Shown: positions 1 through 64,000 of the stretch, piece by piece
Numbering within the stretch: position 1 is the stretch's first letter
Layout of the letters: the number at the start of each line of letters is the position of its first letter
Translations under genes and position numbers: made by a program
Source of the DNA: Tribonema minus
Taxonomy: Eukaryota > Sar > Xanthophyceae > Tribonematales > Tribonemataceae
Assembly: GCA_017506865.1 (NCBI GenBank)
Contig: JAFCMP010000090.1
Coordinates: 1,178,001-1,242,000 of the forward strand
Reading direction: 5' to 3'
Length of the DNA stretch: 64,000 bases
Notes under the pieces: model-generated
Seen by the model: only the letters and a program-made list of their open reading frames with translations
Databases searched by the model: none
Told to the model about the DNA's origin: nothing

Positions 1-3000
1 ACCACCAACTTGGCGACCGCCACCATGGTGGACTGCGGATCTCTTGCCGTCCAGACGGCTTCCCAGAACGTGACCCTCTACGGCCTCTCGTCGTCCACCA
101 CGTGCTACCTCTGGGTGCGCGCCAAGATCGCCAGCAGCGGAGTCGCCACCGTCATCTCCTCCAGCGCTACGGTCACCGTCGCAGCGGACTGGCCTGGTTA
201 CGGCGGAACCATCGCGGTCTCCGGCATCACCCCGCTGACATGCACCGCCACCGTCACCATGACGATTCTGGGGGGCTCCGGCTACTACAACTACTTTCTC
301 TCCGGCTCGCCCACCAACTCCACCGCTGGCACCATGACCGATTTGGCGGGAATGCTGAGACAGACGGGGTCACAGGGTATGACTCTTTACGGCTTAGTGC
401 CGAACACGACGCAGTACCTCTTCCTGCGCGCGCAAAAGGTGACAGACTCTTCCTATACCTTCATCACGTCTACGGGCGTTTCCCTCACCACAACCGCGGG
501 CGTCGCGCCCTCTGGCGGCAGCGTGGGAGCACCATCCTCCGTCACGTCCATATCCGCTACCGTCGCGGTCACCATGACGACCCTGGGAACGGATTCCATC
601 TACAACTACTTCTTGAGCTCGTCCTCCGCTAACTCTACGGGGGGAAGCATGACCAATCTTATTGTGTTGACGGCTCAGACGGCATCGCAAAACGCCACTC
701 TGACTCTTCTGGCCCCATCGACCACGAGCTACCTGTTCGTCCGGGCACAGAACGTCGTCACGGGGGCCTACATCTTCATGACCACCGTCGGCACGACTCT
801 TACCACTCTCGGAACAGGAAGTGCGCCTTCCGGATCTACGGTATCTGTCACTTCCGTGGCATCCACTACTGCCGTGGTCAACGTCACCATGACTACTTTG
901 GGCACTAACGCCAATTATGTTTATTACCTGTCCTGGTGCTACACCAATTCGGTGGCAGGCACCATGGCCAACGTCTGCCTCCTCGCCGCCCAGACCGCCT
1001 CCCAAACCGTCTATCCGTCGGGTCTCCCCGCCGGAATCGCACCCTACTTGTTCGCGAGGGCCAAGAACGTTCTCACGGGGGCATACACGGTCATGAGCGC
1101 CAGCGGCACTCAGACGCCTACTCTGTCTGGCGCGTCTCTCTATTACGAGGCCGCCGCACTCACGGCATTCGACCCCGTCGCGAGCGATCAGTTTGGGTAT
1201 GCCGTGGCGGTCAGAGGAACCTACGCCGTAGTAGGAGCCCGACTTAAAGACCCTCTCGCATTGTCCAATGCGGGAGGAGCATATATACTGGAGCTCAATG
1301 CTGGCACGGGTGAGTGGGAGTACACGGCCGTGCTCTACCCCACCGACGCGTACGCTTCCGACACCTTCGGTGTTTCGGTGGCTGTGAGCGGGACATACGC
1401 CGTCGTCGGAGCGTACCAATCCGACCCCGGAGGTAAGACAAACGCAGGCGCAGCCTACGTCTTCGAACGCAACTCCGGTACCGGCGCGTGGACACAGGGA
1501 ACCAAGCTCGTCGCCAGCGACGCCATGCCTTCCGACCAATTCGGAATTTCCGTCTCGGTGAGTGGAACCTACACCGTCGTTGGTGCTTATACGCGAAAGC
1601 AGTTGGGCGTTGGACAATCTGGAGGCGCGTACGTCTTCGAGCGGAACTCCGGAACCGGAGTGTGGGAGCAGAAGGCGGTGCTGTTCCCTAGTGATCTTGT
1701 TACGGCATCGCGGTTCGGATGTAGCGTCTCCGTCTCGGGTACCTACGCCATCGTCGGGGCCAACCTGAAATCAGGAGGAGGAGGAGCCTACGTGTACGAA
1801 CGCAACTCTGGTAACGGCGCGTGGGCAGAAAAGGCCATCCTAGTCATGTCGGATACCACCACCGGAAACTTCGGGAGCAGTGTCGCGATCGACGGCGCCT
1901 ACGCCGTCGTGGGCGCTTACCAGAAGACGGTGAGCGCTCTCGTCAACGCAGGAGGAGCGTACGTGTTCGAAAGAATCGGAAGCACGTGGACCCAGACGGC
2001 TATTGTCGACAATCCTTTCCCCGTCGCTTCCGATACCTTCGGTTCTTCGGTCGCCATGAACGGCGTCTACGCTGTAATCGGGTGTACGGGTAAGGCTCCG
2101 GCGTCCAAGAGCGCTGCCGGTGCCACCTACATGTACCAGCGCAACTCTTCTACAGGAGCATGGGAGTACAAGAAGGAGTGGACCGCCAGCGACGGACTCG
2201 CCAACGACTACATGGGATGGTCCGTTGGTATCTCGGGAACTCACGTGGTTTCGGGGGCGTACGCCAAGGCCGTGACTGGGTTGTCACAAGCGGGAGGAGC
2301 CTATGTGTACGAGCTCGCAACTACAGCTCCCTCAAACGCCACCGTATCCGCCCCCTCGTCCATGGTTCCCGCGGACGTGGCGACGGTAGCCATAGGAACC
2401 CTCGGAAACGACGCCGTCTACTCTTATGTCGTCAGCTATTCTACGACGGACTCCTCGTCCGCTACCATGGTGGACTGCGGCGCCTGCGCGATACAGACGG
2501 CGTCACAGAACGTGACATTATACGGCCTCGCGTCCTCCACGACGTACTACCTGTGGGTACGGGCCGTGGTCGGCACGTCCACCTACACTGTCATCTCGCC
2601 CAGCGCCGCGGTCACCACCACCGCGACGTGGCCCCCCGCGGGAGGCACCATCACCCTCTCCTCCATCACCCAACTCTCCTGTACCGCGACGGTCACCATG
2701 GGTACCCTGGGGACGACCGGTCAGTACAACTACTTCCTCTCCAGTTCCCCCGCCATGTCCGCCGGCGGCACCATGACCGATTTGTGCGGAATGCTGGAAC
2801 AGACGGGGTCACAGGCTTTGGCCGTATCCGGCTTATCGCCGAACACGACGCAGTACCTCTTCCTGCGGTCGCAGAACGCCCTCACCGGTGTTTATGCGTA
2901 CATGACGGCGAGAGGGGTCCCTCTCACCACCACGGCGGGTGTGGCGCCGGCAGGAGGCACTTGCGGAACCCCCTCCTCCGTCACGTCCGTCTCCGCCACG

Positions 3001-6000
3001 GTCGCGGTGACGATGACCACCCTGGGCACGGATTCCACCTACAATTACTTTTTGAGCTCATCTCCCGCCAACTCTACCAGCGGGACGATGACCAACCTGA
3101 AGGCGTTGACGGCCCAGACGACGTCTCAGAACGCAAGTCTGACTCTTCTGGCTCCATCTACGACGAGCTACCTCTTTGTGCGCGCCCAAAACGTCGTCAC
3201 AGGAGCCTACATATTCATGACGAGTACGGGAGTGGCGCTGACCACTCTGGGAACCGGAAATGCTCCTACTGGATCCACCGTCTCCGTGACGTCCTCGGCT
3301 TCCACGACGGCCGTAGTGGCAGTCAGCATGACTACTTTGGGGACTAACGCCAACTACGTCTACTACCTGTCCTGGTGCGCTGCCAACTCTGTCGGAGGTA
3401 CCATGGCCAACGTCTGTCTCCTCAAGGCCCAGACCGCTTCCCAAACGGTGTACCCGTCGGGGCTGCCGGCCGCAACCTCTCCCTACCTGTTTGTGCGCGC
3501 CAAGGACATCATCACGGGCGTCTACACGGTGATGAGCGCCTCCGGCACGCAGGTCACCATGAATGCGCTGAGTGTGTATTACGAGGCCGCCGCCCTGACG
3601 GCCTTCGATCCCGTCACAAGCGATCAGTTCGGAATTTCAGTGGCGGTCAGCGGAAGCTATGCCGTTGTAGGAGCCCGTTCGAAAGACCCTATTTCCGTTT
3701 CCAATGCAGGGGCGGCGTACGTGCTGGAAGTAAGTGGTACCACTGGTGAGTGGGAGCACAAGGCCGTGCTGTACCCCACCGACGCGTACGCAAGCGACCT
3801 TTTCGGTAATGCGGTGGCCGTTTGCGGGACGTACGCCGTCGTCGGAGCGTTCGGATCTGACCCGGGAGGTAAGTCGAGTGCGGGTTCGGCGTACGTGTTC
3901 GAACGCAATGCCAACACGGGAGCGTGGACCCAGGGCACCAAGCTCGTCGCCAGCGACACCATGCCTTCGGACTCTTTTGGGTACTCCGTCGCTGTGAGTG
4001 GAACCTACGCCGTCGTCGGTGCTTACACCAGGAAGCGGCTGGGTGCCGCCAACTCGGGGGGAGCGTACGTCTTTGAGCGCAATTTGGGGTCAGGAGTGTG
4101 GGAACAGAAGGCCGTGTTGTATCCGAGCGATGTTCCTACGGGCTCGTATTTCGGAATCAGCGTCTCCGTCTCGGCCACCTACGCCATCGTCGGGGCCTAC
4201 CAGAAATCAGGAGGAGGAGGAGCTTACGTGTACGAGAGGAACTCGGGTGCGGGAGCGTGGGAAGAGAAGGCCATCCTGGCCATGTCGGATGCCACTGTCG
4301 GACTATTTGGTGGCAGCGTCGCCGTCGACGGCACCTACGCCGTCGTGGGCGCTTACAACAAGACAGTGAGTTCTCTGAGCAACGCAGGAGGAGCGTATGT
4401 CTTCGAGAGGGTTGGAAGCACGTGGACACAGACCGCCATCCTGGACAACCCCGACCCCGTAGCTTCTGACCAGTTCGGCGTTTCCATCGCCGTGAATGGC
4501 GTCTACGCGGTCATCGGCTGTTTCGGCAAGGACCCATCATCCAAGAGCGGTGCCGGTTCCACCTACCTGTACCAGCGCAACTCTACGTCAGGGGCATGGG
4601 AAAATCAGATCCAGTGGACCGCCAGCGACGGACTCGCCAACGACTTGATGGGGGTCTCTGTCGGCATCTCCGGAACTCACATGGTTTCGGGGGCATACAA
4701 CAAGGCCGTGAACGGTGTTTCGAGCGCGGGAGGAGTCTACGTCTACGAACTACCGGTAGCTCCGAGCGCCGCGACCATCCTCGTGGGCGGAGGAGACACC
4801 ACCTCCTCGGGGACCGTCGCCATAGGCGTGTTGGGAACGGACGCCACTTACACGTACGTCGTCAGTCGCACGTCCACCAATTCGGCGGGGGCGACCATGA
4901 CGGACTGCGGCGCATGCGTCAACCAGACGGCGCCCCAGACCGTTGTCATCACCGGCCTGACCGCCGCCACGACCTACTACTTCTGGGTGCGCGCCAAGAA
5001 CACCGTCACGTCGGCCTACACTGTCATCTCCTCCTCGTCGGGCATCACCACCGTCACCCCTCCGTCGGGGGCCACCACTCTCACGGTGAACACCATCACC
5101 CAGCTCGGGTGCAACACCGCTGTGACAATGACCACCCTCGGCACGGCGGGCAACTACAACTACTTCATCTCGTCCGCGGCCACCAACTCTACCGCCGCGG
5201 CCATGACGGACGTCGCGTCTCTACTCGCCCAGACTGCCTCCCAGACCGGCGCCTCGCTCTCCGGTCTGACGCCCAACACGACGCAGTACCTGTTCGTCCG
5301 CGCTCAGAACATCAAGTCGGGGCAGTACACGGTGATCTCCACCACGGGAACGACTCTCACCACTACGGCGGGCGTCGCACCCGCCGGAGGAACCGTCGGA
5401 ACCCCCTCTTCCGTCACGTCCATCTCCGCCACTGTGGCGGTCACCATGACCACGCTGGGAACGGATGCCACCTACAACTACTTTCTGAGTTCGTCCCCCA
5501 CCAATTCCACGGCCGGAACGATGACCAACCTCAAGTTGATGACGGTACAGACGACGTCGCAGAACGTCACACTAACCCTTCTCACTCCCTCTACTACCAG
5601 CTATCTCTTTGCGAGAGCTCAGAACGTCAAGACGGGGGCCTACATCTTCATGACCACCGTGGGTACGACGCTGACCACCCTGGGAACCGGAAATGCACCT
5701 ACCGGGTCTACCGTGAGCGTAACTTCCGCCGCTTCTACCACCGGTGTCGTGGCTGTGACCATGACTACACTGGGAACGAACGCCAACTACGCGTACTACC
5801 TGTCCTGGTGCGCCACCAACTCGGTCGGAGGCACCATGGGCAACGTATGTCTCCTCACCGCGCAGACGGCCTCCCAGACGGTCTACCCCTCGGGCTTGCC
5901 CGCAGGAACGTCGCCCTACCTCTTCGTAAGAGCCAAGAACGTGCTCACTGGAACCTACACGGTCATGAGCGCGAGCGGCACCCAGATCACAATGTCCACT

Positions 6001-9000
6001 GCGTCCCTGTACTACGAAGCCGCCGCGATCACCGCCTTCGACCCCGTCGCGACCGATCGACTCGGATGGTCTGTGGCGGTCAGTGGAAGCTACGCCGTCG
6101 TCGGAGCATACCTGAAAGACCCTCTCGCCATTTCCGACGCGGGGGCCGCGTATGCTCTGGAGTTGAGCGGTACCACTGGAGAATGGGAGCACAAGGCCGT
6201 GCTGTACCCCACCGACGCGTACGGTTCCGACAACTTCGGTTGGTCGGTGGCCGTGAGCGGAACGTACGCCGTCGTCGGAGCGTTCAACTCCGGCCCTGGG
6301 GGAAGAGCGGGTGCGGGTGCCGCCTACCTGTTCGAGCGCAACGCCGGTACCACCGCATGGGAACAGAAGACCAAGCTCGTCGCCAGCGACGCCATGCCGA
6401 ATGACCAATTCGGAATTTCCGTCTCGGTGAGCGGAACCTACGCCTTCGTCGGTGCTTACCAAAGAAAGCAGTCGGGCGTTGCCAATTCCGGAGGAGCGTA
6501 CGTCTTTGAGCGCAATTCTGGAACTACAGTATGGGAACAGAAGGCGGTGTTGTTCCCCAGCGATCTTGTCACGGGCTCGCAGTTCGGATACAGCGTCTCC
6601 GTATCGGGCACCTACGCCATCGTCGGGGCCCACCAGAAATCGGGAGGCGGAGGAGCGTACGTGTACGAGAGGAACTCGGGTACTGGTGCGTGGGCGGAAA
6701 AGGCCATCCTCGCCATGTCGGATACCACAACCGGACAATTCGGAGTCAGCGTCTGGATCGACGGCACCTATGCCGTCGTAGGCGCTTCCGCCAAGACGGT
6801 GAGTTCTCTGAGCAGCGCAGGAGGAGCCTACGTGTTCGAGAGGGTCAGTGGCACATGGACTCGGACCGCTATACTGGACAACCCCGACCCCGTTGCCAGC
6901 GACACTTTCGGCAGATCGGTCGCCGTGAACGGCGTTTACGCTGTGATCGGGTGTTACGGCAAAGATCCGGCCTCCAAGAGTAGCGCCGGCTCCACCTACC
7001 TGTACAAGCGCAACTCTACTACCGGCGCATGGGAGAACAAGATCGAGTGGACCGCCAGTGACGGACTTGCTGGCGACTTCATGGGTTACTCCGTAGGTAT
7101 CTCAGGAACTCATGTGATTTCGGGGGCATCCATCAAGACCGTGACTGGTGTGTCACAAGCGGGAGGAGCGTATGTGTACGAGCTCCCCTCCGTTGACACG
7201 TACGTATCTATTTCCTCGGCCACGATCGCGGTGGCAGGCGCAGACACACAGTCCTTGGCTACGGTGACCATAGGGACCCTCGGAACGGACGCCACCTACA
7301 CGTACGTCGTCAGCAGTTCGACCACCAATTCGGCGACCGCGGCAATGACTGATCGCGGCACCTGCGTCGCCCAGACGGCATCCCAGGCCGTTCTCCTCAC
7401 CGGTCTCACCACCGGTACCACCTACTACTTCTGGGTGCGCGCCAAGGTGACCAGCAGCTCCGCCTACACCGTCCTCTCCGCCTCGTCCGGCGCGATCACT
7501 GCGGTCACGCCACCCTCGGGTGCCGCGACTCTCTCCGTCAGCAGCATCACCCAGCTAACCTGCATCGCCACGGTGACCATGACCACACTGGGCACGGCAG
7601 CCAACTACAACTACTTCATCTCGTCGGCGACCACCAACTCCACCGCGGCCGCCATGACCAACGTGTCGTATCTACTGGCACAGACGTCGTCGCAGATGCT
7701 CTCTCTTTCGGGACTGGTGCCTAACACAACGCAATACCTCTTCGTGCGCGCGCAGAACGCCAAGTCGGGACTGTACATTGTACTGTCCAGCACGGGCACC
7801 ACTCTCACAACGATCACGGGCGTCGCGCCCTCGGGAGGAACCGTGGGAACGCCATCCTCCGTCACGTCCACTACAGCCACCTCGGCCGTGACTCTGACCA
7901 CGCTAGGAACGGATGCCACCTACAATTACTTTTTGAGCTCGTCCCCCACCAACTCTACGGGTGGAGTCATGACGAACCTCATCTCTCTCACGGCTCAGAC
8001 GGCATCACAGAACGCCAACCTGACTCTACTGGCCCCCTCCACCACGAGCTACCTCTTTGCGAGAGCTCAGAACGTCGTCACCGGGGCCTACATCTTCATG
8101 ACCACCGTCGGCGTGGCTCTCACTACGCTAGGAACCGGAAACGCACCTACGGGCTCCACCGTGAGCGTCACTTCCGCTGCCTCCACCACGGCGGTGGTCA
8201 ACGTCACCATGACTACTTTGGGAACAATCGCCAACTACGCCTACTACCTGTCCTGGTGCGCCACCAATTCAGTCGGCGGCACCATGGGCAACGTCTGCCT
8301 CCTCAAGGCCCAGACCGCTTCTCAGACGGTCTACCCATCGGGACTGCCCGCCGGCACCACTCCCTACTTGTTCGTGCGAGCCAAGAACGTTCTCACGGGG
8401 GCGTACACGGTGATGAGCGCGAGCGGAACGGCGATTACCCTCTCCGCGGCGCCCCTCTACTACGAGGCCGGAGCCCTGACAGCCTTCGACCCCGTCGCGA
8501 GCGACAATTTCGGCTGGTCTGTCGCGGTCAATGGAAGCTACGTCGTGGTCGGATCCTACCAGAAAGACCCTCTCGCCATTGCCAACTCGGGAGGAGCGTA
8601 CGTTTTGGAGTTGAACGGAGGCACGGGCGAGTGGGAGCACAAGGCCGTGCTCTATCCCACCGACGCGTACAACACCGACAATTTCGGGTATTCGGTGGCC
8701 GTGAGCGGCACGTACGCCGTCGTAGGAACTCCCAAATCAGATCCGGCAGGAGACACAAGTGCCGGCGCCGCGTACGTCTTCGAACGCAACTCGGGTACAG
8801 GAGCGTGGGCTTCGGGTACCAAGCTCGTCGCCAGCGACGCCATGCCAGGCGACCGATTCGGAAGTTCCGTGTCGGTGAGCGGAACCTACGCCGTCGTCGG
8901 GGCTTATTGGCGCACTCAATTGGGCGTTGGGAACTCAGGAGGAGTTTACGTCTTTGAGCGCAATTCCGGAACTGCAGTATGGGAACAAAAGGCCGTACTG

Positions 9001-12000
9001 TTCCCTAGTGATCTTGCTACGGGCTCGTTTTTCGGCACCGTCTCCGTTTCGGGTACATATGCCATGGTCGGGGCCTACGGCAAAACGGGAGGCGGAGGAG
9101 CCTACGTGTACGAACGCAACTCGGGCACCGGTGCCTGGGAAGAAAAGGCCATTCTCCCCTGTTCGGATTCTACAATCGCAAGCTTCGGGCAAAGCGTCGC
9201 CATCGACGGCACATACGCCGTCGTAGGCGCTTACACCAAGACGGTGAGTTCTCTGGCGTCAGCAGGAGGAGCCTACATGTTTGAGAGATTGAGTGGTACG
9301 TGGACGCAGACTGCCATACTGGACAACCCCGACCCCGCCGCCTCCGATTTTTTCGGCATTTCCGTCGCCGTGAACGGCATCTACGCGGTCATAGGGTGTA
9401 ATGGAAAGTATCCGGCGTCCAAGAGCATGGCCGGTGCGACGTACCTGTACAAGCGCAACTCCACTACTGGGGCATGGGAGAACAAGGTGGAGTGTACCGC
9501 CAGCGACGGACTTGCCTTCGACTATATGGGTTGGTCCGTCGGTATTTCCGGAACTCATGTGGTTTCCGGGGCATACAACAAGGCTGTGACCGGTGTTGCG
9601 TCTGCGGGAGGAGCCTACGTCTACGAGCTCCCCTCCGTCGACACCTCCGTCTCTCCTTCCTCCGCCACGATCGCGGTTGGGGGCGCAGACACGCAGTCCT
9701 TGGCCACCATCACCATCGGCGTGTTGGGAACGGACGCCACCTATACGTACGTCGTCAGTCGCTCCACCACCAACTCGTCCACCGCGACGATGGTGGACTG
9801 CGGCACCTGCGTCGCCCAGACGGCATCTCAGTCCGTTCTCATCACCGGCCTCACCGCTCTGACCACCTACTACTTCTGGGTGCGCGCCAAGGTGACCAGC
9901 AGCTCAGCCTACATTGTCCTCTCCGCCTCGTCCGGCGCCATCACTACGGTCACCCCGCCGTCGGGCACCGCCACGCTCACCGTGAACACCATCACTCCGC
10001 TGACGTGTAACACCGCGGTGACCATGACCACCCTCGGCACGGCGGCCAACTACAACTACTTTATCTCCTCGGCGACCACCAACTCCACGGCGGCGGCCAT
10101 GACGGACGTCGCGTCTCTACTGGCACAGACCGCATCACAGACAGCCTCCTCGCTCTCGGGTTTGACGCCCAACACGACGCGGTACCTGTTCGTGCGCGCC
10201 CTGAACGTCAAGTCGGGGCTGTACATCGTGCTGTCTACAACGGGCACCACCCTCACGACGGCTGCAGGCGTGGCGCCCGCGGGTGGTACATTGGGTACTC
10301 CCTCTGCCGTCACGTCCACCACCGCCACCGTGGCCGTAACCATGACCACCCTGGGTACGGATTCTACGTACAATTACTTTTTGAGCTCGGCGCCCACCAA
10401 CTCTACGGGAGACACGATGACCAACCTCGTGTCCCTCACAGCTCAGACCACATCCCAGAACGTTGGTCTGACTCTTCTGGCCCCATCGACCACGAGCTAC
10501 CTCTTCGTCCGGGCGCAGAACGTCGTAACGGGGGCCTACATCTTCATGACCACCGTCGGCACTACCCTGACCACCCTGGGAACGGGAAGCGCACCTGCCG
10601 GATCTACGGTATCCGTCACTTCCGCGGCCGCCACCACGGCAGTGGTCAACGTGGCCATGACTACCCTGGGGACGGACGCTAACTACGCCTACTACCTGTC
10701 CTGGTGCGCCGCAGACGACGTGGCCGGCACCATGGCCAACGCCTGTCTGCTCAAGGCACAGACGACCTCGCAAATAGTCTACCCATCGGGTCTCCCCGCC
10801 GGAACCGCACCCTACTTGTTCGTACGAGCCAAGAATGTGCTGACGGGGGCCTACACGGTCATGAGCGCGGCCGGCACGCAGACGCCCACCCTGGCCGCAG
10901 CGAGCATCTACTACGAGGCCGCCGCCATCACGGCCTTCGACCCGGTGGCCAGCGACCAACTCGGGTACAGCGTGGCGGTCAGTGGAACCTACGCCGTGGT
11001 CGGAGCGGTCGGTAAAGACCCCCTCGCCATGGACGGCGCCGGAGGAGCGTACGTCCTGGAGTTGAACGCTAGCACAGGAGAGTGGGAACACAAGGCCGTG
11101 CTCTACCCCGCCGACGCGTACACTTCCGACACCTTCGGTTGGTCGGTTGCCGTGAGCGGGACGTACGCCGTCGTCGGGGCGTTCGCCTCCGACCCTTTAG
11201 GCAAGACGTATGCAGGTGCTGCATACGTATTCGAACGCAACTCGGGTACAGGAGCGTGGGCACAGGCAACCAAGCTCGTCGCTAGCGACGCCATGCCTTC
11301 TGATCAATTCGGGTACTCTGTCTCGGTGAGCGGAACCTACACCGTCGTCGGCGCTTACACCCGAACCCAATTGGGCGCCACGGTCTCGGGAGGAGCGTAC
11401 GTTTTTGAGCGCAATTCTGGAACTGGTCTATGGCAACAGAAGGCAGTGCTATACCCTAGCGATCTCGTTACGGGGTCATATTTCGGATACAGCGTCTCCG
11501 TGTCGGGTACCTACGCCATCGTCGGGGCCAACAACAAATCGGGAGGCGGAGGAGCGTATATCTACGAGAGGAACTCGGGTACCGGTACGTGGGAGGAAAA
11601 GGCCATCCTCACCTGTTCCGATTCTACGATCGCAGCTTTCGGGTACAGTGTTGGTATAGACGGCACCTACGCCGTCGTAGGCGCTTACACCAAGACGGTG
11701 AGTTCTCTCGTCAACGCAGGTGGAGCGTACGTGTTCGAAAGAATCGGAAGCACGTGGACCCAGACCGCCATCCTGAACAACCCCGACCCCGTTGCGTCCG
11801 ACTTGTTCGGCAGTTCCGTCGCCGTGAGCGGCGTCTACGCTGTAATCGGCTGTTACGCCAAGGATCCGGCCTCCAAGAGCGGAGCCGGATCTACCTACCT
11901 GTACAAGCGCAACTCAAACACGGGTGCATGGGAGAACAAGATCGAGTGGACCGCAAGCGACGGACTCGCTTCCGATAGAATGGGATTTTCCGTTGGCATC

Positions 12001-15000
12001 TCCGGAACTCATGTGGTTTCGGGGGCATACAACAAAGCGGTTACCGGCGTTTCGGGTGCGGGAGGAGCTTATGTGTACGAGCTCCCTTACGTCGACACTA
12101 CCGTTCTCCCTTCCGGCGCGACCATATCCGCTCCGTCGCCGATCGCGACCACGGACGTGGCGACCGTCTCCATCGCGACTCTCGGAACAGACGCCACATA
12201 CGTATACGTCGTCAGCTATTCGACGACCAATTTGGCGACCGCCACCATGGTGGACTGCGGTTCTCTGGTGGTCCAGACGGCTTCCCAGAATGTCGTGCTG
12301 TACGGCCTCCCTCCGTCCGCCACGTCTTACCTCTGGGTGCGCGCCAAGATCGCCAGCAGCGGAGTGGCCACGGTCATCTCCTCCAGCGCTACGGTCACGG
12401 CCGCCGCGGACTGGCCTCCCTTCGGCGGAACCATCGCGCTTTCCTCCATCACCCAACTCACCTGCACCGCCACCGTCACCATGGCCGTTCTAGGGGGCTC
12501 CGGTATGCACAACTACTTCCTCTCCAGCTCGCCCACCAACTCTACCACCGGCACCATGACCGACTTGATAGGGGCACTGAGGCAGACGGGATCGCAGGCT
12601 TTGGCAGTATCCGGTTTGGTGCCCAGCACGACGCAGTACCTCTTCCTGCGCGCGCAGAGCGTCGCCACCGGCGCGTACACCTTCATCACCACCGCGGGTG
12701 TCACTCTCACTACCACCGCTGGCGTCGCGCCTTCCGGAGGCTCCGTGGGGACGCCATCCTCCGTCACGTCTACCACCGCCACCGTCGCCGTCACCATGAC
12801 CACCCTGGGCACGGACTCCACCTACAATTACTTTTTGAGCTCGTCCCCCACCAACTCGACGGGGGACACGATCACCAACTTGAAGGTGCTGACCGCCCAG
12901 ACCACATCTCAAAACGCCACCCTGACACTTCTGGCCCCTTCCACGACGAGCTACCTGTTCGTCCGGGCTCAAAACGTCAGGACGGGCGCATACACCTTCA
13001 TGACCACCGTCGGCACGACCCTGACTACCCTGGGCACGGGAAGCGCGCCTTCCGGATCTACAGTGTCGGTGACTTCAGTGGCGACTACCACCGCAGTGGT
13101 CAATGTGACCATGACCACCCTCGGAACGGATGCCAATTACGCCTACTACCTGTCCTGGTGCTACACCAACTCGGTCGCAGGCACAATGGCCAACGTCTGC
13201 CTCCTCAAGGCACAGACAGCATCCCAGACGGTCTATCCCTCGGGTCTCCCCGCCGGAACCGCGCCCTACCTGTTTGTGAGAGCGAAGAACGTGCTCACGG
13301 GAGCCTACACGGTGATGAGCGCGTCCGGCACGCAGACGCCTACCCTGGCCGCCGCGAGTGTGTATTACGAGGCCGCGGCACTCACGGCATACGATCCGGT
13401 GGCGACCGATAATTTCGGCGCTGTGGCGGTGAGCGGAAGCTACGCCGTCGTTGGAGCGGCCTCGAAAGACCCTCTCTCCATCACCAACGCGGGAGGAGCG
13501 TACGTCCTCCAGCTCAGCGGAACCACGGGCGAGTGGGAGCACAAGGCCGTGCTCTGCCCCACCGACGCGTACGCTTCCGACGCCTTCGGTGCCGCGGTCG
13601 CCGTGAGCGGGACGTACGCCGTAGTTGGAGCGAACGGCTCCGATCCGGGAGGAAAGACAAATGCAGGCGCGGCGTACGTGTTCGAGCGAAACTCGGGTAC
13701 AGGAGCGTGGACCCAGGGCACCAAGCTCGTCGCCAGCGACGCCATGCCTTCCGACGGATTCGGGTTCTCCGTCTCGGTGAGCGGAACCTACGCCATCGTA
13801 GGCGCTTACGGCCGAAAGCAGCTGGGTGTTGCCAACTCGGGTGGAGCCTACGTTTTTGAGCGCAATTCTGGGACCGGAACGTGGGAACAGAAGGCCGTGC
13901 TGTACCCTAGCGATCTTGTAACGGCATCGTATTTCGGACGCAGCGTCTCCGTTTCGGGTACTTACGCCATCGTCGGGGCCTTCAACAAGTCGGGAGGAGG
14001 AGGAGCTTATGTTTATGAGAGAAACTCGGGAACGGGTGCGTGGGAGGAGAAGGCCATCCTAACCTGTTCGGATTCTACGATCGCAACCTTCGGATGGAGC
14101 GTCTCGATCGACGGCACCTACGCCGTCATAGGCGCTTACTTCAAGACGGTGACTTCTTTGGCATCTGCAGGAGGAGCGTACGTGTTCGAAAGAATCGGAA
14201 GCACGTGGACGCAGACCGCCATCGTCGATAACCCCTTTCCCGTCGCTTCCGATGGTTTCGGTTATTCTGTCGCCGTCAACGGCGTCTACGCGGTGATTGG
14301 GTGTAACGGAAAGGATCCGGCGTCCAAGAGCAGTGCAGGTGCCACCTACCTGTACCAGCGCAACTCTTCCACCGGCGCATGGCAGTACAAGAAGGAGTGG
14401 ACCACCAGCGACGGACTCGCATCCGACCAGATGGGTGGGTCCGTAGGAATCTCCGGAACCCACGTGGTTTCGGGGGCATACCAGAAGGCCGTGACCGGTT
14501 TGAGCAACGCAGGAGGAGCCTATGTCTACGAGCTCGCGACTACAGCCCCCGCCAACGCCACCGTATCCGCCCCCTCTCCTATGGCTTCTACGGATGCGGC
14601 GACGGTGGCCATCGGTACCATCGGAAACGACGCCCTCTACACGTACGTCGTCAGCTATTCTATGACGGACTCGTCCTCCGCCACCATGGTGGACTGCGGC
14701 ACCTGCGCGGTACAGACGGCGTCGCAGAGCGTCACCCTCTACGGCCTGGCTTCCTCGACGACCTACTACCTCTGGGTACGGGCCCTGGTGGTCAGCAGCT
14801 CTACGTATACCCTCCTCTCCGCATCGAGCGCCATGACGACCACGTCCTCCACATGGCCTCCCGCGGGGGGCACCATCGTCCTCTCCTCCATCACCCAATT
14901 CTCGTGTACCGCGACGGTCACCATGGGTACCCTGGGAACGACCGCTCAGTACAACTACTTCCTCTCCAGCTCGCCCACCATGTCCGCCGGCGGCACCATG

Positions 15001-18000
15001 ACCGATCTGTGCGGAATGCTGGAACAGACGGGGTCACAGGCTCTGGCCGTATCCGGTTTATCGCCCAACACGACGCAGTACCTCTACCTGCGGTCGCAGA
15101 ACGCCCTCACCGGTGTTTATGCGTACATGACGGCGAGAGGGATCCCTCTCACCACTACAGCGGGAGTGGCGCCTTCCGGAGGCACCTGCGGAATCCCCTC
15201 TTCCGTCACGTCCGTCTCCGCCACCGTGGCCGTCACCATGACCACCCTCGGTACAGACTCCATCTACAATTACTTTTTGAGCTCGTCCCCCACAAACTCT
15301 ACGAGCGGGACCATGACCAACCTCAAGGCGCTGACGGCACAGACGACTTCTCAAAACGCCAGTCTAACTCTACTGGCTCCCTCTACCACGAGCTACCTGT
15401 TCGTACGGGCTCAGAACATCAAGACGGGGGCCTACATCTTCATGACCACCGTCGGTTCTACCCTGACCACGCTGGGTACCGGAAGCGCGCCTACGGGATC
15501 CACCGTATCCGTCACTTCCTCGGCTTCTACGACCGCCGTGGTGGCGGTCACCATGACCACCCTGGGGACCAATGCCAACTATGCCTACTACCTGTCCTGG
15601 TGCGCCTCCAACTCCGTCGGAGGAACCATGACCAACGCTTGCCTCCTCGCGGCCCAGACGGCCTCGCAAACCGTCTACCCCTCCGGCTTGCCGGCCGCTA
15701 CGTCGCCCTATCTCTTCGTGAGGGCCAAGGACGTCATCACGGGTGTCTACACGGTGATGAGCGCCTCCGGGACACAGGTCACGATGACTTCGTTCGGTCT
15801 GTATTACGAGGCCGCCGCTCTCACCGCCTTCGACCCCGTCGCCAGCGATCAGTTCGGATGCGCGGTGGCGGTGAGCGGGAGCTACGCCGTGGTAGGAGCG
15901 CAGCTGAAAGACCCTCTCTCCGTGGCCAATGCAGGGGGAGCGTACGTCCTGGAGCTGAGTGGCACCACGGAAGAGTGGGAGCACAAGGCCGTCCTCTACC
16001 CCGCCGACGCGTACGCTGGCGACACGTTCGGCAGTTCGGTGGCGGTGAGCGGGACGTACGCTGTGATCGGAGCATCCACATGCGACCCCGGAGGAGAGAC
16101 GGGCGCGGGTGCTGCCTACGTGTTCGAACGCAACTCGAGTACGGGGGCGTGGACCCAGGGAACCAAGCTCGTCGCCAGCGATGCCGCGCCTTTTGACACC
16201 TTTGGGTACTCTGTCTCGGTAAGCGGGACCTACGCCATAGTCGGGGCTTATAACAGGAAGCGGTTGGGCGCCGCCAACTCGGGTGGAGCGTACGTCTTCG
16301 AGCGCAATTCCGGTTCTGGAGTGTGGGAACAGAAGGCGCTGCTCTTCCCCAGCGATCTGCCTACGGGATCGTACTTTGGATGGAGCGTCTCCGTCTCGGG
16401 GACATATGCCATCGCCGGGGCCTACGGAAAGTCGGGAGGCGGGGGGGCGTACGTGTACGAACGCAACTCGGGAACAGGCGCGTGGGAACAGAAAGCCATC
16501 CTTGCCATGTCGGATGCTATCACCGGAAACTTCGGGTACAGCGTTTCTATCGACGGCACTTACGCCGTCGTAGGCGCTAACTCCAAGACGGCGAGTTCTC
16601 TCACCAACGCAGGAGGAGTGTACGTGTTCGAGAGAGTGGGAAGCACGTGGACACAGACCGCCATCCTGGACAACCCCGACCCCGTCGCCTCCGACCAGTT
16701 CGGCGTTTCCGTCGCCGTGAACGGCGTCTACGCGGTCATCGGGTGTCCCTATAAGGATCCGGCCTCCAAGACGGACGCGGGATCTACCTACCTTTACCAG
16801 CGAAACTCCACTACCGGAGCGTGGGAGAACAAGACCCAGTGGACCGCCGGCGACGGACTCACCAACGACAGTATGGGTTTATCCGTAGGTATCTCGGGCA
16901 CGCACGTGCTCTCCGGGGCATACCAGAAGGCCGTGACCGGTGTTTCGACTGCTGGAGGAGTCTACGTCTACGAGTTGCCGATAGCTCCGAGCGCCGCGAC
17001 CATCCTTGTGGCGGGCGGAGACACTACCTCCTCTGCTGTCGTCAGTATCGGCGTGCTGGGCACGGACGCCGCCTACACCTACGTAGTCAGCCGCACCTCC
17101 ACCAACTCGGCGGGGGCGACCATGACGGACTGCGGCACCTGCGGCGTGCGGAACGCTTCCCAGACAGTCATCCTCACCGGCCTCACCGCCGCGACCACCT
17201 ACTACTTCTGGGTACGAGCCAAGAACACCACCACGTTGGCGTACACGGTCATCTCCTCCTCTTCGAGCATCACCACGGTCACCCCGCCCTCGGGCGCCGC
17301 CACTCTCACGGTGAACACCATCGCTCAGCAGACGTGCAACACTGCGGTGACCATGACCACCCTGGGCACGGCGGGCAACTACAGCTACTTCATCTCGTCG
17401 GCGGCCACCAACTCTACGGCGGCCGCCATGACGGATCTGGCACCGCTGCTAGCGCAGACGTCATCGCAGACAGGCGCGTCGCTGTCCGGCTTGACGCCCA
17501 ACACGACACAGTACCTCTTCGTGCGCGCCCAGAACATCAAGTCGGCGCAGTACACTGTGGTTTCCACCACGGGGACGACGCTCACTACTACAGCGGGAGT
17601 AGCGCCGGCTGGAGGAACCGTGGGTACGCCTTCCTCCGTTACGTCCATCTCCGCCACCGTCGCGGTCACCATGACCACATTGGGAACCGATTCTACCTAC
17701 AATTACTTTCTAAGCTCTTCCCCCACCAACTCTACGGCCGGGGCGATGACCAACCTCAAGCGGATGACGGTACAGACGACGTCGCAGAACGTCACACTGA
17801 CGCTCCTAGCTCCCTCCACGACCAGCTACCTGTTCGCGAGGGCCCAGAACGTCAAGACGGGGGCCTACATCTTCATGACCACAACGGGCACAGCGCTGAC
17901 GACACTGGGAACCGGAAGCGCGCCCACCGGATCGACGGTATCCGTCACTTCCGCAGCCTCTACTACCGGTGTAGTCGCGGTCACCATGACCACCCTGGGC

Positions 18001-21000
18001 ACCAACGCCAACTACGCCTACTACCTGTCCTGGTGCGCCACCAACTCGGTGGGGGGCACCATGGTCAATGTCTGCCTCCTCAAGGCACAGACAGCTTCTC
18101 AGACGGTCTACCCCTCCGGTCTTCCCGCAGGAACGTCGCCCTACCTCTTCGTAAGAGCCAAGAACGTGCTAACGGGAACATACACGGTCATGAGCGCCAC
18201 CGGAACGCAGATCACCCTGTCCGCCGCGCCCCTCTACTACGAGACCGCCGCCATCACGGCCTTCGACCCCGTTACGTCAGATGCCTTCGGATGGTCTGTG
18301 GCGGTCAGCGGAAGCTACGCCGTGGTCGGAGCATATGGTAAAGACACTCTTTATATCATCGACACTGGGGGAGCGTACGTCATGGAGCTGAATGCTGGAA
18401 CGGGAGAGTGGGAGCACAAGGCCGTATTGTACCCCACCGACGCGTGCGTTAACGACGGCTTCGGTTGTTCGGTTGCCGTGAGCGGGACGTACGCCGTCGT
18501 CGGAGCGTCCATCGCTGACCCCGGAGGAAAGGCGGATGCTGGCGCCGCCTACGTGTTCGAGCGCAACTCGGGTACCGGGGCGTGGGAACAGAAAACCAAG
18601 CTCGTCGCCAGCGACGCCATGCCGAACGACTATTTCGGGTATTCCGTCTCGGTGAGCGGAACCTACGCCGTCGTCGGGGCTTACGTACGAACTCAGCTGG
18701 GCGTCGTCTATTCGGGAGGAGCATACGTCTTCGAGCGCAATTCTGGAACCGGGACGTGGGAACAAATGGCCGGATTGTATCCGAGCGACCTTGTAACCTT
18801 CTCGCGGTTCGGATGGAGCGTCTCCGTGTCGGGCACCTGCGCCATAGTCGGGGCCTTGTCGAAATCGGGAGTAGGAGGAGCCTACATCTACGAGAGGAAC
18901 TCGGTGGGAGCGTGGGAAGAAAAGGCCATTCTCACCGCTTCCGATTCTACGGCACAATTCGGAATAAGCGTCTCGATCGACGGCACCTACGCCGTCGTAG
19001 GCGCTAACAACAAGACGGTGAGTTCTCTGAACGGCGCAGGAGGAGCCTACGTGTTCGAAAGAGTCGGAAGCACGTGGACCCAGACCGCCATCCTGGACAA
19101 CCCTGACCCCGTCGCGTATGACTCTTTCGGCTATTCCGTCTCCGTCAGCGGTGTCTACGCGGTGATCGGGTGTTACGCCAAGGATCCGGCGTCCAAGTCC
19201 AATGCGGGCTCTACCTACCTGTACAAGCGCAATTCCACATCGGGTGCGTGGGAGAACAAGATCGAGTGGACGGCCAGCGACGGACTCGCCAACGACCAGA
19301 TGGGTTACTCCGTCGGCATCTCGGGTACTCACGTTATTTCCGGGGCATACGGCAAGGCAGTGACCGGTGTGGGAAGTGCGGGAGGAGCGTACGTCTACGA
19401 GCTCCCCGCCGTAGACACCTACGTCGCACCTTCCGGCGCCACCATCTCGGTGGTGAATGGAGGAGACACACAGACCTCGGCTACGGTGACAATCACCACC
19501 CTGGGAACCGATGCCGCCTACACATACGTCGTCAGCCGCTCGACCACCAACGTGGCCACCGCCACCATGACCGACTGCGGCACCTGCGTCGCCCAGACAG
19601 CATCCCAGACCGTGGTCCTCACCGGCCTGTCCGCCAACACCACCTACTACTTCTGGGTGCGCGCCAAAATTACGAGCAGCGGCGTGGCAACCCTCCTGTC
19701 CGCTTCCTCCTCTGGTGCAATCACCACCATCATCCCCCCTTCGGGAGCCTCCCTTTCCGTCAGCACCATCACCCAGTTCTACTGTAATACTGCCGTGACC
19801 ATGACTAGCCTCGGTACGACAAGCTACTACAACTACTTCATCTCATCGGCGACCACCAACTCCACGGCGGCGGCCATGACGGACGTATTACCTCTCCTGG
19901 CCCAGACGGCATCCCAAACACCTATTGTGTATGGATTGACGCCCAACACGACGCAGTACCTGTTTGTACGCGCCCAGAACATCAAGACCGGGCTCTACAT
20001 TGTGACATCGACCACGGGAACGGCCGTCACGACCACCGCGGGAGTCGCGCCCTCCGGTGGAACCGTGGGCACGCCTTCGTCCGTCACGTCCATATCCGCC
20101 ACCTCTGCGGTTACCCTGACTACGCTGGGATCGGATTCCACATACAATTACTTTTTGAGCTCATCGCCCACCAACTCTACTGGGGGAGTCATGACCAACC
20201 TCGTCTCTCTGACGGCTCAGACGGCCTCGCAGAACGCCAACCTCACTCTACTGGCTCCCTCCACTACGAGCTACCTCTTTGCGAGGGCGCAGAACGTCAG
20301 GACGGGGGCCTACATCTTCATGACCGTCACAGGGGTGGCCCTCACCACTCTCGGGACCGGCAATGCGCCTACAGGAAGTACCGTAACCGTCACTTCCGCT
20401 GCTTCTACTACCGCAGTGGTGGCAGTCACCATGACCACACTCGGCACCAACGCCAATTACGCCTACTACCTGTCATGGTGCGCCACCAACTCGGTCGGAG
20501 GCACCATGGCCAACGTCTGCCTCCTCGCACCACAGACGGCTTCACAAACGGTCTACCCGTCCGGTCTACCTGCAGGCACGTCGCCTTACCTGTTTGTGCG
20601 AGCCAAGAACGTGCTCACCGCAACCTACACGGTGATGAGCGCATCCGGCACGCAGATCACCATGAACACCACGGTCCTCAACTACGAGGCCGCCGCGCTA
20701 ACTGCGTTCGACCCCGTCGCGAACGATACATTCGGGTACTCAGTGGCAGTCAGCGGAAGCTATGCCGTGGTCGGATCCTACCAGAAAGACCTTCTTGCGT
20801 TGAGCGACGTGGGAGGCGCATATGTTCTAGAGTTGAACGGAGGTACGGGTGAGTGGGAGCACAAGGCCGTGCTGTACCCCAACGACCCGTGGTTTTTGGA
20901 CCGATTCGGTTTTTCGGTTGCCGTGAGCGGTACTTACGCCGTCATCGGAGCGTACAACTCCGATCCGGGAGGCAAAATCGATGCCGGTGCGGCTTACGTG

Positions 21001-24000
21001 TTCGAACGCAATGTCAGTACTGGAGCGTGGGCTCAGGGTACCAAGCTCGTCGCCAGCGACGCCATGCCTTCCGACTGGTTTGGATATTCTGTGTCGGTGA
21101 GCGGAACATACGCCGTCGTCGGGGCTTCTTGGCGCACTCAACTGGGAGTAACACAATCGGGAGGAGCGTACGTCTTTGAGCGCAATTCCGGCAGCAGCGT
21201 ATGGGAACAAAAGTCCGTGTTATTCCCTAGCGATCTTCCTACAAACTCTTATTTCGGGTACAGCGTCTCCGTTTCAAGTACCTACGCCATTGTGGGGACC
21301 TTCGGCAAACCGGGAGGCGGAGGAGCGTACGTGTACGAAAGAAATTCGGGTACCAGTACGTGGGAGGAAAAGGCCATCCTGGCCATGTCGGATAACACGA
21401 CCGGGCAATTCGGGTGGAGCGTCTCGATCGACGGCACTTACACCGTCATAAGCGCTCCCTACAAGACGGTGAGTTCTCTGGCTAGCGCAGGAGGAGCTTA
21501 CGTGTTCGAAAGAATCGGAAGCACGTGGACGCAGACCGCCATCCTGGACAACCCCGACCCCGTCGCCACTGACCAGTTCGGCGCTTCCGTCGCCGTCAAC
21601 GGCGTCTACGCGGTGATCGGGTGTTACAACAAGGATCCGTCTTCCAAGACCAATGCGGGCGCGACCTACATGTACAAGCGCAATTCCACTTCGGGCGCGT
21701 GGGAGAACAAAGTGGAGTGGACCGCCAGTGACGGACTCGCCAACGACAGAATGGGTATATCCGTCGGCATATCGGGAACCCACGTGGTCTCCGGAGCGTA
21801 CCTTAAGCCCGTGACCGGTGTGGCGGCCGCGGGAGGAGCGTATGTGTTCGAGCTCCCGTCAGGCACCACCGTCCCTCCTTCGGGAGCCACCGTCTCGGCG
21901 ACCGTCTCTAATGCCGGCGCGGGCTCCGCTACCGTTTCTATAGCGACACTGGGAACGGACGCGGACTACACGTACGTCGTCTCCTACAGCACCACCAATT
22001 TGGCCACCGCCACTATGGTGGACTGCGGAACGTGCGTCGCCCAGACCGCGTCGCAGACCGTGGCACTGACGGCGCTGCCCAACAAAACCACCCTCTACTT
22101 CTGGGTGAGGTCCAAGGTGCCAAGTACCTCTGTGTATGCCGTCATCTCGGCATCCTCCGGAGCAGTCGTCTCCAACTGGCCCACCATCGTTCCGTCCTCC
22201 ATCACCCCGCTGACGTCTATCGTCACGGTGACGCTCGTCACCCTCGGCACGGGCATCAACTACTTCCTGTCCGCCTCGCCCACCAACTCTGCGGGAGGCG
22301 CGATGACTGATCTGGTGGGCATGAGCGCTCAGACCACGGCCCAGGGTCTGGGAGTTTCCGGCCTGGTCCCCAACACGACGCAGTACCTCTTCCTGCGCTC
22401 CCAGAGCGTCGCGGACGGGTCCTACTCCTTCATCACCACCAACGGAGTGGCACTCACCACCACCGCGGGCGTCGCGCCTTCCGGTGGTTCCGTAGGTACC
22501 CCGTCGTCCGTCACGTCCGTCTCCGCCACCGTAGCGGTCACCATGACTACCCTCGGTACGGATTCCACCTACAATTATTTTTTGAGCTCGTCCCCCACCA
22601 ATTCTACCGGAGGCAATATGACCAACCTCATCTCCCTCACGGCTCAGACGACCTCGCAGAACGCCAACCTGACTCTACTAGCTCCTTCCACCACGAGCTA
22701 CCTGTTCGCGAGGGCGCAGAACGTCGTCACCGGGGCCTACATCTTCATGACCACCGTCGGTGTGACTCTCACCACTCTGGGTACCGGAAGCGCGCCTACG
22801 GGATCTGTGGTATCCGTCAATTCCGCAGCTTCCACCACGGCCGTCGTCAGCGTGACCATGACTACCCTCGGCACCAACGCCAACTACGCCTACTACCTGT
22901 CGTGGTGCGCCACCAATTCCACAGGAGGCACCATGGCCAATGCGTGTCTCCTGACCGCCACGACCAACACTCAAACGGTCTTCCCGTCGGGTCTACCTGC
23001 GGGCACGTCGCCCTACCTGTTCGTGCGAGCCAAGAACATTCTCACGGGGGGCTACACGGTCATGAGCGCCAGCGGCACGCAGATCACCCTGTCCGCATCG
23101 TCACTCTACTACGAGGCCGCAGCGCTCACCGCCTTCGACCCCACGAGCGATTTCTTCGGGTATGCAGTGGCGGTCAGCGGAAGCTACGCTGTGGTCGGAG
23201 CGTACTGGAAAAACCCTCTCGCTATCGCAGATGCGGGGAGCGTGTACGTCCTGGAGTTGAACGCCACCACCACAGAATGGGAGCACAAGGCCGTGCTCTA
23301 CCCCACCGACGCGTACCAATCCGAAAATTTCGGTCGGTCGGTGGCCGTGAGCGGCACGTACGCCGTCGTCGGTGCGCCCCAATCCGGCCCCGGAGGCAAG
23401 GCAAATGCGGGTGCCTCCTACGTATTCGAACGCAATGTCGGTACTGGGGCGTGGACCCAAGGCACCAAGCTCGTCGCCAGCGACGCCATGCCTTCCGACC
23501 AATTCGGATTATCCGTTTCGGTCAGCGGAACCTACGCCGTCGTAGGGGCTTACATACGAACCCAAATGGGTGTCGCCAGTTCAGGAGGAACGTACGTTTT
23601 CGAGCGCAATTCTGGATCCGCCGTGTGGGAACAGAAGGCGGTTCTGTTCCCCAGTGATCTTCCGACCGCATCGCAATTCGGACGCAGTGTATCCGTTTCG
23701 GGGTCGTATGCCATCGTCGGGGCTTGCCTCAAATCGGGACAAGGAGGAGGAGCCTACGTGTACGAGAGGAACTCGGGCTCCGGGGCGTGGGAAGAAAAGG
23801 CCATCCTCACCTGTTCGGATTCTTCGAGCGCAAGCTTCGGAATCAGTGTTGGTATAGACGGCACCTACGCCGTCGTAGGCGCTTACTTGAAGAAGCTGAG
23901 TTCTCTGACCCAAGCTGGAGGAGTGTACGTGTTTGAGCGGATTGGAAGCACGTGGACGCAGACGGCCATCCTGGACAACCCCGACCCCGTCATTGCCGAC

Positions 24001-27000
24001 TGGTTCGGCTATTCCGTCGCCGTCAACGGAGTCTACGCGGTGATCGGGTGTTACCAGAAGGATCCGGCGTCCAAGAATTCCGCGGGCGCCACCTACCTGT
24101 ACAAGCGCAACTCTACGTCTGGAGTGTGGGAGAACAAGGTCGAGTGGACCGCCAGCGACGGACTCACTGGCGACCATATGGGGTTCTCCGTTGGGATCTC
24201 TGGTACCCACGTGGTTTCCGGGGCACGGGCGAAGGCCGTGACCGGAGTTACGAGCGCGGGAGGAGCCTACGTGTACGAGCTCCCTTCGGAAACCACCGTT
24301 CCTCCTGCCTCCGCTACCCTTTCGGTTCCGTCGCCTCTGGCCACCACCGACGCCGCGACGGTCTCTATCGGAACCCTAGGGACGGACGCGGACTACATCT
24401 ACGTCATCAGCTACACCACCACCAATTCGGCCACCGCCGCCATGGTGGACTGCGCTACGGTCGTAGCCCAGACGGCGTTCCAGAGCATTACCCTCTACGG
24501 CCTTGCGTCCTCCACGACCTACTACCTCTGGGTGCGGGCCAAGGTGGTCAGCAGCGGTGTCGCCACCGTCCTGTCCCCCAGCGTCACGACCGTCACCTCC
24601 TCCACGTGGCCTCCCGCAGGGGGCACCATCGCCCTCTCCGCCATCACCCAACTCACCTGCACCGCAACGGTGACCATGGGCACCCTGGGCACGTCGGGCC
24701 TCTACAACTATTTCCTCTCCAGCTCGCCCACCAACTCTACCAGCGGCACCATGACCGACCTCGTAGGACTCACGAGACAGACGACCTCGCAGGCTCTGTC
24801 GCTATCCGGACTATCGCCCAACACTACGCAGTACCTCTTCCTGCGGTCACAGAACGTCACTACCGGAACGTACGCGCTCATGACGGGGTCCGGCGTAGCC
24901 CTCGCGACACCGTCGGGAGTCGCGCCATCTGGAGGAACGTGCGGAACGCCCTCCTCCGTCACGTCCGTCTCCGCCACCTCGGCTGTCACCCTGACCACCC
25001 TGGGAACGGATTCCACCTACAATTACTTCTTGAGCTCGTCGCCCACCAACTCCACGGCAGGCACGATGACCAACCTCGTCTCTCTCACGGCTCAGACGGC
25101 ATCGCAGAACGCCAACCTGACTCTACTGGCCCCGTCGACCACGAGCTACTTGTTCGTCCGGGCGCAGAACGTCAAGACCGGGGCCTACATATTCATGACC
25201 ACCACCGGTGTGACCCTGACCACTCCCGGGACCGGAAGCGCGCCTACGGGCTCTACTATCTCCGTCACCTCCAAGGCATCAACCACTGCCGTCGTTAACG
25301 TCACCATGACTACTTTGGGGACTAACGCCAACTACGCCTACTACCTGTCCTGGTGCTCCACCAACTCGGTGGGAGGAACCATGGGCAACGTATGCCTCCT
25401 CACCGCCCAGACGGCCTCTCAAACGGTCTACCCATCGGGTCTGCCCGCGGGCACGTCGCCCTACCTATTCGTGAGAGCCAAGAACTTGCTTACCGGAGCC
25501 TACACGATGATGAGCGCATCCGGTACGATAGTGTCCTCCCTGACAGCTTCGAGCATCTACTACGAGGCCGCCGCAATCACGGCCTTCGACCCCGTCGCGA
25601 CCGATTACTTCGGATTCTCGGTTGCGGTGAGTGGGAGCTACGCCGTGGTGGGAGCGTACCAGAAGGACCCTCTCTCCGTAACAAACGCGGGAGGAGTCTA
25701 CGTCCTCGAGCTCAACGCTACCACCACGGAGTGGGAGCACAAGGCTGTTCTGTACCCCACCGACGCATACGCTTCCGACGGCTTTGGTTCCTCAGTGGCC
25801 GTGAGCGGCACGTACGCCGTCGTCGGAGCGTACACTTCCGACCCTGCAGGAAAGACGAATGCGGGTGCATCCTACGTGTTCGAACGCAACTCCGGTACCG
25901 GAGCTTGGGCCCAGAGCACCAAGCTCATCGCCAGCGACGCCATGCCCGGCGACAACTTCGGGTCCTCCGTCTCGGTGAGCGGAACCTACGCCATCGTCGG
26001 GGCTTTCGCCCGAAAGCAATTGGGCGTTGCAGCTTCAGGAGGAGCGTACGTCTTTGAGCGCAATTCTGGAACTACAGTGTGGGAACAAAAGGCCATCCTC
26101 TTCCCTAGTGATATTACTACGAGCTCCGTGTTCGGATACAGCGTTTCCGTTTCGGGCACTTACGCCATCGTCGGGGCCTACACAAAATCGGGAGGCGGGG
26201 GAGCCTACGTCTACGAGAGAAACTCAGGTACAGGCGCCTGGGAAGAGAAGGCAATCCTGGCCATGTCGGATACCACGACCGGCGCCTTTGGGTGCAGCGT
26301 CGCGATCGACGGCACCTACGCCGTCGTAGGCGCTTACGCCAAGACGGTGAGTTCTCTCACCAACGCAGGAGGAGCGTACGTGTTCGAGAGGGTCGGGGGC
26401 ATGTGGACGCAGACCGCCATACTGGACAACCCCGACCCCGTCGCCTTCGATTATTTCGCATGGTGCGTCGCCGTCAACGGCGTCTACGCGGTGATCGGGT
26501 GTGTCGGAAAGGATCCGGCGTCCAAGAACGGCGCGGGCTCCACCTACCTGTACAAGCGCAATTCTACTACCGGCGCATGGGAGAACAAGATCGAGTGGAC
26601 CGCCAGCGACGGACTCGCTTCCGACCAGATGGGGTCCTCCGTCGGAATCTCCGGAACCCACGTGCTTTCAGGGGCAAACACCAAGGCCGTGACCGGTGTG
26701 GCGAATGCGGGAGGAGTCTACGTGTACGAACTTCCCTCTTCCGGTGTGGTTGCCCCTGCAGGCGGCGCCATCTCCGCCACCTCCATCACCTCCGCCGCCG
26801 GCGCGGGGTCAGCCACCGTCGCCATCGGAACGCTCGGCACGGACGCCACCTACACCTACGTCGTCTCCTACTCTCTCTCCAACTCGTCCACCGCCACCAT
26901 GGTGGACGTCGGCACCTGCGTCGCCCAGACGTCCTCTCAGGGCGTCACCCTGGCAGCGCTGCCCGTAGGCTCCGCCATCTACCTCTGGGTGAGGTCCAAG

Positions 27001-30000
27001 GTCACCAGCAGCTCCGCCTACACCGCCATCTCCTCGGCCTACCCCCTCTTCACGGGCATCTCGTCCATCACCCTCTCCGCCATCACCCAGCTCACATGCA
27101 CCGCGACGGTCACGATGGCCAACCTCGGCGCAGCGGGAGCGTACAACTACTTCCTGTCCGGCTCGCCCACCAACTCTACCGGCGGAGCCATGACCAACCT
27201 GGCGGGAATGGCGAGACAGACGGCGTCGCAGGCGCTGTCCTTGTCTGGCTTATCGCCCAACACCACACAGTACCTCTTCCTGCGGTCGCAGAGCGTCGCC
27301 ACCGGCGCGTACACCTTCATCACGTCCACCGGAGTCACGCTGACTACCCTCGCCGGCGTCGCCCCATCAGGAGGCACTGTGGGTACGCCATCCTCCGTCA
27401 CGTCCGTCTCCGCCACCGTGGCAGTCACCATGACCACCCTGGGAACGGATTCCACCTACAATTACTTTTTGAGCTCGTCTCCCACCAACTCGACGGGAGG
27501 AACGATGACCAACCTCATCTCTCTCACGGCACAGACGGCATCGCAAAACGCCTTCCTCACTCTACTGGCTCCATCCACAACGAGCTACCTCTTCGCGAGG
27601 GCGCAGAACGTCAAGACGGGGGCCTATATCTTCATGACCACCGTCGGCGTGACCCTGACCACGCTGGGCACAGGAAACGCGCCCACCGGATCAACGGTAT
27701 CCGTCACCTCGGCTGCTTCTACCACGGCCGTCGTGGCAGTCACCATGACCACCCTGGGAACCAACGCCAACTACGCCTACTACCTGTCGTGGTGCGCCAC
27801 CAACTCGGTCGGGGGCACCATGGCCAACGTATGTCTCCTCGCCGCCCAGACCACATCCCAAACGGTCTACCCATCCGGGCTACCTGCCGGAACCTCGCCC
27901 TACCTGTTCGTGAGGGCCAAGAACGTGCTCACGGGGGCCTACACGGTGATGAGCGCCAGCGGTACGCAGACGCCTACTCTGGCCGCCGCGAGTATCTACT
28001 ACGAAGCCGCTGCCCTGACTGCCTTCGACCCCGTCGGGTTCGATTACTTTGGATACGCAGTGGCGGTCAGCGGAAGTTACGCCGTGGTCAGCGCGTACCA
28101 GAAAGACCCTCTCTCCTTAACCAACGCGGGGGGAGCGTACATCCTCGAGTTGAACGCTAGCACCGGAGAGTGGGAGCACAAGGCCGTGTTGTACCCCACC
28201 GACGCGTGCGCTTCCGACCTTTTCGGTATTTGGGTCGCCGTGAGCGGTACGTACGCCGTCGTCGGAGCTTACGGCTCCGATCCGGGAGGCAAGACGGATG
28301 CCGGAGCCGCCTACGTGTTCGAACGCAATTCCGGAACCGGTGCGTGGGCCTCGGCGACCAAGCTCGTCGCCAGCGATGCCACGCCTGGCGACGGATTCGG
28401 GTGTTCCGTCTCGGTGAGCGGAACCTACGCCATCGTCGGGGCTTACGGAAGAAAGCAGCTGGGCGTCGCCAATTCGGGAGGAGCGTACGTGTTTGAGCGC
28501 AATTCCGGAACTACGGTATGGGAACAGAAGGCCGTGCTGTACCCTAGCGATCTTGTAACGGCATCGTATTTCGGACGCAGCGTCTCCGTTTCGGGTACCT
28601 ACGCCATCGTCGGGGCCTTCAACAAGTCGGGAGGAGGAGGAGCCTATGTCTACGAGAGAAACTCGGGAACGGGTGCGTGGGAAGAAAAAGCCATCCTCGC
28701 AATGTCCGATACCACGGCAGGAAGCTTCGGTATGAGCGTTGGTATAGACGGCACCTACGCCGTCGTGGGCGCTTCTGAGAAGACGGTGAGTTCTCTGACA
28801 TTTGCAGGAGGAGCGTACGTATTCGAGAGGGTCGGGGGCACGTGGACGCAGACCGCCGTCCTGGACAACCCCGACCCCGTCACAAACGACAATTTAGGCG
28901 GGTCCGTCGCCGTCAGCGGCATCTACGCGGTGATCGGGTGTCAAGGCAAGGATCCGGCGTCCAAGAGCAGTGCCGGATCTACCTACCTCTACAAGCGCAA
29001 CTCCACTAGCGGAGCGTGGGAGAACAAGGTCGAGTGGGCCGCCAGCGACGGACTCGCCAACGACAGTATGGGTTACTCCGTCGGAATATCGGGAACTCAC
29101 GTGGTTTCCGGGTCATACGGCAAAACCGTGACCGGTGTTGGGGCTGCGGGAGGGGCTTACGTCTACGAGCTCCCATCCGGTACCACCGTCCCTCCTTCCG
29201 GCATCACCATCTCGGTGTCCTCGTCTCTCGCCGACACGGGCATCGCCGCCGTCGCCATCGGCACCCTCGGGACGGACGCTACCTACACTTACGTCGTCAG
29301 CTATTCTACGACCAATTCGTCTACCGCCACCATGGTTGACTGCGGTTCCGTCGTAGCACAGACGGCATCCCAGAACGTCGCCCTCACTGGCCTATCCGGG
29401 CTGACCAAGTACTACCTGTGGGTGCGCGCCAAGGTGGCGGGCAGCGCGGCGTACACCGTCCTCTCCTCCAGCTCTGCCACCACCACCCCCGACTGGCCTC
29501 CTCTGGGCGGCACCATCGCCGTCTCCGCGATCACACAGCTGACCTGCACCGCCACCGTCACCCTGACCGCACTCGGGGCAACAGGCGCCTACAACTACTT
29601 CCTCTCCGGCTCGCCCACAAACTCTACCAGCGGCACCATGACCGATCTCATAGGGGTCACGAGACAGACGACGTCCCAGGCACTGTCTCTTTCCGGTTTG
29701 TCGCCGAACACGACCCAGTACCTCTTCCTGCGAGCTCAGAAGGTATCCGACTCGTCCTACTCCTTCATCACCACCACCGGAGTGACACTGACAACCACCG
29801 CGGGCGTCGCGCCCTCGGGTGGCACGGTGTATACGCCGTACTCCGTCACGTCTACTACCGCCGCCGTTGCGGTCACGATGACCACCCTGGGCACGGATTC
29901 CATCTACAATTACTTTTTGAGCTCTTCCCCCACCAACTCTACTGGGGGAACCATGACCAACCTGAAGTCATTGCCCGCCCAGACTTCCCCCCCAAACTCC

Positions 30001-33000
30001 ACGCTGACCCTTCTGGCACCCTCCACGACGAGCTACCTGTTTGTGAGGGCGCAGAACGTCAAGACGGGGACCTACATCTTCATGACCACCACGGGGGTGA
30101 CTCTGACAACTCTCGGCACCGGAAGCGCGCCAACGGGGTCTACGGTATCCATCACTTCCGCAGCCTCTACGACGGCCGTCGTGGCGGTCACCATGACCAC
30201 CCTCGGAACCAACGCCAATTATGCCTATTACCTGTCCTGGTGCGCCACCAACTCGGTGGGGGGAACCATGGCCAACGCCTGTCTCCTCAAGGCCCAGACC
30301 GCCTCCCAAACGGTTTACCCATCGGGGTTGCCGGCCGGAACCTCGCCATACCTCTTCGTGAGAGCCAAGGACGTTCTCACGGGCACCTACATCGTCATGA
30401 GCGCCACCGGTACGCAGATCACCCTTTCTGCGGCGTCGCTCTACTATGAGGCCGCCGCCCTCACCGCCTTCGACCCCGTTGCGAGCGATACTTTCGGAAA
30501 TTCGGTGGCGGTGAGCGGCAGCTACGCCGTCGTCGGAGCGTACACCAAAGACCCTTTCTCCATTTCTGACGCGGGAGGAGCCTATGTCCTGGAGTTGAAC
30601 GCTAGTACGGGAGAATGGGAGCACAAGGCCGTGCTCTACCCCACCGACGCGTACGCTAGCGACTTTTTCGGTTATTCGGTGGCCGTGAGCGGAACGTACG
30701 CCGTCGTAGGAGCGTTCTTTTCCGACCCAGGAGGCAAGACGAGTGCCGGTGCCGCGTACGTGTTCGAGCGCAACTCCGGTACGATCGCATGGGAACAGAA
30801 GACCAAGCTCGTCGCCAGCGACGCCATGCCGAACGACTACTTCGGGTACTCCGTCTCGGTGAGCGGGACCTACGCCGTCGTCGGGGCTTACAACCGAAAG
30901 CAGTTGGGCGTTTCATCGTCAGGAGGAGCCTACGTCTTTGAGCGCAACTCTGGAACTACAGTGTGGGAACAAAAGGCCGTGTTGTTCCCTAGCGATCTTC
31001 CCACGGGCTCCTTTTTCGGAAACAGCGTCTCTGTCTCGGTAACATATGCCATCGTAGGGGCCTACGGAAAGTCGGGAGGAGGAGGAGCTTACGTCTACGA
31101 GAGAAACTCGGGTACCGGTACGTGGGAAGAAAAAGCCATTCTCACCATGTCGGATACCACGACCGGGCAATTCGGATACAGCGTCTTCATCGACGGCACT
31201 TACGCCATCGTAGGCGCTCGTCTGAAGACGGTCAGTTCTCTGACCCAAGCAGGCGGAGCGTACGTGTTTGAGAGGGTCGGTAGCACGTGGGCGCAGACCG
31301 CCATCCTGGACAACCCCGACCCCGTCGCGTCCGACGCGTTCGGCAATTCCGTCGCCGTGAACGGCGTCTACGCGGTGATCGGCAGTTACCTGAAGGATCC
31401 GGCCTCCAAGAGTTCCGCGGGCGCTACCTACCTGTACAAGCGCAACTCAAACACGGGGGTGTGGGAGAACAAGGTCGAGTGGACCGCCAGCGACGGACTC
31501 GGTGGCGACTGGATGGGGTACTCTGTAGGCATCTCCGGAACCCACGTGGTTTCGGGGGCGTACAACAAGACCGTGTCCGGTTTTGCGAGTGCGGGAGGGG
31601 CCTACGTCTACGAGCTCCCCTCCATAGACACCTACGTCCCTCCTTTCGGAGCCACCCTGTCCGCCTCGGCGTCGCTCGCGGACTCCGGCATCGCCACAGT
31701 CGCCATCGGAACCCTCGGAACGGACGCTACCTACACGTACGTCGTCAGCTATTCTACGACAGACTCGTCCTCCGCTACCATGGTGGACTGCGGTACTTGC
31801 GCGGTCCAGACCGCGTCCCAGAGCGTGCCCCTGACGGGCTTGGCGGCGTCCACCGCCTACTACCTCTGGGTACGCGCCAAGGTCGCCGTCAGCGGCGCCG
31901 CGACCGTCATCTCCTCCAGCGCGACACTGACCACCCCCGCATGGCCCGCCGCCGCCGGTACCATTGCGGTTTCCAGCATCACCCAACTCACTTGTACCGC
32001 GACGGTGACGCTATCCTCGCTGGGAGCGGCCAGCGCCTACAACTACTTCCTGTCCAGCTCGCCCACCAACTCTACCAGCGGCACCATGACCGACCTCGTA
32101 GGAATCACTCGACAGACCGCGTCGCAGGCGCTCAGCGTGTCCGGGCTGTCCCCAGCCACCACCCTGTACCTCTTCGTCAGAGCTCAGAGCGTGGCGGACG
32201 CGTCCTACTCGTTCGTCACGACGAAGGGTGTGGTCGTGAACACTCTCACGGGAGTCGCTCCCTCGGGAGGAGTCATCTCCGTCGACTCGTCTCTCATCAC
32301 CAGCACCACGTGCGTCGCTGCCGTCGGCATCGGGCTCCTGGGCACGGATTCTACGTACAACTACTTTGTGTCCAGCTCACCCAGCAATTCTACGGCGGGC
32401 ACGATGACCAACCTGTCGTCGGTAACAGCTGTAACGACCATTCAGTACGTGTCACTGACGCTCCTGGCGCCTTCCACCACGCGATACCTCTTCCTCAGAG
32501 CTCAAAACGTCGTCACCGGAGCCTACACCTTCCTCACCAATACCGGAGTCGTGGTTACCACCCTGGGGACCGGAAGCGCTCCCGCGGGATCCACCATATC
32601 CGTCGTATCGTATGCCGCCACTACAGCAGTCGTGGCGGTCACCATGACTACTCTGGGGACTAACGCCAACTACGCGTACTACCTGTCCTGGTGCGCCACC
32701 AATTCGGTGGCGGGTACCATGGCCAACGTCTGCCTACTCGCCGCTCAGACGGGAGCTCAGACGGTCTACCCGTCCGGCCTCCCCGCCGGCACCGCGCCCT
32801 ACTTGTTCGTGAGAGCCAAGAACGTGCTGACGGGCGCATACACGGTGATGAGCGCCTCTGGAACCCAGATCACTCTCTCGGCAGCGTCCCTCTACTACGA
32901 GGCTGGCGCGCTGACGGCATTCGACCCTGCCGCGAACGATCTATTCGGATACTCTGTGGCGGTCAGCGGAAGTTACGCCGTCGTCGGAGCGTACGCAAAA

Positions 33001-34060
33001 GACCCTCTCTCCGCGCCTAACGCGGGTGGTGCGTACGTGTTGGAAGTGAACGAAAACACGGGAGAGTGGGAGCACAAGGCCGTTCTCTACCCCATCGATA
33101 TGTACATTTCCGACAACTTTGGCTACGCGGTAGCCGTGAGCGGGACGTACGCTGTGGTCGGGGCGAATGCATCCGACGCCGGAGGCAAGACTAATTCCGG
33201 TGCAGCGTACGTGTTCGAGCGCAACTCCGGCACGACAGCGTGGGAACAGAAAACCAAGCTGGTCGCCGCCGACGCCATGCCTTCCGACCAATTCGGCTAC
33301 TCTGTTTCAGTGAGCGGAACCTATGCCGTCGTCGGTGCTTACGTGCGAAAGCGGTTAGGCGTCGCGAACTCAGGCGGGGCATACGTATTCGAGCGCAATT
33401 CCACTTCCGGAGTATGGGAACAAAAGACTGTCCTGTTTCCCAGCGATCTTCCTACTGGATCTATGTTTGGATACAGCGTCTCCGTCTCGGGTACCTGCGC
33501 CATAGTCGGGGCCTACTCCAAATCGGGAGGCGGAGGAGCGTACATATTCGAACGCAATTCGGGTACCAGTGCGTGGGAAGAGAAGACCATCCTCGCCTGT
33601 CCCGATTCGATATCTGCAATCTTCGGGTTCAGCGTATCCATCGACGGCACTTACGCAGTCGTGAGCGGTCGCAACAAAACGGTCAGCTCTGTGAGCAACG
33701 CGGGAGCAGCGTATGCGTACGAGAGGCTGTCGGGTACGTGGACCCTGACTTCTACCGTGGATAATCCCGACCCGGTGGCAACCGATCTTTTCGGTTATTC
33801 CGTTGCCGTTAGCGGCACCTACCTCGTCATCGGCTGCTATGGAAAAGATCCGTCGTCGAAGAGCGGGGCTGGGTCTACGTATCTGTACAAGCGCAATTCC
33901 ACCACGGGCGCATGGGAGTACGTCATCCAATGGACAGCCAGCGACGGACTCGCATCCGACCAGATGGGCATTTCCGTCGGCATATCGGGAACCCATGTCA
34001 TGTCAGGGGCGCCAGCCAAGAGAGTTACCGCTTTGGCAAGTGCTGGAGGAGCCTACGTCT
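1..34060 (+). repeat. Tandem super-repeat array, ~2.44 kb unit, ~14 copies
   Basis: The seventh blade of each propeller ends in a Y-V-Y-E-L-like motif followed by a Pro/Ser linker. These ends lie near 2310, 4750, 7185, 9630, 12080, 14530, 16970, 19400, 21850, 24280, 26730, 29170, 31610 and 34060, which gives a mean period of about 2442 bp (814 aa). The first copy is cut by the window edge. The blades within one unit differ from each other more than the same blade does between units, so whole units, not single blades, were duplicated. Confidence 0.93.
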
Positions 34061-37000
34061 ACGAGATCAACGAGGCCGGCCCTCCCTCGGGTGGATCCGT
34101 CGCTGTCGACTCGACCACTCTCACCACCGCCTCCGTCTCCGTTAGCATCGCTAGGCTGGGCACGGATGCCACCTACACCTACTACCTGAGCACCTCCGCA
34201 ACCAACGACGCCAACGGCACCCTGACCGACTCCTTCACCCTGACCGCCCAGAAGGCGTCGCAGCCGGTGGCTCTCACAGGACTCACGCAGAGCACCACCT
34301 ACTACGCCTGGGTGCGCGCCAAGAACAGTAGCACCGGAGTCTACCTCGTCATCTCCACGGCAGCATCGGTCACCACGCTGTCGCCCATCTCCTACACCGG
34401 AGGCACCATCACCAACGTCCTCATCAACGGTGGGAGCACGGGAGCCATCTCGGCCATCACCCTCGCTGGAGGTACCGGAAACTACACCCCGTCGTGGTCT
34501 TCCTCCGGGGGAGCCACCACCGGATTGAGCGGAGTGACGGCGAAGACGTCTCTCAAGGCCGGCACTTACACGCTCAGCGTCAGCGACGACGCCACCACGC
34601 CCACCACCAACACGTTCACATTTACCCTCACCGAGAACCCCGTCATCACGTACACCGGAGGAGCCATCACGAGCGTACTCATCAACGGAGGAGCCACGGG
34701 CCAGGTCTCCGCTCTCGTCCCCGCGGGCGGCAGCGGAACGGGTTATACCTACAGCTGGACGGGACCCTATGCCGTCGCCAACCCCACCGTCAACGAAACC
34801 AAGACTTCCCTCAGGGCGGGCACCTACTCGTGCGTCATCACCGACAATGTGGGCGCCACCAAGACCACCTCCTTCGCCGTCACCGAGAACCCCGTCATTT
34901 CGTACACCGGCGGCGTCGTCACCAACGTCCTCATCAACGGGGGGTCCACCGGTCAGATCACAGCTCTCGTACCCGCGGGCGGCAGCGGAACAGGTTATAC
35001 CTACAGCTGGACGGGCACCTACTCCGTCGCCAACCCCACCGTCAATGCTACCAAGACCGGGCTACAGGCAGGGATCTACTCTTGCGTCATCACGGACAGC
35101 GTCGGGGCCACCAAGACGGCCTCCTTCACCGTCACCGAGAACGCGGTCATCACGTACACGGGAGGAGCGGTCACGAACGTGCTCATCAACGGAGGATCTA
35201 CGGGCCAGATCACGGCGCTCGTACCCACGGGGGGTACGGGCAGTTACACCTACGCGTGGACGGGTGATTACGCGGTCACCAGTCCCACCGTCAACGCCAC
35301 CAAGACTTCGCTCAAGGCGGGCAACTACTCCTGTCTCATCACCGATACGGCAGGCGCCACCAAGACGGCTTCCTTCACCGTCACCGAGAATACCGTCATC
35401 ACCTACACGGGCGGAGTGGCCACGGACGTGCTCATCAACGGCGGGTCTACCGGTCAAATCACGGCCCTCGTGCCCTCGGGAGGTACGGGCACTTACACCT
35501 ACAGCTGGTCTGGAACGTATGCGGTTGCTAACCCGACCGTTAATGCGACCAAGACTGGTATGAAAGCGGGAACGTATTCTTGCGTGATCACGGACAGTGC
35601 AGGTGCCACCAAGACGGCCACAGTCACCATCGCCCAGAACCCCGTCATCTCTTATACGGGCGGTGCGATCACCAATGTCCTCATCAATGGTGGCTCTACG
35701 GGTGCGATCGCCGCACTGGTGCCAGCAGGTGGCAGTGGCACCGGGTACACTTACAGTTGGTCGGGGTCGTATGCGGTAGCCAACCCCACCGTCAACGAGG
35801 ACAAGACGGGGCTAAAGGCGGGAAGTTATTCGTGTGTCATCACCGATAGTGTGGGCGCCACCAAAACTGCTTCGATCGCTGTCACCGAAAACCCTGTCAT
35901 CACCTATACAGGTGGTGCTGTGACCAACGTGCTCATCAACGGGGGGTCTACAGGTCAGATCACCGCTCTGGTCCCGGCAGGCGGGAGTGGGACAGGGTAT
36001 ACTTATAGCTGGACGGGCACTTATGCAGTGCCCAGCCCTACCGTCAATGCAACCAAGACCGGACTGAAAGCGGGCACCTATTCATGTGTAATCACTGACA
36101 GCGTAGGTGCAACAAAGACCGCCTCCTTCACCGTCACAGAGAACTCAGTCATATCTTACACCGGAGGAGCGGTGACCAATGTGCTGATCAACGGCGGCAC
36201 CACAGGCCAGATTACTGCACTGGTGCCTTCAGGAGGAAGCGGAACTGGTTACACCTACTCCTGGACCGGAACATATGCGGTCACCAGCCCCACTGTGAAT
36301 GCGACCAAGACCGGAATGAAAGCCGGGACCTACTCATGTGTCATCACAGACAGCGTTGGTGCCACCAAGACGGCCTCGTTCACCATCACAGAAAACCCAG
36401 TCATTTCATATACAGGAGGTGTGGCTACGGATGTCCTGATCAACGGGGGGTCCACTGGCCAGATCAGTGCGCTAGTGCCTGCTGGAGGTAGCGGTACTGG
36501 CTACACATACAGCTGGACGGGAACGTACGCAGTTGCGAGTCCAACTGTAAACGCCACTAAAACTGGCATGAAAGCAGGCTCTTACTCATGTGTCATCACG
36601 GACAGCGTCGGTGCCACCAAGACCGTCTCTGTTACTATAGCGGAGAACCCCGTCATCACATACACTGGTGGCGCTGTCACTAACGTTCTGATCAACGGAG
36701 GGTCCACTGGCCAGATCACTGCACTACTTCCTTCAGGGGGCAGCGGGACAGGATTTTCATATAGTTGGACCGGCACGTACGCGGTGACCAATCCCACCGT
36801 AAACGAGACCAAGACAGGCCTCAAAGCAGGTTCCTACTCGTGTGTGATCACAGACAGCGTCGGGGCTACGAAGACGGCCTCCTTCACTATAACTGAAAAT
36901 GCTGCAATCACCTATACAGGTGGTGCTGTGACCAATGTGCTCATCAACGGGGGGTCTACAGGACAGATCACTGCACTTGTAGTAAGCGGAGGAACAGGCA

Positions 37001-39285
37001 GTTACACATTTGCATGGACGGGATCGTATGCAGTTGCCAGTCCCACAGTGAACGCTACGAAGTCATCTCTGAAAGCAGGAAGCTATTCATGTCTCATCAC
37101 CGACACTGCTGGAGCCACCAAGACTGCTTCATTTACCATTACCGAGAACGCAGCTATCACGTACACAGGAGGAGCGGTCACCAATGTCGACATCTACGGG
37201 CAGAGCACTGGCGCGATTACGGCAGTCACCCCAAGTGGTGGGTCGGGTTCCTATACCTATGCATGGGGCACTGGGATCTCTAGTCCTACCGTCAATGCGA
37301 CCAAGATAGGTTTACCTGCTGGCACATATACTCTGACCATCAGTGACAGTGTCGGAGGCACCAAGGTGGCAGCTTTCACCATCACTCAGAACCCAGCGCT
37401 TTCCTTTTCAGGTGGTGCTGTCACCAGCGTTCTCATCTACGGTCAGGCAACAGGAGCGATAGCGGTGATAACGCCAAGTGGAGGGTCAGGCACAGGTTAT
37501 ACATTTGCATGGGGAGCAGGGGTTCCCAACCCTACGGTCAACGAGGTGAAGAGCGGCCTGACGGCGGCGACCTATACATTGGTAATCACTGACTCAGTGG
37601 GAGGGACACTGAATGTATCACGTGTGGTGACGCAGAACGCCCCCATCACTACGACTGGCGGCACTGTGACCAAGGTGTTGATCAACGGTCAGAGCACTGG
37701 TGCAATAAGTGCTATAGTAGTAGCGGGGGGGTCTGGGAGCTACTCGTACGCTTGGTCCAGCAGCGCCGGTGCGACTCAGAATTTGAGTGCTTCAGTTTCT
37801 GCGCACACCTCACTCAGTGCCGGAACATACACTCTCGTCATCAACGATACCGTCGGTGCTGCTTTGACCAACGTCTACACTGTCACGGAGAATGCAGCAC
37901 TCTCGCTGTCAGGTGGTGCAATCACACAGTCAGTGGGCACCGGCAATGGCAGCATCAGCGCAGTGACAGTAACAGGTGGAAGTGGAGGGTATGTGTACCT
38001 TTGGAGCAGCAGCGCTGAGGGCACCGCAATCACCGCTCAGAATGCAGCAGCGAAAACTTCGCTAAAAGCAGGAACTTACACGCTGCGGGTCACTGATAGT
38101 GTGGGAGCATCCGTGCAGCGCACGTTTGTAGTCATTAACGCCGACATTGTGATCGTGGCAGGTGCTGTATCGCACTGCACAGGCTACGGTAAAGCTGACG
38201 GCAGCATAGGGACGTCCTTCGTGTCTGAAGGCACCGGTATTTACACGTCGTATGTGTGGACGAGCTCCACGGGCGCTACACTCGCAGGCGATGCACTGCT
38301 CAAGACAGGGCTCAGAGCCGGTAGCTATATGCTCACCGTGACGGACAGCGCAGGCACCACAAAGTCCGCCACCTTCTATGTCGGTGAGCCGGTGGTCGTT
38401 TCTCTGACGAAAACTGACTGCACGGCATATGACGATGAGGACGGATCTGTCAGTGCAACAGCAGTCGGCGGCTTGATGCCGATCACATACACTTATGCAT
38501 GGAGCAGTGGACAGACCACTCAAAATCTGGTCAATGTGGGGGCCGGGGACTACACGCTAACTGTCACCAGCGGTCCTTTCACAACGACTGCTTCAATCAC
38601 AGTAGAAGAGCCGCTCTTTGCGGGGGCTGTAGTAGGCACCACGCCCGTGAGTGCCGCCATCACCTGGCCGACATCCAGAGATGTAAGCTCAGCAACGCTG
38701 TTCACTGTCGGATACACTGGGCCGGATGGCATTGCACACACAGACGGCAAGATAGTGACGTCGTCCAGCGCCACGGTGATTGGACTGTCCCCATCTACAA
38801 CGTACGAAATCAAGGTGTACCGCATCAAGCAAAGGCGCACGATGGCCAAGAAGCCCCTAGCCGTGATCGCAGCGACCACGCCGGCCAATCAGCCCGCAAA
38901 TTACGACAAGGCATACCTAGCAGCAGCAGATGGATCAGTGGACCTCACTCACACTTCTCTGAGTGCCCTCAGCTCCACTGCTACAGACATTTTCAACACT
39001 GGGGATGTAGTCAAGGTGACGACACGTGTGGATCCCAAAGCTAGTGCGACCTTTGTGAAGGCCAAGGCTTCACTCACCGCAAACGCCTTCAAGGCAGTCC
39101 TACTACCATTCGACAAGTCCGCTGGAGCGGGGCAGGACATTACATTGCATGAGACAACTCAAAACATCTCCACGACAGTATCTTACAATGATGGGGATGA
39201 TAGCATAGCAGTAGAAGGCAACACGTACACGACAGGCACAAGGTTCAACATTGGATTTTACAAGGTGTCTGTGTGTGAGGCATAG
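1..39285 (+). CDS. Giant Fn3 / FG-GAP propeller / SprB-repeat surface-type protein (5' partial)
   Basis: One open frame covers 13,094 codons with no internal stop. It is already open at base 1, and the first bases match an internal module near 12,230, so the true start lies left of the window. Order: about 14 super-repeats (to ~34,060), each with four Fn3-like modules of 85-100 aa (motif like T-x-Y-L-F-V-R-A) and seven FG-GAP-type blades (core like FG-x-S-V-A-V-S-G-T-Y-A-V-V-G-A); one more Fn3 module (~34,080-34,385); 17 SprB/PKD-like repeats (~34,387-38,610); a last Fn3-like module; and a unique ~130-aa C-terminus ending near 39,282. No membrane segment is visible at the C-terminus. FG-GAP, Fn3 and SprB repeats are known from extracellular adhesins, so a virion fibre or host-binding role is inferred. 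The N-terminus, and any signal peptide, is not visible. Confidence 0.93.
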   Translation, partial: TTNLATATMVDCGSLAVQTASQNVTLYGLSSSTTCYLWVRAKIASSGVATVISSSATVTVAADWPGYGGTIAVSGITPLTCTATVTMTILGGSGYYNYFLSGSPTNSTAGTMTDLAGMLRQTGSQGMTLYGLVPNTTQYLFLRAQKVTDSSYTFITSTGVSLTTTAGVAPSGGSVGAPSSVTSISATVAVTMTTLGTDSIYNYFLSSSSANSTGGSMTNLIVLTAQTASQNATLTLLAPSTTSYLFVRAQNVVTGAYIFMTTVGTTLTTLGTGSAPSGSTVSVTSVASTTAVVNVTMTTLGTNANYVYYLSWCYTNSVAGTMANVCLLAAQTASQTVYPSGLPAGIAPYLFARAKNVLTGAYTVMSASGTQTPTLSGASLYYEAAALTAFDPVASDQFGYAVAVRGTYAVVGARLKDPLALSNAGGAYILELNAGTGEWEYTAVLYPTDAYASDTFGVSVAVSGTYAVVGAYQSDPGGKTNAGAAYVFERNSGTGAWTQGTKLVASDAMPSDQFGISVSVSGTYTVVGAYTRKQLGVGQSGGAYVFERNSGTGVWEQKAVLFPSDLVTASRFGCSVSVSGTYAIVGANLKSGGGGAYVYERNSGNGAWAEKAILVMSDTTTGNFGSSVAIDGAYAVVGAYQKTVSALVNAGGAYVFERIGSTWTQTAIVDNPFPVASDTFGSSVAMNGVYAVIGCTGKAPASKSAAGATYMYQRNSSTGAWEYKKEWTASDGLANDYMGWSVGISGTHVVSGAYAKAVTGLSQAGGAYVYELATTAPSNATVSAPSSMVPADVATVAIGTLGNDAVYSYVVSYSTTDSSSATMVDCGACAIQTASQNVTLYGLASSTTYYLWVRAVVGTSTYTVISPSAAVTTTATWPPAGGTITLSSITQLSCTATVTMGTLGTTGQYNYFLSSSPAMSAGGTMTDLCGMLEQTGSQALAVSGLSPNTTQYLFLRSQNALTGVYAYMTARGVPLTTTAGVAPAGGTCGTPSSVTSVSATVAVTMTTLGTDSTYNYFLSSSPANSTSGTMTNLKALTAQTTSQNASLTLLAPSTTSYLFVRAQNVVTGAYIFMTSTGVALTTLGTGNAPTGSTVSVTSSASTTAVVAVSMTTLGTNANYVYYLSWCAANSVGGTMANVCLLKAQTASQTVYPSGLPAATSPYLFVRAKDIITGVYTVMSASGTQVTMNALSVYYEAAALTAFDPVTSDQFGISVAVSGSYAVVGARSKDPISVSNAGAAYVLEVSGTTGEWEHKAVLYPTDAYASDLFGNAVAVCGTYAVVGAFGSDPGGKSSAGSAYVFERNANTGAWTQGTKLVASDTMPSDSFGYSVAVSGTYAVVGAYTRKRLGAANSGGAYVFERNLGSGVWEQKAVLYPSDVPTGSYFGISVSVSATYAIVGAYQKSGGGGAYVYERNSGAGAWEEKAILAMSDATVGLFGGSVAVDGTYAVVGAYNKTVSSLSNAGGAYVFERVGSTWTQTAILDNPDPVASDQFGVSIAVNGVYAVIGCFGKDPSSKSGAGSTYLYQRNSTSGAWENQIQWTASDGLANDLMGVSVGISGTHMVSGAYNKAVNGVSSAGGVYVYELPVAPSAATILVGGGDTTSSGTVAIGVLGTDATYTYVVSRTSTNSAGATMTDCGACVNQTAPQTVVITGLTAATTYYFWVRAKNTVTSAYTVISSSSGITTVTPPSGATTLTVNTITQLGCNTAVTMTTLGTAGNYNYFISSAATNSTAAAMTDVASLLAQTASQTGASLSGLTPNTTQYLFVRAQNIKSGQYTVISTTGTTLTTTAGVAPAGGTVGTPSSVTSISATVAVTMTTLGTDATYNYFLSSSPTNSTAGTMTNLKLMTVQTTSQNVTLTLLTPSTTSYLFARAQNVKTGAYIFMTTVGTTLTTLGTGNAPTGSTVSVTSAASTTGVVAVTMTTLGTNANYAYYLSWCATNSVGGTMGNVCLLTAQTASQTVYPSGLPAGTSPYLFVRAKNVLTGTYTVMSASGTQITMSTASLYYEAAAITAFDPVATDRLGWSVAVSGSYAVVGAYLKDPLAISDAGAAYALELSGTTGEWEHKAVLYPTDAYGSDNFGWSVAVSGTYAVVGAFNSGPGGRAGAGAAYLFERNAGTTAWEQKTKLVASDAMPNDQFGISVSVSGTYAFVGAYQRKQSGVANSGGAYVFERNSGTTVWEQKAVLFPSDLVTGSQFGYSVSVSGTYAIVGAHQKSGGGGAYVYERNSGTGAWAEKAILAMSDTTTGQFGVSVWIDGTYAVVGASAKTVSSLSSAGGAYVFERVSGTWTRTAILDNPDPVASDTFGRSVAVNGVYAVIGCYGKDPASKSSAGSTYLYKRNSTTGAWENKIEWTASDGLAGDFMGYSVGISGTHVISGASIKTVTGVSQAGGAYVYELPSVDTYVSISSATIAVAGADTQSLATVTIGTLGTDATYTYVVSSSTTNSATAAMTDRGTCVAQTASQAVLLTGLTTGTTYYFWVRAKVTSSSAYTVLSASSGAITAVTPPSGAATLSVSSITQLTCIATVTMTTLGTAANYNYFISSATTNSTAAAMTNVSYLLAQTSSQMLSLSGLVPNTTQYLFVRAQNAKSGLYIVLSSTGTTLTTITGVAPSGGTVGTPSSVTSTTATSAVTLTTLGTDATYNYFLSSSPTNSTGGVMTNLISLTAQTASQNANLTLLAPSTTSYLFARAQNVVTGAYIFMTTVGVALTTLGTGNAPTGSTVSVTSAASTTAVVNVTMTTLGTIANYAYYLSWCATNSVGGTMGNVCLLKAQTASQTVYPSGLPAGTTPYLFVRAKNVLTGAYTVMSASGTAITLSAAPLYYEAGALTAFDPVASDNFGWSVAVNGSYVVVGSYQKDPLAIANSGGAYVLELNGGTGEWEHKAVLYPTDAYNTDNFGYSVAVSGTYAVVGTPKSDPAGDTSAGAAYVFERNSGTGAWASGTKLVASDAMPGDRFGSSVSVSGTYAVVGAYWRTQLGVGNSGGVYVFERNSGTAVWEQKAVLFPSDLATGSFFGTVSVSGTYAMVGAYGKTGGGGAYVYERNSGTGAWEEKAILPCSDSTIASFGQSVAIDGTYAVVGAYTKTVSSLASAGGAYMFERLSGTWTQTAILDNPDPAASDFFGISVAVNGIYAVIGCNGKYPASKSMAGATYLYKRNSTTGAWENKVECTASDGLAFDYMGWSVGISGTHVVSGAYNKAVTGVASAGGAYVYELPSVDTSVSPSSATIAVGGADTQSLATITIGVLGTDATYTYVVSRSTTNSSTATMVDCGTCVAQTASQSVLITGLTALTTYYFWVRAKVTSSSAYIVLSASSGAITTVTPPSGTATLTVNTITPLTCNTAVTMTTLGTAANYNYFISSATTNSTAAAMTDVASLLAQTASQTASSLSGLTPNTTRYLFVRALNVKSGLYIVLSTTGTTLTTAAGVAPAGGTLGTPSAVTSTTATVAVTMTTLGTDSTYNYFLSSAPTNSTGDTMTNLVSLTAQTTSQNVGLTLLAPSTTSYLFVRAQNVVTGAYIFMTTVGTTLTTLGTGSAPAGSTVSVTSAAATTAVVNVAMTTLGTDANYAYYLSWCAADDVAGTMANACLLKAQTTSQIVYPSGLPAGTAPYLFVRAKNVLTGAYTVMSAAGTQTPTLAAASIYYEAAAITAFDPVASDQLGYSVAVSGTYAVVGAVGKDPLAMDGAGGAYVLELNASTGEWEHKAVLYPADAYTSDTFGWSVAVSGTYAVVGAFASDPLGKTYAGAAYVFERNSGTGAWAQATKLVASDAMPSDQFGYSVSVSGTYTVVGAYTRTQLGATVSGGAYVFERNSGTGLWQQKAVLYPSDLVTGSYFGYSVSVSGTYAIVGANNKSGGGGAYIYERNSGTGTWEEKAILTCSDSTIAAFGYSVGIDGTYAVVGAYTKTVSSLVNAGGAYVFERIGSTWTQTAILNNPDPVASDLFGSSVAVSGVYAVIGCYAKDPASKSGAGSTYLYKRNSNTGAWENKIEWTASDGLASDRMGFSVGISGTHVVSGAYNKAVTGVSGAGGAYVYELPYVDTTVLPSGATISAPSPIATTDVATVSIATLGTDATYVYVVSYSTTNLATATMVDCGSLVVQTASQNVVLYGLPPSATSYLWVRAKIASSGVATVISSSATVTAAADWPPFGGTIALSSITQLTCTATVTMAVLGGSGMHNYFLSSSPTNSTTGTMTDLIGALRQTGSQALAVSGLVPSTTQYLFLRAQSVATGAYTFITTAGVTLTTTAGVAPSGGSVGTPSSVTSTTATVAVTMTTLGTDSTYNYFLSSSPTNSTGDTITNLKVLTAQTTSQNATLTLLAPSTTSYLFVRAQNVRTGAYTFMTTVGTTLTTLGTGSAPSGSTVSVTSVATTTAVVNVTMTTLGTDANYAYYLSWCYTNSVAGTMANVCLLKAQTASQTVYPSGLPAGTAPYLFVRAKNVLTGAYTVMSASGTQTPTLAAASVYYEAAALTAYDPVATDNFGAVAVSGSYAVVGAASKDPLSITNAGGAYVLQLSGTTGEWEHKAVLCPTDAYASDAFGAAVAVSGTYAVVGANGSDPGGKTNAGAAYVFERNSGTGAWTQGTKLVASDAMPSDGFGFSVSVSGTYAIVGAYGRKQLGVANSGGAYVFERNSGTGTWEQKAVLYPSDLVTASYFGRSVSVSGTYAIVGAFNKSGGGGAYVYERNSGTGAWEEKAILTCSDSTIATFGWSVSIDGTYAVIGAYFKTVTSLASAGGAYVFERIGSTWTQTAIVDNPFPVASDGFGYSVAVNGVYAVIGCNGKDPASKSSAGATYLYQRNSSTGAWQYKKEWTTSDGLASDQMGGSVGISGTHVVSGAYQKAVTGLSNAGGAYVYELATTAPANATVSAPSPMASTDAATVAIGTIGNDALYTYVVSYSMTDSSSATMVDCGTCAVQTASQSVTLYGLASSTTYYLWVRALVVSSSTYTLLSASSAMTTTSSTWPPAGGTIVLSSITQFSCTATVTMGTLGTTAQYNYFLSSSPTMSAGGTMTDLCGMLEQTGSQALAVSGLSPNTTQYLYLRSQNALTGVYAYMTARGIPLTTTAGVAPSGGTCGIPSSVTSVSATVAVTMTTLGTDSIYNYFLSSSPTNSTSGTMTNLKALTAQTTSQNASLTLLAPSTTSYLFVRAQNIKTGAYIFMTTVGSTLTTLGTGSAPTGSTVSVTSSASTTAVVAVTMTTLGTNANYAYYLSWCASNSVGGTMTNACLLAAQTASQTVYPSGLPAATSPYLFVRAKDVITGVYTVMSASGTQVTMTSFGLYYEAAALTAFDPVASDQFGCAVAVSGSYAVVGAQLKDPLSVANAGGAYVLELSGTTEEWEHKAVLYPADAYAGDTFGSSVAVSGTYAVIGASTCDPGGETGAGAAYVFERNSSTGAWTQGTKLVASDAAPFDTFGYSVSVSGTYAIVGAYNRKRLGAANSGGAYVFERNSGSGVWEQKALLFPSDLPTGSYFGWSVSVSGTYAIAGAYGKSGGGGAYVYERNSGTGAWEQKAILAMSDAITGNFGYSVSIDGTYAVVGANSKTASSLTNAGGVYVFERVGSTWTQTAILDNPDPVASDQFGVSVAVNGVYAVIGCPYKDPASKTDAGSTYLYQRNSTTGAWENKTQWTAGDGLTNDSMGLSVGISGTHVLSGAYQKAVTGVSTAGGVYVYELPIAPSAATILVAGGDTTSSAVVSIGVLGTDAAYTYVVSRTSTNSAGATMTDCGTCGVRNASQTVILTGLTAATTYYFWVRAKNTTTLAYTVISSSSSITTVTPPSGAATLTVNTIAQQTCNTAVTMTTLGTAGNYSYFISSAATNSTAAAMTDLAPLLAQTSSQTGASLSGLTPNTTQYLFVRAQNIKSAQYTVVSTTGTTLTTTAGVAPAGGTVGTPSSVTSISATVAVTMTTLGTDSTYNYFLSSSPTNSTAGAMTNLKRMTVQTTSQNVTLTLLAPSTTSYLFARAQNVKTGAYIFMTTTGTALTTLGTGSAPTGSTVSVTSAASTTGVVAVTMTTLGTNANYAYYLSWCATNSVGGTMVNVCLLKAQTASQTVYPSGLPAGTSPYLFVRAKNVLTGTYTVMSATGTQITLSAAPLYYETAAITAFDPVTSDAFGWSVAVSGSYAVVGAYGKDTLYIIDTGGAYVMELNAGTGEWEHKAVLYPTDACVNDGFGCSVAVSGTYAVVGASIADPGGKADAGAAYVFERNSGTGAWEQKTKLVASDAMPNDYFGYSVSVSGTYAVVGAYVRTQLGVVYSGGAYVFERNSGTGTWEQMAGLYPSDLVTFSRFGWSVSVSGTCAIVGALSKSGVGGAYIYERNSVGAWEEKAILTASDSTAQFGISVSIDGTYAVVGANNKTVSSLNGAGGAYVFERVGSTWTQTAILDNPDPVAYDSFGYSVSVSGVYAVIGCYAKDPASKSNAGSTYLYKRNSTSGAWENKIEWTASDGLANDQMGYSVGISGTHVISGAYGKAVTGVGSAGGAYVYELPAVDTYVAPSGATISVVNGGDTQTSATVTITTLGTDAAYTYVVSRSTTNVATATMTDCGTCVAQTASQTVVLTGLSANTTYYFWVRAKITSSGVATLLSASSSGAITTIIPPSGASLSVSTITQFYCNTAVTMTSLGTTSYYNYFISSATTNSTAAAMTDVLPLLAQTASQTPIVYGLTPNTTQYLFVRAQNIKTGLYIVTSTTGTAVTTTAGVAPSGGTVGTPSSVTSISATSAVTLTTLGSDSTYNYFLSSSPTNSTGGVMTNLVSLTAQTASQNANLTLLAPSTTSYLFARAQNVRTGAYIFMTVTGVALTTLGTGNAPTGSTVTVTSAASTTAVVAVTMTTLGTNANYAYYLSWCATNSVGGTMANVCLLAPQTASQTVYPSGLPAGTSPYLFVRAKNVLTATYTVMSASGTQITMNTTVLNYEAAALTAFDPVANDTFGYSVAVSGSYAVVGSYQKDLLALSDVGGAYVLELNGGTGEWEHKAVLYPNDPWFLDRFGFSVAVSGTYAVIGAYNSDPGGKIDAGAAYVFERNVSTGAWAQGTKLVASDAMPSDWFGYSVSVSGTYAVVGASWRTQLGVTQSGGAYVFERNSGSSVWEQKSVLFPSDLPTNSYFGYSVSVSSTYAIVGTFGKPGGGGAYVYERNSGTSTWEEKAILAMSDNTTGQFGWSVSIDGTYTVISAPYKTVSSLASAGGAYVFERIGSTWTQTAILDNPDPVATDQFGASVAVNGVYAVIGCYNKDPSSKTNAGATYMYKRNSTSGAWENKVEWTASDGLANDRMGISVGISGTHVVSGAYLKPVTGVAAAGGAYVFELPSGTTVPPSGATVSATVSNAGAGSATVSIATLGTDADYTYVVSYSTTNLATATMVDCGTCVAQTASQTVALTALPNKTTLYFWVRSKVPSTSVYAVISASSGAVVSNWPTIVPSSITPLTSIVTVTLVTLGTGINYFLSASPTNSAGGAMTDLVGMSAQTTAQGLGVSGLVPNTTQYLFLRSQSVADGSYSFITTNGVALTTTAGVAPSGGSVGTPSSVTSVSATVAVTMTTLGTDSTYNYFLSSSPTNSTGGNMTNLISLTAQTTSQNANLTLLAPSTTSYLFARAQNVVTGAYIFMTTVGVTLTTLGTGSAPTGSVVSVNSAASTTAVVSVTMTTLGTNANYAYYLSWCATNSTGGTMANACLLTATTNTQTVFPSGLPAGTSPYLFVRAKNILTGGYTVMSASGTQITLSASSLYYEAAALTAFDPTSDFFGYAVAVSGSYAVVGAYWKNPLAIADAGSVYVLELNATTTEWEHKAVLYPTDAYQSENFGRSVAVSGTYAVVGAPQSGPGGKANAGASYVFERNVGTGAWTQGTKLVASDAMPSDQFGLSVSVSGTYAVVGAYIRTQMGVASSGGTYVFERNSGSAVWEQKAVLFPSDLPTASQFGRSVSVSGSYAIVGACLKSGQGGGAYVYERNSGSGAWEEKAILTCSDSSSASFGISVGIDGTYAVVGAYLKKLSSLTQAGGVYVFERIGSTWTQTAILDNPDPVIADWFGYSVAVNGVYAVIGCYQKDPASKNSAGATYLYKRNSTSGVWENKVEWTASDGLTGDHMGFSVGISGTHVVSGARAKAVTGVTSAGGAYVYELPSETTVPPASATLSVPSPLATTDAATVSIGTLGTDADYIYVISYTTTNSATAAMVDCATVVAQTAFQSITLYGLASSTTYYLWVRAKVVSSGVATVLSPSVTTVTSSTWPPAGGTIALSAITQLTCTATVTMGTLGTSGLYNYFLSSSPTNSTSGTMTDLVGLTRQTTSQALSLSGLSPNTTQYLFLRSQNVTTGTYALMTGSGVALATPSGVAPSGGTCGTPSSVTSVSATSAVTLTTLGTDSTYNYFLSSSPTNSTAGTMTNLVSLTAQTASQNANLTLLAPSTTSYLFVRAQNVKTGAYIFMTTTGVTLTTPGTGSAPTGSTISVTSKASTTAVVNVTMTTLGTNANYAYYLSWCSTNSVGGTMGNVCLLTAQTASQTVYPSGLPAGTSPYLFVRAKNLLTGAYTMMSASGTIVSSLTASSIYYEAAAITAFDPVATDYFGFSVAVSGSYAVVGAYQKDPLSVTNAGGVYVLELNATTTEWEHKAVLYPTDAYASDGFGSSVAVSGTYAVVGAYTSDPAGKTNAGASYVFERNSGTGAWAQSTKLIASDAMPGDNFGSSVSVSGTYAIVGAFARKQLGVAASGGAYVFERNSGTTVWEQKAILFPSDITTSSVFGYSVSVSGTYAIVGAYTKSGGGGAYVYERNSGTGAWEEKAILAMSDTTTGAFGCSVAIDGTYAVVGAYAKTVSSLTNAGGAYVFERVGGMWTQTAILDNPDPVAFDYFAWCVAVNGVYAVIGCVGKDPASKNGAGSTYLYKRNSTTGAWENKIEWTASDGLASDQMGSSVGISGTHVLSGANTKAVTGVANAGGVYVYELPSSGVVAPAGGAISATSITSAAGAGSATVAIGTLGTDATYTYVVSYSLSNSSTATMVDVGTCVAQTSSQGVTLAALPVGSAIYLWVRSKVTSSSAYTAISSAYPLFTGISSITLSAITQLTCTATVTMANLGAAGAYNYFLSGSPTNSTGGAMTNLAGMARQTASQALSLSGLSPNTTQYLFLRSQSVATGAYTFITSTGVTLTTLAGVAPSGGTVGTPSSVTSVSATVAVTMTTLGTDSTYNYFLSSSPTNSTGGTMTNLISLTAQTASQNAFLTLLAPSTTSYLFARAQNVKTGAYIFMTTVGVTLTTLGTGNAPTGSTVSVTSAASTTAVVAVTMTTLGTNANYAYYLSWCATNSVGGTMANVCLLAAQTTSQTVYPSGLPAGTSPYLFVRAKNVLTGAYTVMSASGTQTPTLAAASIYYEAAALTAFDPVGFDYFGYAVAVSGSYAVVSAYQKDPLSLTNAGGAYILELNASTGEWEHKAVLYPTDACASDLFGIWVAVSGTYAVVGAYGSDPGGKTDAGAAYVFERNSGTGAWASATKLVASDATPGDGFGCSVSVSGTYAIVGAYGRKQLGVANSGGAYVFERNSGTTVWEQKAVLYPSDLVTASYFGRSVSVSGTYAIVGAFNKSGGGGAYVYERNSGTGAWEEKAILAMSDTTAGSFGMSVGIDGTYAVVGASEKTVSSLTFAGGAYVFERVGGTWTQTAVLDNPDPVTNDNLGGSVAVSGIYAVIGCQGKDPASKSSAGSTYLYKRNSTSGAWENKVEWAASDGLANDSMGYSVGISGTHVVSGSYGKTVTGVGAAGGAYVYELPSGTTVPPSGITISVSSSLADTGIAAVAIGTLGTDATYTYVVSYSTTNSSTATMVDCGSVVAQTASQNVALTGLSGLTKYYLWVRAKVAGSAAYTVLSSSSATTTPDWPPLGGTIAVSAITQLTCTATVTLTALGATGAYNYFLSGSPTNSTSGTMTDLIGVTRQTTSQALSLSGLSPNTTQYLFLRAQKVSDSSYSFITTTGVTLTTTAGVAPSGGTVYTPYSVTSTTAAVAVTMTTLGTDSIYNYFLSSSPTNSTGGTMTNLKSLPAQTSPPNSTLTLLAPSTTSYLFVRAQNVKTGTYIFMTTTGVTLTTLGTGSAPTGSTVSITSAASTTAVVAVTMTTLGTNANYAYYLSWCATNSVGGTMANACLLKAQTASQTVYPSGLPAGTSPYLFVRAKDVLTGTYIVMSATGTQITLSAASLYYEAAALTAFDPVASDTFGNSVAVSGSYAVVGAYTKDPFSISDAGGAYVLELNASTGEWEHKAVLYPTDAYASDFFGYSVAVSGTYAVVGAFFSDPGGKTSAGAAYVFERNSGTIAWEQKTKLVASDAMPNDYFGYSVSVSGTYAVVGAYNRKQLGVSSSGGAYVFERNSGTTVWEQKAVLFPSDLPTGSFFGNSVSVSVTYAIVGAYGKSGGGGAYVYERNSGTGTWEEKAILTMSDTTTGQFGYSVFIDGTYAIVGARLKTVSSLTQAGGAYVFERVGSTWAQTAILDNPDPVASDAFGNSVAVNGVYAVIGSYLKDPASKSSAGATYLYKRNSNTGVWENKVEWTASDGLGGDWMGYSVGISGTHVVSGAYNKTVSGFASAGGAYVYELPSIDTYVPPFGATLSASASLADSGIATVAIGTLGTDATYTYVVSYSTTDSSSATMVDCGTCAVQTASQSVPLTGLAASTAYYLWVRAKVAVSGAATVISSSATLTTPAWPAAAGTIAVSSITQLTCTATVTLSSLGAASAYNYFLSSSPTNSTSGTMTDLVGITRQTASQALSVSGLSPATTLYLFVRAQSVADASYSFVTTKGVVVNTLTGVAPSGGVISVDSSLITSTTCVAAVGIGLLGTDSTYNYFVSSSPSNSTAGTMTNLSSVTAVTTIQYVSLTLLAPSTTRYLFLRAQNVVTGAYTFLTNTGVVVTTLGTGSAPAGSTISVVSYAATTAVVAVTMTTLGTNANYAYYLSWCATNSVAGTMANVCLLAAQTGAQTVYPSGLPAGTAPYLFVRAKNVLTGAYTVMSASGTQITLSAASLYYEAGALTAFDPAANDLFGYSVAVSGSYAVVGAYAKDPLSAPNAGGAYVLEVNENTGEWEHKAVLYPIDMYISDNFGYAVAVSGTYAVVGANASDAGGKTNSGAAYVFERNSGTTAWEQKTKLVAADAMPSDQFGYSVSVSGTYAVVGAYVRKRLGVANSGGAYVFERNSTSGVWEQKTVLFPSDLPTGSMFGYSVSVSGTCAIVGAYSKSGGGGAYIFERNSGTSAWEEKTILACPDSISAIFGFSVSIDGTYAVVSGRNKTVSSVSNAGAAYAYERLSGTWTLTSTVDNPDPVATDLFGYSVAVSGTYLVIGCYGKDPSSKSGAGSTYLYKRNSTTGAWEYVIQWTASDGLASDQMGISVGISGTHVMSGAPAKRVTALASAGGAYVYEINEAGPPSGGSVAVDSTTLTTASVSVSIARLGTDATYTYYLSTSATNDANGTLTDSFTLTAQKASQPVALTGLTQSTTYYAWVRAKNSSTGVYLVISTAASVTTLSPISYTGGTITNVLINGGSTGAISAITLAGGTGNYTPSWSSSGGATTGLSGVTAKTSLKAGTYTLSVSDDATTPTTNTFTFTLTENPVITYTGGAITSVLINGGATGQVSALVPAGGSGTGYTYSWTGPYAVANPTVNETKTSLRAGTYSCVITDNVGATKTTSFAVTENPVISYTGGVVTNVLINGGSTGQITALVPAGGSGTGYTYSWTGTYSVANPTVNATKTGLQAGIYSCVITDSVGATKTASFTVTENAVITYTGGAVTNVLINGGSTGQITALVPTGGTGSYTYAWTGDYAVTSPTVNATKTSLKAGNYSCLITDTAGATKTASFTVTENTVITYTGGVATDVLINGGSTGQITALVPSGGTGTYTYSWSGTYAVANPTVNATKTGMKAGTYSCVITDSAGATKTATVTIAQNPVISYTGGAITNVLINGGSTGAIAALVPAGGSGTGYTYSWSGSYAVANPTVNEDKTGLKAGSYSCVITDSVGATKTASIAVTENPVITYTGGAVTNVLINGGSTGQITALVPAGGSGTGYTYSWTGTYAVPSPTVNATKTGLKAGTYSCVITDSVGATKTASFTVTENSVISYTGGAVTNVLINGGTTGQITALVPSGGSGTGYTYSWTGTYAVTSPTVNATKTGMKAGTYSCVITDSVGATKTASFTITENPVISYTGGVATDVLINGGSTGQISALVPAGGSGTGYTYSWTGTYAVASPTVNATKTGMKAGSYSCVITDSVGATKTVSVTIAENPVITYTGGAVTNVLINGGSTGQITALLPSGGSGTGFSYSWTGTYAVTNPTVNETKTGLKAGSYSCVITDSVGATKTASFTITENAAITYTGGAVTNVLINGGSTGQITALVVSGGTGSYTFAWTGSYAVASPTVNATKSSLKAGSYSCLITDTAGATKTASFTITENAAITYTGGAVTNVDIYGQSTGAITAVTPSGGSGSYTYAWGTGISSPTVNATKIGLPAGTYTLTISDSVGGTKVAAFTITQNPALSFSGGAVTSVLIYGQATGAIAVITPSGGSGTGYTFAWGAGVPNPTVNEVKSGLTAATYTLVITDSVGGTLNVSRVVTQNAPITTTGGTVTKVLINGQSTGAISAIVVAGGSGSYSYAWSSSAGATQNLSASVSAHTSLSAGTYTLVINDTVGAALTNVYTVTENAALSLSGGAITQSVGTGNGSISAVTVTGGSGGYVYLWSSSAEGTAITAQNAAAKTSLKAGTYTLRVTDSVGASVQRTFVVINADIVIVAGAVSHCTGYGKADGSIGTSFVSEGTGIYTSYVWTSSTGATLAGDALLKTGLRAGSYMLTVTDSAGTTKSATFYVGEPVVVSLTKTDCTAYDDEDGSVSATAVGGLMPITYTYAWSSGQTTQNLVNVGAGDYTLTVTSGPFTTTASITVEEPLFAGAVVGTTPVSAAITWPTSRDVSSATLFTVGYTGPDGIAHTDGKIVTSSSATVIGLSPSTTYEIKVYRIKQRRTMAKKPLAVIAATTPANQPANYDKAYLAAADGSVDLTHTSLSALSSTATDIFNTGDVVKVTTRVDPKASATFVKAKASLTANAFKAVLLPFDKSAGAGQDITLHETTQNISTTVSYNDGDDSIAVEGNTYTTGTRFNIGFYKVSVCEA
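34387..38610 (+). repeat. SprB/PKD-like repeat array, 17 units of ~83 aa
   Basis: Each unit opens with a Y-T-G-G-x-[VI]-T-N-V-L-I-N-G motif, continues with a Gly-rich Y-T-Y-S-W strand, and ends L-K-A-G-[TS]-Y-S-C-V-I-T-D-S-x-G-A-T-K. Units 1-11 are very similar; units 12-17 drift progressively and lose the V-L-I-N-G core. SprB-type repeats are known from bacterial gliding adhesins and other very long surface proteins. The unit count is by eye. Confidence 0.85.
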
Positions 39286-39314
39286 TAGGCCTGAGTTTGA
39301 GACATACATTTAAT

Positions 39315-39332
39315 GAACACATGCATGTGTTC
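39315..39332. terminator. Perfect 18-bp palindrome after the giant gene
   Basis: GAACACATGCATGTGTTC is its own reverse complement and lies about 30 nt after the stop of the giant gene. Hairpin-forming palindromes mark mRNA 3' ends in mimiviruses, so a 3'-end signal is possible. I did not see similar palindromes after the other genes here, which weakens the case. Confidence 0.35.
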
Positions 39333-39335
39333 TCA

Positions 39336-39790
39336 ATGACACCAACACTTACACTAACACTTGCACTTGCACTGACACTAGCTCTGACACCTGCCGCATA
39401 CCCTTACACTCACACTTTCACTCATACTTGACTTGCACTCACAATTGCACTCACACTAGCACTCACATTGCACTGACGCTTACTCTTACACTGGCACTGA
39501 CACTTGACTTTGACGCTTACTCTTACACTTGCACTGTCACTAGCACTGACACTAGCACTCACAATTGCACTCACAATTGCACTGACGCTTACTCTTACAC
39601 TGGCACTGACACTTGACTTTGACGCTTACTCTCACTTGCACTATCACTAGCACTGACACTAGCACTGACACTAGCACTGACACTTGCACGCACTGACGCT
39701 TACACCCACACTAGAACTGACACTTGACTTTGACACTTACTCTCACACTTGCACTAACACTAGCACTGACACTAACACTGACACCGGCGT
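39336..39790. repeat. Low-complexity CACTNN hexamer-like repeat
   Basis: About 450 bp built from variants of CACTGA, CACTAG, CACTTG and CACTTA, with longer blocks repeated (for example around 39,470-39,520 and 39,580-39,630). It follows the giant gene directly. Any reading frame in it is only low-complexity Thr/Leu/Ser sequence, so I do not call a gene. Nothing else is evident between 39,286 and 39,890. Confidence 0.85.
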
Positions 39791-39890
39791 CAGTGCGCAG
39801 GTTGCAATCACACCTTCGCTGTGCGTTTGTGGCTCGCGAGCACACACAGTGCTAGCATCGTCACAATCTAGACAGTTTGCAGCAGTCACA

Positions 39891-40085
39891 TTAGATATGA
39901 CCACGTTGAAGCACACAGAGCTCATCTAAACTGTTGCATGAGCTGCTCGGTGTGAGCGCGCACGTTGCGGTGTCCGAAGCGCCGTCGCCATCAACAAACT
40001 CCCAGCAGTACGTATCACACTCCTGTGAGTGCTTGACAATGGCAAGTATGGCAGCTAGTGCGAGTATGCCAAATGAGAGTATCAT
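39891..40085 (-). CDS. Small Cys-rich protein with N-terminal membrane anchor or signal
   Basis: A 64-aa frame from a real ATG. The N-terminus is a hydrophobic segment (residues 2-17, Leu/Ile/Ala rich), followed by a short polar part with six Cys. This is compatible with a secreted or membrane-anchored mini-protein. A TATA-like AGTATAATATT lies about 25 nt upstream (near 40,107-40,117). It is encoded on the same strand as, and just downstream of, the RING-H2 gene. No family is recognised, and the short length leaves it uncertain. Confidence 0.4.
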   Translation of the reverse strand: MILSFGILALAAILAIVKHSQECDTYCWEFVDGDGASDTATCALTPSSSCNSLDELCVLQRGHI

Positions 40086-40139
40086 TTGATTCCAGCAGAA
40101 CCAAATATTATACTTTTGTGCACTGTGACAACGCCTGTA

Positions 40140-40487
40140 TCATACAACCACATCTCGACACACTGCACACCCTTTTTGCTTGGCAAACCACGCTTCGTCG
40201 CAAGGAATATGAAACACATGTCCACATGATAATTTTCGAACTCTGCTCCCAATCACTAAATCTTCTAGGCATATCACACACTCTTCTGTATCTGGACCTT
40301 CTTGATCAAAGTCAACTACATGTCTCCTCTGGAGTTTGCTGCGTTTTTCGACAACAAGATACCCGTACCATACAATCGAAGTTATAGCCGACATGGCCAT
40401 GTACACGAGCGCGGCAATGATGCAGTGCACGATGAAGAGCCAGCTGGTAACGATGATGCTGATGAATACAAATGCCGATAGTGTCAT
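40140..40487 (-). CDS. Membrane-anchored RING-H2 finger protein (probable E3 ubiquitin ligase)
   Basis: 115 aa. Residues ~4-46 are strongly hydrophobic and probably form one or two membrane segments. They are followed by a short basic stretch and a C-terminal RING-H2 zinc finger with ligands C70, C73, C88, H90, H93, C96, C107 and C110 (C3H2C3 spacing). Proteins of this layout (ATL-like) recruit E2 enzymes at membranes; a viral version would redirect host ubiquitination, which is an inference. A TATA-like ACTATAAAT lies about 45 nt upstream on the coding strand (40,531-40,540), in the space shared with the divergent ankyrin gene. Confidence 0.85.
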   Translation of the reverse strand: MTLSAFVFISIIVTSWLFIVHCIIAALVYMAMSAITSIVWYGYLVVEKRSKLQRRHVVDFDQEGPDTEECVICLEDLVIGSRVRKLSCGHVFHIPCDEAWFAKQKGCAVCRDVVV

Positions 40488-40517
40488 CAGTCTCCCCCGT
40501 GCTCCCCTGTACTACAA

Positions 40518-40541
40518 GATTATAAGGGCCATTTATAGTGA
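40518..40541. promoter_or_regulatory. Bidirectional TATA-like promoter region (RING-H2 / ankyrin)
   Basis: Two TATA-like elements lie between the divergent genes: ATTATAAGG (about 40,519-40,527) and, on the minus strand, ACTATAAAT (40,531-40,540). The second is well placed for the RING-H2 gene. The first is about 105 nt before the ankyrin ATG, so it fits less well. Confidence 0.4.
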
Positions 40542-40631
40542 ACAACAAGTCACCTGGTTTCTTTCCATGCAGGATTGGCTTGGTTTGTTACAATTAAATG
40601 TGTGGTTATTAGTGCAACAAGACAAGCAAGG

Positions 40632-41519
40632 ATGCCCCGCGCACCAAACAGTAGAGCACAAGCGTTCCGCAGGCGCATGCATGCAGCAGCATCGCAGAAC
40701 ACATCGAGATTGACAGCAGAGCGCCATTTGTTGCGTGCTGTCGAAGATAATGACGGCGCGCGTGTTACGGAGCTACTGCAAAGATACTCTGACCTGGATG
40801 CTGAGGATGTATATCACCACACAGCACTCATGCTGGCGGTGCAAGAAGGATTCACCGGAATTGTTTCAACTCTGCTGAGGCATAATGGAGAAGAACGAGT
40901 AGAGGCAGTGGATGAAGATGGCTTGACACCTCTCATGTTTGCCTGTGTGCCTGATCGTGTGCGGCTGATACCCAAGCTCCTGCGGCACGGCTCAGACCCA
41001 GTTGCTCGCGACAGTGATGGCCTCACTGCACTGATGCGAGCTGCATATGCAGGTCATGTGACTGTGATCAGCGCGTTATTGAAGGACGCATCTGCACAGC
41101 AGCAAGTCATGGCAATGTCTGATGATGAATCGTTCGTCACACCGCTTCTTATAGCAGAGTCTGAAGGACATACAGAAGCTGTGCGAGAATTGCTCACGTG
41201 CTCTCCGCAGGTTCAGCTGACGTATAGGTCTCCATCGGGTGCAACGCCACTGATGGTGGCCGTGGATGGGCGCCACTCCAACAATCACGAGATCCTGATG
41301 GTCTTGATACTTGCCGGATTGCCATTGCAGCAACTGGTCGACTTTGAATCGCCAGCAGTGAGTGCAACAATGTCAGCAGGCAGCTACAACTATGGACTGC
41401 ATGTAATCACCGAGACGCTGCAGCGTCTGCAGTCATACAACTCGTATGCTGAATACGCGAGTGGAGCAAGAAGGGGTGGCGGCTTCAGAGGGCGCAGGTC
41501 TCGCAGCCTAGGACGGTAG
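40632..41519 (+). CDS. Ankyrin repeat protein
   Basis: 295 aa from the ATG at 40,632. The frame is open further upstream, but the basic M-P-R-A-P start and the TATA-like elements upstream favour this ATG. The first ~35 residues are basic (Arg-rich). About five ankyrin units follow, with H-T-A-L-M-L-A, L-T-P-L-M-F-A, L-T-A-L-M-R-A-A, T-P-L-L-I-A and A-T-P-L-M-V-A signatures. The C-terminus is Gly/Arg-rich, which suggests nucleic-acid or nuclear contact. Ankyrin proteins are common in giant viruses and often act as adaptors for host proteins; no F-box or other partner domain is visible. It converges with the A18R-like helicase gene, leaving only 67 bp between the stops. Confidence 0.88.
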   Translation: MPRAPNSRAQAFRRRMHAAASQNTSRLTAERHLLRAVEDNDGARVTELLQRYSDLDAEDVYHHTALMLAVQEGFTGIVSTLLRHNGEERVEAVDEDGLTPLMFACVPDRVRLIPKLLRHGSDPVARDSDGLTALMRAAYAGHVTVISALLKDASAQQQVMAMSDDESFVTPLLIAESEGHTEAVRELLTCSPQVQLTYRSPSGATPLMVAVDGRHSNNHEILMVLILAGLPLQQLVDFESPAVSATMSAGSYNYGLHVITETLQRLQSYNSYAEYASGARRGGGFRGRRSRSLGR

Positions 41520-41586
41520 TACAAAAGGGGCAACACAGTGCAGGACACATGAATCGGAAAACAGGTACACACAGCTTTTTTATTCA

Positions 41587-42981
41587 TCACGCAATCACTT
41601 GTCTCATCTCGTCGTACTTGGTGAGCTTTGCCCCAAGCTTGTTATACACTCTCATGCGTTTCGAAAACATGCCTCGAAACAGCGGCACCGCATCGACAAA
41701 GTCAATGATAAGCGGTGGGCGCCCATGACCTCTCTGGATTCTGCCCACAATCTGAGTGATCACTCCCTCCCCTGAGCGTGGCGTCAGCGCCACTAGTGTG
41801 TCCAGCTTGAGGTCCAATCCCTCCGCTGCCACACCATAGCTCGCAAACACTACCTGTGCAGAACCTGCTGCTTCGCGCTCTGCCTTCTTGGCTGCACCTA
41901 TCATGAACCCTGTCGTGATGGTCTCCCGCACTCGCCTGTCCAGATCTCGCAGCAAGCTGATCCGATCAGCCAGTACGATGATGGACCTCCCTTTCTGAGC
42001 ACAGAGCGTTATCCATGCCGCCGCAACTTGCTGGCGCATGTCGGCCCTGCTATTGCTGAGGTCAGTCATCAGGTTTATCATCCCAGCAATGTTTGAGACG
42101 TTCTTGCCGGCCTTGCGAACGACCTTGGTGTAGACTGGACCATCTTCGAGCATGACTGCGTACACCCTCAGGTTATCTGCAGGGGGGCGGACGACCTCAT
42201 ACACCACCTCACCTATGCTCCAGCCCAGGAAGTCCGAAAGGCCATCAGGACGATTGGGTGTGGCAGACAGACCCAGCCGGTACCTACAGCCCGCATTGGC
42301 CACCGCTCTGCTCAGCTGAAGCGCAGCTGTGTGGTGAACTTCGTCGGCCACCATAAGGGCGCACCCAGCTTGCCTCATGTCGTACTCTCGCACCGCTAAT
42401 GACTTCAGGGAGGCAATGACATGAGTCTTGTCCTCTACATCAAACGTGTTTTGCTTGATCATCCCCACCCTCGCATTAGGGAAGTACTGCAAGATGGCCG
42501 CTGCCCATTGACTCACGAGCACGTCAGTGTGGCACACAATGAGACACCTCACCCCCATCTTGGCCGCCACGTGGAGTGCTGTCACAGTCTTCCCGTAGCC
42601 GCATGGCAAGACCAGCAGCGCTCCTCCCCCATACTCCTGAGAAAACGCCTTCATAATGGCGTCAGTTGCCTCCACCTGGTGCGGCCTGAGCTGAGTGATG
42701 GTGGAGACCACATCTTGCTCCTGAAGCTGGACGCCGTCAAACTGGCGGTCCTCCACTGCGTTCGCTCCGAGCCTGTGCAGGTTTTCAAGGCCCCAGAATT
42801 TGGGTACCTCCAGCACCTTGCCATGAAGCGTGTCTCTTATGGCATAGGCGACCAGAGTTCCTGGGTCGGATAGGGGGCTTAACTCTTTTTGCACCACAGT
42901 CAGCTCCTGCATGCATTGCTTTTGTTCTGTGCTGTCCGTGAACGGAACCTGTATGCAAGTTTCGAGGATGGCCACACTCAT
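41587..42981 (-). CDS. SF2 DNA helicase, A18R/SSL2-like
   Basis: 464 aa from the ATG at 42,981. The frame is open up to 43,086, but a TATA-like element at ~43,030-43,037 lies between those two positions, so the downstream ATG is preferred. Motifs (numbered from 42,981): Walker A PCGYGKT (~126-132), DEVH box (~213-216), LSATPNR (~238-244), and motif VI QIVGRIQRG (~410-418). This arrangement matches the XPB/SSL2 and poxvirus A18R-like helicases conserved in Nucleocytoviricota. A18R is a DNA-dependent ATPase acting in transcript release and late transcription. Length is close to the usual ~490 aa. AATAAA follows the stop by about 3 nt on the coding strand. Confidence 0.92.
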   Translation of the reverse strand: MSVAILETCIQVPFTDSTEQKQCMQELTVVQKELSPLSDPGTLVAYAIRDTLHGKVLEVPKFWGLENLHRLGANAVEDRQFDGVQLQEQDVVSTITQLRPHQVEATDAIMKAFSQEYGGGALLVLPCGYGKTVTALHVAAKMGVRCLIVCHTDVLVSQWAAAILQYFPNARVGMIKQNTFDVEDKTHVIASLKSLAVREYDMRQAGCALMVADEVHHTAALQLSRAVANAGCRYRLGLSATPNRPDGLSDFLGWSIGEVVYEVVRPPADNLRVYAVMLEDGPVYTKVVRKAGKNVSNIAGMINLMTDLSNSRADMRQQVAAAWITLCAQKGRSIIVLADRISLLRDLDRRVRETITTGFMIGAAKKAEREAAGSAQVVFASYGVAAEGLDLKLDTLVALTPRSGEGVITQIVGRIQRGHGRPPLIIDFVDAVPLFRGMFSKRMRVYNKLGAKLTKYDEMRQVIA

Positions 42982-43029
42982 GGCGCACAGGTTGCACACT
43001 GAGAGTGAGTTTGTTAGTAGCTGCTTCTG

Positions 43030-43037
43030 ATTATAAA
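43030..43037 (-). promoter_or_regulatory. TATA-like box of the SF2 helicase gene
   Basis: TTTATAAT on the minus strand, about 50 nt upstream of the chosen ATG at 42,981. Its position inside the longer open frame is the main reason for the shorter start. Confidence 0.5.
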
Positions 43038-43086
43038 GCTGTTTGCATTTTTTTTCGCTTTGAATCTCCGTATTCGATTGCATCAA

Positions 43087-43200
43087 CCTTATTTACAAGT
43101 GGATTCGTGAGGAATTCGATTTCATGTATTTTTTAGCAACATTTGATTCACAGTGAATTCGATTTGTTGCAAGCTGAATTCAATTAATGTGAGATTTCAA
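43087..43200. other. AT-rich spacer with repeated AATTCGATTT motifs
   Basis: Short AT-rich gap with at least three GAATTCGATT-type words. The same core (TTCGATTT) recurs in the gaps at 50.3-50.6, 60.75 and 62.5-62.7 kb. Confidence 0.55.
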
Positions 43201-43237
43201 CACTGCTCACCCTCACAATCACTCACTCCAACGCAAG

Positions 43238-43570
43238 ATGCTCTTTTTACTTGCTAACCAGCAACTGCTGATGCCCAAGTGGCAAACGAGTCAGGTGGCA
43301 ACACTGCAGCCAGACGTTTCTGGCAGCATTGACGGGAGCGCCATGAAGCAATCGAAGGAAGCACAACACGACGCAGTACAGCTGCAACAAGCGGCCGAGA
43401 CGAAGGCCTTTCTGGAGGTTCTGGCGCCAACACTGCGGCCCAACGTCTCTGGCAAAGCCGTCGCTCAATCAAAGGAAGCTCAACAAGACACAGTGCAGCT
43501 TAAGCAAGCAGCTGAACTGGATGAGCTGCTAAATGAGTACGTCGTAGTGGAGGCCGATTGCTATGTGTAA
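43238..43570 (+). CDS. Small protein with an internal ~40-aa duplication
   Basis: 110 aa from an ATG. Residues ~21-63 and ~64-104 are two copies of one module (each with L-x-P-[DN]-V-S-G, then Q-S-K-E-A-Q and V-Q-L-[QK]-Q-A-A). The duplication is also clear in the DNA (43,300-43,400 against 43,430-43,515), so it is fairly recent. It is Gln/Ala/Lys-rich and predicted helical, with no membrane segment. No family is recognised. Confidence 0.5.
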   Translation: MLFLLANQQLLMPKWQTSQVATLQPDVSGSIDGSAMKQSKEAQHDAVQLQQAAETKAFLEVLAPTLRPNVSGKAVAQSKEAQQDTVQLKQAAELDELLNEYVVVEADCYV

Positions 43571-43661
43571 ATGGGACAATTGTTTTCATGAGTGTGTTTG
43601 AATTGCATTGCCTGCATTGACTTGCTTGTTGCTGCTCTGCACAAGCTGCTGATGTTCAATG

Positions 43662-43961
43662 CTACTTGAACTTGTATTCCACACCCAGATTCGTGTTCGA
43701 TGGCTGTAACTGCTGGGGTGCGCGTACTCCGATGGGCACATTATATTTCTGTGTGTACACCGTCCCCACTCTAAAGATACCTTCTTCGAATACAACGTTC
43801 ACCCCGCTGAGTGCGTCGCCCATGGGGAAGACTGCTGGTTGTTGCGCTGAGCTTCCTATCGACAGTCGCGGTAGCTGCAGCTGCCGGCTTGAGATGGCTG
43901 TGTCCATGTCAACAGCGCCTAGCGAAGTGGGTCTAGAGTACTGCTGGATTAAGCTGTCCAT
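43662..43961 (-). CDS. Hypothetical protein, 99 aa
   Basis: A complete frame from ATG to stop with balanced composition and no Cys, ending G-V-E-Y-K-F-K. No membrane segment and no recognised domain. A TATAC element (about 43,983-43,988) lies ~25 nt upstream and is shared with the divergent gene at 44,025. The opposite-strand frame is Cys-rich and less protein-like, so this strand is preferred. Confidence 0.55.
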   Translation of the reverse strand: MDSLIQQYSRPTSLGAVDMDTAISSRQLQLPRLSIGSSAQQPAVFPMGDALSGVNVVFEEGIFRVGTVYTQKYNVPIGVRAPQQLQPSNTNLGVEYKFK

Positions 43962-43981
43962 CTTTGAACCTTTACAGGTAA

Positions 43982-43990
43982 GTATACAAA
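43982..43990. promoter_or_regulatory. Shared TATA-like element between divergent small genes
   Basis: The palindromic core GTATAC with a following A-run lies 22 nt from the minus-strand ATG (43,961) and about 37 nt before the plus-strand ATG (44,025). It could serve both directions. Confidence 0.4.
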
Positions 43991-44024
43991 AAAATGTTGC
44001 TCATATGATACATTGCACAAGAGC

Positions 44025-44300
44025 ATGGAAGCTGTCGATTCGATAATCCCCCCAGCACCTGCGAGCATTAGAGGAAATTTTACGTTTCAAAGCGTGTTTC
44101 AGACAAAGGCGGGGCTAGGTGCACTGGTGTTCTTGTCAACATTGCTCATCAGCCTCTCACTGGAGCCACCATTCCTACTGGTCAAACCTCGGGACCCCTT
44201 TCAAACGCAACATGTCTGCTATGCACGTGCAATCATCTTGTCTGCAGCTTCTTCGCTTCTCTTCCTGCGCCTACCAGTCTGGGTGAGAGACTCTGAATAA
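44025..44300 (+). CDS. Small protein with two membrane segments
   Basis: 91 aa from the ATG at 44,025; the in-frame codon at 44,013 is TTG. A short soluble head is followed by a hydrophobic segment (about residues 30-47), a loop with the motif K-P-R-D-P-F-Q, and a second hydrophobic segment (about 66-85). It could be a small virion membrane protein, but I do not recognise the family. A TATACAAA element lies about 40 nt upstream, shared with the divergent 99-aa gene. Confidence 0.6.
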   Translation: MEAVDSIIPPAPASIRGNFTFQSVFQTKAGLGALVFLSTLLISLSLEPPFLLVKPRDPFQTQHVCYARAIILSAASSLLFLRLPVWVRDSE

Positions 44301-44372
44301 CAGCAATTGTACAACTGTAACCAACACACACACTAACAGGTAATATATTGTTGTTTAAAGAGTGACCAGATC

Positions 44373-45029
44373 ATGCCGCGCAAGACACCACGTAGTCCTC
44401 GATACCGTAGCAGGAGCAGGAGTAGAACCCCACGGCGTCAAGCAGGTGCCTTGAAAAAGCTGACACCGAAGCGCCATCGTGTGACACCCAGGCAGCGCGC
44501 TAAGTCACCTCGTAAGCGTGTTGCAAATACGCATGTGCTCGTCATGGATCTGACAGGCGATGCACCTTGCACTGCGCTTAGCAAGGACCATCGAGATACA
44601 CATGACTGTGATGCAGACATGAGGGTTTGCGGCCGTGATGACTGTACGCAGTTCAATTCGTCAGATGGTAGAGCATACGGTTACAGTGATCCAGTCTTCA
44701 ACGGGGGTGAGTGTATCAAGCGTCGTGATATCCGCAAGGTTGGGTCGCAGTGTCATGGTAGATCAGCTTTGAGCAGTTGGTTCAAGGCGCAGAAACAAAT
44801 GCCCATTTCACAGAATGGGCATACACACGGCCCTCCTGTTGTACTGCGCACTCCTGTGGACAACACACCTATCACAGAGGCAGAACTGGATGCTCAGGGC
44901 ATTGTCCATCAGCTCACAGATGTTGACATCTTCAATGCAGCATTGGAAAACCCGCACATTGTGGCCGCCATAAACGCAGGTAATTTGCAGCCTACCATGC
45001 ATGCCGTGCTAAATTGGGTGAACTCTTAG
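44373..45029 (+). CDS. Basic SR/RS-rich protein with Cys-rich centre
   Basis: 218 aa. Residues 1-50 are very basic with R-S-R-S-R-S-R-type repeats and S/T-P sites, like SR proteins or protamine-like DNA-binding tails. Residues ~66-130 hold several Cys and His that could bind zinc. The C-terminal part is ordinary and acidic. A TAATATATT element lies ~25-30 nt before the ATG (44,341-44,349). Nucleic-acid binding, perhaps genome packaging, is inferred from composition only. The end of this frame overlaps a second frame (45,014-45,469) that has no ATG of its own at the overlap, so the two may be one protein. Confidence 0.65.
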   Translation: MPRKTPRSPRYRSRSRSRTPRRQAGALKKLTPKRHRVTPRQRAKSPRKRVANTHVLVMDLTGDAPCTALSKDHRDTHDCDADMRVCGRDDCTQFNSSDGRAYGYSDPVFNGGECIKRRDIRKVGSQCHGRSALSSWFKAQKQMPISQNGHTHGPPVVLRTPVDNTPITEAELDAQGIVHQLTDVDIFNAALENPHIVAAINAGNLQPTMHAVLNWVNS

Positions 45030-45469
45030 AGACGCAGCGCAGGCCTGGAGTCCATATTGAACGCCCCACTCTGCAGGTACAAGGGCGACTCTCTGACAAC
45101 CTGCCCCTTGATGGACAGCCCAATGACATGCTGCCGCGTTCTGGCGGGGGCTGCTGGGAGGAGGGCATTGGGAACGCGCACATGATGAAATCGAATACAA
45201 TGTTTTGGATGACTGACGTGGCACCCCATGAAGCCCTACCGCTGACAGCTCCAGCCTTTGATCTGACCGCAACCCACGTGTACCGTCAGTTCTTCCGGCT
45301 GGTGGTGGGCAAGATCACAACGTGGCACGCTAAGCACATGACACCCAACCCGTTGGGCACAAAACCAGATGTGGTCATTTCGTATGACGACAAACTTAAG
45401 CTGACATATGGCAGCATTATTTATTGTGATGCTGCATTGCATTTAATGTTTAATTTGAGATACGGATGA
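45014..45469 (+). CDS. Possible continuation of the preceding basic protein (no own start)
   Basis: A 151-codon frame of convincing composition (a G-G-G-C-W-E-E segment, then an aromatic C-terminus). It begins with no ATG: the frame opens after a TAA at 44,981 and overlaps the previous gene by 16 bp. The first ATG is about 37 codons in. A -1 shift near the T-T-G-G-G run at 45,014-45,018, or an unverified intron (for example GT at 44,980 to AG at 45,050, which keeps frame), would fuse it to the SR-rich protein. No family is recognised. Confidence 0.5.
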   Translation: MGELLETQRRPGVHIERPTLQVQGRLSDNLPLDGQPNDMLPRSGGGCWEEGIGNAHMMKSNTMFWMTDVAPHEALPLTAPAFDLTATHVYRQFFRLVVGKITTWHAKHMTPNPLGTKPDVVISYDDKLKLTYGSIIYCDAALHLMFNLRYG

Positions 45470-45566
45470 TGAGCGTAAAACATAATATTGGGCAAGCAGC
45501 AGCACACAGTGACCCATTCATTCACTATCTCCCTTTTTACTGGCACAGACACAAGCAGGTGACAAA

Positions 45567-47795
45567 ATGGACACCTCTACTTGCGGCATCAGAAGCAGCA
45601 GCTGTGACAATACCAGTCTGCTACCAGTCTGCAAGGGATATGAGATGAGCGCATCTGTGCTGCAGAAGCAGATGACGTGCGTCCGCAACGGCGACGTCAA
45701 TGGAGTCACCGTGTTCCTCCCCCCGCCCATGCCGGGGGTGCAGCTCATCAACTTTGCCCTATACCCCGGACCGAGGGCCGTGACTGAGACGGCGCGGACA
45801 GAGACCGAGATGTACAAGCTTCTTGATGCTGGTACCAATATGGTGTGGGTCGACCTGTGTGTTCTCAGCGCCAACGTTCGGAACAGCATCATAGACCAAC
45901 AAGCCATTGCCTCATTGGTCCTTGATGATGAAGTCATCAACGATTTCTTCCATCGGTTTGCCCTTCAGCTGGCGGTTGCAGGGGGGACCCCATGCGTGTT
46001 TGTGGCTGGAAAAACGTGCCAAACAGCATTCCAGAGGATGCTGGAGCTCGGACTGATCTCCCACATAGAGGAGCTCTCAACTCTTGGCGTCACATTGTGT
46101 GAGGCAGGTGGTCGTCAATTCATGGCGCTCGAGGGACGCCCTCATCCCTCGCATCACCTTGTGAAGGGCAGGGAGGCTAACGCGACTAACATATTCAAGG
46201 AGACACTCACCATGATCAACGGCATCACGCGCTGCTGCGCGAGCGGTGAATTTTCATCCGCACGTATCAATCAGAGCCTCCTTGCATCCATGGACATTGA
46301 TGAGGAGGAGATCGCTGCCAGAGACGAGAGGAGAAAGTTCCTCACTCAGCTCCTCTACGGCAGTGACAGCGGGCACTTTCCGGTGAGAGACATGCACTTG
46401 CGCAACGTCAAAGCACACATTCCCGAGGTTAGGAACGCGTTGTTGAAGTGGGCGGGTCGAGGCGTCAACATCCTCTTGTGCATACTTCGCAGTGGGGCCC
46501 TATACCTCGACCTCCCCGCCTATGATGCCAGATTGGAGTATTGGTACGATGAGCTCGGTACCAGCTTCACAGCGTTCATGTGCAACAGTGTTGCAGCTCG
46601 CTTGACTGATAACACATTCCACAATGTGCTCATCAGCCTGCGTACACAGCTCGGCGAGCAATTCAAGACGCTCATGTGCAATGGCGTCGCTGCCCGCCTT
46701 GATGACGATAAGTTCATGATGAGGCTCCGCTACTGGTACGATGAGCTCGGCTTTGGTTTCAGAACGTTCATGAGCGGCAGCGTTGCAGCGCGATTGACCG
46801 ATGACGACTTTCACAGTGTGCTAATCAGTCTTCGCGCCCAGCTCGGTGATCATTTCAAGACGCTCATGTGCGATGGCGTCGCTTCCCGCCTGGGAGACGA
46901 TAAGTTCATGCTGCGGCTCCGTTACTGGTGCAGCGAGCTGGGCAATGGCATAACAGCGTTCATGTGCGGCAGTGTGGCGGCGCGGCTCACTGACGACCAC
47001 TTTCACGATGTCATGATCAGCCTTCGCGCCCAGCTCGGTGATCAGTTCAAAACGTTCATGTGCGGCGGCGTCGCTTCCCGCCTCGGAGACAATAAGTTCA
47101 TGCTGCGGCTCCGTTACTGGTGCAGCTATTTAGGCACTGGCATCACAGCGTTCATGAGCAACAGTGTGGCGGCGCGATTGACCGATGATACATTTCATGA
47201 GATGCTGTTGCGTCTCCAGGCTAACGTAGGCAACGAGAAAATGGCAACGCTCATGTGCAACAGCTTCGTTGTGCGCCTAGGCGTCGTCAAGTTTGACCAG
47301 CGCTTCGGCTTCTGGATGAGGAAGCTCGGTGACAGAATCACGGTATTCCTCGGGGACAGTGCCGCTGCACGACTCACTGAGGACTCATTCCATCTCTACA
47401 TGGTAGATTTGTATGAGAGGCTTGGTCGTGCAAGCTTTTGCAAGTTTATCTGCAATGGTGTAGCTTGTCGTGTGGCCAAGCTCAACGGCTTTGACAAGTG
47501 GTTGGAAGTGTGGTTCACCAGACTCGGAGACGATGCCATGTCCACCTTTATGTGTGACAGTGTCGCTGCACGCTTCAAGTCAAAAAACTTCAACGACATC
47601 GCACTGAGGCTTCTCGGCGTGCTGGGCAAACACAACTTCGCTAGGGTATTCGAGATCAGTGGCTTTGCGAATCGCATTGAGGGTGCTGAGGCGGAGAAGC
47701 GCATCATTCTTCTGCATCAAAGGTTGGGGGGAGATGCACTGTACACATATTTGAGGAAAAATCGAGGCAAGAAATTTGATGCGATTTTGAAATGA
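45567..47795 (+). CDS. 742-aa protein: N-terminal domain plus ~13 helical repeats of ~32 aa
   Basis: Residues ~45-215 form a globular domain with V-F-V-A-G-K (~145-150) and R-P-H-P-S-H-H (~190-196). The G-K and HPS signatures, with a P-G-V-Q-L-I-N-F-A strand near 55, recall the uracil-DNA glycosylase superfamily; this is a weak inference. Residues ~320-742 are about 13 tandem repeats of ~32 aa centred on F-M-C-[NG]-[SG]-V-A-A-R-L. Two types alternate (R-L-R-Y-W and L-I-S-L-R), making a ~64-aa double unit; the last four are diverged. The repeats are probably a helical solenoid for protein binding. The ATG at 45,567 is the first; a second in-frame ATG lies at 45,645. Confidence 0.8.
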   Translation: MDTSTCGIRSSSCDNTSLLPVCKGYEMSASVLQKQMTCVRNGDVNGVTVFLPPPMPGVQLINFALYPGPRAVTETARTETEMYKLLDAGTNMVWVDLCVLSANVRNSIIDQQAIASLVLDDEVINDFFHRFALQLAVAGGTPCVFVAGKTCQTAFQRMLELGLISHIEELSTLGVTLCEAGGRQFMALEGRPHPSHHLVKGREANATNIFKETLTMINGITRCCASGEFSSARINQSLLASMDIDEEEIAARDERRKFLTQLLYGSDSGHFPVRDMHLRNVKAHIPEVRNALLKWAGRGVNILLCILRSGALYLDLPAYDARLEYWYDELGTSFTAFMCNSVAARLTDNTFHNVLISLRTQLGEQFKTLMCNGVAARLDDDKFMMRLRYWYDELGFGFRTFMSGSVAARLTDDDFHSVLISLRAQLGDHFKTLMCDGVASRLGDDKFMLRLRYWCSELGNGITAFMCGSVAARLTDDHFHDVMISLRAQLGDQFKTFMCGGVASRLGDNKFMLRLRYWCSYLGTGITAFMSNSVAARLTDDTFHEMLLRLQANVGNEKMATLMCNSFVVRLGVVKFDQRFGFWMRKLGDRITVFLGDSAAARLTEDSFHLYMVDLYERLGRASFCKFICNGVACRVAKLNGFDKWLEVWFTRLGDDAMSTFMCDSVAARFKSKNFNDIALRLLGVLGKHNFARVFEISGFANRIEGAEAEKRIILLHQRLGGDALYTYLRKNRGKKFDAILK

Positions 47796-48060
47796 CCATC
47801 CAAAATCATTCAACAAGCTTTTTCACCTTTTGTCTTACCTGTTGCTGCCTCATCTACCCATGCCAGCCTTGCCAGCTTTGCCAACTTGCAGTATGATGAC
47901 AAGTTCTCCAGGTACTTGCTCCTCATATTGGACTACTCCTGTCAAAAGCATACATGGGCAACACGCCATCGACTCATGGTGCCATGGTCAGCATTTCAAC
48001 AACAGCGTGCAGCATTGCAGAATGCAAACACAACGAGCATCACACACACACTTTTTGTAT
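47796..48060. other. Gap between convergent genes
   Basis: 265 bp between two converging stops. Short frames are present on the plus strand but have no domain and partly run into the helicase gene. I see no clear gene or RNA here. Confidence 0.5.
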
Positions 48061-50283
48061 TTAGAGTTTGTAGCTGATGGCGTTGATCAAGTACTGCAGC
48101 GTTGAAATGCGCCCTCTTGTACGCTTTTTGATAATGCATGCAAGGTCACCCGGGCGGGCGAAGCACTTGCACCGCTCCCGGGCCCTGGACGTGTTGGTGT
48201 ACAACGAGTAGCAGTCGTAGAACGCGCAGTTGGGTATGGCGATGCAGTACAGAAACTGTGACTCACCCCCTTGCATCTTGTGTATCGTGGTCGCGTATCC
48301 GATTTCAAAGAGCTTGTCAATGTCATCATGGGCCGCGAAGAACGATATGGTCTCCTCTCCCCGCCACACTTGCAGCGTGATCTTATAGTAGTCGAGGGAC
48401 TCATCAATGACTCCGGCCTCTCCCGCAGTGGCGTCTGGCTTAGGCAGCACAGGCAGACTGTCTGACCTGGGGTGCGCCCTCGTGATGTCTGTGACCACAT
48501 ACATGCTCGCCTTGGTCAGGGTGAGACTGCCAGTGTTGGCTGATGCCGGCACGTGGACGCTCTCTGTCACAACGACCTTGAGGTCTCTCACGAGAAAAGG
48601 CTCGCCTTTCCGGCTGCGCAGGCCGAGGGCATCGATCACGGCATCATTTATGGCATTGACCTCAATGTTCATGTAGGCGACAATGTGCGGCTCCTCCCCT
48701 CGGCCGCTGTCTGCAATGAACTCAGCCACAATCTTTGCGAGAGGAAGTGACTTGGGGGCACTGGCCTCACCTTTGCGCTGCGCCAGGGGCACCATGTCCG
48801 CTGCAGCGCACTCGATTACCTGGAAGGTGTCGTCGTATGTGAGGTCCGTTGGGCGCTGTTCAACAATGCATCGAAAGTTGCAGGCCAGCGCCTGCCCGCT
48901 GCGCCAGTTGCGCATCAGCTCCACATGGGGCACGCCGCCGTCAATCAGGTCCTGCAAGACATTGCCCCTGTCTATGCTGCGCAGCTGGTTGGGGTCCCCA
49001 CAGAACACCACTCTGCAGAGGTCAGGGAACAAGTCAGCCACCACCTTCAACGTCTGTGCAACCGCCTGCAGGTCCTGCATACCAGTCTCTTCGAATACGA
49101 TCGCATGCGCAATGCTGGAGATGGAGTCAGGAACCCTGTCCTTCCCCTCGCCTTCATCCCCCTCCTGTGTCCACCCCATGCTCTCCAGAAAGGCAATGGA
49201 CCTATCGCTGCCCCTGCACTTTCCCAGCAGCTTGGTGAACTGCACGACCTCGAACCCTATAGCTGCGCACCCAGCACGGCGGCACTTATCCTGTATCACT
49301 TTCTTGGCCGCGTGCGAGGGTGCGATCACGCCTGCTGACGCACACATACTAAGAAAGGTTGAAGTGGTCTCACTTTTGCCGGTGCCAGCAAGGCCAGTGA
49401 CGATCAACAAGTGATGCTCATACATCATCTGCAGGGCAGCGAGTTGGCCTGCATCATGGGTGCTCGTGCTGTCTGGTGCAAATGCGGACGCTCCAATGAG
49501 GGGACGGGAGCAGATCTCGGTGAGAGCAGCACACAATGATTGCTCCGCTTTTTCCACCTCTGGTGTCTTGTAGTATGTGATGCCTTTGAACTCTCTGCGC
49601 ACAAACCAGCTCTTGTCCAGCAACAGATGCATGCCTTCGCTGACACGACCACCAGTGACACCGAATGAAGATGCTAGCAGAGCAGTGTCTGATGAGTGAG
49701 CAGGGTATTCGGAGGCTGGGCCGTCATACGAGTTCCAAAGCTGAAGTGCTTGCTTTATGACTGGGGGGATGGTCTCACCAAGGGCGCTGGCCACAAACTC
49801 AATGGCGCTCTTGTGCAGACTGAGCTGCCTTGGCTCGTCGTAGACCATATCATGCCACTTGAACTTGTTGAGCAGCGTCTCACAGATGCCGTGGCGCCGG
49901 ACTTCTGCAATGAAGCGCTCCATGTCGCTCTTGGAGCCGCGGTCCATCATGTCCTTGCAGACGTGCTGAGCAGTCCACCAGAACTGCGTGAGCTCCGATT
50001 TGGTGAGGACACTGTTGAGGCCATTCTGTAGCGGCGGCACGTAGAGTGACACTGAGCCGCCCCGCTCCTCTGCTACAAATTTTAAGTCCTCCTTGAATGA
50101 TTTGGTGCTCTTGTCCCAAAAGACCTGCGAAGGCGCCTTGACGTCTCTCATGGCGCCCCTGTTTGACCGGCTGGTGAATTTAACATATCGGTTCTGGTGC
50201 TTGCCTGCACATTTGTATGTGCCATTGCGCCTCTTGGACACGTGTCTACCGATGACTGTCATAGGCCGAGGTTGTGAAAGCAT
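48061..50283 (-). CDS. RecD/TraA-like SF1B DNA helicase
   Basis: 740 aa. The N-terminal ~280 residues are basic at first, then helical, as in RecD2-type enzymes. The helicase core has Walker A GLAGTGKSE (297-305), motif II FEET (397-400), GDPNQL (429-434), motif V T-I-H-K-M-Q-G-G-E (666-674) and motif VI T-N-T-S-R-A-R-E-R (697-705). Such enzymes move 5'-3' on single-stranded DNA and act in replication or recombination. A minus-strand TATA-like TTATTATATTTTT at 50,301-50,313 is about 20-30 nt before the ATG at 50,283; a second ATG lies seven codons in. Converges with the repeat-protein gene. Confidence 0.9.
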   Translation of the reverse strand: MLSQPRPMTVIGRHVSKRRNGTYKCAGKHQNRYVKFTSRSNRGAMRDVKAPSQVFWDKSTKSFKEDLKFVAEERGGSVSLYVPPLQNGLNSVLTKSELTQFWWTAQHVCKDMMDRGSKSDMERFIAEVRRHGICETLLNKFKWHDMVYDEPRQLSLHKSAIEFVASALGETIPPVIKQALQLWNSYDGPASEYPAHSSDTALLASSFGVTGGRVSEGMHLLLDKSWFVRREFKGITYYKTPEVEKAEQSLCAALTEICSRPLIGASAFAPDSTSTHDAGQLAALQMMYEHHLLIVTGLAGTGKSETTSTFLSMCASAGVIAPSHAAKKVIQDKCRRAGCAAIGFEVVQFTKLLGKCRGSDRSIAFLESMGWTQEGDEGEGKDRVPDSISSIAHAIVFEETGMQDLQAVAQTLKVVADLFPDLCRVVFCGDPNQLRSIDRGNVLQDLIDGGVPHVELMRNWRSGQALACNFRCIVEQRPTDLTYDDTFQVIECAAADMVPLAQRKGEASAPKSLPLAKIVAEFIADSGRGEEPHIVAYMNIEVNAINDAVIDALGLRSRKGEPFLVRDLKVVVTESVHVPASANTGSLTLTKASMYVVTDITRAHPRSDSLPVLPKPDATAGEAGVIDESLDYYKITLQVWRGEETISFFAAHDDIDKLFEIGYATTIHKMQGGESQFLYCIAIPNCAFYDCYSLYTNTSRARERCKCFARPGDLACIIKKRTRGRISTLQYLINAISYKL

Positions 50284-50300
50284 TGCTTTGCTATGCCAGC

Positions 50301-50313
50301 AAAAATATAATAA
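50301..50313 (-). promoter_or_regulatory. TATA-like box of the RecD-like helicase
   Basis: TTATTATATTTTT on the coding strand, ending about 20 nt before the ATG at 50,283. Confidence 0.5.
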
Positions 50314-50387
50314 GGTTCGTGAAACAACCTTGCTTTAACACGAATCAAATCGAATCCCAGCTTTCGATTTTTGAATATGATTCGCAA

Positions 50388-50600
50388 CATAATGGCAATC
50401 CTGAAAATTGAACCTAAATTTTGATCCAAACACAAAATAATTGACAAGTTGCATCATGAACTACTGAACTCTTTGTTTCGATTTGGATCCAATACAATGG
50501 CAATTCTGGAAATCGAACCTGCGTTTCGATCCAGACACAAAATATTTGCGTTGTAATTTACTCAACTCTGTGTTTCGATTTGGACCCTAATAATGTTGTT
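50388..50600. repeat. ~105-bp imperfect tandem duplication in an AT-rich gap
   Basis: Two copies: about 50,388-50,494 and 50,495-50,590. Shared landmarks in order are A-A-T-G-G-C-A-A-T, G-A-A-C-C-T, T-G-A/C-G-A-T-C-C-A, A-C-A-C-A-A-A-A-T-A, and TTTCGATTTGGA. The array lies between the divergent RecD-like and glutaredoxin genes, so it may carry promoter function. No gene is seen in it. Confidence 0.7.
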
Positions 50601-50614
50601 GTTTGTTCAAAAGC

Positions 50615-50866
50615 ATGAAGCAAGGTGTGTGTCTACAGGCGATTCGGGACCTGATCGAAAAAGAGAAAAACCTCATTGTTGGTATGACTAGTTGCGGTTA
50701 CACCCTGCGTGCGATACAGCGCGAGCCCCTCTATTACCGGGTCATGCTGGATGATTATGCTGATGCTATTGAGGCATTCAATTACTTGCAGACTACGTAC
50801 AAACACTCAACAGTGCCATTTGTGTTCCAAAACGGCGTCTTCATAGGGGGGAGCGATTCGCTGTAA
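50615..50866 (+). CDS. Glutaredoxin, monothiol-type CGYT active site
   Basis: 83 aa from the ATG at 50,615; the frame is open a little upstream but only from a TTG. It has the thioredoxin-fold layout of glutaredoxins: active site C-G-Y-T (27-30), the T-V-P cis-proline motif (66-68) and the G-G turn (78-79). The usual dithiol C-P-Y-C is replaced so that only the first Cys remains, as in monothiol CGFS enzymes that work with glutathione or Fe-S clusters. Small glutaredoxins are common in large DNA viruses, where they support redox chemistry or ribonucleotide reductase. AATAAA (50,953-50,958) lies ~87 nt after the stop. Confidence 0.85.
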   Translation: MKQGVCLQAIRDLIEKEKNLIVGMTSCGYTLRAIQREPLYYRVMLDDYADAIEAFNYLQTTYKHSTVPFVFQNGVFIGGSDSL

Positions 50867-51211
50867 TAGTACAATGGTGTGCATGCAACAGGCAGAAAAG
50901 CTGCGCAATGTGCATAGCTGCAGTCAAGAAGGAGGCAAGATGCAAGCCGGCTAATAAACACGCACTTTTATGAATAACCATGACATGGCAGCAGAAATGC
51001 AGAGCGCAGAAATGCAGAACGCAGAAAGTTGTGTATTGCTTGATCAATGCAGGTTACATTACAATCAACATACACTCTGGACCAAGCATACTATTTGCAA
51101 GCTATGTAAACGTCCGCTCAATGCAATCAACAATGGCAGTCGTCAGGTCGCCCCCTCCCCCTGTACATGGTGAAAGTCACCACCAAAATGACAACGGCGC
51201 TTGCCTGACTC
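50867..51211. other. Gap with a possible 67-aa frame
   Basis: Contains an AATAAA (50,953-50,958), a short duplicated block (G-C-A-G-A-A-A-T-G-C-A-G-A near 50,991-51,020), and a 67-codon frame from an ATG at 50,970 to 51,173 with a C-K-L-C pair. The frame has no recognised domain, so I do not call it as a firm gene. Confidence 0.35.
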
Positions 51212-51664
51212 TTACGCAGCGCTGTGGTACTCTCCGGCGCTGCGAGACTCTGCGGCACTGCGATAGTCTGCGGCACTGCGGTAATCTGCTGTGCTGTCAC
51301 TGTCACTGTCACTGCTGCTGAGGGCGGGGGCGCTGACAGCTGCCGCACGTACACGACTTCCTGCCGCAGTGGGGGTTTGGACTACCGGCAGTCTACGCCC
51401 ATTTGCAGCAGCGAAGGCTGCGGCTCGCGCTGCCCTCGCATTTGCCTGCTTGGGGTCAGACGCCGCTGCCTGCGTTTGAGTGGTATCGGAGTCACTACCG
51501 CTGTCATCGCTGCCGCTGTTATTGTCGTCGCTGCCGTCACTATTGAGGCCTTGCTCACCAACATCTTTTTTGGCAATGTGAAGGTGCTTGAGAAGAGCTC
51601 TCTTGAGCAGATTGACGTCGCAGCACTTGAAGTAGTAATTGCGAGAGCCGCTTGCATACTTCAA
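51212..51664 (-). pseudogene. Out-of-frame C-terminal part of the Gly/Arg-rich protein
   Basis: A 150-codon frame on the minus strand that opens with a TTG directly at the stop of the upstream frame (51,661-51,663). Its first ~35 residues look like the continuation of the upstream C-terminal domain (a K-Y-A-S-G-S-R stretch, then Y-Y-F-K-C-C-D-V). Then come an acidic Ser/Asp segment, an Ala-rich part, a second S-D-S-D run, and a tail of four D-Y-R-S-A-A-like hexapeptides. A one-base difference in the C5 run near 51,668-51,672 would join both frames. This could be a sequence error, a real break, or programmed frameshifting. Confidence 0.55.
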
Positions 51665-53304
51665 GTTGGGGGCAAGTGGTGCTTGGCCACATACATGTGA
51701 TACGCAACGCCCCTGCTGATCTGGCGGCTGACATTGTAGGCATTGCTCAGATAGCGCTGCAGCTTTACTTTAGGAGCAGGCGTGGCGTTGGCGATCAAGC
51801 TGTTGGCATACTCAGTGTGCAGCTCCGACACCACTATGCACTTGCCGCGCCTCTCGCATACACCGTTGCACTTCGTGGTGCGCGCTTTGATGCCGCGGCC
51901 TCCGCCACGACCCCAGCCCCCCCGACCTGCACCGCCACGCCCTCGCCCACCGCAGTCAGCGGCGCCGCGTCCTGGGGCCCCAGCGCGTTCTGCCCCCCCG
52001 CCCCCGCCATGCGCTGCGCGCCCCGCATCGCCATGCGCTGCTCCGCCGCGCCCCGCGTCGCCACGCCCAGGCCCGCCCCGCCCAGGCCCGCCCCGCCCAG
52101 GCCCGCCCCGCCCAGGCCCGCCCCGCCCAGGCCCCCCCGGCCCAGGCCCCGCAGGCCCAGGCCCGCCACGCGCCGCACGGCCGTGCTCTGCACTGCCACC
52201 GCCGGCCTTGCGTTTAGGATTACGCGAACGGGGGGAGGCAGCGGGAATGTTCGCCGCCTCGGCGCGACGCTGCCTTGCCCGAAGTGCTGCGGCGGCAGCT
52301 GAAGCGCGGGCCTCTTCAGCAGCGGCCTCGTGCTCTGCTGCTGTCCGGGCGCTTTGCGACCTGACGATGGCACTCCTTGCCTCTATGTTCGCCTTTCTCT
52401 CGTCTATACTGGCCACCTTCTCCAGCGTCTCCGCGGCCAATATCTGTGCCACTTGATTCGCCTTCGCGGCCAATATCTGTGCCACTTGATCCGCCTTCGC
52501 GGCGATGACTGCCGGATGTACGGCCACAGCGCCTTCCTGCTCTAAGGCTTTGGCCTTCGCCTCAGCTTCTGCCGTCTCGATGATCATGGCCACCTTGGCG
52601 CGAGCGCTCGCCCGCGCGTTCCTGCGCAGCTCCTCCTGCCTGCAGCGATTGGCGAGAGCGTCAGCGAGAGGCTTCGCGACAGAGGGATCCAGGTGGCGAA
52701 GGCCCTCAAATCCAAGAATGTTGTCGTCGCAGTCGGAGTTCTCGCTGTCGGTGTCGCCGCCGCCGTCCTTGTGCTCCTCTGCGCCACTCAGGTCGTTCTC
52801 GTCGTGGAAGCGAGCACCAGGACCAGGGTGTGCAGAGCCGCCGCCAGTCTCCTCCTCCGCAGCGGCGCTCATGAACTGCTGCCACGCAGCGATGCGAGGG
52901 TCGTACAAACCGGCTTTGTGGCGCTCCATCAGCGCCTTGGCCTCCAACAAGTTGCCTTCCAGATACGGTAAGTCTTCAGGCAAGCTGTCGTCGAACTCTC
53001 CGGCGGCTTCTGTCTGAGCGTGCTCGATGATGTGGAAGACAACAGCTACGGAGCCGTAAGGCCTCAAACGCTGGTGTACCTTTTTGTATCCGGGCTCGTC
53101 CATGGGGAGCTTCTTGAGCAGCTTGGACAGCTTGCTGGTGAGTGCATTGTCGGTCTGAAAGTTGTACAACAGCTTGATGAGATCGAAAAGGCTGTACACC
53201 ACGCGACAGTCGGGGTCAGGCTCAGCCTGAAGGCCAAGAAGTCTTTCAGTGGTGCCTCCAGAAGTCATGGCACCGTACCGGTTGTGGGCCGTGTAAATGG
53301 ACAT
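51661..53304 (-). CDS. Coiled-coil and Gly/Arg-rich protein (apparent frameshift at 3' end)
   Basis: 547 aa from the ATG at 53,304; the frame is open to 53,337 but only from a TTG. The N-terminal ~110 residues form a helical domain (Y-S-L-F-D-L-I-K-L-L). An acidic Ser/Asp linker is followed by an Ala/Glu/Arg-rich probable coiled coil (about residues 200-350, with a duplicated A-D/N-Q-V-A-Q-I-L-A-A). Next is an RGG/collagen-like region with five or more G-R-G-G-P units, then a C-terminal part with a C-N-G-V-C-x5-C motif. RNA binding or phase-separating behaviour is suggested by the RGG region. The C-terminal domain is cut by a stop and continues in another frame (51,212-51,664). No family is recognised. 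Confidence 0.7.
   Translation of the reverse strand: MSIYTAHNRYGAMTSGGTTERLLGLQAEPDPDCRVVYSLFDLIKLLYNFQTDNALTSKLSKLLKKLPMDEPGYKKVHQRLRPYGSVAVVFHIIEHAQTEAAGEFDDSLPEDLPYLEGNLLEAKALMERHKAGLYDPRIAAWQQFMSAAAEEETGGGSAHPGPGARFHDENDLSGAEEHKDGGGDTDSENSDCDDNILGFEGLRHLDPSVAKPLADALANRCRQEELRRNARASARAKVAMIIETAEAEAKAKALEQEGAVAVHPAVIAAKADQVAQILAAKANQVAQILAAETLEKVASIDERKANIEARSAIVRSQSARTAAEHEAAAEEARASAAAAALRARQRRAEAANIPAASPRSRNPKRKAGGGSAEHGRAARGGPGPAGPGPGGPGRGGPGRGGPGRGGPGRGGPGRGDAGRGGAAHGDAGRAAHGGGGGAERAGAPGRGAADCGGRGRGGAGRGGWGRGGGRGIKARTTKCNGVCERRGKCIVVSELHTEYANSLIANATPAPKVKLQRYLSNAYNVSRQISRGVAYHMYVAKHHLPPT
52064..52140. repeat. 15-bp GC-only tandem repeat inside the Gly/Arg-rich gene
   Basis: About five copies of CCCAGGCCCGCCCCG (plus-strand reading). 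They encode G-R-G-G-P units on the minus strand and are nearly perfect, so the copy number is probably unstable. Confidence 0.85.
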
Positions 53305-53373
53305 GTGACATTGCTTCCACGCTGCTGCCGTCAGCAATGGTGGTGAGTGACGTCAGCCAGACCAGATGGCACC

Positions 53374-53541
53374 GTCCACGTCTCCCCCACGTCCGCCCCC
53401 CGTCCCCACGTCTCCCCCACGTCCGCCCCCCCATCCGCCCCACGTCCACCCCACGTCCACCCCACGTCCACCCCACGTCCGCCCCACGTCACCCCCACGT
53501 CCACCCCACGTCCGCCGCACGTCCCCGCCCCCCCGCGTCCC
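53374..53541. repeat. ~11-bp C-rich tandem repeat (G-rich on the minus strand)
   Basis: About 12 copies of a CCCCACGTCCA/G-like unit, with some longer C-runs. The minus strand has many runs of four to seven G, so G-quadruplex formation is possible. It lies between the starts of the divergent Gly/Arg-rich gene and the dioxygenase-like gene. Pro/His-rich frames across it are low complexity and not called as genes. Confidence 0.85.
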
Positions 53542-53586
53542 TGTCCGAGCGGCGTAGTCGGGCAACTTGTTAAGGAGGCGTAAACA

Positions 53587-53812
53587 ATGCCATGCGGACA
53601 CAGCAGTGGAGTGCCTCACAAGGTGCACACACTGGGCCGAGCGTACAGGGGTGTCAACGCTGTCTTTCAATCTCTGAAGATGAGAGTGAGAGCTATGCTG
53701 AGGCGGAAGGAGACCAAGATGCTACTCACAGGCTACCGCGATACACGCTGTTCCGTGATGGCAAAGACCTGCTGTGACCGATCTGGGGACGCGGGCGACA
53801 GCCTTGCAGCAG
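53587..53812 (+). other. Possible 5' exon of the dioxygenase-like gene
   Basis: Two overlapping frames begin here with ATGs at 53,587 and 53,592. The 53,592 frame is acidic (S-E-D-E-S-E-S-Y) and resembles the acidic N-terminus downstream; the 53,587 frame reaches the better donor at 53,813. Either could be joined in frame to the acceptor at 53,892. The choice cannot be made without cDNA. Confidence 0.3.
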
Positions 53813-53825
53813 GTGACTGACACAC

Positions 53826-55061
53826 ATGCCACAGGTGCTGCAGCAAGAAGTAACGTGTTGTCTAAAATACTCTCTGCCTCATGCATGTGTAGGTGACAAC
53901 GATGCCAGGAGCGATGAGGACACCGACGAGTATATCACTTGTACGGACGGGTCTGAGGATGAGGAGAGCGACGTGGAGTTGGAGTGCGGCTCCGGCTTTG
54001 CGCTTGCGCGTAGCGTGGCGTCGCGCAACCTCGGCAGAGCCATCGCGCCTGGCACACGCGATCACACGGATGTATTTGACTACCTGTCCTGGAAGTGTCT
54101 AGGAGGGGGCGGTGGTGCGCGCAGGGAGCAAAGCGGTCCGCATGCTGCGCTCTCCCATGTGGTCCGCTGTCATCATGACATCCGCTTTGTGGTGTCTGAT
54201 TGCTATCCCATTGCGGCTAATCACACCAACTATCACCAGGCCTTGCCCAAGTTCATGCGGCAAGATGGGGAGCACTATGTGCCAAAAGACAAGCGCTGGA
54301 ATGTCAACTCCCTGCGTGTGCGGGGGCACGCCTGCGTGACTCGCAGCTGCGTCGTCGCGGAGGCTTCCACGCTGCACATACTGGCAGTGTACACTGCGGG
54401 TGATTACGTTGAACGCGCACTGCAATTCAGGTTTAGAAAAGTGCATTCAGCGGCCACGAGATCTGGGTTCTTGGCCCGGAAGAGCATTCACGTCATAGGC
54501 AGCGCACGCACGAACTACAAGGGCGTTAAGCCTGAGTACTACGTGAAGACGCTGACCGCATCGTCAGCAGATCGGGACGTGCTTCAGGTTGCAGCGCACA
54601 AATTGACGGAGCTGGAGCGCTCCCTCAGCCCCGCACTGTATGCATTCAAGCTTCAGAATGTCAGCAACATTCATCCTGGCTTATTGCCAGGGTTTCCGGC
54701 CACACAGTGCAACGCGTTCATGATGGGGGTCAGCAAGGGGTATGCGTCTGCACCGCATAGAGATAAGAGCGCAGTCGAGTTGATTGCGTGGGACATGCGC
54801 GACGCACGCTCAATCGGACCCGAAGGTCTAGGTTTCTCATTGTACAGCTGTCGCATCGTACTGTTGCTGTCGGCGCACCGCAAGGCAAGTGTGTTAGTTG
54901 CGGGAGATGTCGTACATGGCACACTGTGCCCCCCGCGCCCGCGCCAGCACCGTGCGATTGGCATTGTGCTCTCACAAAAGGCCAACATGCTGACACCCGC
55001 ATCTAAGGAGCATCTCAGTATCCTGCGCCAAGACCCTGCGGCTGTGTTTGGCAAGGGTTGA
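53826..55061 (+). CDS. Probable 2OG-Fe(II) dioxygenase (Tet/JBP-like)
   Basis: 411 aa as an open frame. After an acidic N-terminus (residues 23-55), the C-terminal third shows the pattern of this superfamily: H-x-D (H311, D313 in P-H-R-D), a distal His in G-D-V-V-H-G-T (H364), and a basic R-x-x-x-x-R cluster near 371-376 for the co-substrate. In Tet/JBP enzymes this fold oxidises 5-methylpyrimidines in DNA; the assignment is an inference from motif spacing. The 5' end is unsure. A good acceptor (TGTGTAG, ending 53,892) and donor (CAG/GTGACT at 53,813) would splice in frame from an upstream frame and drop the first 22 residues. A weaker donor at 53,755 also keeps frame. Confidence 0.6.
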   Translation: MPQVLQQEVTCCLKYSLPHACVGDNDARSDEDTDEYITCTDGSEDEESDVELECGSGFALARSVASRNLGRAIAPGTRDHTDVFDYLSWKCLGGGGGARREQSGPHAALSHVVRCHHDIRFVVSDCYPIAANHTNYHQALPKFMRQDGEHYVPKDKRWNVNSLRVRGHACVTRSCVVAEASTLHILAVYTAGDYVERALQFRFRKVHSAATRSGFLARKSIHVIGSARTNYKGVKPEYYVKTLTASSADRDVLQVAAHKLTELERSLSPALYAFKLQNVSNIHPGLLPGFPATQCNAFMMGVSKGYASAPHRDKSAVELIAWDMRDARSIGPEGLGFSLYSCRIVLLLSAHRKASVLVAGDVVHGTLCPPRPRQHRAIGIVLSQKANMLTPASKEHLSILRQDPAAVFGKG

Positions 55062-55339
55062 GTCGTTCAGCTAGTGCTGGTCAACACAGCGCACTCTGTA
55101 AATACTATCGGTGTGCACGCAAACCTGCTGCTGCGCCAGCTTCCATGTGCATGCCTACGTGTGTGATGCCACATTACATGAGGGTGTTCCGACATGAATG
55201 CAATGACTTAGTTGCGCTGCGCGACAGACGGGGTTGCAGTCAGTGCAATGCGTTGCTTACATGTTTAGCTCGTGTGTGAGCCTGTGCCTTGCAAGAATTT
55301 CGATCTGGTGCAGTACAGGATGTGATCAGTTGCAATAAT
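55062..55339. other. Gap without clear gene
   Basis: About 280 bp after the dioxygenase-like gene. Frames here start from TTG and have no domain. I see nothing else before the 33-bp repeat. Confidence 0.4.
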
Positions 55340-55455
55340 GCAGAATGCATGTGCTGTTTTCAATTTCATGTAGCAGAATGCATGTGCTGTTTTCAATTTC
55401 ATGTAGCAGAATGCATGTGCTGTTTTCAATTTCATGTAGCAGAATGCATGTGCTG
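55340..55455. repeat. 33-bp perfect tandem repeat, ~3.5 copies
   Basis: Units start at 55,340, 55,373, 55,406 and 55,439 (the last partial). They begin GCAGAATGCATGTGCTG and end TTTCATGTA. The array lies ~130-245 nt before the chosen ATG of the vWA gene. Its length is a multiple of three and the frame stays open through it, but that frame only begins with TTG, so a 5' untranslated or promoter repeat is more likely than coding. Confidence 0.92.
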
Positions 55456-55585
55456 CGCAAAACGCAGGGCTGCAGCTAGCACGCTGCGTGCGTACACATT
55501 TAGCGTGCATGTGAGGCAGCAGCAACAGCTATGTTTCACGGGCCAAAGTAATAATCTGTGCGATCATCAAAGCGTACCGGAAAAC

Positions 55586-56344
55586 ATGAAGCTGCCTCCC
55601 GTCGCACCACCCGCAATGCACTTCATCAATGCTAAAGGCAGCAACGTGCCGCAGGAGTTTGCCGTTGCAGCACGTGCCAACCCCGATGTCATTCCACAGA
55701 TGGCAGAGACACCTAAGGAACTGCAGGCTTTACAGAAAGAGGCGCTGGCAAGGCAATATGTCATCATTGTCGATATGTCTGGCTCCATGGGGGCAAGGGA
55801 TGGGAAAGGCACGCGCTGGGACTCAGCCCGTTCTGCAGTAGAGAAAATGGTGGACACGATTTTTGCGTACGACGTGGATCATACTGTCCCTCTCTACCTG
55901 TTTGACAGCGAGGTCACATTTATCGGTGAGCTCACCAAGGCATCGCAGGTCAAGGCTGTTTTCAAGGAGTTTGGTCCAAGGGGGACGACAGGTTTGGGTG
56001 CTGCTCTGCGAGAGGCGCTAAGCACTTATGCTGGCACGAAACGGCCCAACTACCAGCTCGTGCCGGGCACAACCTTCATTGTACTGCTTGACGGCGGCGC
56101 AGATGATGAAGCTGATGTAATGCGCGTACTCCAGGAGTTTGCAGACCCCAGAAATGGCTACATTGAAAATCACACGCAAATAGCTCTTTCCTTCGTGCAG
56201 GTCGGCGATGACGCGTCAGCATCCGCTTTCCTACAGAAGCTCGATGACAGCATCACACCAGACATTTGCGACTTCAAACGTGATGACATTCTAACACAAT
56301 CGGGGGGACTAGACAGGCTTCTGCATGAAGCCATATTCGATTAG
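55586..56344 (+). CDS. von Willebrand factor A (vWA) domain protein
   Basis: 252 aa from the ATG at 55,586; the open frame extends upstream through the 33-bp repeat but has no good start there. A short Pro-rich N-terminus leads into a full vWA domain: MIDAS D-M-S-G-S-M (D63, S65, S67), the G-T-T-G-L-G threonine (about residue 135), and L-L-D-G-G near 170. MIDAS folds bind a divalent metal and mediate protein-protein contacts. Cytosolic vWA proteins also occur in ubiquitin, chaperone and TerF-like systems. No signal peptide or membrane segment is visible. Confidence 0.85.
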   Translation: MKLPPVAPPAMHFINAKGSNVPQEFAVAARANPDVIPQMAETPKELQALQKEALARQYVIIVDMSGSMGARDGKGTRWDSARSAVEKMVDTIFAYDVDHTVPLYLFDSEVTFIGELTKASQVKAVFKEFGPRGTTGLGAALREALSTYAGTKRPNYQLVPGTTFIVLLDGGADDEADVMRVLQEFADPRNGYIENHTQIALSFVQVGDDASASAFLQKLDDSITPDICDFKRDDILTQSGGLDRLLHEAIFD

Positions 56345-56539
56345 TGCACAAATCTAAAAGACTCCATACAAACCAAATGCAAAGGTACACCTCACGCAGC
56401 ATGCGTTCTGTCAAATGCTGCGCAAACCACTCTGCATGTGCACACGCTTGCGCCTAATTCAATCATGCATGCATCAAAAGCAGACAGCAATGCACTCTTG
56501 TGCCTCCAACAAAGAACACAGTGCATTTATACAGTGTGC

Positions 56540-57022
56540 TCAGGCACTAGCATTCTCTTCCGCCTGAAGGCGCGCAGCCAATGCACGGTCCTGTGCAATG
56601 ACCCAGGCGTTCTGCACTAGTGCTGGCTGACTAGAGCCACCATGCGCACCACCATTCTCAATATCAACTACTGCTACAGCGGCAATGGGAGCACCTGCTG
56701 CTAAGCTTGCTGCGCCGCCTCCACTTGAAGACCCGCCTCCACTCAACCCCCCAGCTGCTCCACCACCATGCTTGGCCCGTGCTCGCTTCGCACTGCTGTC
56801 CGGCGCCTTCGCTGCTGCGCTTCGCTTAGGCGCCACCTTCACCTTGATTTCACGAATGAGCGTGAATTTTGCCTTGCACAATGGACAGGTGGGGTTGCGT
56901 CCGTGCTCTTGCTCATTCTGCTGCCACTTGAAGATGCAAGAAAAGCAAAACTCGTGTTGACAGTGTAGCACCCCCACCTTATTCCGCGGTGTCTCGTAGC
57001 AGATGCTGCAGTCCTCTGGCAT
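56540..57022 (-). CDS. C3HC4 RING finger protein, nuclear type
   Basis: 160 aa from the ATG at 57,022. The N-terminal RING has ligands C5, C8, C21, H23, C26, C29, C46 and C49 (C3HC4). A basic stretch with K-R-A-R-A-K (a likely nuclear signal), a Gly/Ser-rich linker and an Ala-rich helix near the C-terminus follow. There is no membrane segment, unlike the RING-H2 gene at 40.1 kb. A RING at the extreme N-terminus is seen in several viral E3 ligases that target nuclear proteins; that role is inferred. The frame is open upstream to 57,208, but that part is encoded by a TATA-like repeat and is probably not translated. Confidence 0.82.
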   Translation of the reverse strand: MPEDCSICYETPRNKVGVLHCQHEFCFSCIFKWQQNEQEHGRNPTCPLCKAKFTLIREIKVKVAPKRSAAAKAPDSSAKRARAKHGGGAAGGLSGGGSSSGGGAASLAAGAPIAAVAVVDIENGGAHGGSSQPALVQNAWVIAQDRALAARLQAEENASA

Positions 57023-57078
57023 CCTCCTTGCCGAACGATGGGGTAGAAGAGTGAAGGCTGTGAAGGTTTCCGCCCTCA

Positions 57079-57180
57079 GTATATTCCCCAACGCTGTGTA
57101 TATATCCAACCGGTGTGTATATTCCCCAGCACTTGTATATGCCCCTCCGTCCTGTATATTCCCTCGTGTATATTCGCCTA
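57079..57180. promoter_or_regulatory. Cluster of TGTATATTCCCC-like elements
   Basis: At least five spaced copies of a (T)GTATAT(T)CCCC-like word lie between 57,079 and 57,180 (minus strand GGGGAATATACA). Each contains a TATA-like core. They sit 57-160 nt before the RING ATG and about 360-460 nt before the H3 gene on the other strand. Confidence 0.6.
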
Positions 57181-57536
57181 CTCTGCTTCCGCTATTTGCG
57201 CTCTTCAAACACTAGCAGACTGCTGAGGCTAGCGCCAAGGGCCAGAGCCCTGGTGCTGATGCAGTGGCCAGCCTCTCTGCTCCTGCGTATCTGCCCTCAC
57301 TGTGTCTGGGAAGTGATCGATGCGGTGGGCTCTGCTTTCTGGCGCAGCAGCTGTCCTCGGATACCCGAGCTCTGATTCGGTGACCAGCACGCTCGCTCTT
57401 GAACCCCGGTGAATCCCGAGACTTCGTTCAAAACTTCAAGTGCAGCAAGCAGCGCGGAGGCCTCCACGTGGCGACACAGTGCAAGAAACGCCACGTGGCA
57501 TAATTCAAAGGTGACGTTTGCACCCATTACGACAGC
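57181..57536. other. Intergenic region upstream of histone H3
   Basis: About 350 bp with no supported gene. It holds a GCATAATTC TATA-like element (about 57,498-57,506) some 35 nt before the H3 ATG. Confidence 0.4.
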
Positions 57537-59299
57537 ATGGCGCGCAGCAAGGGAGCTCCAGTGCGCAACGGTGCAGCAGCGGCAGTGCGAGGGTGAGTGC
57601 TGCTACCGCCACTGAAGCATTGTGCATGCGTCTTGACCTTGTCTCACCGTCATTTGCATCAACGCACCCGTGGAGCACCTGCTGCAGCAGGGCACGGCAA
57701 CGGAGACACAAGCCGGGAGAGAAGGCTCTGAAGGAGATCCGTACTTATCAGCGCAGCACGGAACTGCTGATACGGAAGCTGCCGTTCGCTCGCTTGGTGA
57801 GCTCATGGCAACATTATGTTTTGAGCACTTGGTCCGCCAGTCCAAATGGCCATGTCACAGCCTGCCTAGCGTCTGTCGATGTCAAAGCAAACCAGCCTCC
57901 ATCAGACCAGGCTGTAACGCATATTCCTTTCTCTCTGCATAGCTTTGATGTAAGTTTATAGTAAGCTCTCACAATGTCTGCGTCCCTTTGTCGCTGGTCC
58001 AATCTGCCAACGCCAAACTCACCCATATGAATTGCCACAGTGTCCTGCCCTATAGCCCCGTGCCATTTCGTAATCATGCTCAGACGCTTTGCGACATCTG
58101 CACTGACATCATCCACCGACTTGTAGTGATCATTTCGCCCCCCTTGCAGGCAGAAATTGTCGCTATCATATGTATGAAATTGAATGCCCAGGCATTTGTC
58201 TGCTCCAGCACCTGGTAGTGAAGATTTATTGGGGTACACAATGGGCACACTCCAAATGTTACCCGCATTGTTGGGTTGCAAAAGCACGACCCGCGTTGCG
58301 CTTACTGCACGTATGCCTTCATAACCAGCACTGTTAATTTTCCTGGTGAGATCTATGCACGCAGCAGTTGCGGCTGCGCTGCCCAGGCCAAACTTTGCAG
58401 TCGGTTCATTCAGCACCTCGAATATCACCTGTTGCTGTGTGTATGCATTGTACTTGGCTGCTATCCTTCTCCATAGTTCCTTAAACTTTGTGTTAAAGGC
58501 AGCAGAGCCATCATAATGTTGGAAGAGCCAGTCTTCGTGGTGCGCATTGATGATGACTGTCAAGCCCAGCTTAACAGCAAAGCCTATTGCATCGTCTAGC
58601 AGATGCATGAATTCTGGGTCGTCCAGCATACAGACGTGTGCGGTGCCTGGATACCAAGTTACTGGGATGCGCACGTGGCCAAAGCCCTTTGACTTCACAG
58701 CAGACAGCCATGGTCTGATTTTGTTTGTGTCCCTGCTGTGCTGCTTGCTCTCGAAGACCTGACCGAGGTTAATCCCTGTTCCTATGCTAGTCAAAACCTG
58801 TGTTGCAGTCTTTGCCATGTTTACAAGAGACACAACATAATATGGCTCGGGGCTGCGCATCTCACCAAACAATGTGCATGCCTCGTGTTGCAGGTGCGAG
58901 AAGTGCAGGAGATGTTCACACCGCGTGGCGTTTTGTACCGATGGGCGGCCGATGCGCTGTTGGCGCTTCAGGTCAGTACACTTATTGCATTGCATGACAG
59001 TACACCTCCAAGTGAACAACGCCTCGCCAGTGGACCTGCAAAGTCTTCCACGCAGATGAGGTGGTCAGCCGGTCTTGCCGGTCTGCACCATTGTGCTCAA
59101 CGTGGGCCGCAGCTGCACTGAAGGCAGAGCAAGCAACTAAAATCGAAATCCTCTTGTGCATTTGCAGCACGCAGCAGAGGCGCACCTAGTGGGACTTTTT
59201 GAGGACGCAAACCTGGCGGCGATACATGCAAAGCGGGTGACAATTCAACCTCGCGACATGCAATTAGCTCGGCGTATCAGGGGGCGAATGCGTGAATAA
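57537..59299 (+). CDS. Divergent histone H3 in four exons
   Basis: Exons 57,537-57,592, 57,688-57,796, 58,894-58,971 and 59,168-59,299 join in frame to 124 aa. All introns are GT-AG with good donors (GTGAGT, GTGAGC, GTCAGT). The product keeps the H3 fold: an H-K-P-G segment, then [34 protein letters not shown] and Q-L-A-R-R-I-R-G. The tail starts M-A-R-S-K, so a K4-like lysine remains, but it is about 12 residues short and lacks the A-R-K-S motifs of K9 and K27; the K56 position is Arg. AATAAA overlaps the stop (59,295-59,300). A role in viral chromatin is inferred. Confidence 0.9.
57593..57687 (+). other. Histone H3 intron 1
   Basis: 95 nt, GTGAGT donor. The acceptor is CAGCAG, a tandem NAGNAG site: both AGs keep the frame and would differ by one residue. 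Confidence 0.8.
57814..58818 (-). CDS. Glycoside hydrolase family 5 (cellulase-like), nested in an H3 intron
   Basis: 334 aa from the ATG at 58,818; the frame is open further up but would enter H3 exon 3. The GH5 catalytic set is complete: [10 protein letters not shown] (46-55), H93-H94, acid/base E138 in L-N-E-P, H215 and Y217, nucleophile E267 in G-E-F-G, and W304. GH5 enzymes cleave beta-1,4-glucans or mannans. No signal peptide is visible, so it may be packaged or released by lysis; that is an inference. A minus-strand TATA-like CCATATTATG lies ~20-25 nt before the ATG, still inside the intron. The stop lies 17 nt from the H3 splice donor. Confidence 0.92.
58833..58845 (-). promoter_or_regulatory. 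TATA-like box of the nested GH5 gene
   Basis: CCATATTATGTTG on the minus strand, within H3 intron 2 and about 20-25 nt before the GH5 ATG. Confidence 0.5.
58972..59167 (+). other. Histone H3 intron 3
   Basis: 196 nt, GTCAGT donor and TTTGCAG acceptor, with a CAACTAAAAT branch-like sequence and a T/C-rich stretch before the acceptor. It interrupts H3 exactly after the A-L-Q motif. Confidence 0.8.
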
Positions 59300-59440
59300 A
59301 GACGCTCAGGTGAGCAAGTATGGTGGAAGCAGTGCTAACACTGCACATCATCAAGGCAAATAATGCCATGGTCAAGTTGCTGGTTTTTAGCGAGGAACAA
59401 ATATATGCTGCATATCTAATAATTATCTGCGAATCTTGCA

Positions 59441-59866
59441 ATGGCCGCGACAGCGCAGCCCACAGCCTCAGTCTCACAGCAAGCCGACCACATGAGTCGC
59501 ATAGGCTCTGTATCTGTGTTTGGCTCTACGTGGCGAACGTGTCCAGTGGTGAGCGTAGCGGCCGAGCGAGACATTGTGGCTGCGATCTGCAGGGAGCACG
59601 GGATGCCAGCGTTCTACTTTGAGGCAGCGCTGGTGCTGTGGACACGTTTGAAGCACGCATACAGCTGCGAAACATTTGTGCATGGCCCTGAGCGCTATGT
59701 CGCAATCTGCTTGGGGCTGGCCATAAAGTGGAGCGGGCCCGCAGAGATGACCTTCAAGTTCTGCAGGCTCAACATTATGCGCCAGTATTGGAAATACATG
59801 ACAGTATCGCAGTGGCAACTCGAAGAGCTGCGAATGTTGGAATTGCTAAATTGGGAATTTTTTTGA
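59441..59866 (+). CDS. Short cyclin-like protein
   Basis: 141 aa from an ATG. The second half resembles a cyclin box: an R-Y-V-A-I-C-L-G-L-A-I-K-W helix, then a helix with L-E-E-L-R-M-L-E-L-L-N-W-E, as in the conserved E-x-x-L/I-L-x-x-L-x-W signature. It ends right after this signature, so only the N-terminal cyclin fold is present, as in small PHO80-type or viral cyclins. The end is a T7 run (59,858-59,864), where a length change would extend the protein. A TATA-like AAATATATG lies about 35 nt upstream. A role in pushing the host cell cycle is inferred. Confidence 0.6.
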   Translation: MAATAQPTASVSQQADHMSRIGSVSVFGSTWRTCPVVSVAAERDIVAAICREHGMPAFYFEAALVLWTRLKHAYSCETFVHGPERYVAICLGLAIKWSGPAEMTFKFCRLNIMRQYWKYMTVSQWQLEELRMLELLNWEFF

Positions 59867-59929
59867 AACAGTGTTCAGTGTTCATCGAAACTTATCTTGT
59901 TACATGCTGCTGCTGCCAGTGCTGCTGTC

Positions 59930-60754
59930 ATGAAACTCATTGATGTGTTTTGTTTCAATGGCGAGCCAATACTAGAGCTCAGGCTAGAGTATCTACAAGA
60001 TGTTGTGGATGAGTTTGTGCTGGTGGAGAGCAAGTATACCTTCTCTGGCAAGGTCAAGGACACATTTTACTGTGATGATTTAGTACAGCATCCCAAAGTC
60101 ACTGTTCTCAGACTCGATTATGCACCGCCTGTAGCGGATGAAGAATGGTGTCGTGAACGCAGCGGCTCTTCTTCTTTTATGGAAGAAGGGTGCATGGACC
60201 ACTGGTTCCGTGAGCAGCATCAGCGAGACTACCCAAAATCATACATTGTGAACAAATACGCTGATGAGGATTACATTGTCGTCTGCAGTGATGTAGATGA
60301 GATCCCTCGCAAAGAGTTGCTTGTGTCACTCAAGCAGCATGGAAACGGCCAGCTTCATACTCCTATCTACTTACACATGGCAATGCTAATGTACAACATG
60401 GGTTGGCAAACTGATGAGCAGTGGTTGCGGGCCTTTGTGATTAACAAAGAGGGTTTCTGCAACGCAGCTTCAGTAGACGAGATGCGCCGCGCAGAGCCGT
60501 ACCGCGTCGCACCTAACGGGGGCTGGCACTGTAGTTACTTTTTGAATAGCCGGGACTTGGCACGGAAAATCCAAGCATTCTCACATCAAGAGTATAACAA
60601 ACCAGAGTACACGGACACTGCGCATTGCCAAAGGTGTCTCTTGAGTGGCAAAGATGTGCTCGGGCGTGGTGAGCTGAAGGCATACACAGGCCAGGTGCCG
60701 GAGCTTTTTATAAAATTCAACGAGAAAATGTTGTTTCTGCAAAAATTCAGCTAA
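59930..60754 (+). CDS. Glycosyltransferase family 17 (beta-1,4-GlcNAc transferase-like)
   Basis: 274 aa from the ATG at 59,930 (the upstream frame starts only with TTG). It opens with the family's K-L-I-D-V-F-C-F-N-G-E pattern and has E-L-R-L-E-Y-L, the metal- and nucleotide-binding D-V-D-E-I-P (121-126) and the G-W-H-C-S motif. MGAT3, the eukaryotic member, adds bisecting N-acetylglucosamine to N-glycans. Here no membrane anchor is seen, so it may act in the cytosol or virus factory on viral glycans. Giant viruses often carry their own glycosyltransferases. It follows the cyclin gene by 63 bp on the same strand. Confidence 0.9.
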   Translation: MKLIDVFCFNGEPILELRLEYLQDVVDEFVLVESKYTFSGKVKDTFYCDDLVQHPKVTVLRLDYAPPVADEEWCRERSGSSSFMEEGCMDHWFREQHQRDYPKSYIVNKYADEDYIVVCSDVDEIPRKELLVSLKQHGNGQLHTPIYLHMAMLMYNMGWQTDEQWLRAFVINKEGFCNAASVDEMRRAEPYRVAPNGGWHCSYFLNSRDLARKIQAFSHQEYNKPEYTDTAHCQRCLLSGKDVLGRGELKAYTGQVPELFIKFNEKMLFLQKFS

Positions 60755-60892
60755 GGTTTCGATTTGCAGAGTTAAATTCAAGAGAAATTCGTATATTTAA
60801 ACATTAAGCGCTCTGATTCGCGCAGTAAATATTGCAGATGTGAAGTGTGCACACACCATCACTCTCACACACACACCGCTGACACAAGCAAT

Positions 60893-62260
60893 ATGGTCGC
60901 CACACAGTCCAAGACACGCGCAGAGCTGAACGATGAGGTGAAGGTGCGGCTGCACTCGAGGCAAAAGAAGCGAATAACAGAGGGGACGTACACATACGAC
61001 AAGGCCGTCAAGGAGGCAGAGAACCACGGATTCAAAGTCATAGAGGACGAAGGCGCATGGGATGCGCAGGCACCGGTTCAGCCCTACAAGCGGAAGCTTC
61101 GCATCGTTGGCAGGAACCCGATAACGTTGAACGACATCATGAGCGGCCACCACCGATCAGATGCTCCGTCAGAGGAAGAGAGGGCAGCGACAAATGCCAA
61201 GAGGTCACAGACAATGATAGATCTTGACATGGGCCAGAGGCACTGGTACGAATCGAGTGCTATCGCAGCCGCGATGCTCATGCTTGATCCAGATGGACTA
61301 GTGGAGACTGCACCCCTCCCAGACGGTTTAGGAGGTGACCTTCAGATGCGATTGAAGGCAAGCAAAAACCCATTGTACGCCGGCTGCCAGGCCAAATCTG
61401 GCACCGGGGGAGAGGGCAAGCGGGTTAACTTGAGTGTGAAGAAAGAACAAGGCGAGGAAGGAGGGTGTTATGAGGGACACATTCTTCTCGGCATAGTTTT
61501 CACCATCGCTGACAGAGATGCAGCTATTGAAGAAATGAACACATTTGACGCCGTCCCGGAGGTCAAGGTGGAGCAGATATTCCTATACCGGTCTGCCGCC
61601 GACCTGCCTTGCCCCAGCTTAGCACCTTCCCCCAGGCGTGATAAGAATGACAAGTACGGCGACCACCGCTACGTTCACGGCTTCGATGACGAAGCACGGC
61701 TGTGCCGCATGCAGACGATGCTGCTCAACTTCGTGCAGGAGAGGATGATGTGGCAGAGTGAGCAACTGTGGTTTGCCCTGGGGCCCGGGACCCTAAACAC
61801 GCGCGTGTCCACAGACCATGCATCAGAGGTGCTCAACATCAAGGCTCTGGCTGACCTTGTCGGGTTTCAGTCGCTGCGAGCACCAAAGCGACAGAATGAG
61901 ACAGTGGATGTCGTGTGGAGCTTATACGCCCAGGACATACGCATCAGTGTGAAGACGGCCTCCATCAACGGTGCTGGTTTTCAGTTCAACCTGGGTACGC
62001 ACCCCCACGATGAACACTGCGATCTGGTGTTTGCGTTCTACAAGGATGAAAACGGAAACCGCACAGGTGTGTCGGTCATATCAGCCAAGGATGTTTATGT
62101 GGAACGCGAAGTCCAAGTAGAGCACGAAAAGTTCTACTGGTCCAGCACCACCAATGAGGATGTTCTGTGCAACAAGGTCGACATTTCGGAGCCTGACGCC
62201 ATGGAGAACTTGGTTGCGCTGGTGATGTGTCTCATGACTCCAGACGTGGAATACGATTGA
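60893..62260 (+). CDS. Unknown protein, possibly two PD-(D/E)XK-like nuclease domains
   Basis: 455 aa from the ATG at 60,893 (the frame extends upstream only from GTG). A basic N-terminal ~100 residues is followed by two regions with similar outlines. The first has P-D-G-L-G-G-D-L-Q-M-R and then C-Q-A-K-S. The second has a leading Glu helix, T-V-D-V-V-W and then I-S-V-K-T-A-S, followed by H-C-D-L-V-F-A-F. Each gives an Asp plus x-K on neighbouring strands, as in restriction-like nucleases, but the acidic residue two before Lys is Gln or Ser. This is a structural guess. A TATA-like G-T-A-A-A-T-A-T-T lies ~65 nt upstream. Confidence 0.6.
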   Translation: MVATQSKTRAELNDEVKVRLHSRQKKRITEGTYTYDKAVKEAENHGFKVIEDEGAWDAQAPVQPYKRKLRIVGRNPITLNDIMSGHHRSDAPSEEERAATNAKRSQTMIDLDMGQRHWYESSAIAAAMLMLDPDGLVETAPLPDGLGGDLQMRLKASKNPLYAGCQAKSGTGGEGKRVNLSVKKEQGEEGGCYEGHILLGIVFTIADRDAAIEEMNTFDAVPEVKVEQIFLYRSAADLPCPSLAPSPRRDKNDKYGDHRYVHGFDDEARLCRMQTMLLNFVQERMMWQSEQLWFALGPGTLNTRVSTDHASEVLNIKALADLVGFQSLRAPKRQNETVDVVWSLYAQDIRISVKTASINGAGFQFNLGTHPHDEHCDLVFAFYKDENGNRTGVSVISAKDVYVEREVQVEHEKFYWSSTTNEDVLCNKVDISEPDAMENLVALVMCLMTPDVEYD

Positions 62261-62883
62261 CCGGTCAAGGGCAGATAAAAATCTATGATGCCCCCTCAAT
62301 ATGGTGCCAAATGACATGTTTGCAAAGGATTCTATTTTTAACGTCTGTGTCTGTTGCCATTGCTGCACGGAGAAAAACTCGTGGTGTGCACTCTGTGAAG
62401 GCTATTTGGTCGTAACTCTTGCCCTGTGCAGCAACAGCAGATGCACAAGCAGCACATCAGACTTTCACTGCACCATGCAACAGCAAGGCTTTCCATATGC
62501 AACATGAATTATGCAGAGGTTTTTTTCGATTTGCACAGATAATTAATCGTGTACAGGTAGGTTTTCGATTTGCACAGATAATTTATTGTGTACAGGTAGG
62601 TTTTACGGTTTGCACAGATAATTTATTGTGTACAAGGTAGGTTTTCGATTTGCACAGCAAATCAATCATGCAGAGCTAGGATTCGAAATGAATTCATTCT
62701 GTTGGATTCGATTGCAACAGCAACGGCACGCAAATTAAATTCAGCATGAAGATTCGTAGTTCGAACAATGCCTTGAATCTGCATTTAATTGATATCTGTG
62801 CTCATGAATCTTTTGTGCACAACAAATAAATACTGTCGTGAGCATCTGCACCTGTGAGCATCACTCTCTTCCATACAAGCACC
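62261..62883. other. Non-coding AT-rich gap before PCNA
   Basis: 623 bp with no supported gene. It contains the 39-bp repeat array, further GAATTC and TTCGAT words (62,680-62,790), and a CAAATAAATAC TATA-like element (about 62,822-62,832) some 55 nt before the PCNA ATG. Confidence 0.55.
62518..62665. repeat. ~39-bp AT-rich tandem repeat, four copies
   Basis: Core TTCGATTTGCACAGATAAT with a following T-G-T-G-T-A-C-A-G-G-T-A block; the cores begin near 62,525, 62,564, 62,605 and 62,643. The last copy is degenerate. It lies between the nuclease-like gene and PCNA. The related word TTTCGATTTGCA also occurs once at 60,755. Confidence 0.8.
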
Positions 62884-64000
62884 ATGTCAGAATCTGGGCA
62901 GCAAGGAGCGTCTGACACAAAGGCGCGTGGAAGCGCTTCTCTGCCAGGCTGTGATTTGGGGTCGGTCGATGACCTGGATCCGGATTGCATTCTCTGCATG
63001 CGCTCAAGTCAGACAAGGTACATGGCACTCTAGCCTTGTAAGCATATGCCACAGCAGCACATGTTTCACACTAACTAACACGCTTTCCTTTGCTTGTGAC
63101 GTGTGCAGCCAATGGAGGCTGCTGGTGGACTTCCTCAAGGACCTCATAACTGAGTGCCCGATCTCATTCAACCAGGATGGCATGAAGCTGATCTCACTGG
63201 ACCCCATCAAGGTCGCCCTACTGCACCTCCAGGCCAAGTCTGAGTTCTACTACTGCAAATCGGAAATCACAATTGGCATGAACATCACAGCGCTGTACAA
63301 GATGCTGCGCAACCTGACCACGGGGGGTTATATGCTGGAGTTCAGCATGTCCAGCAAGGAGATGGATGTGCTGTCCATCCAGCTGATCAACTCTGACAAG
63401 CGCACGTGCACTTCCAACAAGCTGAAGCTGCTCAAGCTGCCGCAGGAGACGCTCATCATACCTTCCACCAACTTCCAGAGGGTCCTCTCCATCCCCAGCG
63501 CAGATTTGCAACGGCATGTGAGTGCAGCTGCATGGGCACACTGCTTTGTGTGTATGCGTCACTGGTCCATTGATTGCTGATATGACCTTGCTGCTTTGTC
63601 GCACTTTCCGAGTAGGGAGCTCACACACTTCACATCCCCCATATTCACTTGCAGGTTCGCGAGCTGGCGGCTCTGTCCAATAAGATCAAAATCAAGAGCA
63701 CTGCTGATCAGCTGATCCTCTCTGCGGAGGGGACTATGGGCAGTTCAGAGATCGTCATCCGCCCCACTGCTTCTGGAATGCACTGGATCAGCATAGATAA
63801 CAATCAGGAGAGTGAGGGTGGGGGTGACGCGGTGGTGGAGGGGGTTTACTTTTCAAAGTTCTTGGAGAGGTTTTCTCGCCCTCTCGACCCCATCTGCGAG
63901 ATATTCGTCAAGCAGAACTACCCTCTCGTCCTGCGGTATGTGTTGAGCACAGCTACCGTTCGACTGGTCATAGCCCCCGTTCAGGAAGACGAAGGCATCG
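62884..64000 (+). CDS. PCNA sliding clamp, three exons (3' partial)
   Basis: Exons 62,884-63,017, 63,109-63,517 and 63,655 to the window edge join in frame. Exon 1 gives an unusual ~44-aa N-terminal extension; the clamp begins after it with L-V-D-F-L-K-D-L and D-P-I-K-V-A-L. Exon 2 ends inside the first domain's K-L-L-K-L region and linker, and exon 3 covers the second clamp domain, including Y-P-L-V-L-R-Y and L-V-I-A-P-V near the normal C-terminus. PCNA rings tether DNA polymerase and repair enzymes. Both introns are GT-AG, and intron 1 has a CTAAC branch site. The stop codon lies beyond the window. Confidence 0.92.
63018..63108 (+). other. PCNA intron 1
   Basis: 91 nt, donor AAG/GTACAT and acceptor GTGCAG. 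It contains C-A-C-T-A-A-C-T-A-A-C, a strong branch-point sequence, followed by a pyrimidine-rich tract. Confidence 0.88.
63518..63654 (+). other. PCNA intron 2
   Basis: 137 nt, donor CAT/GTGAGT and acceptor CTTGCAG, between codons. There are in-frame stops inside it, and the next exon resumes the clamp with V-R-E-L-A-A-L-S. Confidence 0.88.

Follow-up and report, generated by a model that had tools for sequence, protein, structure and literature searches.

An antisense GH5 cellulase gene inside an intron of a centromeric-type histone H3 gene, in a probable xanthovirus-like element of Tribonema minus

Genes that lie complete and on the opposite strand within the intron of another gene are known from cellular eukaryotes. 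For mirusviruses, more than 2,000 genes within spliceosomal introns, mostly unannotated, are reported in the accessible part of the text, and 334 of them encode endonucleases (PMC12768974). According to the accessible parts of two further papers, xanthophyte genomes including that of Tribonema carry genes of xanthoviruses, a sister group (PMC13236599, PMC12993054). Elements of Ectocarpus are given there with a G+C content of 51.5-52.5%, and one Ectocarpus element with introns in 14 genes (PMC13236599).

A stretch of 64,000 nt of Tribonema minus DNA (the window; bases 1178001-1242000 of contig C90, JAFCMP010000090.1) was analysed within an assembly of 158 Mb and 554 contigs. In-frame splice models yielded a histone H3 gene at 57537-59299 (forward strand), with four exons that encode a protein of 123 aa. 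P0121, a database record of 123 aa titled 'histone H3 [Tribonema minus]', is the identical protein, and it matches an exon 2 start at 57691. Alternative in-frame acceptors of intron 1 are located at 57675 and 57687 (exon 2 from 57676 or 57688) and leave intron 2 unaffected. Intron 2 starts with GTGAGC at the donor and ends with TTGCAG at the acceptor. Without splicing, the histone reading frame meets a stop at 57961, so that splicing is required for a full-length histone. An uninterrupted antisense ORF of glycoside hydrolase family 5 (GH5), complete from ATG to stop, lies entirely between the donor and the acceptor of intron 2 and takes up 1005 of its 1097 nt (92%). A previous sequence-only reading had placed a GH5 gene antisense in this 1097-nt intron, with its stop 17 nt from the donor and its ATG 75 nt from the acceptor; coordinates, strand and both spacings were found to be exact (Table 1).

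Table 1. Positions of the features discussed, counted from the first base of the window
Feature	Position	Strand	Basis
CenH3-type H3 exon 1	57537..57592	+	in-frame splice models; P0121 is the same protein
H3 intron 1, donor GTGAGTGC, acceptor 57690 as in P0121	57593..57690	+	splice models, P0121
H3 exon 2	57691..57796	+	splice models, P0121, C179 comparison
H3 intron 2, 1097 nt, GT-AG, phase 0	57797..58893	+	intron position common to C179, C540, C1 and C346
GH5 (Cellulase) gene, 334 codons plus stop, within H3 intron 2	57814..58818	-	ORF; Pfam PF00150, E 2.4e-29
E267 codon, probable nucleophile glutamate (GEF motif)	58018..58020	-	alignment with solved GH5 enzymes
E138 codon, probable acid/base glutamate (NEP motif)	58405..58407	-	alignment with solved GH5 enzymes
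75 nt from GH5 ATG to H3 acceptor, containing a TATA-like string; promoter role unsupported	58819..58893	-	shuffle comparison
H3 exon 3, covering loop 1 and the beginning of helix 2	58894..58971	+	splice models
H3 intron 3	58972..59167	+	splice models
H3 exon 4 including stop	59168..59299	+	splice models
Block collinear with C179 (81-92% identity) apart from 60767-62643, which has no counterpart there	51164..64000	.	nucleotide comparison

The GH5 gene had also been described as full-length with its catalytic residues, and this was borne out. When aligned with GH5 enzymes of solved structure, N137-E138 coincides with the NEP motif and E267 with the GEF motif. Among 14 aligned sequences, one of them that of the window, N137, E138, E267, R50, H93, H215, Y217 and W304 were invariant; R50, H93, N137, H215, Y217 and W304 are residues typical of GH5. 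With the profile match and both catalytic glutamates present, the protein was assigned to GH5. A chance ORF was ruled out by the Pfam match (PF00150, E 2.4e-29) together with the conservation of the gene at other loci. An NCBIfam profile search gave no match, and a secretion signal was not obvious by eye. In a tree built by a quick method from 33 of 120 listed relatives and nine Tribonema rows, the protein grouped with other Tribonema and environmental sequences, away from the bacterial rows. One relative on contig C112 (62% identical) lies downstream of a frame that resembles a Rieske-type oxygenase by eye; for another from Tribonema minus (P0002, 73%), no place was found in this assembly.

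The 75 nt upstream of the GH5 ATG had been credited with a TATA-like box belonging to the gene. The string CATATTATG is present there, and a role as the gene's own box was not supported: likeness to the GH5 upstream regions at C179b, C90b and C112 stayed within chance (475, 130 and 391 of 2000 shuffles, respectively, scored as high).

Cellulose is present in Tribonema walls, and the substrate of the predicted enzyme is probably a wall glucan. The accessible part of PMC12801979 mentions rigid walls that were treated with enzymes including cellulase.

Judged by its sequence, the H3 protein is a centromeric-type H3 (CenH3). In comparison to canonical H3, loop 1 is longer by three residues, a tryptophan stands at the start of helix 2, and the N-terminal tail is divergent, all of which are CenH3 traits. 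The best two PDB matches were H3/CENP-A chimeras (E 1.5e-37); since canonical H3 scored almost equally (5.6e-36), the PDB match alone supports CenH3 weakly. A tree of 44 rows was calculated from 27 of 120 listed relatives, five Tribonema CenH3-type rows and 12 stretches of canonical-type H3 that were picked from the Tribonema genome; the fragmentary copy at 378 kb on contig C179 was left out. The histone of the window was placed with brown algal relatives and diatom cse4 at a support of 100/100, in a bootstrap that had not settled. The 12 canonical-type stretches fell apart from the CenH3 side, and P0161, which is not from Tribonema, sat on the canonical side. Support for the five Tribonema CenH3-type rows together was 91/80 alone and 95/89 with the long-branched P0230 included. 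An assignment as canonical or generic viral H3 was rejected on the basis of this tree.

Another CenH3-type copy, on contig C540, encodes 144 aa, with a longer tail like that of the brown algal proteins and with long introns. Neither capsid nor VLTF3 was matched on this contig, and the copy looks like the host's own CenH3 gene. It has intron positions 2 and 3 in common with the histone gene of the window, as well as an intron in the N-terminal tail. Because of these matching intron positions and the CenH3 grouping, the histone gene of the window looks like a gene of the host lineage that was taken along together with its introns.

The joint reading that we prefer, with a probability of roughly 0.65, is that of an integrated xanthovirus-like virus bearing a host-lineage CenH3 gene with introns and an antisense GH5 gene as cargo, both genes working; as parts of it we infer the direction of transfer, the splicing, the separate transcription and the roles of both proteins. 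Giant-virus marker genes were searched for in the whole assembly and in 14 control genomes. The capsid family PF04451 gave 10 matches in the Tribonema genome and VLTF3 (PF04947) gave eight; none of the control genomes had a match to either. On C90, a second GH5 gene (GH5b), VLTF3, capsid and the CenH3/GH5 locus are located at 905.5, 1016, 1095 and 1236 kb, and on C179 at 268, 388, 470 and 591 kb, in identical order and orientation and with spacings of 111, 79 and 141 kb (C90) and 120, 82 and 121 kb (C179). Capsid and VLTF3 are thus found on the same contigs in conserved order, as in an NCLDV element, at 141 and 219 kb, respectively, from the CenH3/GH5 locus of C90. Collinear DNA of the two contigs flanks the locus on both sides; further to the left of the collinear block on C179, 1.1 kb was compared and no match was obtained. 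The G+C content between 38 and 64 kb of the window was 49-57% per 2-kb step, with one step at 64%. Since the giant-virus markers of C90 stand in an order that is repeated on C179, an endogenous xanthovirus-like element, known here from marker genes on the contig and from collinearity, is the most likely setting.

The rest of the window and some related stretches yielded further observations. The first 37,000 bases have about 60-63% G+C, and both strands contain long ORFs. Positions 34624-37184 are occupied by a 252-nt tandem repeat, and its translation matches SprB repeats (E 1.7e-29). DNA of the 24-29 kb region recurs at 64-75% identity on C181, C223, C490, C59, C112, C179 and again on C90, and this recurrence suggests giant repetitive genes of elements, not host flank. 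A perfect 33-nt tandem repeat of 3.5 copies (55340-55455) is placed inside an open frame that ends in a VWA-domain gene. The stretch 60767-62643, which is missing from C179, contains an ORF of 471 aa (60845-62260) without a Pfam match and represents a gene-sized presence/absence difference. On C223, two canonical-type H3 stretches (L022 at 1010443, L023 at 809644) lie in open frames of 610 and 574 aa, and one of them adjoins a VLTF3 gene (C223:808952); they are possibly further virus-borne or fused H3 genes.

Among the alternatives, the one that survived best explains the locus as ordinary algal DNA, in which a host CenH3 gene with a nested GH5 gene was duplicated and the virus markers are unrelated neighbours on the contig. 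The CenH3 type and the introns of algal lineage agree with it. Likewise, Pfam revealed no virus-only family among the 19 scanned ORFs and models of the window, and no true relative was recovered in IMG/VR scans with the GH5 protein, the CenH3, three neighbouring proteins and the GH5 alignment, of which the single-protein scans reach close relatives only; the sole CenH3 match (L009) rested on the nine-residue string GVLYRWAAD. Ordinary algal DNA is nevertheless unlikely, given the four loci, whose order and orientation agree between the two contigs, the collinearity of 51164-64000 of the window with C179 at 81-92% identity, and the unequal divergence of gene pairs. The dS was 0.153 for the nested GH5 gene and 0.417 for the other GH5 pair of the same two contigs, which is not expected from a single recent duplication of algal DNA and would better fit separate recombining viruses. 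In the sequence-only reading, the H3 gene was called probably viral: the viral setting was supported by markers and collinearity, whereas a viral-type histone was not, as the protein groups with algal CenH3 genes.

The two proteins were compared between C90 and the copy at 591 kb on C179. In GH5, 57 substitutions were counted, 32 at third codon positions, and with a dN of 0.032 the ratio to dS was 0.21. Over 372 nt, the spliced histone sequences differed by 15 substitutions, of which 11 fell on third positions; two of the 123 residues were changed, and exon 3 encodes both of them. Introns 1 and 3 were about 13% and 10% different, respectively. From these values, both proteins look to be under constraint.

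This pattern bears on a second and rather improbable alternative, namely a dead or unspliced histone gene that did no more than offer a landing place to a functional GH5 gene. Two other copies would fit such decay. The C179 histone gene (L002, C179:589814-593815) contains a tandemly repeated unit of about 320 bp, in which exon 3 occurs a second time along with the first ~51 GH5 codons, and because exon 3 is duplicated it may make no normal histone; the copy at 378 kb on C179 is a fragment. The C90 gene itself, however, has every splice site intact and a whole reading frame, and its exons changed mostly at third positions and hardly in protein while introns 1 and 3 diverged more.

Six CenH3-type loci were recognised in the genome; weak H3 matches on C68 (E 8.4e-5), C538 and C55 were outside this count. 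Intron 2 holds GH5 at three of the six: on C90, at 591 kb on C179 and in the fragment at 378 kb on C179. The 591 kb copy of GH5 is 94% identical in nucleotides to that of C90, with no indel in 1005 nt. In the fragment, which is about 83% identical, exon 2 with its donor is kept, and so is the stop of GH5, at equal spacing. At the other three loci, the intron position is kept without GH5, in an intron of 1930 nt on C540, 150 nt on C1 and 148 nt on C346. Intron 3 is present in the C90, C179 and C540 copies and missing in those of C1 and C346. A search for GH5 remnants in the C540 intron yielded weak tblastn pieces only (best E 0.016; pieces outside the intron reached 0.004). The stretches on C1 (L024, 65 kb) and C346 (L027, 854 kb) have about 71-72% G+C, and no capsid or VLTF3 was among the matches listed for these contigs. 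Next to the C1 copy lies a relative of the window gene at 45.7-46.7 kb. In protein searches, C90 gave the histone without GH5 and C179 gave GH5 without the histone, as if one gene had been annotated per nested pair.

As three sister genes carry a GH5-free intron at the same position, the intron is taken to be older and GH5 to be a later cargo. The common position also speaks indirectly for the predicted splicing across GH5. The simplest order of events suggested by these loci is the intron first and then a single GH5 insertion, before C90, C179 and the fragment split. The check proposed beforehand, a search for H3 relatives with an empty intron 2, was thus answered positively within the same genome, and the proposal that genes can be gained in this way without breaking others was supported by the empty introns together with the constraint on both proteins.

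A mobile unit, in which intron and gene move together as in the spliceosomal homing introns of mirusviruses, is very improbable. The large number of intron-borne genes described above and the MING-1 class, found at one conserved site according to the accessible text of PMC12768974, make such a unit conceivable. GH5 is a glycoside hydrolase and no nuclease, however, so that the endonuclease expected of a shintron is missing and a homing intron was rejected. In addition, no CenH3-type match lies close to the GH5 relative on C112. The presence of the intron position without cargo in the three sister genes indicates that the cargo moved and not the intron. Although the locus is known from a single assembly, an assembly or collapse artefact that put GH5 into the intron could be dismissed: the same structure recurs at two other loci, which diverge by about 6% and 17%.

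Under the preferred reading of a virus-borne CenH3 gene with GH5 cargo, a phaeovirus-related (xanthovirus-like) giant virus would have integrated into the Tribonema minus genome, having taken the CenH3 gene from the algal lineage as genomic DNA with its introns kept. In the ancestor of the C90 and C179 copies, a GH5 glucanase gene would have been inserted in reverse into intron 2, sparing the donor and the acceptor and little else. The nuclear spliceosome would cut the entire GH5 gene out of the CenH3 pre-mRNA together with intron 2, and GH5 would be transcribed from the opposite strand as a unit of its own, so that two genes share a single stretch of DNA and neither protein is broken. The start of the GH5 transcript is predicted within the 75 nt that precede the ATG or slightly further upstream, and the message would extend into exon 2 or further. 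CenH3 and GH5 transcripts should therefore overlap in antisense. The glucanase would most likely loosen the host wall at entry or release, and the histone would most likely act in the chromatin of the virus or of a latent element. A more far-reaching and doubtful proposal is that the captured CenH3 lets a latent viral chromosome be segregated or chromatinised in the manner of the host, and that the antisense nesting acts as mutual exclusion, with the histone made in latency and the cellulase at release.

If the preferred reading is true, a giant virus gained an enzyme gene by way of a spliceosomal intron acquired with a host gene, and introns can be safe landing sites beyond mirusviruses. A centromeric-type histone in a virus-like element also raises the question of whether centromere-like chromatin is formed or chromosome segregation is disturbed in latency. 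With filled and empty forms of the intron in one genome, the history of the insertion can be read directly.

Compared with known systems, the histone is like stramenopile CenH3/CENP-A in its clade, in the helix 2 tryptophan and in the longer loop 1; it differs in its shorter N-terminal tail and in the existence of several copies beyond the C540 locus. The GH5 protein agrees with endoglucanases such as GH5_4 (6xsu) and Endoglucanase H (4u3a) in the catalytic glutamates and conserved residues, and unlike them it groups with Tribonema and environmental sequences, apart from the bacterial rows. Cellular nested genes likewise comprise a complete opposite-strand gene in the intron of another gene, whereas here both genes belong to a virus-like element, and the genome has the intron in filled as well as in empty form. 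The phaeovirus and xanthovirus elements are alike in NCLDV markers, a G+C content near 52%, some spliced genes and a stramenopile algal host; unlike here, CenH3 or an intron-nested gene is not mentioned in the accessible parts of their descriptions (PMC13236599, PMC12993054). A virus-borne centromeric histone was not described in the titles and abstract openings searched, with subscription papers mostly outside this scope. The intron-harboured genes of mirusviruses (shintrons, MING-1) resemble the locus in that a protein gene lies in a spliceosomal intron of a gene of a nuclear large DNA virus. Mirusviruses are another virus group, however; in contrast to the nucleases or MING-1 and the virion genes described in the accessible text of PMC12768974, the cargo here is a glycoside hydrolase and the intron-bearing gene codes for a centromeric-type histone. 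The cargo on C90 is antisense, and the words 'antisense' and 'opposite strand' are absent from the main text of that paper. Already known, then, are genes in mirusvirus introns; new is an antisense cellulase gene inside a probably virus-borne centromeric histone gene.
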